DNA of 31,172 nucleotides from positions 1 through 31,172 of the IMG/VR virus record IMGVR_UViG_3300029319_000288; one strand, written 5' to 3'. The DNA is from a virus. A model generated the notes under the pieces. That model was not told the origin of the DNA, did no database searches, and was given only the letters and a program-made list of their open reading frames with translations. Made by a program: the position numbers and the translations under genes. Position 1 is the first letter of the stretch, and each line of letters opens with the position of its first letter. Of this stretch, positions 1 to 31,172 are shown piece by piece.

Positions 1-87
1 AAAGGTGGTAAAGCTGGTCAATGGTCAGCTCGTAAAGCACAAATGTTAGCTAAAGCTTATAAAAAAGCTGGTGGCGGATATAAGTAA
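1..87 (+). CDS. C-terminal end of a small basic phage protein (partial, 5' end outside window)
   Basis: The window opens inside a frame that encodes 28 residues before a TAA at 85-87. The end is rich in Lys, Gly and Ala and contains GQWSARKAQMLAKAYKKAGG. I recall this Gly-Lys tail (GQWSARKAQ followed by GGGYK) from small, very basic proteins of marine phages, sometimes called DUF5872-like; that match is from memory. No catalytic motif is visible. The stop overlaps the ATG of the next gene (TAATG), so it belongs to the same late transcript. Its position before connector genes suggests a virion or DNA-associated protein, but the function is unknown. Confidence 0.7.
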   Translation, partial: KGGKAGQWSARKAQMLAKAYKKAGGGYK

Positions 88-761
88 TGTCTTACTTAAT
101 TAGTAATATACCGCATTTTAAATGTTGGGTAAGAAAAGAGTTTACTGCTAATCACGAACAATATCATGGAGAATATTTACACGCTATAGCAATAGCAGTT
201 AATACTATTCCTGATAGGTCTTTATCTTTTCAAGTTGTATTTACAGGCATTGATGAAGAAGATAATGTTCATGGTGGAGCTATGTGGGCTCGTATGCCTA
301 TACAAGCTTTAATAGCAGACATACCTTGTGATACTTGGGGCGAACCAATGGAAGACCATTTAGCACAGCCTTGGGATTGTGAAGCAAGAAATCATTCTGT
401 CGTAGTGATAGATAGAGTAAGTTCTAGTCCTTGGATAGCAAAAATTGATAATAATTTTTATCGTGCTAAATATATGTTTACTGTGGATTACACAGGTAAT
501 TCAATAGCTGATTGTCCTGCACAACATAAACAATCTCATGTGTTATACATTACAGAAGATTGTAAATGGAAAGGTAATTTTGTTGCACTTCCTAATAACA
601 GAGTAAGAGCTACAAGTCCTGCATTGTGGGTTACAGGTGAAGGACCACCAGATTTTTCACCATCACAATATTTACATTCTGCAGAAGGACATGAAAGTTA
701 TTTAAGTCCTGAAATAACATTTAATAATTTATATAGCGAAGGATTTAACGAGGAAGACTAA
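87..761 (+). CDS. Conserved marine-phage protein of unknown function, 224 aa
   Basis: A complete 224-residue frame starting at the ATG that shares its A with the previous stop. The protein is acidic and rich in Trp, His and Cys (for example the segments AMWARMP, DTWGEP, EDCKWKG), with no signal peptide and no membrane segment. It reads as a compact, mostly beta globular protein. I associate this type with marine phage late regions, where it is unannotated. Position between a small basic protein and the connector genes makes a minor head or neck role plausible. I see no enzyme motif and do not assign a function. Confidence 0.75.
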   Translation: MSYLISNIPHFKCWVRKEFTANHEQYHGEYLHAIAIAVNTIPDRSLSFQVVFTGIDEEDNVHGGAMWARMPIQALIADIPCDTWGEPMEDHLAQPWDCEARNHSVVVIDRVSSSPWIAKIDNNFYRAKYMFTVDYTGNSIADCPAQHKQSHVLYITEDCKWKGNFVALPNNRVRATSPALWVTGEGPPDFSPSQYLHSAEGHESYLSPEITFNNLYSEGFNEED

Positions 762-997
762 TGCCATTAAAAAAATCACAAAGGTCTTTAAAAGATTGGG
801 GCAAACAAAAATGGCGTACTTCAGATGGAAAACCAAGTAAAGGAAAAAAAAGATACTTACCTGATAAAGCATGGAAAGCTTTAAGTAAATCTGAAAAAGC
901 AGCTACTAATAGAGCTAAAGCAAAAGGAAATAGAAAAGGTAAACAGTTTGTAAAACAACCTAAAAAGATAGCAAAGAAAACAGCAAGGTATAGATAA
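761..997 (+). CDS. Small very basic Lys-rich phage protein, 78 aa
   Basis: A 78-residue protein with roughly a third Lys/Arg, including KKSQRSLKDWGKQKW near the start and KQPKKIAKKTARYR at the end. It has no hydrophobic segment. The composition fits binding to DNA or to an acidic virion surface. Similar Lys-rich proteins with 'SEKAATNRAKAKG'-type cores are common in marine phages (recollection, DUF5872-like). It is coupled to both neighbours by TAATG overlaps at 761 and 997, so its dose should follow theirs. Function unknown. Confidence 0.75.
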   Translation: MPLKKSQRSLKDWGKQKWRTSDGKPSKGKKRYLPDKAWKALSKSEKAATNRAKAKGNRKGKQFVKQPKKIAKKTARYR

Positions 998-1689
998 TGG
1001 CAACAAGTGGAACAACTACATTTAACTTAGATTTAAGTGATATTATTGAAGAAGCATATGAGTTATGTGGACTTGAATTGCGTTCAGGCTATGAGTATAA
1101 AACAGCTAGAAGAGCTTTAGATTTATTATTTCTTGAATGGCAGAATAGAGGTTTAAATTTATTTAGTGTAGAGGAAGGCACACAAACATTAACAGAAGGT
1201 ACATCAGAATATACATTAGATAGTAATGTGCTAGATATAATAGAAGCTTTTATAAGAACAGATGCTAGTGATGTAAACAAACAAGTTGACCAAACACTTA
1301 GAAGAATATCTGTAAGTGAGTATGCACATATAGCTAATAAATTAAACAAAGGTAAACCAAGTTTATTTTATTTTGATAGAAACATAAGCACACCAGCAAT
1401 TAAATTGTGGTCATCTCCAGATGGTAATGAAACATATACATTAGTATATTTTTATGTAAAAAAAATAGAAGACACAGGTAATGTTGCAACTAATAATACT
1501 GCTGTGCCTACAAGATATTTACCATGTATGACTTATGGTTTGGCATATAATATTGCTTGTAAAAATAATGATGCTTTACAAAAAGTACCAATGATAAAAC
1601 AAAAGTATGAAGAATTATGGAATGATGTTAGTGATGCAGATAGAGAAAGAGCATCAGTAAGATTTGTTCCTTTTAACAATCACATTTAG
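997..1689 (+). CDS. Probable head-tail connector / adaptor protein, 230 aa
   Basis: A 230-residue soluble protein whose N-terminal half carries an acidic helix (DIIEEAYELCG) followed by YKTARRALDLLFLEWQNRG. This pattern is typical of podovirus connector-complex proteins related to P22 gp4 or marine-phage tail accessory factors. The middle (LDIIEAFIRTDASD, then YFDRN and LVYFYVKKIED) is beta-rich, and the C-terminus is helical, ending with FVPFNNHI. It lies one gene upstream of a clearer DUF6682-type adaptor, which supports a place in the neck below the portal. Identification rests on pattern memory and context. A second adaptor or tail tubular protein would be the main alternative. Confidence 0.65.
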   Translation: MATSGTTTFNLDLSDIIEEAYELCGLELRSGYEYKTARRALDLLFLEWQNRGLNLFSVEEGTQTLTEGTSEYTLDSNVLDIIEAFIRTDASDVNKQVDQTLRRISVSEYAHIANKLNKGKPSLFYFDRNISTPAIKLWSSPDGNETYTLVYFYVKKIEDTGNVATNNTAVPTRYLPCMTYGLAYNIACKNNDALQKVPMIKQKYEELWNDVSDADRERASVRFVPFNNHI

Positions 1690-1691
1690 TT

Positions 1692-2006
1692 ATGGCATAC
1701 GCAGCAGGAAAAAAAGCTTTAGGTATTTGTGATAGATGTGGATTTACTTATAAGTTAAATGAACTTAGGTATGAAACAGAAAACAAAGTTAGAAATGGTT
1801 TAAGAGTTTGTCATACTTGTTATGACCCAGACCAACCACAACTAGATGTAAACCTTATATCAACTATAGACCCACAAACTTTATATGATGCAAGAGTTGA
1901 TACTGGTGAAGCAGATTCAAGAGAGTTATTTGGTTTTGACCCTGTAACTGGAACTGGATTAATAATGCGTGGTGCAATAGGTAAAGTAACAATAACAACA
2001 GGATAA
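1692..2006 (+). CDS. Small CxxC/CxxC zinc-ribbon-like phage protein, 104 aa
   Basis: The N-terminal half has two cysteine pairs, CDRC at residues 13-16 and CHTC at residues 40-43, spaced like a four-cysteine zinc ribbon. The segment between them (FTYKLNELRYETENKV) is typical of a family I have seen beside connector genes in marine phages. The C-terminal half (DPQTLYDARVDTGEADSREL) has no metal ligands and ends in a Gly/Thr-rich tail. It lies between two connector/adaptor-type genes, with gaps of 2 and 1 bases. Zinc binding is inferred from spacing only. A structural rather than DNA-binding role is likely given the position. Confidence 0.75.
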   Translation: MAYAAGKKALGICDRCGFTYKLNELRYETENKVRNGLRVCHTCYDPDQPQLDVNLISTIDPQTLYDARVDTGEADSRELFGFDPVTGTGLIMRGAIGKVTITTG

Positions 2007-2007
2007 T

Positions 2008-2649
2008 ATGACATATTCAGAATTAAAAAGTTTAATACAAGATTATTTGCAAAATACAGAAACAAGTTTTGTTTCTAATATTAATAATGTAATTAAACAA
2101 GCAGAAGAAAGAATATTAAAAACAGTAAAGCTTCCTGTATTTAGAAAAAATGTTTCTGGTAATTTAAGTTCTGGTAGTGAATACTTAGCTACCCCAACAG
2201 ATTTTTTAGATAATTTTTCTTTATCTATTACAAATTCTAGCGAACAATCTTTTTTATTGTTTAAAGATGTAAACTTTATTAGAGAAGCTTATCCTAATGC
2301 ATCAACAACAGGTATTCCAAAACACTATGCTTTGTTTGATGATTCAACTTTTATAGTTGGACCAACACCTAATGCAGCTTTTACAGTAGAGTTACATTAC
2401 TTTTATAGACCAGCATCTATAACAGCAGGTGCAGATAGCGGTACGACATGGTTATCTACAAATGCTAGAAATGCTTTACTATATGCTTCTTTAATAGAGG
2501 GATATATGTATATGAAAGGAGATATGGATTTAATGAATCAATATGAAAAAAGATACATGGAATCTATATCAAGATTAAAAACTTTAGGTGAAGGAGATAA
2601 TACTGTGGATACTTATAGAGATGATGTTGTAAGGGTACAAAGAACATAA
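2008..2649 (+). CDS. Phage adaptor protein, DUF6682-like, 213 aa
   Basis: A 213-residue protein whose layout matches the phage adaptor (DUF6682) family. It has an N-terminal helix TYSELKSLIQDYLQNTE, then FVSNINNVIKQAEERILKTV, the ATPTDFLDNFSLSI core, the VNFIREAYP motif, GIPKHYALFDDSTFIVGPTP, and a C-terminal helix with MYMKGDMDLMNQYEKRY. Length is normal for the family. Proteins of this family sit at the head-tail junction and help join the tail to the portal. It is flanked by other connector-type genes. This is one of the firmer structural assignments here, although it comes from recognising the motif order rather than from a search. Confidence 0.8.
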   Translation: MTYSELKSLIQDYLQNTETSFVSNINNVIKQAEERILKTVKLPVFRKNVSGNLSSGSEYLATPTDFLDNFSLSITNSSEQSFLLFKDVNFIREAYPNASTTGIPKHYALFDDSTFIVGPTPNAAFTVELHYFYRPASITAGADSGTTWLSTNARNALLYASLIEGYMYMKGDMDLMNQYEKRYMESISRLKTLGEGDNTVDTYRDDVVRVQRT

Positions 2650-2939
2650 TGTTTAGTGTAGATGTAAAAACAACTATAGGTGATATAGCAGTAAAAACTA
2701 CTAACAATAAAGGTTTAAGTCCTGAATATTGGACTGAAAGAATAATAGATAGACTTATTAGTATTAGTGATAATGCAGACCCTATGGTTAAAGCACAGGC
2801 AGAAGCATTTAAAGATAATATGACACAAGTTGTTTTATTATATATGAAACAAGCTATAGCTAGTGATAGAGCTACTGTAGCAGGGTTATTACAAAAACAA
2901 GGTCATAAAGATATGGCTGATATTATAAGGAGACTTTAA
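2649..2939 (+). CDS. Conserved small helical phage protein, 96 aa
   Basis: A 96-residue protein with a short beta start and then long helices: LSPEYWTERIIDRLISISD, the middle MVKAQAEAFKDNMTQVVLLYM, and the end LLQKQGHKDMADIIRRL. The 'PEYW..R..D..IS..D' and 'A.LIRRL'-type ends recur in small proteins next to DUF6682 adaptors in marine podovirus-like phages (recollection). No membrane segment or enzyme motif is present. It overlaps both neighbours by one base (TAATG). A chaperone or connector accessory function is possible; it is unassigned. Confidence 0.7.
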   Translation: MFSVDVKTTIGDIAVKTTNNKGLSPEYWTERIIDRLISISDNADPMVKAQAEAFKDNMTQVVLLYMKQAIASDRATVAGLLQKQGHKDMADIIRRL

Positions 2940-3370
2940 TGGCAATTTCACAAGCTATGTGTACCTCATTTAAAAAAGAATTATTAGAGGGTGTACACAA
3001 TTTTAAAAATAGTGGTGGTAGTACTTTTCAACTAGCACTATACACAAGTTCTGCATCTTTAGGTGCAAGTACAACTGCATATACAACTTCTAATGAAGTT
3101 AGCGGAACAGGTTATACAGCTAAAGGTGGGGAACTAACAAGAGTTGACCCATCAACTTCAGGCACTACTGCATTAACTGACTTTGCAGATTTAACATTTA
3201 GTACTGCAACCATAACTGCTAATGGAGCTTTAATATTTAATGATAGTGCTTCAGGCGACCCAGCAGTTGCTGTTTTAGCTTTTGGTGGAGATAAAACCTC
3301 AACAGCAGGTGATTTTACAATTCAATTTCCAACAGCAGATGCATCAAACGCTATTATAAGAATAGCTTAA
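2939..3370 (+). CDS. Conserved beta-rich virion protein, 143 aa
   Basis: Starts MAISQAMCTSFKKELLEG, followed by FQLALYTSSASLGASTTAY, FADLTFSTATITANGALIF and a C-terminus FTIQFPTADASNAIIRIA. This Ser/Thr/Ala-rich beta protein is one of the most recurrent unannotated late proteins in marine phage genomes, by recollection. Lack of charged catalytic residues, small size and position between neck genes and fibre genes point to a capsid-decoration, tail or fibre-associated role. No signal peptide. Function not proven. Confidence 0.75.
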   Translation: MAISQAMCTSFKKELLEGVHNFKNSGGSTFQLALYTSSASLGASTTAYTTSNEVSGTGYTAKGGELTRVDPSTSGTTALTDFADLTFSTATITANGALIFNDSASGDPAVAVLAFGGDKTSTAGDFTIQFPTADASNAIIRIA

Positions 3371-3374
3371 ATAA

Positions 3375-4133
3375 ATGTCCGTAGGTTGGGGGCGTGGTAC
3401 ATGGGGCTCTGATGTATGGGGAGGAATCTCTGTATCCGTATCAGTAACAGGACTTAGTGCAACATCAGCTCTTGGTGATGAAAGTGTAGTAGCTAAAGCT
3501 TTAGTATCTGTTACAGGAGTTGCAGGAACTACTGCTCTGGGCAGTGAAACAGTAATAGCAAAAGCTTTAGTTAGTGTAACTGGAGTTAGTGCTACATCAG
3601 CACTTGGTAGCGAAACTATTATTGGTGCAGCTAATGTTTCTGTTACAGGAAATGTAGGTACATCAGCTTTAGGTAGTGAAACAGTTGCAGCAAGTGCAAA
3701 TGTTTCCGTAACTGGACTAGCAGGTACATCAGCACTAGGTAATGCTATAACAGCAGGTGCTGCAGTAACAGGTGTATCTGGTTCTGCTTCAGTAGGAACG
3801 CTTGGTGATGAATCCGTTTCTGCAGGAGCTACAGTATCTCCAACAGGTTTATCTGCAACTAGCGGATTAGGAAGCGTAAGTTTAGTTACTAATAATACAC
3901 TTTCAATAACAGGACTAGAAGGAACAACAAGTTTAGGTTCTGTAACTACAATAGCAAAAGCTATTGCATTACCAACAGGTGTAAGTGCTACAGGAGAAAC
4001 ACAAACAGTAAATGTTTGGAGTTTAATAGACGATAGCCAAACTCCAAATTACAGTAGTATATCTACGACACAAACACCAAATTATAGTAATATAAATACT
4101 ACCCAAGACCCAGAATGGGAAGAGGTAGCTTAA
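3375..4133 (+). CDS. Repeat-containing structural / fibre-associated protein, 252 aa
   Basis: The start MSVGWGRGTWGSDVWGG is a Trp/Gly-rich cap seen at the front of marine-phage structural proteins. It is followed by about eight degenerate repeats of roughly 22 residues, each with the core S-V-T-G-(x)-(x)-(A/G)-T-(S/T)-A-L-G and then a Val/Ala-rich stretch. The end carries two copies of a TTQTPNYSNIN-like peptide and finishes acidic (DPEWEEVA). The repeats look like a thin beta-rod or shaft. It immediately precedes the large fibre gene. Frequent change of repeat number is expected in such genes. Exact role unknown. Confidence 0.7.
   Translation: MSVGWGRGTWGSDVWGGISVSVSVTGLSATSALGDESVVAKALVSVTGVAGTTALGSETVIAKALVSVTGVSATSALGSETIIGAANVSVTGNVGTSALGSETVAASANVSVTGLAGTSALGNAITAGAAVTGVSGSASVGTLGDESVSAGATVSPTGLSATSGLGSVSLVTNNTLSITGLEGTTSLGSVTTIAKAIALPTGVSATGETQTVNVWSLIDDSQTPNYSSISTTQTPNYSNINTTQDPEWEEVA
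3441..4000 (+). repeat. Degenerate tandem coding repeat, period about 66 bases (22 residues)
   Basis: About eight copies of a 66-base unit encoding S-V-T-G-x-x-x-T-S-A-L-G followed by about ten variable Val/Ala residues. The first four units are most alike at DNA level and later units drift and change length, consistent with old duplication plus selection for the protein repeat. Confidence 0.7.
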
Positions 4134-4147
4134 TATAGGAATAAAAT

Positions 4148-5986
4148 ATGGCAACATATGTAAATGATTTAAGACTAAAAGAAATAGCAACTGGTGATGA
4201 ATCAGGAACTTGGGGAACAAGTACTAATACTAATTTAGAATTAATAGCTGAAGCATTTAGCTTTGGCACTGAAGCTATTACTACTAATGCAGACACACAT
4301 ACAACTACAATAGCTGATGGTTCAACAGACCCCGGAAGAAGTATTTATTTAAAATACACAGGTACTTTAGATTCAGCTTGTACTATTACTATTGGACCAA
4401 ACACAGTATCAAAACTTTGGTTTATAGAAAACGGAACATCAGGTTCACAAAACATAATTATATCGCAAGGTAGTGGTGCTAATGTAACTGTACCAGCAGG
4501 AGAAGTGAAAGCTATTTATTCTGATGGAGCTGGTTCTGGTGCAGCTATGGTAGATGCTTTTGCTAATTTAAAAGTATCAGATGCAGCACAAACTAATATT
4601 ACAAGTTTAGGCACATTAACAACACTTACAGTAGATGATATTACTATCGATAGCTCTACTATTTCAGACAGTGGTGCGTTAGATATTACAAGTGGTTCAG
4701 ACTTTACTATAGATTCTGCTGCTGATATTACATTAGACGCAGGTGGTGGAGATTGGAGATATAAAGATGATGGAACAACTATTGCTACATGGTCTAATGT
4801 TTCTGGAACTTATCAGGTAAAAGTAAATACATCAGATGCAGATTTTAAAATTATTGGAGATGATGGTGGTTCTGAAGTAACAGCCCTTACCCTTGATATG
4901 TCAGAAGCAGGTGCAGCTACTTTTAATGGAGTAGTTACAGCAGATGCAGGTATAAAAGTAGATAACATTACTATTGATGGCACAACTGCTTCATTAAGTG
5001 GTAGTGCTGATTTAACTATAGATGTTGGTGGCAGAATTGATTTAAGTGCAGATGATAATGGTGAAGTAAGACTTTATGATGGTAGTTCTCTATATGCACA
5101 ATTTAAAGATGATGATGACAGATTATCAATACAAGGCAAAATAGCAGACAAAGATATGCTGTTTACAGTAATTGATGGAAGTTCTGAAGTTACTGCTTTA
5201 CGAATTGATGCAGCAGATGCAGGTGATGCATATTTTAATAATAATCTAATAGTAGGTTCTACTGGAAAAATTTATTCTTCAGGAGACACAGACAGTTATC
5301 TTCAATTTAACCAAGCAGATACTCTTAGAGCTGTTATTGGAGATAGTACAAGAATGATAATTAATACAACTGAAACTGTATTTAATGAAGATAGTGGTAA
5401 TTTTGATTTTAGAATTGAAACTGATGATAACGCAAGTATGTTTGTTGTTGATGCTGGTAGTAATGATATTAGAATAGGAGATGCTACAAGTTATGTATCT
5501 GCAAATTTACAAGTTACACAAAACAATGGAACAGAAAAACATCTTATTGGTTTGAGTTCTGGTGGAGATAGTGCAATTGCTGGTTCGGGACAATCAGCTA
5601 GATTTGGAGAAGGTGTTGTAGCTTGTAATACTACAAGTGATGGAAATACTTTATCAATACCTATAACCTCACAAGCAAACTTATGGCGACAGTATCAAGT
5701 AGAACTTATGGTTTGTAGTGCAGAATATAATGGAAGTGCAGCACAAGGTAAAGGTGGTACAGCTACTTTTGGTCTTACATCTTTAACTTCACTTAATATT
5801 GGTAATGTTGTAGTTACTGGTAATATAAGTGGAGTTACTGTAGATAGTAGTAGTATGAATGTTTTAGTAGAATTTAGTTCTGCTTTTACAAGTGGTTTAA
5901 ATGACTATGAAGGCTGTGTTATGCATTATAAAGTTATAGGAATTACACCAGAATATTTTCAAGGCTGGGCAGCAACATTAGATTAA
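4148..5986 (+). CDS. Tail fibre protein, 612 aa
   Basis: The N-terminus MATYVNDLRLKEIATGDESG followed by TWGTSTNTNLELIAEAFSFG is the standard opening of marine-phage tail fibres. The middle consists of repeated beta segments with Ser/Thr/Asp-rich turns (for example ITIDSSTISDSGALDITSGS) and repeated 'DGGSEVTALTLDMSEAGAATF'-type blocks at about 240 and 345, which read as a trimeric beta shaft. The last 150 residues differ in composition, include Cys and Trp, and should be the receptor-facing tip. The AGGA upstream of the 4148 ATG supports the start. No intramolecular chaperone motif was recognised. Confidence 0.75.
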   Translation: MATYVNDLRLKEIATGDESGTWGTSTNTNLELIAEAFSFGTEAITTNADTHTTTIADGSTDPGRSIYLKYTGTLDSACTITIGPNTVSKLWFIENGTSGSQNIIISQGSGANVTVPAGEVKAIYSDGAGSGAAMVDAFANLKVSDAAQTNITSLGTLTTLTVDDITIDSSTISDSGALDITSGSDFTIDSAADITLDAGGGDWRYKDDGTTIATWSNVSGTYQVKVNTSDADFKIIGDDGGSEVTALTLDMSEAGAATFNGVVTADAGIKVDNITIDGTTASLSGSADLTIDVGGRIDLSADDNGEVRLYDGSSLYAQFKDDDDRLSIQGKIADKDMLFTVIDGSSEVTALRIDAADAGDAYFNNNLIVGSTGKIYSSGDTDSYLQFNQADTLRAVIGDSTRMIINTTETVFNEDSGNFDFRIETDDNASMFVVDAGSNDIRIGDATSYVSANLQVTQNNGTEKHLIGLSSGGDSAIAGSGQSARFGEGVVACNTTSDGNTLSIPITSQANLWRQYQVELMVCSAEYNGSAAQGKGGTATFGLTSLTSLNIGNVVVTGNISGVTVDSSSMNVLVEFSSAFTSGLNDYEGCVMHYKVIGITPEYFQGWAATLD

Positions 5987-5998
5987 TAGGAGAATAAA

Positions 5999-6211
5999 AT
6001 GGCACAAGAAATTAGAGTAGTATATAAAGATAGTGATAAAACAGTAGTTGATTTTATAGATGCTGCTATAACTTATGAAAATGAAATAAAACCAGTACTT
6101 GAAGCAGATGGGTTTAAAGTTGCACCTGAAGTTTTATCTTTTGATGATGGTGTAACAATAAATAATTCTATGATGACTGTAAATTCAAGTGGAGTTGCAA
6201 GTAAAAATTAA
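5999..6211 (+). CDS. Small acidic phage protein, 70 aa
   Basis: A 70-residue soluble protein (start MAQEIRVVYKDSDKTVVDF) with no membrane segment or recognisable motif. AGGAG lies 7 bases before the ATG. It follows the fibre gene by 12 bases and is the last gene before the 58-base gap that opens the accessory cassette. A fibre-associated chaperone or accessory is a reasonable guess because of position, but nothing in the sequence proves it. Confidence 0.6.
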   Translation: MAQEIRVVYKDSDKTVVDFIDAAITYENEIKPVLEADGFKVAPEVLSFDDGVTINNSMMTVNSSGVASKN

Positions 6212-6216
6212 TAGAT

Positions 6217-6245
6217 TTAATTTTGATAGCAAATTGCATTATAAT
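6217..6245 (+). promoter_or_regulatory. Possible promoter for the accessory (curli/cyclase) cassette
   Basis: The longest non-coding gap within the + strand late genes contains a perfect TATAAT at 6240-6245. The hexamer 17 bases upstream (TTAATT at 6217-6222) is a poor -35 match, and a better TTGATA at 6223-6228 is too close (11 bases). A sigma70-type start here would separate expression of the cassette from the tail genes. The evidence is a motif in AT-rich DNA only, so chance is a real possibility. Confidence 0.3.
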
Positions 6246-6269
6246 TAATATTTATTTATAGGATTAATT

Positions 6270-6482
6270 ATGTCAAAAAAAGAAATAGAATTAACAAATA
6301 AACAGAAATATTGTCAAGCTCAAATTGACGATTTAAATAAAAAATTAGCTACTTTAAATTTTCAAAGAGACCAAGTTAATGCCAGTTTAAGTGTGTTTAA
6401 AAACGCATTTATAGAGTCTGCTAAAGAAAAAGCAGATGAAGTCTTAAATAATCCAGAGGAGGATAAAAATGACGATACTTAA
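6270..6482 (+). CDS. Small coiled-coil protein, 70 aa
   Basis: Highly charged helix-forming protein (MSKKEIELTNKQKYCQAQID, then LNKKLATLNFQRDQVNASL) ending in an acidic tail. Heptad-like Leu/Ile spacing suggests one long coiled coil. AGGA lies 7 bases before the ATG. It is the first gene of the accessory cassette and overlaps the next small membrane gene by 14 bases. Function unknown; a chaperone, tail-fibre helper or regulatory partner are all possible. Confidence 0.65.
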   Translation: MSKKEIELTNKQKYCQAQIDDLNKKLATLNFQRDQVNASLSVFKNAFIESAKEKADEVLNNPEEDKNDDT

Positions 6483-6630
6483 TATATTAATGTGGGTAAC
6501 TGCAATTATATCTATAGCTTCAGTTATAGCAGCAATTACACCTACTCCAAAAGATGACCATTGGTTTAGTTACATTTATCGTGTAATTGATTGGTGTGCA
6601 TTAAATGTTTTAAAAGCCAAGGATAAATAA
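6469..6630 (+). CDS. Tiny one-pass membrane protein, 53 aa
   Basis: The frame starts at ATG 6469 with a strong GAGGA 6 bases upstream and ends at TAA 6628-6630, directly abutting the ATG of the lipoprotein gene at 6631. The first 26 residues (TILNILMWVTAIISIASVIA) form one hydrophobic helix, followed by a polar region with DDHWFSYIYRVIDWC and a basic end KAKDK. This layout fits an inner-membrane protein of about 53 residues. Overlap with the upstream stop and abutment to the downstream start support a real gene. Function unknown; a phage membrane-interference or lysis helper role is possible. Confidence 0.6.
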   Translation: MTILNILMWVTAIISIASVIAAITPTPKDDHWFSYIYRVIDWCALNVLKAKDK

Positions 6631-6903
6631 ATGAAAAATTTAATAATAATAATAAGCACTGTATTTATAACATCATGTGCAACTGTAGGTGCAGTTATAG
6701 ATGGCGGTAAAGATTTAACAACCAGTGTTATAGATTCTACAGTTAAAACAGCAGGTGCAATAACAACATCTGCATTAGATGATGCTGGTGCTGTCATTGA
6801 TACAGTAGGTGATTCAGTTTCTAATGTAGTTGATACTGTAGTAGAAAATGTAGATGAACAAACAGATGCTATTCAAGACTCTGATGAAGAGGAAAGTAAA
6901 TAA
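6631..6903 (+). CDS. Small predicted lipoprotein, 90 aa
   Basis: Signal peptide MKNLIIIISTVFITSC with a lipobox I-T-S-C at residues 13-16, so Cys16 should be lipidated. The mature part is a Thr/Val/Asp-rich amphipathic helix with quasi-repeats (DSTVKTAGAIT, then DDAGAVIDTVGDSVSNVVDTV) and a very acidic end DSDEEESK. It could be an outer-membrane anchored partner of the neighbouring membrane proteins. A spanin-type (Rz1-like) lipoprotein is conceivable but it is not Pro-rich, so I do not call it that. It sits directly between two 53-residue genes in an operon. Confidence 0.65.
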   Translation: MKNLIIIISTVFITSCATVGAVIDGGKDLTTSVIDSTVKTAGAITTSALDDAGAVIDTVGDSVSNVVDTVVENVDEQTDAIQDSDEEESK

Positions 6904-7064
6904 TGAGTTGGTTAGAAAAAATGTGGAGCAAAGTTACTGGTACTGAAAAAGTAAAAGTAAGAACTAGAAACAAAAAAGGACATTATGTAGCTGACGATAA
7001 ATCTACACCAGATGTAAATGAAGCTTGGACCACAAAAAGAGTAAAAAAATCTAAAGAGTCATAA
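6903..7064 (+). CDS. Tiny basic protein, 53 aa
   Basis: The frame starts at ATG 6903 (TAATG overlap with the lipoprotein stop; GAGGAA 7 bases upstream) and ends at TAA 7062-7064, which again overlaps the nuclease ATG. The product (MSWLEKMWSKVTGTEKVKV, then RTRNKKGHYVADD) has an amphipathic Trp-containing N-terminus and many Lys/Arg. No known family. The double overlap and good ribosome site argue that it is translated. Confidence 0.6.
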   Translation: MSWLEKMWSKVTGTEKVKVRTRNKKGHYVADDKSTPDVNEAWTTKRVKKSKES

Positions 7065-7444
7065 TGGCTAAATCACCTGATGCGTTTGTTTATAACGCCA
7101 CATTAGAACGAATTGTAGATGGAGATACATTTGATTGTTGTCTTGATTTGGGTTTTGATGTAAAGCTACATAAACAGCGTATCAGACTTGCAGGTATAGA
7201 TACACCTGAAAGTAGAACTAGAGATTTAGCAGAAAAAAAATTAGGTCTTGCTGCTAAAGAAAGATTAAAAGAGCTTTGTATTGGAAGTATTAAAGTTAAA
7301 TCTTTAGGTAAAGGCAAGTATGGTCGTATATTAGGCATACCTTATACAGAAGATGGCAGAGATATATGCCAAGTATTAATCAAAGAAGGTCATGCTGTAG
7401 AGTATCATGGGGGAACTAAGACTAAAGTTTGGGGTGATTACTAA
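7064..7444 (+). CDS. Staphylococcal-nuclease-like (SNase/thermonuclease) protein, 126 aa
   Basis: An OB-fold nuclease of the micrococcal nuclease family, which cuts DNA and RNA with calcium. The family's key residues are present in order: Asp21 in RIVDGDTFD, Arg41 in QRIRLAGID, Asp46 and Glu49 in GIDTPES, and Arg88 in GKYGRILG. These correspond to D21, R35, D40, E43 and R87 of the S. aureus enzyme. At 126 residues it is a minimal domain. There is no signal peptide, so it should act in the cytoplasm or be packaged, not secreted. Similar small SNases occur in marine phages. It could degrade host DNA or invading phage DNA. It sits upstream of the curli-like genes and is linked by one-base overlaps. 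Confidence 0.85.
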   Translation: MAKSPDAFVYNATLERIVDGDTFDCCLDLGFDVKLHKQRIRLAGIDTPESRTRDLAEKKLGLAAKERLKELCIGSIKVKSLGKGKYGRILGIPYTEDGRDICQVLIKEGHAVEYHGGTKTKVWGDY

Positions 7445-7794
7445 TGGAATCAGCTGTTACTTTAATTCAAGAGGTTGGGTTTCCTATTGCTGCTGCATTA
7501 GGACTTGGTTGGTTTATTTACAAACTTATTATGCGTATTGTTGATGGTATGGAAACTAAATTAGATACTGTTGATGAAAAAGTAGAAGGACAAATAGCAG
7601 CATTAGAAGAAAGACTTGGCACAAAACTTGATTCTCAACATGGTATTTTGGTAGCATTAATAGATAGAATAAGAAGTCTTGATAATGAAATAATAAGACA
7701 AGACACTTTAATTAAAACTATTTTAGGAATACCACAACTTATAGATAGCAATAAAATAGCAAAGGCAAATAGAGATGACCAAAGAAAAGATTGA
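7444..7794 (+). CDS. Small membrane protein with N-terminal helix and coiled coil; holin-like candidate, 116 aa
   Basis: Residues 8-30 (IQEVGFPIAAALGLGWFIYK) form one membrane helix, followed by a long charged coiled coil with VALIDRIRSLDNEIIRQDTL, a C-terminal layout I associate with small phage membrane proteins near holin genes. It has no cleavable signal, so it is probably N-out/C-in in the inner membrane. It overlaps csgF by 20 bases. It may be a BhlA-type holin-like protein, an anti-holin or a partner of the curli-like genes; position alone cannot decide. Another holin candidate and a true 3TM holin lie at 12.5-13.2 kb. Confidence 0.6.
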   Translation: MESAVTLIQEVGFPIAAALGLGWFIYKLIMRIVDGMETKLDTVDEKVEGQIAALEERLGTKLDSQHGILVALIDRIRSLDNEIIRQDTLIKTILGIPQLIDSNKIAKANRDDQRKD

Positions 7795-8275
7795 TACACA
7801 CGAAGTAGAAAAATATAGAATTATTATAAGTGTTTTATTCATAGGATTAATTTTATTTTTTGGTATATTAGCTATAAATATAAAAGCTGATGAAATGGTT
7901 TTTAAATTTAAAAATCCTAGTTTTAGTGGAGTAGGAACATCAGCACATTATCTTACAATAGAAAATCAAGAGTTTAATCGTAAAGAAGCACTTAGAGCTG
8001 AAATAAAAGCTTTACAGGAACAAATAGAAAGAGATAAAGAAAATACAACATTAGCTAGATTTATAAGAAATTTAGAATCAAGAATTTATGCACAACTATC
8101 AAGACAACTTGTAGAAAATTTATTTGGTGAAACACCAAGCACAGAAGGTACTCTAACATTAGAGGGAAATACAATTACATACAAAGTTGTTGATGGGATA
8201 ATAACACTAACTATAACGGACCAAGATGGAAATATTACAACGATTTCTTTGCCTGTCGGTAATTTTACTTTCTAG
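7775..8275 (+). CDS. csgF: CsgF homologue, curli secretion accessory protein, 166 aa
   Basis: In Escherichia coli, CsgF plugs into the CsgG pore through its N-terminal peptide and links the exported curli subunits to the cell surface. Here residues 16-36 are hydrophobic and cleavage is plausible after Ala38. The mature start VFKFKNPSF at 42-50 matches the conserved F-x-F-x-N-P-x-F of CsgF. It continues with HYLTIENQEFNRK, like the E. coli region after NPNFGG. The C-terminal beta region VDGIITLTITDQDGNITTIS parallels the E. coli end with its TDRKTGQTSTIQV. It is longer than the roughly 138-residue E. coli protein because of a 13-residue polar start and a central helix rich in Glu/Arg. Its last 50 bases overlap csgG, which is transcribed from the same strand. 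Confidence 0.85.
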   Translation: MTKEKIDTHEVEKYRIIISVLFIGLILFFGILAINIKADEMVFKFKNPSFSGVGTSAHYLTIENQEFNRKEALRAEIKALQEQIERDKENTTLARFIRNLESRIYAQLSRQLVENLFGETPSTEGTLTLEGNTITYKVVDGIITLTITDQDGNITTISLPVGNFTF

Positions 8276-9080
8276 CTGTGCTGTATTAAATGAAAATAGA
8301 GATTTAGCATTAACACAACATATTGAATCTAGTGCAATATTAAATTTACAATCAGAAGAACTTAAAAATTTATCTCCTGCAAAAATAAAACCCTCTGTAG
8401 CTGTATATCCAAATAGTTTTAGAGACTTAACAGGACAAAGAAAAAGTAATAGTTCTTTTGCTTTATTTAGTACTGCTATAACACAAGCTCCAGAAGCTTT
8501 TTTAATTAGAGCATTAAAACACGCAGCAGATGGAAAATTTTTTACAGTAGTTGAAAGAGTTGGTTTAGACAACTTAACTAAAGAAAGACAGTTAATAAGA
8601 AGCACAAGACAAGAGTTTAAAGAAGATAATAAGATGCAACCCTTATTATTTGCTGGACTAATCATAGAAGGTGGAGTGATTAGCTATGAAGCTAATCTTA
8701 AATCTGGAGGATTAGGTGCTAGATATTTAGGAATAGGTACTAGCAAACAATATAGAGAAGATACAGTAACTATATCATTAAGATTAGTTTCAGTATCTAC
8801 TGGAGAAGTATTAATAGAAACTTTAGTATCTAAAAGTATTGTCTCTACAAACATATCGCAAGATATTTTTCGTTTTATTGAAGCTGGAACAGAATTAGTA
8901 GAAGTTGAAGGCGGTATTGCAGAAAATGAAAGCGTTTCTATAGCTTTGCAAAAAGCAGTAGAAACAGGTATTTTAAATATAATTTATACAGGAATTGAGA
9001 GAGGTTACTGGGAATATGATGAAATTAAAATTAATGAGCCTAATTGTGATGCTGAGTGCATTAACAATATACGGGGCTGA
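8226..9080 (+). CDS. csgG: CsgG homologue, curli outer-membrane secretion channel lipoprotein, 284 aa
   Basis: CsgG forms a nonameric outer-membrane pore that exports curli subunits. The signal peptide ends in the lipobox L-S-S-C, with Cys18 as the lipidated residue. Family landmarks follow in order: VAVYPNSFRDLTGQ (58-71), the FSTAITQAPEAFLIRALKH segment, FFTVVERVGLDNLTKERQ, IIEGGVISYEANLKSGGLGA then RYLGIGTSKQY, VTISLRLVSVSTGEVL, and VETGILNIIYTGIERGYWE. Length is close to E. coli CsgG (277). The pore-constriction segment KSNSSFALFSTA keeps the Phe before STA (E. coli F56) but replaces N55 by Leu and Y51 by a polar residue, with one extra residue. The signal-peptide codons lie inside csgF, and the non-conserved 20-residue tail overlaps the next gene's signal peptide. 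Confidence 0.92.
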   Translation: MEILQRFLCLSVILLSSCAVLNENRDLALTQHIESSAILNLQSEELKNLSPAKIKPSVAVYPNSFRDLTGQRKSNSSFALFSTAITQAPEAFLIRALKHAADGKFFTVVERVGLDNLTKERQLIRSTRQEFKEDNKMQPLLFAGLIIEGGVISYEANLKSGGLGARYLGIGTSKQYREDTVTISLRLVSVSTGEVLIETLVSKSIVSTNISQDIFRFIEAGTELVEVEGGIAENESVSIALQKAVETGILNIIYTGIERGYWEYDEIKINEPNCDAECINNIRG

Positions 9081-9732
9081 TAATGAAATATATGTTGACC
9101 AATCAGGTGCAACAGCAAATATAGATTTAGAACAACTAGGAAATTCTAATATTATAGGCGGATTAAATTCTGTAGCTGGAACATTAACAGCATTAGACTT
9201 AGATGGTTTAAATCTTACATTAGACATTAATCAAATAGGTAATAGTAATAAATTTCTTGGAGATATTTATGGAGATAGTATTACAGGATTTTTTGAATTT
9301 GATGGAGATAGTAATACATTTACAATTCAAGGCGACCCAACAGATACTTATGGCATTGATAGTTCTAATTACAATGTAGATATAACAGGTAATTCTAATA
9401 CTTTTACTTTAGATACAGGTACATCTGCATTAGCAGCTACATTAGATTTAGATTGGATTATACAAGGCGATAGCAACACATTTGATTTTGATATTAATTA
9501 TGATGGTGCAACTAACTATGTAGATGTAGATGGAGATAGCAATACAGTAAACTTTACAGGAAGTGGATATGCAGGTGGATATTTCTATCTTGACCAAACA
9601 GGAAATAGCAGAACATTTAATGTTACACAAAGTTCAACATTGGTTTCAGATTGGCTTAAAATTACATCTATTGGCAATAGTGGTACTGTGTGCGTTGTTC
9701 AAAACGACCAAGGTACAAGCACAAGCTGTTGA
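9016..9732 (+). CDS. Secreted curlin-like repeat protein, candidate substrate of the CsgG pore, 238 aa
   Basis: I use ATG 9016 (or 9019) because it gives a clean signal peptide, MMKLKLMSLIVMLSALTIYG, with cleavage after Ala21; an upstream TTG is unlikely. The mature protein is acidic, low in Lys/Arg and built from eight units with G-(N/D)-S-(N/R/G), starting at about 9139, 9238, 9302, 9388, 9468, 9530, 9598 and 9670. The first two read QLGNSN and QIGNSN, matching the Q-x-G-x-x-N strand-turn of curlin repeats; later units keep GxSN-T-F but drift at Gln. This predicts a beta-solenoid like CsgA/CsgB, longer and more irregular. Two Cys occur near the end (223 and 238). Adjacent to csgG it is the obvious exported cargo, but whether it forms amyloid is inference. 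Confidence 0.72.
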   Translation: MMKLKLMSLIVMLSALTIYGADNEIYVDQSGATANIDLEQLGNSNIIGGLNSVAGTLTALDLDGLNLTLDINQIGNSNKFLGDIYGDSITGFFEFDGDSNTFTIQGDPTDTYGIDSSNYNVDITGNSNTFTLDTGTSALAATLDLDWIIQGDSNTFDFDINYDGATNYVDVDGDSNTVNFTGSGYAGGYFYLDQTGNSRTFNVTQSSTLVSDWLKITSIGNSGTVCVVQNDQGTSTSC

Positions 9733-10759
9733 TATTGGAGATATATCTGAACTAAATGGTTCAGCACAAATAGTAAGAGACAAGCCTTACGAAGCTAATT
9801 TACAGTTTGCAATACAAAGTAATGATGAAGCTATAACTACTAATGGTAGAATGGCTATTACATTTCTTGATGATTCTACTGTAAAACTTACAGAACATTC
9901 ACAATTAGTAATTGATGAATATATTTATGACCCAGACCCAAGTAAAGCAAAAATGGCTCTTACTTTTGGGCTTGGTACAGCTAGATTTATTACGGGTAAT
10001 CTTAATCGTATAGATAAACAAAACATAGAATTAAAAACACCAACTGCAAATATAGCTATACGAGGAACTGATTTTACGGCTACAGTTGATGAACTAGGGC
10101 GTAGCCTTATAATTTTGCTACCTGATGCTTTAGGACTTTCTAGTGGCGAAATAGAAGTAGTTACAGCTATGGGAACAGTAATATTAAATAAACCCTATGA
10201 AGCAACTACAGTTAGTGTATTTGAGTCTGCTCCAACTAAACCTGTTATATTAGATTTATCTTTAGACATTATTGACAATATGTTAATTGTTACACCCCCT
10301 AAAGAAGAAAATGTAATAGAAGAAGAAAGCACGACTTCACAAACAGATAGTGTATTAGATTTTAACGATTTAGATATAGATTATCTTGCAGAAGATTATC
10401 TTAAAGAAGATAGTTTAGAGTTTACAGAATTAGATATTAATTATTTAGATGTAAATTTTTTAGAAGATTTATTAAATGTTCTTGATGAATTAGATATACA
10501 AGAAGAAGAAGACCAGTTAGCCGAAGCAACATCAACACAAATTGTTGGAACTTTGTTAGGTAAAGACCCTGATACACAAATTACAACTTTAATACAAGGA
10601 GATGTAATTACATTACAAAGAAGTGTAAGTGAAAGTGTAAAATTAAATATTAATACAAGTGGCTCATATACAGTTATTTTTATACAAGATGGTATATCTA
10701 ATATTGTAAAAATTAATGGTGGTGGAGATTCTGTAATAACTATAAGACAGAGTGATTAA
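9620..10759 (+). CDS. Secreted FecR-domain protein with acidic linker and curlin-like C-terminus, 379 aa
   Basis: The ATG at 9620 gives a signal peptide with core LKLHLLAIVVLCALF and cleavage after VQAQA (mature from base 9728); upstream in-frame ATGs at 9563 and 9569 would only lengthen it. Residues about 40-190 match the FecR domain: DISELNGSAQIVRD, ITTNGRMAITFLDDSTVKLT, LTFGLGTARFITGNLNR, then IELKTPTANIAIRGTDFTA. FecR domains usually sit in the periplasm and relay envelope signals. Residues about 230-305 are extremely acidic with repeated LDI(D/N)YL-type units. The end carries IQDGISNIVKINGGG, matching the curlin Q-x-G-x-x-N motif. There is no membrane helix or sigma-factor partner. It directly abuts the CHASE2-cyclase start, a pairing also seen in bacterial genomes (recollection). 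It may sense or nucleate the exported fibre. Confidence 0.8.
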   Translation: MLHKVQHWFQIGLKLHLLAIVVLCALFKTTKVQAQAVDIGDISELNGSAQIVRDKPYEANLQFAIQSNDEAITTNGRMAITFLDDSTVKLTEHSQLVIDEYIYDPDPSKAKMALTFGLGTARFITGNLNRIDKQNIELKTPTANIAIRGTDFTATVDELGRSLIILLPDALGLSSGEIEVVTAMGTVILNKPYEATTVSVFESAPTKPVILDLSLDIIDNMLIVTPPKEENVIEEESTTSQTDSVLDFNDLDIDYLAEDYLKEDSLEFTELDINYLDVNFLEDLLNVLDELDIQEEEDQLAEATSTQIVGTLLGKDPDTQITTLIQGDVITLQRSVSESVKLNINTSGSYTVIFIQDGISNIVKINGGGDSVITIRQSD

Positions 10760-12517
10760 ATGAAGAAACTAATATTACCTATACTTATATTGCTTAGTTT
10801 ACCTTTATTATTTCAAAGCACACCTACTGAAATAATTAAATTAAAAACATTTGATGCTTTAATAAAAACTCCAGAGCCATCAGGTAATTTTGTAATACTT
10901 AATATTACAGAAGAAGATGTAGAACGAGAAGGTGGCTATCCATTACCCAGACAAAGATTAGCAGAAATACAATTAGATATTATAGGTAAAGGTGCTTTAG
11001 GTGTAGGCTGGGTTATATCTTTTCCACAAGCAGATAGAATGGGAGGTGATGAAAGTTTTGCAAGGTCTTTAGGTTATGCACCATCTGTTATAGCTATGTT
11101 TGAAGATGGTAAAGGTAATTACCCTAAACCAACTGGAACAGTTATATTTGGAGAAAATAATGGTGGTATAATTTCTATGGGAGTGAAGGAAAACCTGCCG
11201 TTACTATCCTCCAATTCACTAGAAGGTTTAGCCGTTGCTCCCGTTGATGTTGACCAATTAGTAAGAAGAATACCTTTATTAGTTAAAACACCTGATGACG
11301 AATGGATTCCTAGTTTTGGAACACAAATATACAAAGCTTTATTTAATGTAAAAACTTATATTATAAAAACTAATGATAATGGTATATCAGAAATATCAAT
11401 AAAAGGAATACCACCAGTTAAAACAGATAGTCTTGGTCGTAAGTGGATTAGTTGGGTTGATACGCCACAGACAAATTTACAAGAAATGAATGTAAATGGT
11501 AAGTTTGTTTTTATAGGTGTTACTGCTAACGGAGTAATGCCACAGATTGCTACTCCAGTTGGATTATTAGAACCACATAAAATACAAACAGCATTAGCAG
11601 AAAGCATATTAATAGAAAATAGTCCTTACATACCTGACTGGGCAATAAGTATTAACTTGTTAATATTTATAGTAAGCGTTTTTATTGTTTGGTTTGTACT
11701 TTTTTATTTTGGAATAACATGGGGAATAGTATTAAGTTTATTATCTATGTTTATTACAGGTAGTATTGGATATTACTTTATACAAAAAGGTTTATTAATA
11801 GATGTTACTTGGAGTTTAATATCTCAATTTATAACAGGTAGCATAGCTTTTTATTTAAGATTTAGAGAGCAATATAAATTAAGACAACAAATTAAAAAAC
11901 AATTTGAACATTACTTAGACCCAAGACAAGTAAAACAATTACAAGATAATCCAGAATTATTAAAACTAGGTGGAGAAAGAAAGTATTGTACTTTTCTTTT
12001 TACAGATGTAAGAGGTTTTACAAGTTTATCAGAAAAGTTAGAGCCAGAAAAAGTTACAGAAATTATGAACAAAGCTTTAACTATACAAGCTGATGCAGTT
12101 AAAAAGTATGGTGGTATGGTAGATAAGTACATTGGAGATGCCATGATGGCAATATTTAATGCTCCAATAAATATAGATATGCATGAAGATAGAGCTATAC
12201 TTACAGCTATAGAAATTAAAAAACAAATGCAAGAAGCTAACCTTGATATTAAAATAGGTATAGGTATAAATAGCGGAGATGCTGTTATTGGAAACATGGG
12301 TTCTAAAACTAGATTTGATTATACAGCTATAGGAGATGCAGTAAATTTAGCAGCAAGAATGGAAAGCAGTTGTAAAGAAGTAGGAAAAGATATAGTAATA
12401 GCAAAAAATACTGCAAAAGAAACAGATATTAAATTAGAAAAATTAAAACCAATAAAAGTAAAAGGAAAAGAAAAGGCAATAGAAATTTATACTATACAAG
12501 GAAATGAATATGGATAG
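10760..12517 (+). CDS. CHASE2-domain class III adenylate cyclase, membrane sensor, 585 aa
   Basis: Signal-anchor helix at 1-20, then an extracytoplasmic CHASE2 domain (about 25-290) with FVILNITEEDVEREGGYPLP, the ALGVGWVISFPQAD strand, a V-D-V-D-Q-L-V-R-R-I-P-L-L motif and GKFVFIGVTANG. Three membrane helices follow (about 294-367). The cytoplasmic class III cyclase domain (about 410-580) has both metal aspartates, Asp416 in FTDVRGF and Asp460 in YIGDAMMAIF, the substrate pair Lys456/Thr522 typical of bacterial adenylate cyclases, and the transition-state residues Asn529 and Arg533 in GDAVNLAARME. All catalytic positions are intact, so ATP-to-cAMP activity is expected. The ATG abuts the FecR gene stop in the same frame. 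A phage-borne, envelope-sensing cyclase is unusual. Confidence 0.93.
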   Translation: MKKLILPILILLSLPLLFQSTPTEIIKLKTFDALIKTPEPSGNFVILNITEEDVEREGGYPLPRQRLAEIQLDIIGKGALGVGWVISFPQADRMGGDESFARSLGYAPSVIAMFEDGKGNYPKPTGTVIFGENNGGIISMGVKENLPLLSSNSLEGLAVAPVDVDQLVRRIPLLVKTPDDEWIPSFGTQIYKALFNVKTYIIKTNDNGISEISIKGIPPVKTDSLGRKWISWVDTPQTNLQEMNVNGKFVFIGVTANGVMPQIATPVGLLEPHKIQTALAESILIENSPYIPDWAISINLLIFIVSVFIVWFVLFYFGITWGIVLSLLSMFITGSIGYYFIQKGLLIDVTWSLISQFITGSIAFYLRFREQYKLRQQIKKQFEHYLDPRQVKQLQDNPELLKLGGERKYCTFLFTDVRGFTSLSEKLEPEKVTEIMNKALTIQADAVKKYGGMVDKYIGDAMMAIFNAPINIDMHEDRAILTAIEIKKQMQEANLDIKIGIGINSGDAVIGNMGSKTRFDYTAIGDAVNLAARMESSCKEVGKDIVIAKNTAKETDIKLEKLKPIKVKGKEKAIEIYTIQGNEYG

Positions 12518-12722
12518 ATTATTAACTGTAAGAGATGTAGCTGAAGATTTAGCTATATCAAAAAAAGAAAATGAAGAGAGATGGAAAACAGCCTTTAATG
12601 AATTTTCTGATATAAAACAAGAAATAGGTAGTATTAATAACACAATGCGTATGGCTACTTTTGGAGTATTTGGATTTCTTGGTGCTCTAGCTATCGCAGT
12701 AGTAACAAGTATGATGGTATAA
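12510..12722 (+). CDS. Small coiled-coil protein with C-terminal membrane helix; holin-like, 70 aa
   Basis: I choose ATG 12510 because AAGGA lies about 7 bases upstream; an ATG two codons earlier is possible. Residues 1-45 are polar and helical (VAEDLAISKKENEERWKTAF, then FSDIKQEIGSINNT) and the end is one hydrophobic helix (FGVFGFLGALAIAVVTSMMV). Small one-helix proteins like this next to phage lysis genes often act as holins, pinholins or holin regulators. It overlaps the cyclase stop by 8 bases and precedes the 3TM holin by 2 bases. The role is inferred from place and shape only. Confidence 0.6.
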   Translation: MDRLLTVRDVAEDLAISKKENEERWKTAFNEFSDIKQEIGSINNTMRMATFGVFGFLGALAIAVVTSMMV

Positions 12723-12724
12723 AA

Positions 12725-13204
12725 ATGAAAGGATTATTAAAAAATATAGTTGGTGCAGTAGCACCTACAATAGGTTCAGCTATGGGCGGTCCTCTTGGTA
12801 ATATGGCTATGGGTAAAATAGCAGAAGTTTTGGGAGTATCTAATGACCAAAAATCTGTACAACAGGCTATGCAAAATGCAACTCCAGAGCAAATGTTAGA
12901 GCTTAAAAAAGCAGAAAAAGAGTTTGAAGTACAAATGAAAGAACTTGATGTAGATGTATTTAAACTTGAAACACAAGATAAACAACATGCTAGAGGTATG
13001 TTTAGTAAAGACTGGACTGCTCGTATTATAGGTTTGTTTACTATAGGTGGATTTCTTGGTTATATATTTTTAGTAACATTACAACCACCAGAACAAAATT
13101 CAGAAGCATTAATAAATTTAGTGTTAGGTTATTTAGGAGGACTTGCAAGTGCAATTATTTCGTTCTATTTTGGAGCATCTCATACCAACGATAAGGGAGA
13201 GTAG
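12725..13204 (+). CDS. 3TM holin-like protein (GTA_holin_3TM type), 159 aa
   Basis: The N-terminal segment (LLKNIVGAVAPTIGSAMGGP) is Gly/Ala-rich and weakly hydrophobic, the middle is a charged helix, and two strong membrane helices follow (ARIIGLFTIGGFLGYIFLVT; LVLGYLGGLASAIISFYFGA). KDWTARIIGLFTIGG followed by ISFYFGASH is the pattern I associate with the three-helix holin family found with gene-transfer agents and marine phages. Holins open the inner membrane so that the lysozyme can reach peptidoglycan. The lysozyme gene starts 1 base after its stop, supporting the lysis assignment. Confidence 0.75.
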   Translation: MKGLLKNIVGAVAPTIGSAMGGPLGNMAMGKIAEVLGVSNDQKSVQQAMQNATPEQMLELKKAEKEFEVQMKELDVDVFKLETQDKQHARGMFSKDWTARIIGLFTIGGFLGYIFLVTLQPPEQNSEALINLVLGYLGGLASAIISFYFGASHTNDKGE

Positions 13205-13205
13205 T

Positions 13206-13649
13206 ATGGAAATATCACAAGAAGGTTTATCTTTAATAAAAAAGTTTGAAGGTTGTGAACTTAAAGCCTATAAATGTGCAGCAGATGTATGGACTATAGG
13301 ATATGGAAGTACTAATGATGTAAAAGAAGGTATGGAAATATCACAAGAAAGAGCAGATATGTTACTACTTGAAGATGTAGAAGTATTTGAAGAAGCTGTA
13401 AATAATTTAGTTGAAGTAGATTTAGAACAAAATCAATTTGATGCTCTTATATCATGGACATTTAATCTTGGACCAACTAATTTAAAAAACTCTACTTTGT
13501 TAAAAGTATTAAATAATAAAGATTATGATGGAGTACCTGCACAAATAAAAAGATGGAATAAAGCAGGTGGTAAAGTATTACAAGGTTTAATAAGAAGAAG
13601 AGAAGCAGAAGCCTTATTGTTTGAAGGCAAAGAATGGCATGAGGTATAA
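13206..13649 (+). CDS. GH24 phage lysozyme (endolysin), 147 aa
   Basis: A glycoside hydrolase 24 lysozyme that cuts the glycan strands of peptidoglycan. The catalytic signature is E-8aa-C-5aa-T: Glu15 in KKFEGCE, Cys24 in AYKCAAD and Thr30 in VWTIGYGST. Cys in place of the T4-type Asp is known in many phage members of the family. FDALISWTFNLG then RWNKAGGKVLQGLIRRREAE follow as expected. ATG 13206 is chosen because of the AAGGGAGA just upstream. There is no signal peptide or SAR helix, so release should depend on the holin. The 20 bases around the start recur at 13330-13349 inside the gene. Confidence 0.9.
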   Translation: MEISQEGLSLIKKFEGCELKAYKCAADVWTIGYGSTNDVKEGMEISQERADMLLLEDVEVFEEAVNNLVEVDLEQNQFDALISWTFNLGPTNLKNSTLLKVLNNKDYDGVPAQIKRWNKAGGKVLQGLIRRREAEALLFEGKEWHEV

Positions 13650-13651
13650 CT

Positions 13652-15520
13652 ATGCCGTTTGCAAAGTTTAAATTTAAACCCGGAATAAATAAAGAAGGAA
13701 CTAATTATTCTAATGAAAATGGTTGGTTTGATGCTGATAAAATTAGATTTAGAAAAGGCAGACCAGAAAAAATAGGTGGTTGGGAAAAATATTCTTCTAA
13801 TACTTTTATAGGAACTTGTAGAAAAATTCATGTATATAGAGATATAGAGACAAACCAATATAAAATATTAGGTACACATAAAAAACTTTATGCATTACAA
13901 GGAGATGTGTATAACGACATAACTCCTATTAGAAGCACAACATCTGCAGGAGATGTAACTTTTGCAGCAACTAATGGAAGTTCAACAATTACAGCAACCG
14001 ATACTTCTCATGGTGCAGTAGCAGGAGATTTTGTTACATTTAGTGATGCTGCTACTTTAGGTGGAAATATTACAGCAGCAGTTTTAAATCAAGAATATGA
14101 AATAGTTTCTATACCTACTACTAATACATTTACATTTGTAGCTAAAGATACAAGTGGAACTGAAGTAACTGCAAACAGTAGTGATAGTGGTAATGGTGGT
14201 AGTTCTACAGTAGGTACTTATCAAATTAATGTAGGATTAGATGTATATGTATCATCAACTGGTTGGGGTGTAGATACATGGGGTGCAGGAACATTTGGTT
14301 CTGCAACAGCTATATCTTTAAATAATCAATTAAGATTATGGACAATAGATAATTTTGGAGATGATGTTATAGCAGCACCTAGAGGTGGACCTATATATTA
14401 CTGGGACGAGTCTAGTGGTTTAGGAACAAGAGCAGTATTAGCTAGTAGCAGAAGTGGTGCAAGTAATACACCAGTAGCAGTATCTCAATTATTAATGTCA
14501 GATGTGGACCGCCATGTTATAGCTTTAGGTTGTAATCCAATAGGTTCATCTACCATTGACCCTTTATTGGTTAGATTTTCAGATGCAGAAAATGCAGTAG
14601 ATTGGACACCAACAGCAACAAACTCTGCTGGTGGAGTAAGGTTATCTACAGGAAGTTTAATAGTAGGTGGTTTACAAACAAGACAAGAAATACTTATATG
14701 GACAGATGTAGGTGTAGTTTCAATGCGTTTTGTTGGGCAACCTTTTATATTTAGTTTTAACGAAATAGCAACAGGTATGTCTTTAATATCTCCAAATGGT
14801 GCAGCTACTGCAGGTGGAGTAGTTTACTTTATGGACGATGGAGCTTTTTATCAATATGCAGGTTCAGTACAAAAATTACCATGTACAGTATTAGATTATA
14901 TATTTAGTGATTTTAATAAAGGACAAGCTTATAAAGTTTTTGCAGCACCTAATCCTAAATACAATGAAATTATTTGGTTTTATCCTAGTGCTAGTTCAAC
15001 AGAAATAGATAGATATGTAACCTATAATTATTTAGAAAATAGTTGGAGTATAGGAACAACAAGCGATGGTTTTGTTAGAACAGCTTGGAACCCAGCTTAT
15101 AGTTTAGACTATCCTATAGCTGCTAGTAAAAATGATGACTCTGGATTAAATTATTTATATAACCAAGAGTTCGGTTGTTTAGCAGATGGTAATGGATTTA
15201 CTGCTTTTATAGAGTCATCTGATTTTGATTTAGACCCAGCCGGAGAAAAGTTTATGTTTATGTCTAAATTAATACCAGATTTAGAATTTAGAAAATCATC
15301 TGATACAGGTAATACAGTTGATTTTATAATTAAAGGAAGAGATTATCCTTTACAAGATTTATCTACATTATCTACAACATCTGTTACACCTAGTTCTACA
15401 TTTGCAAACATCAGAGGTAGAAGCAGACAAAGTGCAATAAGAGTTAGTAACTCTACTGGTAATTTTGGTTGGCGATTAGGCGATATAAGATTAGAATTAA
15501 GACAAGATGGTAAAAGATAA
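13652..15520 (+). CDS. P22 gp10-like DNA-stabilisation / tail protein, 622 aa
   Basis: Starts PFAKFKFKPGINKEGTNY and continues NGWFDADKIRFRKGRPEKIGGWEK, the hallmark opening of a large marine-phage protein family annotated as packaged-DNA stabilisation or tail protein. An Ig-like insert (DVTFAATNGSSTITATDTSH through GGSSTVGTYQI) lies at about 100-190. A beta-propeller-like body follows with NQLRLWTIDNFGDD, TRQEILIWTDVGVVSMRFVG, VVYFMDDGAFYQYAGSV and YVTYNYLENSWSIGTTS. The end WRLGDIRLELRQDGKR is also typical. It probably seals the neck below the adaptor. Length is normal for the family. Confidence 0.8.
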   Translation: MPFAKFKFKPGINKEGTNYSNENGWFDADKIRFRKGRPEKIGGWEKYSSNTFIGTCRKIHVYRDIETNQYKILGTHKKLYALQGDVYNDITPIRSTTSAGDVTFAATNGSSTITATDTSHGAVAGDFVTFSDAATLGGNITAAVLNQEYEIVSIPTTNTFTFVAKDTSGTEVTANSSDSGNGGSSTVGTYQINVGLDVYVSSTGWGVDTWGAGTFGSATAISLNNQLRLWTIDNFGDDVIAAPRGGPIYYWDESSGLGTRAVLASSRSGASNTPVAVSQLLMSDVDRHVIALGCNPIGSSTIDPLLVRFSDAENAVDWTPTATNSAGGVRLSTGSLIVGGLQTRQEILIWTDVGVVSMRFVGQPFIFSFNEIATGMSLISPNGAATAGGVVYFMDDGAFYQYAGSVQKLPCTVLDYIFSDFNKGQAYKVFAAPNPKYNEIIWFYPSASSTEIDRYVTYNYLENSWSIGTTSDGFVRTAWNPAYSLDYPIAASKNDDSGLNYLYNQEFGCLADGNGFTAFIESSDFDLDPAGEKFMFMSKLIPDLEFRKSSDTGNTVDFIIKGRDYPLQDLSTLSTTSVTPSSTFANIRGRSRQSAIRVSNSTGNFGWRLGDIRLELRQDGKR

Positions 15521-15723
15521 TGGCAGATAAAAGTGCAGTGCCTTTACCTATAACAACTCCTGAATATGAAGAGTCAAATGAAGCTATTACTAGAAGAACA
15601 ATAGAACAAACTTTTCAAGATATAAATTCAGATATAGGTAATGCCAAAAGAAAACAAGATAGCGTAAGCAGTAAAGCTATGCGAAGACATCAATTTTTAT
15701 TAATGGGAGTTACAGGTGGCTGA
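15520..15723 (+). CDS. Small conserved phage protein, 67 aa
   Basis: A polar 67-residue protein (PITTPEYEESNEAITRRTIE, then DINSDIGNAKRKQ) predicted to be helical, without membrane segments. It shares the last base of the gp10-like gene with its ATG and overlaps the next gene by 8 bases. Similar short proteins follow gp10-like proteins in marine phages (recollection). Possibly a structural plug or assembly factor; unassigned. Confidence 0.65.
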   Translation: MADKSAVPLPITTPEYEESNEAITRRTIEQTFQDINSDIGNAKRKQDSVSSKAMRRHQFLLMGVTGG

Positions 15724-16054
15724 TAGTTTAAAAGTATTAGGACAAGTTGACCCAGCAGCTACAACTACTACAGTTCTTTATACAGTACCAGATAAAACCC
15801 AAACAACAGTAAGTTCTATAGTAGCTGCAAATAGAACAGGCTCTGCAATAACATTTAGATTAAGTGTTCATGTTGGCGGAGCAGGTGCAGATGATAAACA
15901 ATTTTTATTTTATGATAAATCTGTAGCAGCAAATGATTCATTAAGTATTGTAATAGGTATAACACTTGACCAAACTGATGTAATAAAAGTTTATACCAGT
16001 GCAGTAGATATGAGTTTTAATATATTTGGTTGTGAAACAACCGAGGAAAGATAG
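15716..16054 (+). CDS. Small beta-rich virion protein with GTG start, 112 aa
   Basis: The start codon is GTG at 15716 (first residues MADSLKVLGQVDPAA), with GGGAG 7 bases upstream; no ATG is available nearby. The protein is a Thr/Ser/Val-rich beta sandwich type (TTVLYTVPDKTQTTVSSIV, AITFRLSVHVGG) resembling small neck or tail proteins of marine phages. It overlaps the preceding gene by 8 bases, suggesting translational coupling. Function unknown but structural. Confidence 0.7.
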   Translation: MADSLKVLGQVDPAATTTTVLYTVPDKTQTTVSSIVAANRTGSAITFRLSVHVGGAGADDKQFLFYDKSVAANDSLSIVIGITLDQTDVIKVYTSAVDMSFNIFGCETTEER

Positions 16055-18481
16055 ATGAATATAAAACAACAAACCCAAAATGTAGCAGCACAAGGTCGTT
16101 ATGGCGATAATATGTTACTTCATGTTAATCCTGCAGAAGTGCAAGGTTTAGCATCTGTAATGCCATTAACAAAAAATCCACAAACAGGACAGCCTGAAGC
16201 TTTCTTACCTTTCTTAGCACCCTTATTAGGTTCTGCAGCAGGTACTGCTTTATTTACAGGATTAAATCCAGCAGTTGCAGGAGCAATAGGTTCTGGTTTA
16301 GCTACTACTATTCAATCAGGAGATTTAAGACAAGGAATGTTAGCAGGTTTAACAGGGTTTGGTTTAGGTAAAGCATTTAGTGCTGCAGGTGTTGGAGAAG
16401 CTGGTAGAGCTGCTGCTGAAGCAGGAGCAACAGGAGCAGAAGTAGCTGCAGAAGTTGCTGCTGACGGATTTGGACAAGGAGCAACAGGAGGATTTGGAAC
16501 ACTTACAGGAACAGAAGCTGTTGGTGGTGCTTTAGCTGATACAGGAGCAACAGGAGGATTTGGAGTGCTTACAGGACCAGTAACACCTACTGTAGCAGAT
16601 GCAGGTAGTACTGCTGATGCTATAGCTAAAGGTGGTGTTGATGCTTTTGTATCTGAAATATCTAAACCTAGTGCATTTTTACCAGTTGTTATGGGAGAAG
16701 GTTCTAGAGGTACTATACAAGCACAAGAAGATTTTGAAAGAGCTATGAGAGAATATGAGCTTGAACAACAAAAAAGAAAAGAAGAAATGTTTGCTATGTA
16801 TCCAGAACAAATACCAATGAGTAATCCTTATTACTATGGTAAAGAAGGTGGAATTGTTAATATGGAAGAAGGTAAAAAAATACCTGATGAAGAAAGAAGT
16901 ATAAGTTTATTACCCGGAAAAGGAAGATTAAGAAAACCAATGCAACCACCTAGAGACAGACTTCCTAGAGATATACCATCATTACCACCTACAGGTAGTT
17001 TTGAAGCTGCTATGTCTGGTGGTCTTGATGCTTATTACACACCACCTAAACAACTTAGTGGTCCAGTAACAGCAGAAGCTGTGCCTGTAATAGACCCAAC
17101 GACAGGTATGCCTATGTTAGATGCAGAAGGAAATATAATTCCATCAGGACAGTTTAAACCATCTGCTAATTATAGACCCGGTATTGACCCAGAATTTAAT
17201 TATTTACCCGGTGGTAATCAACCTTTTTCAGCTTTAGGTGCTTATCTAAATCAAGGAAATACTGGAGGAGCAGGTAGCGTTGGCGGTGGTTCTACAGGCG
17301 GTGGAGGTACAGACCAAGCAAAAATGGCAAATTATTATGGTAATCCAATGATGCAACAAATGTTTGGACCATTTGGTATTAATAAACCTTATGCAAATAA
17401 TATGTTTGATATTCCTATAAATATAGATTTAAGTAATTTATATACTCAACCTTATACTCCTGTTAATAATCCTATGATAGACCCTATCCCATCAATGCGT
17501 GATGATTTTATGTCCATAGATAGAATAGGTAATGACATGAGAGATATGCGTATGCCAGAACCTATGCCTATGCCAGAGCCTATGCCTATGCCAGAGCCTA
17601 TGCCTATGCCAGAGCCTATGCCAAGAATACCATTAGAAGATAGAGGTTTTGGTCCGGGTATTAGGCGTTCAGAAGATTTTTTTGAACCAGAGAGTTTAAT
17701 GGTACCACCAACACTACCACCAACACTACCACCGATAATGGATACAAAAGTTCCTCCAATGCCAAATGAATTATCTGTACCATTTACACCACCACCAGTA
17801 GTACCACCAGTAGCTTCACTGCCAGTTCCACCAACACCAATGCCACCATTAAGTGCAATAGAAAATCCTTTTATGCAATTACCAACACCACCAATGCGTG
17901 ATGATTTTATGTCTATAGAAAGATTGCCTATAAGAAACAATCCACCATTTATGATGGAAGAAGGTAAACAAATACCTGATGATGCAAAAGGATTACAAGC
18001 TTTAGCTAAAACAGAAAAGGGTAAAGAAGCTGTAAGACAAATGGGATTTGAATTACAAATGGGTGGAATGACACCTAGCCCAGATGAAATACAACAACTA
18101 CAAATGGCTGTATTAGGACAAATACCTAACAATGATGTAGTAATTTCTATGTTTATAGATAAATATGGTAATGAAATGTTTATGATGATAAGAGAACAAA
18201 TACTTAATCCAGAAGGAAATAGACAAACACAAGGCATGATTGAAGGTATGGGTGGTGGAATGGACGACCAAGTATTAGGCATGATTGGTAGTCAACAACC
18301 TGTAGCTGTATCTCCCGGTGAGTATATTATTCCAGCAGATGTTGTATCAGGATTAGGAGATGGTTCTTCTGATGCAGGTGCAAAAGAACTTGATGGTCTA
18401 TTAGATAGAGTTAGACAAGAAAGAACTAATACAACTAAACAACCAAAAGAATTAAACAAAGGAAAGGTATTACCTAAATGA
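16055..18481 (+). CDS. Large Gly/Ala- then Pro/Met-rich virion protein, probable ejection protein, 808 aa
   Basis: N-terminus TQNVAAQGRYGDNMLLHVNP followed by AEVQGLASVMPLTKNPQTG is shared by a widespread marine-phage family. Residues about 48-190 are Gly/Ala-rich with membrane-like helices (FLPFLAPLLGSAAGTALFTG). The middle to 620 is Pro/Met-rich, including four M-P-E-P-M-P units and two MRDDFMSI peptides. The end (SPGEYIIPADVVSGLGDGSS then ELDGLLDRVRQERTN) is conserved. Segments such as NMEEGKKIPDEE and MMEEGKQIPDDA are repeated. The amphipathic/glycine-zipper start fits a protein that enters the host envelope with the DNA. Precise role unknown. Confidence 0.7.
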   Translation: MNIKQQTQNVAAQGRYGDNMLLHVNPAEVQGLASVMPLTKNPQTGQPEAFLPFLAPLLGSAAGTALFTGLNPAVAGAIGSGLATTIQSGDLRQGMLAGLTGFGLGKAFSAAGVGEAGRAAAEAGATGAEVAAEVAADGFGQGATGGFGTLTGTEAVGGALADTGATGGFGVLTGPVTPTVADAGSTADAIAKGGVDAFVSEISKPSAFLPVVMGEGSRGTIQAQEDFERAMREYELEQQKRKEEMFAMYPEQIPMSNPYYYGKEGGIVNMEEGKKIPDEERSISLLPGKGRLRKPMQPPRDRLPRDIPSLPPTGSFEAAMSGGLDAYYTPPKQLSGPVTAEAVPVIDPTTGMPMLDAEGNIIPSGQFKPSANYRPGIDPEFNYLPGGNQPFSALGAYLNQGNTGGAGSVGGGSTGGGGTDQAKMANYYGNPMMQQMFGPFGINKPYANNMFDIPINIDLSNLYTQPYTPVNNPMIDPIPSMRDDFMSIDRIGNDMRDMRMPEPMPMPEPMPMPEPMPMPEPMPRIPLEDRGFGPGIRRSEDFFEPESLMVPPTLPPTLPPIMDTKVPPMPNELSVPFTPPPVVPPVASLPVPPTPMPPLSAIENPFMQLPTPPMRDDFMSIERLPIRNNPPFMMEEGKQIPDDAKGLQALAKTEKGKEAVRQMGFELQMGGMTPSPDEIQQLQMAVLGQIPNNDVVISMFIDKYGNEMFMMIREQILNPEGNRQTQGMIEGMGGGMDDQVLGMIGSQQPVAVSPGEYIIPADVVSGLGDGSSDAGAKELDGLLDRVRQERTNTTKQPKELNKGKVLPK
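17552..17623 (+). repeat. Four tandem 18-base coding repeats (MPEPMP)
   Basis: Four adjacent copies of an 18-base unit, ATGCCAGAGCCTATGCCT, with single-base changes in the first (GAA for GAG) and last (final A). Copy number should vary between relatives by slippage. The region encodes a flexible Met/Glu/Pro spacer. Confidence 0.9.
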
Positions 18482-18963
18482 GTAATGTAGTTAAAATAAA
18501 AGAAAACAATAACAACACTTACAAAGTAAATAATAATTATATTGTTACTTTAGTTCCTCATCATTACATGGGAACTATTTGGAATGATGTAGAAAAATAT
18601 TTACAAAAAGCAGTTAAAAGGTCTAAGGGTAGATGGACTATAGACTATTTAAAAAATGCTATTAAAAAAGCAGAACAAGAACTTTGGGTAATTTTTACAG
18701 AAGAAAATAATGAAATAATTGGTGCAGCCACTACTGAATTTGTTTACTATCCAAATAGTAAAAAAGTTGCAGTGCAATATTTAGGTGGAGAAAATTTACC
18801 TGACTGGGCATGGAATTATTTAACAACAGTAGAAGCTTGGGCTAAAGATAATAAATGTGATGGTATAGAGTGTACAGCTAGATTTGGTATGTGGAAATGG
18901 CTAGGCAAATCTGGTTGGGAAAAATCTTATACAATTTTTGAAAAGAGGTTTAACAATGGGTAA
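18478..18963 (+). CDS. GNAT-like N-acetyltransferase of phage type, 161 aa
   Basis: The layout fits a GNAT fold: an N-terminal strand and helix (TIWNDVEKYLQKAVKRS), ELWVIFTEENNEIIGAATTE as the central beta hairpin, the VAVQYLGGENLPDW strand, then LTTVEAWAKDNKCDGIECTA and GWEKSYTIFEKRF as the final alpha/beta. The classical acetyl-CoA loop (Q/RxxGxG/A) is not obvious, so activity is uncertain. Similar proteins lie among ejection genes of marine phages (recollection). It overlaps the 808-aa gene by 4 bases and the next gene by 8. A target could be a virion or host protein. Confidence 0.6.
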   Translation: MSNVVKIKENNNNTYKVNNNYIVTLVPHHYMGTIWNDVEKYLQKAVKRSKGRWTIDYLKNAIKKAEQELWVIFTEENNEIIGAATTEFVYYPNSKKVAVQYLGGENLPDWAWNYLTTVEAWAKDNKCDGIECTARFGMWKWLGKSGWEKSYTIFEKRFNNG

Positions 18964-19870
18964 AGGAAGAAGTAAAGGAAGCAGTGCTCCACAACAAACA
19001 GAAGTAACACAAACAACTACTAATCTACCAGAATATGCACAGCCATACTTTACTAGATTATTAGGTAGAACTGAGTATGAGTCTTTAAATCCGTATAGAA
19101 CTTATACTGGTCAAAGATTAGCGGAAAGAAGTCCATTAGCTGAACAAGTAGCAGCAAGACAAACTGCTTTAGGATTAGCAGGTGCTCCAAGAGAAATGGC
19201 AGAAGCATCACAATTAGCTAGAACAAGTGTGGTTAATCCACAAAGATTTGATACTGGAATAGCTAGTATGTATATGAATCCTTTTCAAAGATTAGTTACA
19301 GATGTAGAAAAACGAGAAGCACAAAGAGCATCTGACATATCAGGAGAACAAATAGAATCAAGAGCAGCACAATCAGGTGGTTTAGGTGGTTATCGTGAAG
19401 CTATACTACAAGCAGAACGAGAAAGAAACTTAGGACAACGATTAGGCGATATAGAAGCTAGAGGACAAAGAGATGCTTTTTCACAAGCACAACAACAGTT
19501 TGAAAGAGATAGAGCTAATCAATTAAATGCTGCAAGACAACAATTAGCATCTGCAGAATTTTTAGGTAGACAAGGTCCTATGCAACAACAATTAGCTTTT
19601 GATAGATTAAAACAAGCACAACAAGCACAAGAAATAGGTAGAAATTTTGAACAAGCTGGATTAGATATGGCTTACAAAGATTTCTTAAATCAAATAGCTT
19701 ATCCAAGACAACAGTTAGGTTTTTATGGACAAATACTACAAGGTTTACCTGTAACACCGGGAACCCAAGTTTCACAATATGCACCAACACCAACAGGTAC
19801 ACAACAGCTGTTAGGTCTTGGTTTAGGTGGACTAGGTTTATACAGAGCTTTACAAGGTGGAATGGGTTAA
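18956..19870 (+). CDS. Gln/Ala-rich virion protein, probable internal/ejection protein, 304 aa
   Basis: ATG 18956 is chosen because AAAGAGG lies 8 bases upstream; an earlier TTG is less likely. The start (GKGRSKGSSAPQQTEVTQTT followed by LPEYAQPYFTRLLGRTEYES) is a recurrent marine-phage motif. The body is a long Gln/Arg/Ala-rich helix (REAILQAERERNLGQRLGDI, then QAQQQFERDRANQLNAARQQ) and the end is Gly/Leu-rich (QQLLGLGLGGLGLYRALQGG), which could insert in a membrane. Likely an internal virion protein. No enzyme motif seen. Confidence 0.7.
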   Translation: MGKGRSKGSSAPQQTEVTQTTTNLPEYAQPYFTRLLGRTEYESLNPYRTYTGQRLAERSPLAEQVAARQTALGLAGAPREMAEASQLARTSVVNPQRFDTGIASMYMNPFQRLVTDVEKREAQRASDISGEQIESRAAQSGGLGGYREAILQAERERNLGQRLGDIEARGQRDAFSQAQQQFERDRANQLNAARQQLASAEFLGRQGPMQQQLAFDRLKQAQQAQEIGRNFEQAGLDMAYKDFLNQIAYPRQQLGFYGQILQGLPVTPGTQVSQYAPTPTGTQQLLGLGLGGLGLYRALQGGMG

Positions 19871-19872
19871 TA

Positions 19873-19890
19873 AATATTAAAGGGTTAATA
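19873..19890 (+). repeat. AATATTAA-aggg-TTAATA dyad in front of the last virion operon genes
   Basis: An AT-rich dyad in the 21-base gap before the 418-aa gene. The loop supplies the ribosome site (AAAGGG, 7 bases before ATG 19892). It is nearly the same sequence as 29135-29154 just after the giant gene. Confidence 0.5.
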
Positions 19891-19891
19891 G

Positions 19892-21148
19892 ATGAATATA
19901 ATACAACTAGAAGATAATTTAAAAAGCTTACCAGATAATAGCTTACAAAAAGAAATGACCAACCCTAGTGGTATGTTCCCGCAGTATTTAGTTATGTCTG
20001 AAATACAAAGAAGAGAAGATATGCGTAAAGATTATGAAGGTCGTATGGCAGCTAATGAAAAAACCCCACCACTCCCATCAATGCGTGAAGAAATGTTGAT
20101 GGGTATAACTCAACCACAACCCCCTGTGCAGGACAGCGGCATAGCAGGATTACTACCAGCTCAACCACAAGGAGCACCCATACCACCAGCTATGTCCGCT
20201 AGTCCTGATGTTATGCCTATGTATGGTGGCGGAGTTGTAGGTATGGCTCCCGGTACAGAAGTGCCTGATTTATTTGGTTTGACTACAGATGAATTAAAAT
20301 TTGCTGGTTTATATGACGACCCAGATACACCAGAAGATGAAAGAATAACAGGTTATGAAAAAACAATAATGGATTATTATGCAACTTTACAAAAAGAACA
20401 ACCTGAAAAAATAGAACAAGAAAGAAAATTTGGAGAAGGTTTAAACCTTATGAAAGCAGGTCTTACACTAGGAACAGCAGCAACTTTTAAAGATTTAAGT
20501 AAAGGACTAGAAAAAACTATAGATAGTATAGATGCAAGTAATAGAGCTATATCTAAAAAAGAAGATGATTTGAAAAAATCTAAACTAGAAGAAGCAAAAG
20601 CTATGGCTGGTATTGAAGCTGTAAGAGATAAAAAATTAATAGACTTATCTAAATTAAAAAGTGAAAAACAATCTAAACAAGCTTTAGCTGATTATTATAA
20701 ATCTATGGACCCTAATCTGAAAAAAGCTAATATAGAATTAATAGCTGAATATTTAAAAAATTCAGATAAAGAATCACAAACATTACCAATTTATGATATA
20801 AACGAATCTGGAGACAAAGTTGTAAATAGACAAAAATTATTAGAATTTGCTAATCAATTCCAGACATCAGGATATGCAGCTGATATTAGACAAGAAACTA
20901 AAATATTAGAAGAATTTAATACTACTGTTTCAGAAGAATTAAGCAGTGCATCTACAATACTAGAAATATTTGACATGGCTAAAGAAGATGGTATATCAAT
21001 AGAAGATGCAAGAGAAAGAGTTAAATTAAGAATAGAAGCAGATGTAGCTAAAAGATTAGGTATTTCTATACAACCAAAATATTCTGGTGGTGTTGTTGGT
21101 AAATCTGCTCAAAGTTTTAATGATGTGGTAAAAACCATCAATGCCTAA
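19892..21148 (+). CDS. Virion protein of a conserved marine-phage family, 418 aa
   Basis: Opens NIIQLEDNLKSLPDNSLQKE, then MTNPSGMFPQYLVMSEIQRRED, a motif shared by many marine-phage late proteins. A Pro-rich stretch (about 55-105) holds SMREEMLMG and MYGGGVVGMAPGTEVPD; the rest is charged coiled coil (LEKTIDSIDASNRAISKKED). The last 30 residues repeat a GGVV element (YSGGVVGKSAQSF). It ends 8 bases into the giant polyvalent gene, so both are probably co-translated and co-packaged. Likely an ejected or scaffold-like protein; function not established. Confidence 0.7.
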   Translation: MNIIQLEDNLKSLPDNSLQKEMTNPSGMFPQYLVMSEIQRREDMRKDYEGRMAANEKTPPLPSMREEMLMGITQPQPPVQDSGIAGLLPAQPQGAPIPPAMSASPDVMPMYGGGVVGMAPGTEVPDLFGLTTDELKFAGLYDDPDTPEDERITGYEKTIMDYYATLQKEQPEKIEQERKFGEGLNLMKAGLTLGTAATFKDLSKGLEKTIDSIDASNRAISKKEDDLKKSKLEEAKAMAGIEAVRDKKLIDLSKLKSEKQSKQALADYYKSMDPNLKKANIELIAEYLKNSDKESQTLPIYDINESGDKVVNRQKLLEFANQFQTSGYAADIRQETKILEEFNTTVSEELSSASTILEIFDMAKEDGISIEDARERVKLRIEADVAKRLGISIQPKYSGGVVGKSAQSFNDVVKTINA

Positions 21149-24100
21149 GTTTGTTGAAACACCTGATGGAATAATACACCAGTTACCTGATAGTGTAACT
21201 GACGAAAACTATTTAGAAGAAAAAGAAAAGTTTTTAGCTAACTATAGAATATCCCAACCCCAAGAAGATTTCCCTTCAATAATCCAACCTGAACCTCAAC
21301 CCGAACCTCAACTTGAATCTGAAACTTCAGATACATTTAGTCCTTTTCGTTTTCAATCTGTACCGGAAGCTGCAGGAAATTTTTTACAAGGTTTTGATAT
21401 AGCACGACAATATGCGAAAGCAAAAAGAGGTTATACCGAAGAAGATTTAGATAGAAGTAGTATTAGATTACAAACAAGAGGTTCTTTTTCAAAGTTATTT
21501 AAAGAGCAAGATGCTACATATAAAAGATTCAATTTACTACAAAGAAAAGCAGAACTAGAAAATGAAAGATTAGAAATTTTATCTAAAGATATTTTAACTA
21601 CAGAAGATAAAAATAGATTACTTGAAATAGATTCTATATTTAAAGGAAAAAAATTTGAGTCAGAAGAAGAAAGATTAAAAGCTGAAGAACTATATAAAAT
21701 AGGAGTAGATACAGGAGATGTTCTACCATATGAAGACATAGAAGCTTACCAAGATAATATATATCAAAATATAGGATTAGACAAAGCTTTAGAAATAGAA
21801 ACAGAAATAAGAGATAGGTCTATAGAGTTTCAATCAGGTATAAAATATTCTAAAAGTTTTGAAGATTTAGCTCGTGCTTCATCTTTTGATGAATCTATGG
21901 AGATATTTTTATCTGACCCATTAAGTTTAATGGGACAAGTATTAGCTTCAAGTTCAGCACCAATGACTGTAAGTTTAACTGCTGGTATTGGTACAACTTT
22001 ATTAACTCGTAATCCATATGCAGGTGCATTAGCAACAGGTACTGCTTCTGGTTCAGTTGATGCAGTTTATTCTTTTACAGATTATATGCAAAAACAAGGT
22101 GTTGATATATACAACGATGATGAGGTTGTAAAATTTTTACAAGACCCAGAAAAAGTAGCAGCTGCTAAAAAATATGCAAGAACAAGAGCAACATTTATAG
22201 GTGCTTTTGATACATTATCTTTTGGTTTTGGTTCTAAGATAATAGCACCCGTTAGATTAGGCTCTGCTTCTAATAGAGCATTATTTAATTCAATAGTAGT
22301 TCAACCACCATTACAAGCAACATTAGGTGCATCAGGAGAATACTTTGCTCAATTAGCTACTTTAGAAGAAGGGGAAACAATACGAGTTGGTGAAGTATTT
22401 ATGGAAGGTATAGGAGAATTAGCTTTTGCTCCTGTAGAAACAACATTAGCCCAAGCAGGTACACGATTTGCAGATTACAAAAACATACAAAGAGAAGCTG
22501 CACAAAAACAACAAGAAAGATTTAATAATTTTAAAACAAATTATGCAAATTTAACTGAAGAACAAAAAAGAAATTTTGATATAAAGTTTGAAGAAACTTA
22601 TGAAACAATACAAAACAATAATCCAGACAAATCTACAAATGAAATACTTGATTTAACTTTAAAGGAAGTTGGAATAACAGATGAAATTCTTGAAGCTCAA
22701 AAAATTATTGAAGAAAATCCACTAGAAAATTTAGCATATAATGAAACTGGAACAAGAAATGAAACTGCAGTTGTTCCAAATCAAAATGGAACTTTTGATG
22801 TTATAACCGGAGATACAAGTCAACCTAATAATTTTAGAGTTCTTCGTACTTATGATAATGTTGAAAGAGCAGCAAAGGTTTCACAAGAATTAAACTTTGA
22901 TATAAATACATATGTAAATAGACAAACATTTGAACAAGATGCGGTAATGCAAAATTTAGACATTACTAATCCATTTGTAGAATCTTATGCAAATAACAGT
23001 TTAAATACTGTGCTTGATGGAATAACTTTTGGAAACATAGAAGATGCAGGAGTTTCTCCAGAAACTATAGCTCTTTTAAAAGATATAGCACAAAATAATT
23101 ACTATATATCTCCTGAAGTTTTAAAAGCAAACTTATCTAAAAAAGAATTTGATGCAGTCATGCGAATAAAAGCAGACACATTAAATGCTAAACCTAAAAA
23201 GTCTATATCAAGTACAGCGTTTAATACTTTATTAAATAATAAAAATGTTGAAAGTAATATTAATTCAGATAGTTTTAAAAGATTTGCACTTCAATTTACT
23301 GGGGAACAAGATGTAAATAAAATGAGCATAGCTCAAAAAAGAGTATTGTTTACTTTATTAGAAAACTTACCAGCTTCTCCAGACAAAATAAATTTACCAG
23401 ATTTTACTCCTAGAAGTTTTAATGTTGATGATTATAACAAAGCAAAAGCAGAAATAGAAAAGCAAGGTAAAGCTACATTAAAAATAATACAAGAAGCAAC
23501 AGGTTTAAATAAAGTATCTGCAAAAAGAATAATGGAGTACTTTGTTACTGCTGGTTATGTTAATAAAAAAGGTAATAAGTTTGAGTTTGTTGGAACAGAA
23601 AATCAAATCTATAACATAGATGGTACTCGTAGATTAACTTCAGATATTGAAATAAATAAAGATATTGAAAATGTTAAACAAACACTTGTTAATGACACAA
23701 CAATAAATCCAAATGTTCGTTCAAAAGTAGCAACTTTTTTAGATGAATTAACAGACCCTAATATTATTGACAGAGCAGGTGGTAGTTATAATCCTATATT
23801 TAATGAAATACTTTATACAGTAGATAAAGCAGATTTAAACTTACTAGACAAAAAATCAGACCAATATAATCCAAAAGAATTTTTAGCTACATATGCTAGG
23901 TTACAAGGACATGAAAACTTTCATGCATTAATTCAAGCAGGGTTATTTACACAACAAGAAATAGATGCACTTACAAATTATGCAACTAATAAAAAAATAA
24001 GTTCTAAGCTAGAAAAAGCATTACAAAGAAAATTTAATACACAAGAAAAATATTCTGATAAAACATATCTTAAATTTGCAACTGAACAATATACAGGTGT

Positions 24101-27100
24101 AGAAGGATATGAAAGTCCTGTAGATATATTAGAAGAAGGTATGGCTTTAGTATTTGAAGACTATATAACAACCAATGCAAAAATTACTGGCAGACCAAGA
24201 ACAACTTTACAAAAAGTATCTAACTTTGGAAAAGCTGTAGGTAATGCTTTAGTTAATAATGGATTTCTTACAGTAGAAAATATTGTTGATAAAACATTAC
24301 AAGGAAAAATAGCAGATAGAAATAGAGGTGTATCAAATAGAATTAAAAATACAACCACATTATTTAATTTACCCGAACAAAAAGATGTAATTGTAGCTGA
24401 TGAACCAAGTGTTAAATTTTCTTTAAGAGAAACAAATGCTAGATTAACTGATAACACTAAAGAAAGGTTAGAACAAGAGTCGGGTGCACCTACATTAGAA
24501 GGACATTTTAGACAGTTATATGGAAGTATTCCATCAATACCGCCACCTATAAAAGATTTTTTAAGAGATGCCAAAGGAGAAGGTTCAGAATATATAGCAC
24601 CATTATTAGATATGGGTCCTACTGCTTTTGTACAAAATAGAGTAAAAGATTCTAAAACACAAACAGGTTATTATCCTTTTGAATATCCAAAAGACTTAAC
24701 TGTAAATCAAGCACAACAAATTTTTGATGGCATAAATAGAGTAACTAAAGAATCTATAGCATTATTTCCTGATGAAGTAATGGTATATAGAGGTAGCCGT
24801 ATAGATGATAGTTTTAATTTAATACCTGTAACTACCAATAAATATATAGCAGAAATGTTTGGAAAAAACCAAGAAAGAAGACAGGAAAATGTAGAAGCTT
24901 TTTATTTTTCAGAACGATTAAATGAACAAGGTATAAGTTTACAACAGTTTGCACAAGATATAGAAAATCTTACAGCAAATCCAAGAGATGTGGCTAAGTA
25001 TGGATATGATGTTAAAAGATTTATTTTACCCAAAGATTCTATTGTAGCTAATATGGAAGCTTTATATGCTGGTGAATCAATGTTAGGTGGTATGTTTGGA
25101 GATAGATACAATTATAAAGGAGAACAAGAGTTTTTAGTTCCTAGAGAATTGTTAATAGATGACTTTGGCAATACTACAGGCAGACAAGTTTTAACAGCTC
25201 ATCTTTCAGAATACAGTAAAATTAAAAGAGAAAGAATGAGAATAGCAAAAGAGTTTGAAACTTTAACATCTGGTGTATTTGGCATACCTGAAAATTTAGT
25301 AACAACTTTAACACCAGAACAAGTTATAGAAGAAAGAAAAAATTTAATTAAATTAGCTAAGTCTCCACAATATCAAAAACAAAATATAGCTTATGAAGAT
25401 TTATATGCTTTAGTTACACACCCAGCTATGATAGCTACACAAATAGAAGCTTTAAATATTCTTGATGTTTATGACAATTTAACTCTAGCACAAATAAATC
25501 AAAGAATAGATGATATGCGACCAGAGTTAATTAATACAGCTGGAAAATATGCAGGTGGTGGAGAAAATGTAAAACAAAATAGAAAAGCAGTTATAGTAAT
25601 TGGACCACCGGCTACAGGTAAATCAACATTTGCTGAAGACATAGCTGCAAGAGAAGGCTATGCAATAATTGATTCTGATGATGCTAAAAAAATAATGCCT
25701 GAATTTAATAATGGTATAGGTGCTAATGCTACACATAAATTTTCTAAAATAGTTTCTAGTAGAATTGCACAAGAACTTATAGACCAAGGTTTTAATGTAA
25801 TACTTCCAAAAGTTACTGGCAAATCAGATTTTCGTCAACAACCAGACCAAACAAAGTTAAATGATTTAATTTTAAGTATAGAAGATTTACAAAGTAAAGG
25901 ATATAAAGTAGATGTTGTTTATCCAGATGCAAACATTAATCAAGCATTAGTAAGAGCAGTTACTAGATTTGGTGAAACAGGAAGATTTGTAAATATAGAT
26001 TATTTATTGACAATAGATAATAAAGTAAGAGACACTTATAATGCATTAAAAGAACATTTTAACGCTGATACTACAGATGATGTAGGATTTACCTACATTA
26101 ATAATAACTTTAAATTAGGAGAGCACATTGTCGAAGAAGATACCGCCCAACTATTTCAAGACGATAGAATCGTTGATAGAGATAGAGGTAGAAGCAGAAA
26201 ATATAGCCAAAGAAATGCACAAAAAATCACCCAAGAGGAATCCGCCCTTATCGGAATTGCTGAAGAGCAAAAACAAAACTCAATAGCAGCAGGTGTAACA
26301 CCTGTAATAAATACTAACGCTGACCCAAAAGCTGTAGCTTCAGCAGTAAAAGCACAACAAGAAATTAAAAATAGTACATCTGAAAATAATACAGATGTAG
26401 ATTCTATTATTTCTGATATACCAAATAATATTAAATTAAAATATTCATTTAATAAAAATAATAATCCTTTAAATAAAAATGCTGAAGAGTTAATAGAAAA
26501 TTTAACAGTAAGAGATGACACGATTGAAAGCAAAACAACCGGTCAGCTTATATTAGAGGGTTTTAAATCTGTTGACCCTTTAGCAACTAGAGAAGCTTTT
26601 ATAGACCAATATGCAAGATTAGCAGAAACAGATTACAAAGCAGGTAGAAAAAATAAATATGGAGATAAAACTTTACTTGCTAGTATGTCAGCAGGTGCAG
26701 CTTTATATTTTTCTGACAGGTCAGGAGATATATTTCAACAATCATTTTTAAGAGGTGTTCCTGTATATGATAAAAATAAAGGATACACTTATGTAACTGA
26801 TATATCTCCTATAGATAATCAACCAATAGTTCCATACTTTGAAGTATTTAAACCTGCTTTTAAAAATCCTAATTTACTTTGGGCTTTTCAAGCAGTACAA
26901 AGAGTTAAAAGAGAAACAAGGTTTAATAAAGAAGGTAGAAAAGTAAAAGTAACAGCAGCCGATAGAAAAAGAGCTAAACAAGCTTTAAAAGATTATCCTG
27001 AATTACAAACTATGATAGATAGTTATAACAGAACTAATGAACATACAGTTCAATTCTTAGTTGATACAGGTGTATTAGATGAAAAAACAGGTAAAGAGTG

Positions 27101-29135
27101 GTTAGCAAATTCAGATTACATTCCTTTTTATAGACCGCTAGAAGGAATGGAAGGATTTAAAGGACCAAAAATATTTCAAGGTTTATCCATAACTCCATTT
27201 CAAAGAGCAAAAGGTAGTGAAGAAAAAGATATTGTTGACCCTATTACTGGCATTACAAATAATTTAAGAGCAGCTATAAATGTAGGTATGAAAAATATAG
27301 CAGCTAATAGAGTAATGCGTAACATGATTGACATGGGCGTAGCTAAAAAAGTTAAAGGTAATGTTAAAGGACCAGACATTGTTACCATAAGAGTTAAAGG
27401 AAAAAATGTAAATTACAAAGTAGATGACCCATTACTATTTAATTCTTTTGTAATGATGAATAAGTCAGATAACTTTTTACCACAAAGTTTATTTATGAAT
27501 ATACTTAGACTTGGTAAAAGAGCTGTTAGTGATTTAATAACAAGAGTTCCTGATTTTTGGTTTAGACAAATAGTAAGAGACTCTGCTTCAGCTTCTGTTT
27601 TAAGTGGTGCTAATTATGTTCCAGTATTTTCCTCTATTAAAGAAAGTTTTAGCATAGCCAAAGGAATGATTACCGGCAGACTTCCAGATGAGTTTGTTAA
27701 ATTAAGAAATGCAGGAGTTATAACAGGATACGATAAAGGCGTAAGAGATATAGATACTACTGAAAAACTTATAAATAACTTATATAAAAACGCTTTTAAA
27801 AAAGAACGACCAACAGCAAAAAAAGTATTAATGTTTCCTATAGATTTAATAACTACTATATGGGACATAATGGGACAAGGCACAGCTATAACAGATGCTG
27901 CTACTAGAGTTGCTGTATATAAAGATACATTAAAAAGAACAGGCAACGAAGCTGAAGCAATCTTTCAAGCATTAGAAGTTTTAAACTTTACAAGGCGTGG
28001 CAATAACGAGTTCTTTCAATTATACGCACAGTCAACTATGTTTTTAAATCCTAGACTACAAGGACTAGATGTTTTTTATAGAGGACTAACAGGAAGATAT
28101 GGTATAGGCAGAGGTTTATCAAGAAGCAAAAGATTAAAGTCTGTGTTAATGAGAGTTGCTGCTATGTCTTCTTTATCAGTATATTACTATTTATTAGCAA
28201 GAGATTCAGAAGAATATGAAGAAGCCCCTGAACAAATTAAAGATAACTATTTAATTATTCCGGGCAGTAAAAAATTAACTGGACAAGTAGTAGCTATACC
28301 TAAACCTTTTGAAGTAGGGCTACTTACCATGACTGTTCCCGAAAGACTTACAGCTTACTTTATGGACGATATAGCAGGTCAAGATGTTTCAGATAGTTTA
28401 AGAAGAAACATAGGACATACTCTTTCTTTAACATTACCAACGGCTGTTGACCCTATTGTAGAAAATTATTTTAATTATGATTTTTTTACTAAGAGACAAA
28501 TAGTTCCTGATTACTTAGAGGGAACAGGAGACTTAGCATACAGACCAACGACAGATACATTGTCTAAAAAAATAGGAGATGAGTTAAACATGAGTCCTCT
28601 TTATATAGAAAATTTATTTAGAAGTTATAGTGGAACACTAGGCTCTTGGATAATGATGCTAACAGATAGTTTAATTAGAGAGGGTTTAACAGATGCAGAG
28701 AGAGTAAAATATGGACTCGACCAACTTCCTGTTGTAGGAACTTTTCTTTTACCCGCAGAGGGAAGCAATTTTGAAAATCAATTCTATAGTTTAAAAAAAG
28801 ATGTTGACGATTTAATTAAAACATTTAGACAAATAGAAACTGGTATTGAAGATAAAGGCGATATAACTTATTTGTTAGGTATGACTGATGAATATAAAAT
28901 TGAGTACATGGATACATTAAAAGATTTACAAATTGACCTAACAAAAACAGCCGACCAACTTAAAGAATTTAGAAACATAGAAGCACAAATAGTCAACAGT
29001 ACAACTCTTAGTTCAGCAGAAAAGAAAGCTCAACTTGATAATATAAGAGCTGTTAAAAATGAATTGTTAAAAGGTTATCCAGAATTACGCAAAATTTATT
29101 TAGAAGAAATAAAAGAAAGAGCTGTAGTAAGATAA
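21141..29135 (+). CDS. Giant polyvalent virion protein: zincin, ART-like, zeta-toxin-like kinase, LPD38-like, 2,664 aa
   Basis: One unbroken frame. Residues about 255-380 form a hydrophobic Gly/Ala/Ser region. A winged-helix-like segment lies at 770-820. A zinc metallopeptidase-type HENFH is at 924-928, with Glu998/Glu999 in DILEEGMALVFEDY as possible third ligand. An ADP-ribosyltransferase-like domain shows Arg1217 in VMVYRGSR, Thr1231-Thr1232 and the E-x-E pair Glu1328/Glu1330 in KGEQEFLVP. A zeta-toxin-like P-loop kinase has GPPATGKS at 1488-1495 and DSDDAKK from 1511. From about 1820 to 2640 the sequence resembles large polyvalent protein domain 38. Proteins of this kind are carried in the head and injected with DNA. 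Whether any domain is active is unknown. The ATG overlaps the preceding stop by 8 bases. Confidence 0.88.
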   Translation: MPKFVETPDGIIHQLPDSVTDENYLEEKEKFLANYRISQPQEDFPSIIQPEPQPEPQLESETSDTFSPFRFQSVPEAAGNFLQGFDIARQYAKAKRGYTEEDLDRSSIRLQTRGSFSKLFKEQDATYKRFNLLQRKAELENERLEILSKDILTTEDKNRLLEIDSIFKGKKFESEEERLKAEELYKIGVDTGDVLPYEDIEAYQDNIYQNIGLDKALEIETEIRDRSIEFQSGIKYSKSFEDLARASSFDESMEIFLSDPLSLMGQVLASSSAPMTVSLTAGIGTTLLTRNPYAGALATGTASGSVDAVYSFTDYMQKQGVDIYNDDEVVKFLQDPEKVAAAKKYARTRATFIGAFDTLSFGFGSKIIAPVRLGSASNRALFNSIVVQPPLQATLGASGEYFAQLATLEEGETIRVGEVFMEGIGELAFAPVETTLAQAGTRFADYKNIQREAAQKQQERFNNFKTNYANLTEEQKRNFDIKFEETYETIQNNNPDKSTNEILDLTLKEVGITDEILEAQKIIEENPLENLAYNETGTRNETAVVPNQNGTFDVITGDTSQPNNFRVLRTYDNVERAAKVSQELNFDINTYVNRQTFEQDAVMQNLDITNPFVESYANNSLNTVLDGITFGNIEDAGVSPETIALLKDIAQNNYYISPEVLKANLSKKEFDAVMRIKADTLNAKPKKSISSTAFNTLLNNKNVESNINSDSFKRFALQFTGEQDVNKMSIAQKRVLFTLLENLPASPDKINLPDFTPRSFNVDDYNKAKAEIEKQGKATLKIIQEATGLNKVSAKRIMEYFVTAGYVNKKGNKFEFVGTENQIYNIDGTRRLTSDIEINKDIENVKQTLVNDTTINPNVRSKVATFLDELTDPNIIDRAGGSYNPIFNEILYTVDKADLNLLDKKSDQYNPKEFLATYARLQGHENFHALIQAGLFTQQEIDALTNYATNKKISSKLEKALQRKFNTQEKYSDKTYLKFATEQYTGVEGYESPVDILEEGMALVFEDYITTNAKITGRPRTTLQKVSNFGKAVGNALVNNGFLTVENIVDKTLQGKIADRNRGVSNRIKNTTTLFNLPEQKDVIVADEPSVKFSLRETNARLTDNTKERLEQESGAPTLEGHFRQLYGSIPSIPPPIKDFLRDAKGEGSEYIAPLLDMGPTAFVQNRVKDSKTQTGYYPFEYPKDLTVNQAQQIFDGINRVTKESIALFPDEVMVYRGSRIDDSFNLIPVTTNKYIAEMFGKNQERRQENVEAFYFSERLNEQGISLQQFAQDIENLTANPRDVAKYGYDVKRFILPKDSIVANMEALYAGESMLGGMFGDRYNYKGEQEFLVPRELLIDDFGNTTGRQVLTAHLSEYSKIKRERMRIAKEFETLTSGVFGIPENLVTTLTPEQVIEERKNLIKLAKSPQYQKQNIAYEDLYALVTHPAMIATQIEALNILDVYDNLTLAQINQRIDDMRPELINTAGKYAGGGENVKQNRKAVIVIGPPATGKSTFAEDIAAREGYAIIDSDDAKKIMPEFNNGIGANATHKFSKIVSSRIAQELIDQGFNVILPKVTGKSDFRQQPDQTKLNDLILSIEDLQSKGYKVDVVYPDANINQALVRAVTRFGETGRFVNIDYLLTIDNKVRDTYNALKEHFNADTTDDVGFTYINNNFKLGEHIVEEDTAQLFQDDRIVDRDRGRSRKYSQRNAQKITQEESALIGIAEEQKQNSIAAGVTPVINTNADPKAVASAVKAQQEIKNSTSENNTDVDSIISDIPNNIKLKYSFNKNNNPLNKNAEELIENLTVRDDTIESKTTGQLILEGFKSVDPLATREAFIDQYARLAETDYKAGRKNKYGDKTLLASMSAGAALYFSDRSGDIFQQSFLRGVPVYDKNKGYTYVTDISPIDNQPIVPYFEVFKPAFKNPNLLWAFQAVQRVKRETRFNKEGRKVKVTAADRKRAKQALKDYPELQTMIDSYNRTNEHTVQFLVDTGVLDEKTGKEWLANSDYIPFYRPLEGMEGFKGPKIFQGLSITPFQRAKGSEEKDIVDPITGITNNLRAAINVGMKNIAANRVMRNMIDMGVAKKVKGNVKGPDIVTIRVKGKNVNYKVDDPLLFNSFVMMNKSDNFLPQSLFMNILRLGKRAVSDLITRVPDFWFRQIVRDSASASVLSGANYVPVFSSIKESFSIAKGMITGRLPDEFVKLRNAGVITGYDKGVRDIDTTEKLINNLYKNAFKKERPTAKKVLMFPIDLITTIWDIMGQGTAITDAATRVAVYKDTLKRTGNEAEAIFQALEVLNFTRRGNNEFFQLYAQSTMFLNPRLQGLDVFYRGLTGRYGIGRGLSRSKRLKSVLMRVAAMSSLSVYYYLLARDSEEYEEAPEQIKDNYLIIPGSKKLTGQVVAIPKPFEVGLLTMTVPERLTAYFMDDIAGQDVSDSLRRNIGHTLSLTLPTAVDPIVENYFNYDFFTKRQIVPDYLEGTGDLAYRPTTDTLSKKIGDELNMSPLYIENLFRSYSGTLGSWIMMLTDSLIREGLTDAERVKYGLDQLPVVGTFLLPAEGSNFENQFYSLKKDVDDLIKTFRQIETGIEDKGDITYLLGMTDEYKIEYMDTLKDLQIDLTKTADQLKEFRNIEAQIVNSTTLSSAEKKAQLDNIRAVKNELLKGYPELRKIYLEEIKERAVVR

Positions 29136-29154
29136 ATATTAAAGCGTTAATATT
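29135..29154 (+). repeat. Perfect AATATTAA-agcg-TTAATATT inverted repeat after the giant gene
   Basis: Eight-base perfect arms around AGCG, starting on the last base of the giant gene's stop codon. Together with 19873-19890 it brackets the two-gene unit that encodes the 418-aa and 2,664-aa virion proteins. It could form an RNA hairpin or bind a protein; no run of T follows closely, so it is not itself a terminator. Confidence 0.5.
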
Positions 29155-29211
29155 TGTTTGAGCTACAAAGTCATCGAAGGATTAAGAATTTTTTTTATCG
29201 CATAGCTTACA

Positions 29212-29240
29212 GCCCCGTATTTACGGGGTTTTGTTTTTTT
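29212..29240 (+). terminator. Rho-independent terminator closing the late operon
   Basis: A seven-pair GC-rich stem, CCCCGTA (29213-29219) with TACGGGG (29222-29228), is followed directly by TTTTGTTTTTTT and further T runs. The direction fits + strand transcripts leaving the giant gene. On the - strand there is no T run after the stem, so it should not stop the converging early genes. Confidence 0.85.
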
Positions 29241-29250
29241 ATTTTTTTTT

Positions 29251-29265
29251 GCAGCAGGACGCTGC
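29251..29265. other. Short GCAGC/GCTGC hairpin at the convergent junction
   Basis: A five-base perfect dyad (arms 29251-29255 and 29261-29265, loop AGGAC) in the 144-base gap between the two transcription units. It has no T run on the - strand side and is preceded by T on the + side, so it is not a clear terminator in either direction. It may help block read-through from the - strand. Confidence 0.35.
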
Positions 29266-29279
29266 GAAATTTTGCTGGT

Positions 29280-29576
29280 TTATTTTTCTTCTTTTAAAGG
29301 TCTAATTCTGAAGAAGTCTCCGTGTTGTGGATAGGTGTGAATAAAGTATCTTGCATAGTAGCAGATAAAGTCGTTGGATATTTTGAAGCAATCGCCCTTA
29401 GTGTTTACATCTGTTTCCCATCTAATGCGTTGCATAACAGCCCAGTGAGAGTAATGCTTTCTACCTGAACGGATAGCTTCAAAGGTAAACTTCTGAAACA
29501 ATACCCACACTTTAGGATTTTTCTTATGCCAAGCCCACCATCTTTCTTTGTTAGTAGGCTTCTCCTCTACAACCAT
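29280..29576 (-). CDS. Conserved phage early protein of unknown function, 98 aa
   Basis: Trp/His/Lys-rich 98-residue protein with NPKVWVLFQKFTFEAIRSGR, then KHYSHWAVMQRIRWE, DCFKISNDFICYYARYFIHT and a final FFRIRP. The order 'F..EA...G..HYS.W....R.RWE....' followed by 'KI.ND....YAR.F....P' is a phage family I recognise as recurrent and unannotated, often near replication or recombination genes. No catalytic motif visible. Its start overlaps the previous gene by 10 bases, and it is the last gene of the - strand unit. Confidence 0.75.
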   Translation of the reverse strand: MVVEEKPTNKERWWAWHKKNPKVWVLFQKFTFEAIRSGRKHYSHWAVMQRIRWETDVNTKGDCFKISNDFICYYARYFIHTYPQHGDFFRIRPLKEEK

Positions 29577-30022
29577 TCTTCGCTGAATTGGTCTATGAGT
29601 TCACGAAGCTTCTCTCTAGCTTCCTTGTTATCCATTAATTCTTTTCTACTTTCAACTCCAATGAAGTCTCTTACATATACAGATGTCTCTTTTTCGCCAA
29701 ATTCAGTAGAAACTCCTTGCTGAAATCCGCATCTCTGTGCAACAAAATCCTGAAAGTCAGTATCTTTACACATTAAACCCGCTCTCGCTACTGCTCTTTC
29801 GCCCTCTGTCTTTTCTTTTGGCACTATAGGTTCTTCATTATCATCTAATTGAACCATAGCAACTTGATACCTAGAGCCAACCCAATCCCTAAATAAACTT
29901 TCAGGAACATCATCAGGGTGTACTGATAGCGTTAATATAAATCCGTGCTTGTCTTGTCGCATGGTAAGTTTGACAGCTTCAAAATTAATCGTTGCTCTTT
30001 TCATTTGGTTTTCATAATCCAT
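29567..30022 (-). CDS. Conserved phage protein, 151 aa, unknown function
   Basis: AAAGGAG lies 8 bases before ATG 30022, a strong ribosome site. The N-terminal half is beta-rich (FILTLSVHPDDVPESLFRDW followed by VGSRYQVAMVQLDD), and the second half has RAGLMCKDTDFQDFVAQRCG and a long acidic/basic helix KELMDNKEAREKLRELIDQF. The HPDDVPE...RDWVGSRYQVAMVQL block recurs in phage early regions and may be single-strand-DNA or recombination related, but that link is weak. It is the first gene after the non-coding leader at 30023-30305. Confidence 0.75.
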   Translation of the reverse strand: MDYENQMKRATINFEAVKLTMRQDKHGFILTLSVHPDDVPESLFRDWVGSRYQVAMVQLDDNEEPIVPKEKTEGERAVARAGLMCKDTDFQDFVAQRCGFQQGVSTEFGEKETSVYVRDFIGVESRKELMDNKEAREKLRELIDQFSEEWL

Positions 30023-30305
30023 TATCTATCTCCTTTAAATTAAGTGGCAGTTTTTTAAGCAGAACTGCCAACTACTGCCTATCTCGGATTTATACTCTTG
30101 CTCTAGGCTCTCAAGAGTTATGAAGCGTTGTTCATATGCTTTTCACTTTTTATCACTTTCTCAGAAAGATTTACACATAAAAGTTTTAAACCTGTTTTTA
30201 TCAAAAAGGACTGTGTGCTTTTTTTAATGTGCCAATCCCAAACAGAAGCAAACTGGATTTATACTTTAATAGCTATCCACTTTTCCGCTAACTTCATAAA
30301 ACATA
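30023..30305 (-). other. Non-coding leader region of the 151-aa gene (about 280 bases)
   Basis: No convincing gene on either strand; a 67-codon + strand frame here has no support. The - strand carries the hairpin at 30045-30070, a second stem CTCTTG/CAAGAG (30097-30118) and two copies of AGTATAAATCC (on the + strand 30086-30096 and 30255-30265) whose TATAAA could serve as -10 boxes, though neither has a good -35 at 17 bases. This is the only sizeable gap in the early operon, and so the likeliest place for a promoter or RNA control element. I found no match to a riboswitch class I know. Confidence 0.45.
30045..30070 (-). promoter_or_regulatory. Perfect 8-bp leader hairpin just upstream of the 151-aa gene
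   Basis: Arms TGGCAGTT (30045-30052) and AACTGCCA (30063-30070) enclose a 10-base loop. On the - strand transcript it sits about 10 bases before the AAAGGAG of the gene starting at 30022. It lacks a following T run, so it is more likely an RNA stabiliser, translational control element or protein-binding site than a terminator. Confidence 0.5.
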
Positions 30306-30407
30306 TTACCTCTTGTCTATTTCATCTTTAATAATTAAGTACATCATTGTTGCCACAATATATATACCACCTAAATACATTAACACTGTTAGAATATCAG
30401 CTATCAT
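30306..30407 (-). CDS. Tiny membrane protein, 33 aa
   Basis: ATG at 30407 overlaps the previous stop (TAATG). The product MIADILTVLMYLGGIYIVAT then MMYLIIKDEIDKR is one membrane helix with a short charged tail. Two tiny membrane proteins in tandem with exact stop/start overlap suggest real genes. Function unknown; phage early micro-membrane proteins often interfere with host envelope functions. Confidence 0.5.
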   Translation of the reverse strand: MIADILTVLMYLGGIYIVATMMYLIIKDEIDKR

Positions 30408-30490
30408 TATTTAATTTTATTCCACCACACTACAGCGATTGTCGTTAATCCTACGAACACAACCGCTAAAATTAAAATATCAATCATCAT
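30407..30490 (-). CDS. Tiny membrane protein, 27 aa
   Basis: Product MMIDILILAVVFVGLTTIAV followed by VWWNKIK: one hydrophobic helix and a basic, Trp-containing end, fitting an inner-membrane micropeptide. The start overlaps the end of the HNH gene by 11 bases (ATG at 30490 or 30487), and its stop overlaps the next start. Short length keeps confidence moderate. Confidence 0.5.
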   Translation of the reverse strand: MMIDILILAVVFVGLTTIAVVWWNKIK

Positions 30491-30788
30491 CTTCTTCATT
30501 GTCCTCTTGACTTGTATATTCTCCATATACCATGTAATTCATTTCAGCCCATGCGATAGCATCTATACCATGCATAGCCCACCATCTAGCTTCTTTACCA
30601 GTTCTATGACAATCCATGTGATGTTCTCTGCACAAAGGCACTGCCCACTGGTCGCCACTCTTTAATCCCCAACCTCTAGGCTGTGAATGTCTTAGATGGT
30701 GTGCATCAACTTCTTTTTTGCCACAGACTAAACAACCGCTTCTTCTGACATAAGCTAAGTATCTTTTATCTCTTGTTCTTTCTGTCAT
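30480..30788 (-). CDS. HNH endonuclease, 102 aa
   Basis: A zinc-finger HNH nuclease. From ATG 30788 there is CLVC at residues 19-22, DAHHLRHSQ around His30/His31, GLKSGDQWAVPLCREHHMDC with Cys53 and His56/His57, and a final His61. This CxxC...HH...PLC..HH...H order is the bba-metal core of phage HNH nucleases (DUF968-like). These cut DNA in recombination, packaging or homing. I prefer 30788 because an overlapping 54-aa gene runs to 30766 and AAAAGGA lies 12 bases upstream; starts at 30800 and 30827 would only lengthen the protein. Its early position next to SSB suggests replication/recombination. Confidence 0.82.
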   Translation of the reverse strand: MTERTRDKRYLAYVRRSGCLVCGKKEVDAHHLRHSQPRGWGLKSGDQWAVPLCREHHMDCHRTGKEARWWAMHGIDAIAWAEMNYMVYGEYTSQEDNEEDDD

Positions 30789-30930
30789 TTTGTTTGTCAT
30801 TCCTTTTAGATGTTTCTTCCCATACATTTTTTAGTTTAGTTATATCTATTTTTTTTCTACCAAAAATCTTATCAAAGTTTTCATTAAACTTATCTCTATC
30901 TTTAGTTCTATCCCTACTACCTTTAGACAT
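30766..30930 (-). CDS. Small very charged protein, 54 aa
   Basis: Starts at ATG 30930, with AGAGG 9 bases upstream and a TAATG overlap with the previous stop. The product (MSKGSRDRTKDRDKFNENFD then KIFGRKKIDITKL and a Lys/Asn/Arg-rich end) is basic with a possible amphipathic helix. It overlaps the HNH gene. No family recognised; nucleic-acid binding is a guess from charge. Confidence 0.55.
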   Translation of the reverse strand: MSKGSRDRTKDRDKFNENFDKIFGRKKIDITKLKNVWEETSKRNDKQNDRKNKR

Positions 30931-31043
30931 TAAAACTTACCTCTAAATAAATAGAACAATGCTTTTAATACCTTATCGGATAAATGTCTAAGGTGTTTAG
31001 GTATTCTTCTTCTGTCTATGCTAGAACGGGATTTGTTCATCAT
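30930..31043 (-). CDS. Tiny basic protein, 37 aa
   Basis: Product MMNKSRSSIDRRRIPKHLRH followed by LSDKVLKALFYLFRGKF: Arg-rich first half, then an amphipathic helix. It begins inside the end of the SSB-like gene (23-base overlap, GAAGATGATG) and ends in a TAATG overlap with the 54-aa gene. It may bind nucleic acid or membranes. Translation is supported only by the overlaps. Confidence 0.5.
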   Translation of the reverse strand: MMNKSRSSIDRRRIPKHLRHLSDKVLKALFYLFRGKF

Positions 31044-31172
31044 CTTCAAACTTATCACTGCTTTCTGCATTAACACTATCTATTGCTTGTTGAGATGCCA
31101 TTTCTTTTTTTAATTGGTAATCATCTATTTCAAGAACAGTGTAATAGTATTCAGTTTTCTTTTCGTTGTTCG
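31021..31172 (-). CDS. ssb: SSB-like protein, C-terminal part (partial; start outside window)
   Basis: The visible 50 residues read EYYYTVLEIDDYQLKKEMAS, then QQAIDSVNAESSDKFEDDEQ and end I-P-F. An acidic disordered tail ending D-D-E-Q-I-P-F matches the C-terminal tip of bacterial and phage single-stranded DNA-binding proteins, which docks partner proteins. The OB fold is outside the window, so the assignment rests on the tip and early position. Another replication protein with an SSB-like tip is possible. Confidence 0.6.
   Translation of the reverse strand, partial: NNEKKTEYYYTVLEIDDYQLKKEMASQQAIDSVNAESSDKFEDDEQIPF

Follow-up and report, generated by a model that had tools for sequence, protein, structure and literature searches.

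Curli-type gene sets were described between 2020 and 2022 in related ocean phages (PMC7029224, PMC9004378, and PMC9599517). CsgF, CsgG, CsgA/B, FecR, and adenylate cyclase occur together in pelagipodophages and pelagimyophages (PMC9599517, 2022), and the GenBank records of Methylophilales phage Melnitz annotate CsgF, CsgG, curlin repeats, FecR, and cyclase. The pelagiphage type VIII secretion system (T8SS) of HTVC023P-type podophages and pelagimyophages is arranged as small upstream gene(s), CsgF, CsgG, a CsgA/B-like protein, FecR, an optional second CsgA/B-like protein, and adenylate cyclase, with CsgC, CsgD, and CsgE absent (PMC9599517). CsgE is the periplasmic gate in Escherichia coli; it has been reported missing from alphaproteobacterial-type modules and is not considered essential (PMC7029224).

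The window analyzed here, a stretch of 31,172 nucleotides from the IMG/VR virus record IMGVR_UViG_3300029319_000288, has the same order as the pelagiphage T8SS and likewise lacks CsgC, CsgD, and CsgE. On one strand, the module genes at 7775-12517 encode CsgF and CsgG, a protein with curlin-like repeats, a protein with a FecR domain, and a class III adenylate cyclase with a CHASE2 domain. The gene at 7444-7794 is linked to them and was absent from the module of the sequence-only reading. The features are as follows.

7444..7794, plus strand: small protein of 116 aa with one transmembrane segment, the conserved first gene of the module (phrog_18771, 2e-17; 20-base overlap with csgF)
7775..8275, plus strand: CsgF homologue, extracellular curli pore/assembly factor (PF10614, 1.1e-20; phrog_35372, 2e-45)
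8226..9080, plus strand: CsgG homologue, outer-membrane lipoprotein pore (PF03783, 3.9e-49; E. coli CsgG structures, 1e-44)
9016/9019..9732, plus strand: secreted protein with curlin-like repeats, a putative fibre subunit (signal peptide; QxG..N; beta-solenoid model)
9620..10759, plus strand: secreted protein with a FecR domain, a disordered acidic linker, and strands of curlin type at the C-terminus (PF04773, 1.7e-9)
10760..12517, plus strand: CHASE2-class III adenylate cyclase (PF05226, 1.2e-23; PF00211, Guanylate_cyc, 8.5e-22)
12504..12722, plus strand: protein of 72 aa with a coiled coil and a C-terminal transmembrane segment, lysis-cassette candidate (sequence only; weak phrog_5932, 0.003)
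12725..13204, plus strand: holin-like membrane protein of 159 aa, adjoining the module (PF11351, GTA_holin_3TM, 0.05, sub-threshold; phrog_1544, 2e-27)
13143..13649, plus strand: T4-type lysozyme (endolysin), adjoining the module (PF00959, 5e-50; phrog_7, 2e-63)

The module ORFs are tightly packed, with overlaps or abutments of 20, 50, ~65, 113, and 0 bases. Structural genes are located upstream. Downstream are the coiled-coil protein, which probably falls outside the module, the 159-aa transmembrane protein, and the lysozyme. The first 1000 residues of a large protein at 21141-29135 matched nothing in phage records. The gene order is the same in Pelagibacter phage HTVC008M and Melnitz as in the window, and the order hol-F-G-r-FecR-[R]-AC is conserved in 87 of the 88 viral contigs with enough sequence, which range from ~50 kb and podophage-like to 357 kb. 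Hence, assembly chimerism of the window is excluded; the order recurs in ~240 loci, a figure that counts loci and not independent viruses, with some contigs shared between scans. The sequence-only reading had described a five-gene module for curli-type export on the phage genome, in which CsgF and CsgG are joined by a cargo protein, FecR, and cyclase. Pfam matches and catalytic residues agree with it, and the 87 contigs keep these genes as a unit. Its view that the combination is undescribed does not hold, as both PMC9599517 and the Melnitz annotation already contain it.

Pfam places the two products of 7775-9080 in the CsgF (PF10614) and CsgG (PF03783) families, as had been proposed. The mature N-terminus FKFKNPSFSG is conserved among CsgF homologues, and the window CsgG carries the lipoprotein signal LLSSC (lipobox LSSC). 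CsgE (PF10627) was found in none of 15 records, with the E. coli positive control detected. The listed TTG start of the repeat protein, at 8995, lies upstream of the signal peptide, and 9016/9019 is used instead. Against Curlin_rpt, the window repeat protein scores 17.2 bits, below the cut-off of 20.7; homologues from Melnitz (8.6e-6) and HTVC008M (second repeat protein, 5e-8) pass. The QxG..N positions are invariant across 25 homologues. The window protein is modelled as a beta-solenoid with a pLDDT of 86, and the nearest matches of this model are phage 'Curlin associated' models (Foldseek E 1.3e-4); a fold search of the PDB gave no significant match. The passing homologues, the QxG..N positions, and the fold match together point to a predicted curlin-repeat subunit of the CsgA/CsgB type.

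The gene in the position of 7444-7794 has been labelled 'histidine kinase' (PMC9599517). HisKA/DHp and HATPase domains were found in none of 19 family members at E values up to 0.1, and the members are mostly 84-117 aa long. Among 50,697 phage records, homologues occur only in the curli-carrying HTVC008M and Melnitz. The window protein and a relative have one transmembrane segment and weakly match holin-family PHROGs (phrog_4898, 1e-4; phrog_1296, 0.01). By its sequence, 7444-7794 falls in a family specific to this module, whose members are small proteins with one transmembrane segment. The published kinase label, for which there is no kinase domain, looks wrong, and this bears on published regulation models.

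The FecR ORF spans 9563-10759, with the ATG at 9620 as its likely start. In the structural model, whose residues are numbered from base 9641, the FecR fold covers approximately residues 33-191, the linker 215-270, and a beta stack 314-370. The model matches FecR/PupR-type anti-sigma domains (Foldseek 7e-5 to 3e-4). Of a FecR-type anti-sigma regulator, only the FecR domain and a signal peptide were found, with no cytosolic anti-sigma part. The C-terminal strand motif is present in 182 of 184 FecR proteins versus 18 of 817 control ORFs. It is shared by 54 of 65 second repeat proteins and 78 of 209 first repeat proteins, and many others of the latter end in a Cys variant. From sequence and model, the FecR protein appears to be an exported substrate or anchor and not an iron regulator, an idea that the tail result makes testable. 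CsgA targeting is N-terminal; the FecR tail would pass through CsgG with its C-terminus first.

The window cyclase has all of the catalytic residues D416, K456, D460, D520, N529, and R533, and thereby the two metal Asp, the purine Lys/Asp, and the transition-state Asn/Arg of class III enzymes. Among the cyclases compared, the metal Asps are conserved in 135 of 135 and the Arg in 133 of 135. The Melnitz cyclase and five others carry Ser in place of the transition-state Asn, so some members may not need cyclase activity. Several contigs have the cyclase gene in inverted orientation; hence, co-transcription with the module is not required. As to possible cAMP receptors, none of 13 virus records has a cNMP-binding domain, and among 297 genomes from the order to which a Pelagibacter MAG belongs, only 18 do. 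Seventeen of these 18 genomes have low-scoring matches, mostly to one 870-aa protein, and one has a match of CRP size. The coupling to host cAMP put forward in the sequence-only reading, and host reprogramming through it, appear weakened by these counts.

Two freshwater Caulobacteraceae MAGs carry csgF-csgG-rep-rep-fecR-AC at unrelated sites, without the small membrane genes. As these MAGs keep F-G-r-r-FecR-AC only, the six genes look like a self-sufficient core. In the CsgG, FecR, and cyclase trees, the Caulobacteraceae copies nest in the viral clade. This nesting refutes a Caulobacteraceae copy as outgroup to every viral copy (AU p 0.005, for a grouping picked after the tree was seen). A single-protein query with the Caulobacteraceae CsgG found no viral relatives, which were detected once an alignment was used as query. 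For the module FecR, the MAG itself was the sole match in 299 genomes of the order (E<=1e-50) and 399 genomes of the phylum (E<=1e-36), and 385 genomes of the class gave FecR-domain matches only (E>=6e-36). FecR and cyclase do not look like usual parts of bacterial csg operons, neither being present in the csgF/csgG loci of five other alphaproteobacterial genomes (18 kb read), in one of which csgG was lost among overlapping frames in ORF picking. The Caulobacteraceae module was probably captured from a virus. A bacterial copy among viral ones would represent multi-gene surface machinery moving from virus to cell, and these MAGs provide non-viral relatives for study of the six-gene core.

We consider it fairly probable that the locus is a phage type VIII (curli) secretion module in which CsgG/CsgF export a fibre, FecR acts as anchor or nucleator, the cyclase reads the envelope, and the cell surface is altered. 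Judging from homology, a CsgG nonamer capped by CsgF would form an outer-membrane pore in the host during infection, and the curlin-like repeat protein(s) would be exported through it as a surface fibre. The FecR protein would be a periplasm- or surface-anchored substrate whose folded FecR domain should stay inside, and its curlin-type C-terminal strand stack, past the acidic disordered linker, could nucleate or cap the fibre in a CsgB-like manner. The CHASE2 sensor domain, periplasmic by family, could sense the FecR domain or the fibre state; in SAR11-type hosts, no receptor for the cyclase output is evident. The small membrane proteins encoded before csgF would be confined to phages and may act at the inner membrane or in the timing of lysis. 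The benefit would most likely be an altered surface of the infected cell before lysis, by aggregation or by shielding from other phages. Several points count against this fibre module: no clumping was seen in Melnitz-infected OM43 cells (PMC9004378), CsgE is absent, the window repeat protein is sub-threshold and has no significant PDB match, the FecR tail would have to leave C-terminus first, cAMP receptors are rare in candidate hosts, and six cyclases carry Ser at the transition-state Asn. A bolder version, which we hold to be rather unlikely, is an independent secretion lineage with a design of its own. In it, FecR would be a pore-anchored nucleator that keeps its folded domain in the periplasm and reports fibre export to the CHASE2 cyclase. 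Paired small proteins of the inner membrane would make the machine complete in phages, and bacteria would have domesticated the virus-made system as an operon for surface fibres.

Lysis timing, one of the roles suggested in the sequence-only reading, agrees with the view that CsgG/CsgF and small holin-like proteins form a gated conduit depolarising or permeabilising the envelope (PMC9004378). The module adjoins lysis genes in the window and many podophage-like contigs, and the small proteins with weak holin-family matches are phage-only and absent in Caulobacteraceae. In HTVC008M, however, the module is flanked by ssb/oxygenase genes on one side and baseplate genes on the other, so linkage to lysis is not general. 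Moreover, the phage already encodes an ordinary endolysin, the conserved curlin-like cargo, FecR, and cyclase would not be needed, and bacteria apparently keep the six-gene core, as would hardly be expected of a lysis device. We regard this explanation as improbable. We are equally doubtful of a regulatory circuit in which FecR passes on a signal of iron or envelope state and cyclase-made cAMP switches host genes (PMC9599517 and the sequence-only reading). A Polaromonas MAG has a FecR and CHASE2-cyclase gene pair with no csg genes nearby, which may be a functional pair, and the cyclase residues are largely conserved; against this stand the wholly exported FecR protein, the scarcity of cNMP-binding domains, and the inverted cyclase genes. 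Least probable is an import or periplasmic gatekeeper role, suggested in PMC7029224 and PMC9599517, in which a CsgE-less pore, open or gated by the FecR tail, takes up larger molecules. The absence of CsgE and the resemblance of the FecR tail to a substrate end would suit it, but export is favoured by CsgF and by the conservation of secreted repeat proteins, and the CsgG channel is narrow (~13 A; PMC9004378).

Compared with E. coli curli (csgBAC-csgDEFG), the window shares the CsgG fold and residues, CsgF, and curlin-type repeats; it differs in lacking CsgE, in having FecR and cyclase in addition, and in its longer, more divergent repeat protein. The constriction Phe of E. coli CsgG is kept in the window and the Tyr/Asn are not, in an alignment read by eye. 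With FecR/PupR cell-surface signalling anti-sigma regulators, the window protein has the periplasmic FecR domain fold in common, whereas it has no cytosolic anti-sigma domain and has a signal peptide and a curlin-like C-terminus. The Melnitz and HTVC008M loci are syntenic with the window, with homologues 31-45% identical; unlike the window, both carry an additional upstream gene (two in all) and encode a second repeat protein, and the Melnitz cyclase has its Ser at the transition-state Asn. In contrast to the pelagiphage T8SS, the window has a single upstream gene that does not encode a histidine kinase, it lacks a second repeat protein, and FecR is read here as an exported substrate or anchor. 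Modules of this curli type are widespread in ocean viruses. To the account of PMC9599517, the present analysis adds Caulobacteraceae-like phage relatives, the 357 kb contig, and the probable capture by freshwater bacteria from viruses, and it corrects two gene labels, those of the upstream gene and FecR.

The five genes that the sequence-only reading had placed at 7775-12517 were all found at these coordinates and are recognized by Pfam, with matches to CsgF (1e-20), CsgG (4e-49), FecR (2e-9), and, for the cyclase gene, CHASE2 (1e-23) and Guanylate_cyc (9e-22). All module genes lie on the plus strand, and neighbors overlap or abut. The repeat protein starts at 9016/9019, not 8995, and the FecR start is most likely 9620. 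The module also includes a small upstream gene absent from that reading.

Genes of the module in the window and downstream neighbors
7444-7794, +, small single-TM protein of 116 aa, 20-base overlap with csgF
7775-8275, +, CsgF
8226-9080, +, CsgG
9019-9732, +, repeat protein
9620-10759, +, FecR protein
10760-12517, +, CHASE2-cyclase
3' of the module: coiled-coil/TM protein, 159-aa TM protein, T4-type lysozyme

Directly 5' of the module is a staphylococcal-nuclease-type protein (7064-7444; PF00565, 1e-13). The virion protein at 13652-15520 shares 31-40% identity with proteins of Pelagibacter phages HTVC023P and HTVC027P, Roseobacter phage CRP-901, and phage DSL-LC04, and these matches make the 31,172-base virus record a probable podophage relative of the HTVC023P group. 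Near relatives of its module are found in L003 and L006, contigs of roughly 57 kb. Elsewhere in the window, 87-761 has a ferredoxin-family match (phrog_3704, 6e-29), and the 2664-aa protein at 21141-29135 has no more than weak PHROG matches, its first 1000 residues matching nothing in the phage collection.

IMG/VR scans with CsgG queries from the window, from Pelagibacter phage HTVC008M, and combined gave 240 loci, which overlap between scans and whose counts are not independent. Of the viral loci, 88 extend more than 6.5 kb past csgG, and 87 of these have CsgF, CsgG, repeat protein, FecR, and cyclase; the cyclase gene is inverted in some loci (L060-L062, L075, L076, L078, and L081). Of 239 viral loci that contain csgF, about 227 have the small upstream genes, which lie upstream in 217 and follow the cyclase as an inverted pair in 10. 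On L288 (8001-8789 and flanks), a 357,559-base viral contig, possibly of a jumbo phage, the module is present with its small genes inverted downstream.

We equate these small genes with those labeled histidine kinase in PMC9599517 by position, number (one or two), and the remark on shortness, not by sequence. In 19 diverse members, mostly of 84-117 aa, a single N-terminal hydrophobic segment is followed by a helical tail (ALIDRIRMLDNDMIRL), and Pfam detected HisKA or HATPase in 0/19. Their PHROGs family is phrog_18771, holin-family matches being weak; two queries found homologues only in HTVC008M and Methylophilales phage Melnitz among 50,697 phage records. Judged by domain content, the gene in front of csgF does not encode a histidine kinase.

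The repeat protein was modeled as a β-solenoid (pLDDT 86), and QxG..N positions are common to 25 homologues. The nearest folds are phage 'Curlin associated' models (1.3e-4), with nothing significant in the PDB. The FecR model (pLDDT 79) runs from a signal peptide through a FecR fold (~33-191) and a disordered acidic linker to six stacked C-terminal strands; Foldseek returned anti-sigma/PupR signaling domains (7e-5 to 3e-4) and, more weakly, the 'cell surface anchoring domain' 5ix9 (4.5e-3). The C-terminal motif [ILVY]x[ILVT]xQ occurs in 182/184 FecR proteins and in 54/65 second and 78/209 first repeat proteins, compared with 18/817 control ORFs; many first repeat proteins without it have a Cys-variant end (e.g. 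VCVVQNDQGTSTSC). This common end suggests a common fate in export or assembly, and the FecR protein may be a secreted substrate or an anchor.

Module loci supplied 135 cyclases: all 135 keep the metal Asps, 133 keep Arg, and 127 keep Asn, with Ser replacing Asn in six, including Melnitz. The Melnitz cyclase (L083, 12649-14700) and a few relatives lack the transition-state Asn and the purine Asp, for which reason the Melnitz enzyme may be altered or inactive. A search of 13 virus records for cNMP-binding domains found none, and one is present in 18/297 genomes of the order to which the Pelagibacter MAG belongs. Across eight genomes of its genus, the sole cyclase above the cut-off, a 596-aa frame of phage type, is in the MAG holding the phage contig. 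A CRP-type response to cAMP is unlikely if the host is SAR11-like. In a Polaromonas MAG (L306, 4951-8459), a CHASE2-type cyclase directly follows a FecR-domain protein, with no csg genes in the stretch read.

Two Caulobacteraceae MAG contigs also carry the module.

Complete csgF-csgG-repeat-repeat-fecR-cyclase modules in Caulobacteraceae MAGs
L087, 9405-15425, 82.6 kb contig
L088, 8310-14367, 32 kb contig

Their flanks are bacterial (e.g. acyl-CoA dehydrogenase and amidohydrolase in L087, S9 peptidase in L088). The two copies share 87% identity across 6 kb, and no similarity was found outside them; the chromosomal sites are unrelated, and module G+C is 2-10 points below the flanks. In CsgG, FecR, and cyclase trees, both copies group with contigs L221-L228 within the viral set, and L228 has terminase and portal genes. 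A single viral group without the Caulobacteraceae copies was rejected (p-AU 0.005), the grouping tested having been picked after the tree was seen. The module occurs in 2/7 genomes of the genus. Virus-to-bacterium transfer is the simplest reading, with some residual probability left to MAG binning error.

CsgF and CsgG were reported in pelagimyophages in 2020, with sibling capture proposed (PMC7029224). For Melnitz, lysis timing was proposed in 2022 and clumping was not seen (PMC9004378). Also in 2022, CsgF, CsgG, CsgA/B, FecR, and adenylate cyclase, with a 'histidine kinase' in front, were described in podophages and myophages, as was their spread in the ocean (PMC9599517). Since this paper and the GenBank records of Melnitz, in which CsgF, CsgG, curlin repeats, FecR, and cyclase are all annotated, already give the combination, the earlier suggestion that it was undescribed does not hold. 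The window locus is a real, conserved, and previously described phage T8SS module; what is new here is the correction of two gene labels and the apparent capture of the module by bacteria.

What the first reader, a model, noticed from the sequence alone, without database searches (positions are those of the whole stretch)
21141..29135. 2,664-residue ejected protein with three possible effector domains
Seen: HENFH with downstream EEG, an ART-like R / TT / ExE set, a zeta-toxin-type P-loop (GPPATGKS, DSDDAKK) and an LPD38-like C-terminal region in one frame. Known: polyvalent proteins of this size are carried in virions and delivered with DNA. Inference: it may protect incoming DNA or disable the host, for example by protein cleavage, ADP-ribosylation and nucleotide-sugar phosphorylation. 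The kinase inside a virion protein, lacking an antitoxin gene nearby, is notable.
Basis: partly seen in the sequence, partly recalled or inferred. Interest (0 to 1): 0.75.

Follow-up and report, generated by a model that had tools for sequence, protein, structure and literature searches.

The report
Multi-enzyme marine phage polyvalent protein
A marine phage gene encodes one giant protein, probably carried in the virus particle, that joins a protease-like domain, a likely ADP-ribosyltransferase and a toxin-like kinase to a C-terminal part shared by hundreds of phages; giant multi-enzyme phage proteins are a known kind, but this combination was not found in any cultured phage.

Summary
The 2,664-residue ORF (21141-29135) and all four sequence marks are real. 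It is a phage-type "large polyvalent protein". LPD38 (E 3e-30) and a zeta-like P-loop kinase (E 2e-12) are profile-supported. The HExxH domain is a polyvalent-type zincin (profile-profile probability 99.7%). The third region keeps R1217, T1231 and E1328-x-E1330 in all 13 aligned members and probably is an ART. It is not the H-Y-D ART known from polyvalent proteins, and the canonical first Ser is an invariant Pro. Structure prediction was too weak to confirm either fold. I found 23 IMG/VR contigs with this architecture (5 without the ART) and none among 50,697 phage records. The C-terminal third occurs in at least 597 viral loci with other cargo and follows an ejection-protein gene, so delivery is likely but inferred.

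Kinases fused to virion proteins have precedent.

New: a K-[YF]-S-L seam recurs at domain borders; the window lacks a ~278-residue module of its closest relative, exactly between two seams. A new variant of a known kind.

The parts
21141..29135 (+). whole polyvalent protein gene, 2,664 aa; start codon overlaps the end of the upstream gene by 8 bases
21141..21860 (+). residues 1-240, variable N-terminal region
   Evidence: 7-30% identity between members over much of it
21858..22520 (+). residues 240-460, Gly/Ala-rich weakly hydrophobic region conserved in the family; possible membrane-contacting part (inference)
   Evidence: 42-58% identity; no 19-residue window above Kyte-Doolittle 1.2 here in the window protein, but some in relatives; no match in the phages collection
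23628..24332 (+). zincin-like metallopeptidase domain, residues 830-1064; HExxH at 23910-23924, E999 at 24135-24137
   Evidence: invariant H924, E925, H928, E999; hhalign 99.7%, E 2e-26 to HExxHAL zincins of 11 other LPD38 polyvalent proteins
24411..24425 (+). seam motif VKFSL (residues 1091-1095); the place where relatives carry a further module of 200-320 residues
24582..25160 (+). putative ADP-ribosyltransferase domain (about residues 1148-1340): R1217, T1231, E1328-x-E1330
   Evidence: invariant catalytic-type residues in 13 sequences; predicted strand positions; hhalign to T4 ModA/ModB P 0.022
25533..26210 (+). zeta-like P-loop kinase domain (residues 1465-1690): K1494, D1513, R1609, R1615 kept; P1556 in place of zeta E116
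   Evidence: Pfam E 2.1e-12; profile to 1gvn E 1.1e-8 and Pnkp1 E 3.5e-8; 28-sequence alignment
26436..26450 (+). seam motif LKYSF (residues 1766-1770) before the C-terminal part
   Evidence: present in the 11 further complete or partial family members with this region that were scanned
26778..29132 (+). C-terminal chassis, residues 1880-2664, with LPD38 at 28209-28733
   Evidence: Pfam LPD38 3.4e-30; 59 phage records, most by this part; at least 597 viral loci; 65 BFVD fold matches at E <= 0.001
18938..19870 (+). neighbour: PHROG 4287 'DNA ejection protein', 310 aa
   Evidence: E 3.7e-11; profile match to MinM2 gene 23, E 2e-48
19892..21148 (+). neighbour: 418-aa protein, second member of the cassette shared with MinM2
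   Evidence: profile match to MinM2 gene 24, E 1.3e-5

Best explanation
It is a phage-type large polyvalent protein made late in infection, packaged in the virion and ejected with the DNA. The C-terminal 785 residues (LPD38 region) are the conserved virion/ejection chassis; the part in front is a bay of exchangeable cargo. In this family the cargo is a zincin, a probable ADP-ribosyltransferase and a zeta-like kinase. After ejection the ART would modify a host macromolecule with ADP-ribose, and the kinase would phosphorylate a host molecule that is not UDP-GlcNAc through the zeta-like site; the zincin would either cut the chain to free the cargo or cut host proteins. Shown here by sequence: the architecture, its conservation, the exchange and loss of modules, the intact Walker A / Asp / Arg kinase residues and HExxH-E zincin residues, the loss of the UNAG-site residues, the cassette with an ejection-protein gene. 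Inferred: packaging, ejection, every enzymatic activity, the targets, and autoprocessing.
For: LPD38 and zeta-like domain above curated cut-offs. Zincin homologous to those of other LPD38 polyvalent proteins. 23 IMG/VR contigs share the order zincin-(insert)-(ART)-kinase-LPD38; 18 have the ART. C-terminal part found in at least 597 viral loci, with other domains in front: RelA/SpoT, methylase, LT_GEWL, ART-PolyVal. Three-gene cassette ejection protein - 418 aa - LPD38 giant conserved with Synechococcus phage MinM2, where the giant is annotated RelA/SpoT. The LPD38 homologue PTXU04_00025 (25% identity over 700 residues) is required for infection in a published CRISPRi screen and is in a list of genes that were toxic on expression or interfered with infection (PMC11879866). 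Closest relative L015 has ~278 more residues exactly between two seam motifs that are one in the window.
Against: No virion proteomics was found for any LPD38 protein. AlphaFold models were weak (mean pLDDT 67.6 and 61.8) and Foldseek gave no zincin, ART or other PDB match for residues 814-1475. ART profile evidence is marginal. The requirement for PTXU04_00025 could be purely structural, since its cargo is different and has no HExxH. No sequence match to T7 internal core proteins gp14-gp16.
Confidence: 0.62

Rival explanations
1. The same protein, but the three enzyme-like domains are mainly remnants or binding modules; the giant is essential as a structural internal core / ejection protein and the cargo contributes little.
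For: The chassis is the most conserved part (50-90% identity) while the N-terminal 1,090 residues are at about 33%. Modules are freely lost: window without the insert, five contigs without the ART. First Ser of the ART motif is Pro in all members.
Against: Catalytic-type residues are exactly the invariant ones in the diverged cargo: H924, E925, H928, E999; R1217, E1328, E1330; K1494, D1513, R1609. Remnants would not keep these at 20-40% identity.
Confidence: 0.17
2. The kinase is a true zeta toxin that phosphorylates UDP-GlcNAc and blocks wall synthesis.
For: Pfam Zeta_toxin above cut-off; profile match to 1gvn E 1.1e-8 with K46, D67, R158 kept.
Against: E116 (essential for toxicity and ATPase, PMC6356619), T118 and R120 (UNAG phosphate contacts, PMC3062530) are Pro, Val and Gly here; the Pro is invariant in 28 homologues. 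The Pfam model is loose: it is over its cut-off in 13 of 14 control genomes. Pnkp1 polynucleotide kinase matches about equally well.
Confidence: 0.06
3. The region 1148-1340 is not an ART but an unrelated fold with a chance-like R / T / ExE series.
For: No Pfam, PDB or fold match; STS first Ser missing; profile comparison with ART-PolyVal gives nothing (P 0.3).
Against: Invariant VYRG, PxT(5x)AxxF and Y(4x)ExE in the order and partial spacing of ModA/ModB; hhalign independently pairs PVT..A..F and EQE with the ModA columns (P 0.022 against 0.37-0.77 for unrelated profiles; 1 of 150 shuffles as high); R1217 and E1328/E1330 fall at predicted strands.
Confidence: 0.25
4. A conjugation- or secretion-type toxin or an assembly artefact rather than a virion protein.
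For: The protein is not annotated in any cultured phage; window is a fragment.
Against: Open frame with the same architecture in many independent contigs, several of 55-59 kb; phage structural genes around.
Confidence: 0.02

Closest known systems
Phage-type large polyvalent proteins (Iyer et al. 2017, PMC5512222), LPD38 group
   Different: ART is not the H-Y-D type which that paper reports for polyvalent proteins; the main text places zeta-like kinases in conjugative-element proteins and MuF fusions, not with LPD38 and a zincin; full architecture in no phage record searched
PTXU04_00025 of Escherichia phage PTXU04 (PMC11879866)
   Same: LPD38 region, 25% identity over about 700 C-terminal residues, last gene of a rightward run
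   Different: 2,197 aa, no HExxH, no kinase; required for infection by CRISPRi
Synechococcus phage MinM2 / Planktothrix phage Pag-Yong1 giant protein
   Same: Best C-terminal match (27.7% over 688 residues) and the same cassette with the ejection-protein gene
   Different: Annotated RelA/SpoT; a weak ART-PolyVal stretch and other HExxH sites instead of ART-kinase
Zeta toxin of epsilon/zeta systems (1gvn)
   Same: P-loop kinase core, K46, D67 and R158 equivalents
   Different: E116, T118, R120 replaced; no antitoxin; fused in a giant virus protein
T4 Alt / ModA / ModB ART
   Same: R ... A..F ... ExE order; Alt is a head-packaged, ejected ART
   Different: Pro for the first Ser; profile similarity only marginal

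Membership tests
Phage-type large polyvalent protein | two or more unrelated enzymatic domains plus LPD/virion domains in one chain | tested here: met
   LPD38 and zeta-like kinase, zincin
Phage-type large polyvalent protein | encoded among late / virion genes | tested here: met
   virion structural, adaptor and ejection-protein genes upstream
Phage-type large polyvalent protein | carried in the virion and delivered with DNA | not testable with these tools
   no proteomics; inferred from cassette with ejection protein
Zincin-like metallopeptidase of polyvalent proteins | HExxH helix and downstream Glu helix, conserved | tested here: met
   invariant H924, E925, H928, E999; both in confident predicted helices
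Zincin-like metallopeptidase of polyvalent proteins | homology to other polyvalent zincins | tested here: met
   hhalign 99.7%, E 2e-26
Zincin-like metallopeptidase of polyvalent proteins | zincin fold with three-stranded sheet | tested here: inconclusive
   low-confidence model, sheet not predicted, no PDB fold match
ART, R-S-E class (Alt/ModA/ModB type) | Arg on first strand and ExE | tested here: met
   R1217, E1328, E1330 invariant
ART, R-S-E class (Alt/ModA/ModB type) | first Ser/Thr of the STS motif | tested here: not met
   Pro1229 in all 13 members by the hhalign register; T1231 pairs with the third position
ART, R-S-E class (Alt/ModA/ModB type) | ART fold | tested here: inconclusive
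ART-PolyVal (H-Y-D class, PF18760) | profile match / H-Y-D residues | tested here: not met
   no PF18760 match; hhalign P 0.3
Zeta toxin (UNAG kinase) | Walker A Lys, catalytic Asp67, Arg158 | tested here: met
   K1494, D1513, R1609
Zeta toxin (UNAG kinase) | E116, T118, R120 at the UNAG / metal site | tested here: not met
   P1556, V1558, G1560; Pro invariant in 28 sequences
Zeta toxin (UNAG kinase) | Arg171 | tested here: inconclusive
   outside the 1gvn alignment; R1615 of TGR is a candidate
Zeta toxin (UNAG kinase) | partner antitoxin gene | tested here: not met
   none recognised
T7-type internal core / ejection protein (gp14-gp16) | sequence homology | tested here: not met
   the four profiles of upstream neighbours found no T7 match; the giant itself was compared only through PHROG/Pfam

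The most novel reading that the evidence does not exclude
The protein is a delivered polyprotein punctuated by K-[YF]-S-[LF] seams: the resident zincin cuts at the seams to free an unusual ART and a kinase of new substrate after ejection, and the same seams serve as borders for swapping or losing cargo modules.
Probability: 0.2. Interest if true: 0.68.

Novelty: new variant of a known kind. Interest (0 to 1): 0.48.

Why it matters
Polyvalent proteins are predicted to disarm the host in the first minutes of infection, but targets and order of action are mostly unknown. This family gives a bounded set of about two dozen natural variants that differ by whole modules (with and without the ART, with and without the insert), an ART outside the type reported for these proteins, and a zeta-like kinase that has lost the UNAG site. 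Each is directly testable, and the seam motif makes the long-standing idea that the zincin processes these chains testable by mapping cuts.

Tried and rejected
AlphaFold of residues 814-1475 and 1874-2664 with 28 and 16 sequences gave weak models; PDB fold search of the first gave only noise and I draw no fold conclusion from it. PDB sequence search with ART, zincin and C-terminal profiles found no relative. The ART could not be linked to other ARTs through wider relatives: the A8 scan returned only the same family, and tblastn in phages nothing relevant. The N-terminal 240-460 region and the zincin have no tblastn match in phages. I first read the seam motif in other LPD38 proteins as a zincin-linked cut site (14 of 16 zincin proteins against 2 of 14 others, P 1.3e-4; 34 of 34 copies between zincin and chassis); this is confounded, because many of those copies are the tail 'NPDIRYSLR' of ART-PolyVal domains, and because the motif was defined on this family. 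The insert module was tested as a second ART and gave nothing convincing (P 0.46, 0.5 and 0.037). Homology of the upstream cassette to T7 gp12-gp16 or pelagiphage HTVC034P was tested and not found. One genome search failed on an argument.

Full report
Observation. The ORF at 21141-29135 (+) encodes 2,664 residues without an internal stop. HExxH alone would arise in 0.25% of shuffles of this protein. Pfam gives LPD38 at 3.4e-30 and Zeta_toxin at 2.1e-12, both over the curated cut-offs; the HExxH and ART regions have no confident Pfam, NCBIfam or PHROG match. The record is a 31,172-base virus record of IMG/VR; relatives on contigs of 55-59 kb suggest it is a fragment.

Family. Scans of viral contigs found 23 contigs with the same order of regions, 18 with and 5 without the ART. 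No record of 50,697 phages covers 80% of the protein; 59 match, the great majority by the C-terminal third only and eight by the kinase. In the family the C-terminal 785 residues are 50-90% identical to the window and the first 1,090 about 33%. In the diverged part the invariant residues are the catalytic-type ones: H924, E925, H928, E999 in 16 sequences, R1217, T1231, E1328, E1330 in 13, K1494, D1513, R1605, R1609, R1615 and P1556 in 28.

Zincin. A profile of the family's HExxH domain aligns with the HExxHAL domains of 11 other LPD38 polyvalent proteins at 99.7% probability, E 2e-26. The 2017 survey calls this the hub domain of polyvalent proteins and proposes that it processes the chain (PMC5512222). 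HExxH and E999 lie in confidently predicted helices, but the sheet was not predicted. Protease activity is inferred.

ART-like region. The region keeps VYRG, PxT(5x)AxxF and Y(4x)ExE. Its profile compared with T4 ModA/ModB gives P 0.022 with the PVT..A..F and EQE columns paired to the ModA ones; unrelated profiles give 0.37-0.77, reversed ModA 12.1 bits against 21.7, and 1 of 150 column shuffles reaches the score. It is unrelated to ART-PolyVal by the same test (P 0.3). In this register the first Ser of the STS motif is Pro1229 in every member, so a canonical R-S-E membership test is not met. [quoted passage not shown] I rate ART at about 0.75. The fold search was uninformative because the model is weak.

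Kinase. A profile of 28 kinase domains matches solved zeta toxin 1gvn at E 1.1e-8 and Pnkp1 at 3.5e-8. In the printed alignment K46, D67 and R158 of zeta are kept, whereas E116 falls on the invariant Pro1556, T118 on Val1558 and R120 on Gly1560. E116 is essential for toxicity and ATPase (PMC6356619); T118 and R120 contact UNAG phosphates (PMC3062530). A UNAG kinase is therefore unlikely; another acceptor is. The Pfam model is also loose: over its cut-off in 13 of 14 control genomes. The same kinase clade is fused to other virus proteins: a portal protein (L040), proteins of about 1,100 residues in marine contigs (L027-L037), cyanophage PSS2 minor head protein and haloviruses. So a zeta-like kinase on a virion protein without an antitoxin is an established pattern.

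Chassis and delivery. Its model, though weak, has 65 BFVD matches at E <= 0.001, over most of its length for the best ones, in proteins annotated RelA/SpoT, methylase, LT_GEWL or polyvalent. Upstream lie a PHROG 4287 'DNA ejection protein' (3.7e-11) and a 418-aa gene; both, with the giant, form a cassette shared with Synechococcus phage MinM2 (E 2e-48 and 1.3e-5). The LPD38 homologue of PTXU04 is required for infection and appears in a list of genes that were toxic on expression or interfered with infection (PMC11879866). No virion proteomics was found. Delivery is the best inference, not shown.

Seams. The string [LIVTP][KRQA][YF]S[LFVI] occurs 32 times against 3.5 expected in 14 family proteins, nearly always before the insert, before the ART or before the C-terminal part. 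Closest relative L015 has two such seams about 278 residues apart; the window has one, with the left flank of the first and the right flank of the second. This marks a module gained or lost exactly at seams. Outside the family the motif is also confined to the stretch between zincin and chassis, but many copies there are the tail of ART-PolyVal domains, so the link to the zincin is confounded.

Verdict. An ordinary kind of protein in an unreported combination: new variant of a known kind, interest 0.48.

Noticed in passing
7775-12517: CsgF (1e-20), CsgG (4e-49), FecR and a CHASE2 + class III cyclase gene in a row; the cyclase is 31-35% identical over 95% to those of pelagimyophage HTVC008M and methylophage Melnitz. 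Suggests a host among streamlined marine bacteria and cassette transfer into a phage with SU10-type adaptor genes.
   Followed up: partly
997-1689 and 2008-2649: Two adjacent genes both match SU10 adaptor protein (PF24175, E 3e-11 and 1e-23): a possible adaptor duplication.
   Followed up: no
87-761: 224-aa protein matching PHROG 3704 'ferredoxin' (6e-29) but no Pfam family.
   Followed up: no
L027:7628-10921, L040:8015-10615: The same zeta-like kinase clade sits at the C-terminal end of ~1,100-aa marine phage proteins and of a portal protein (PF06381 1e-76), each with the Pro in place of zeta E116 or its neighbours.
   Followed up: partly
L002:13104-14050 approx. and equivalents: Module of 200-320 residues between zincin and ART in relatives, absent in the window; no Pfam match, not convincingly an ART.
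   Followed up: partly
L113, L122, L126 and others: In other LPD38 polyvalent proteins ART-PolyVal copies mostly end in NPDIRYSLR-like tails; variants IRASLR, IRKSLR, IRLSLR also occur.
   Followed up: partly
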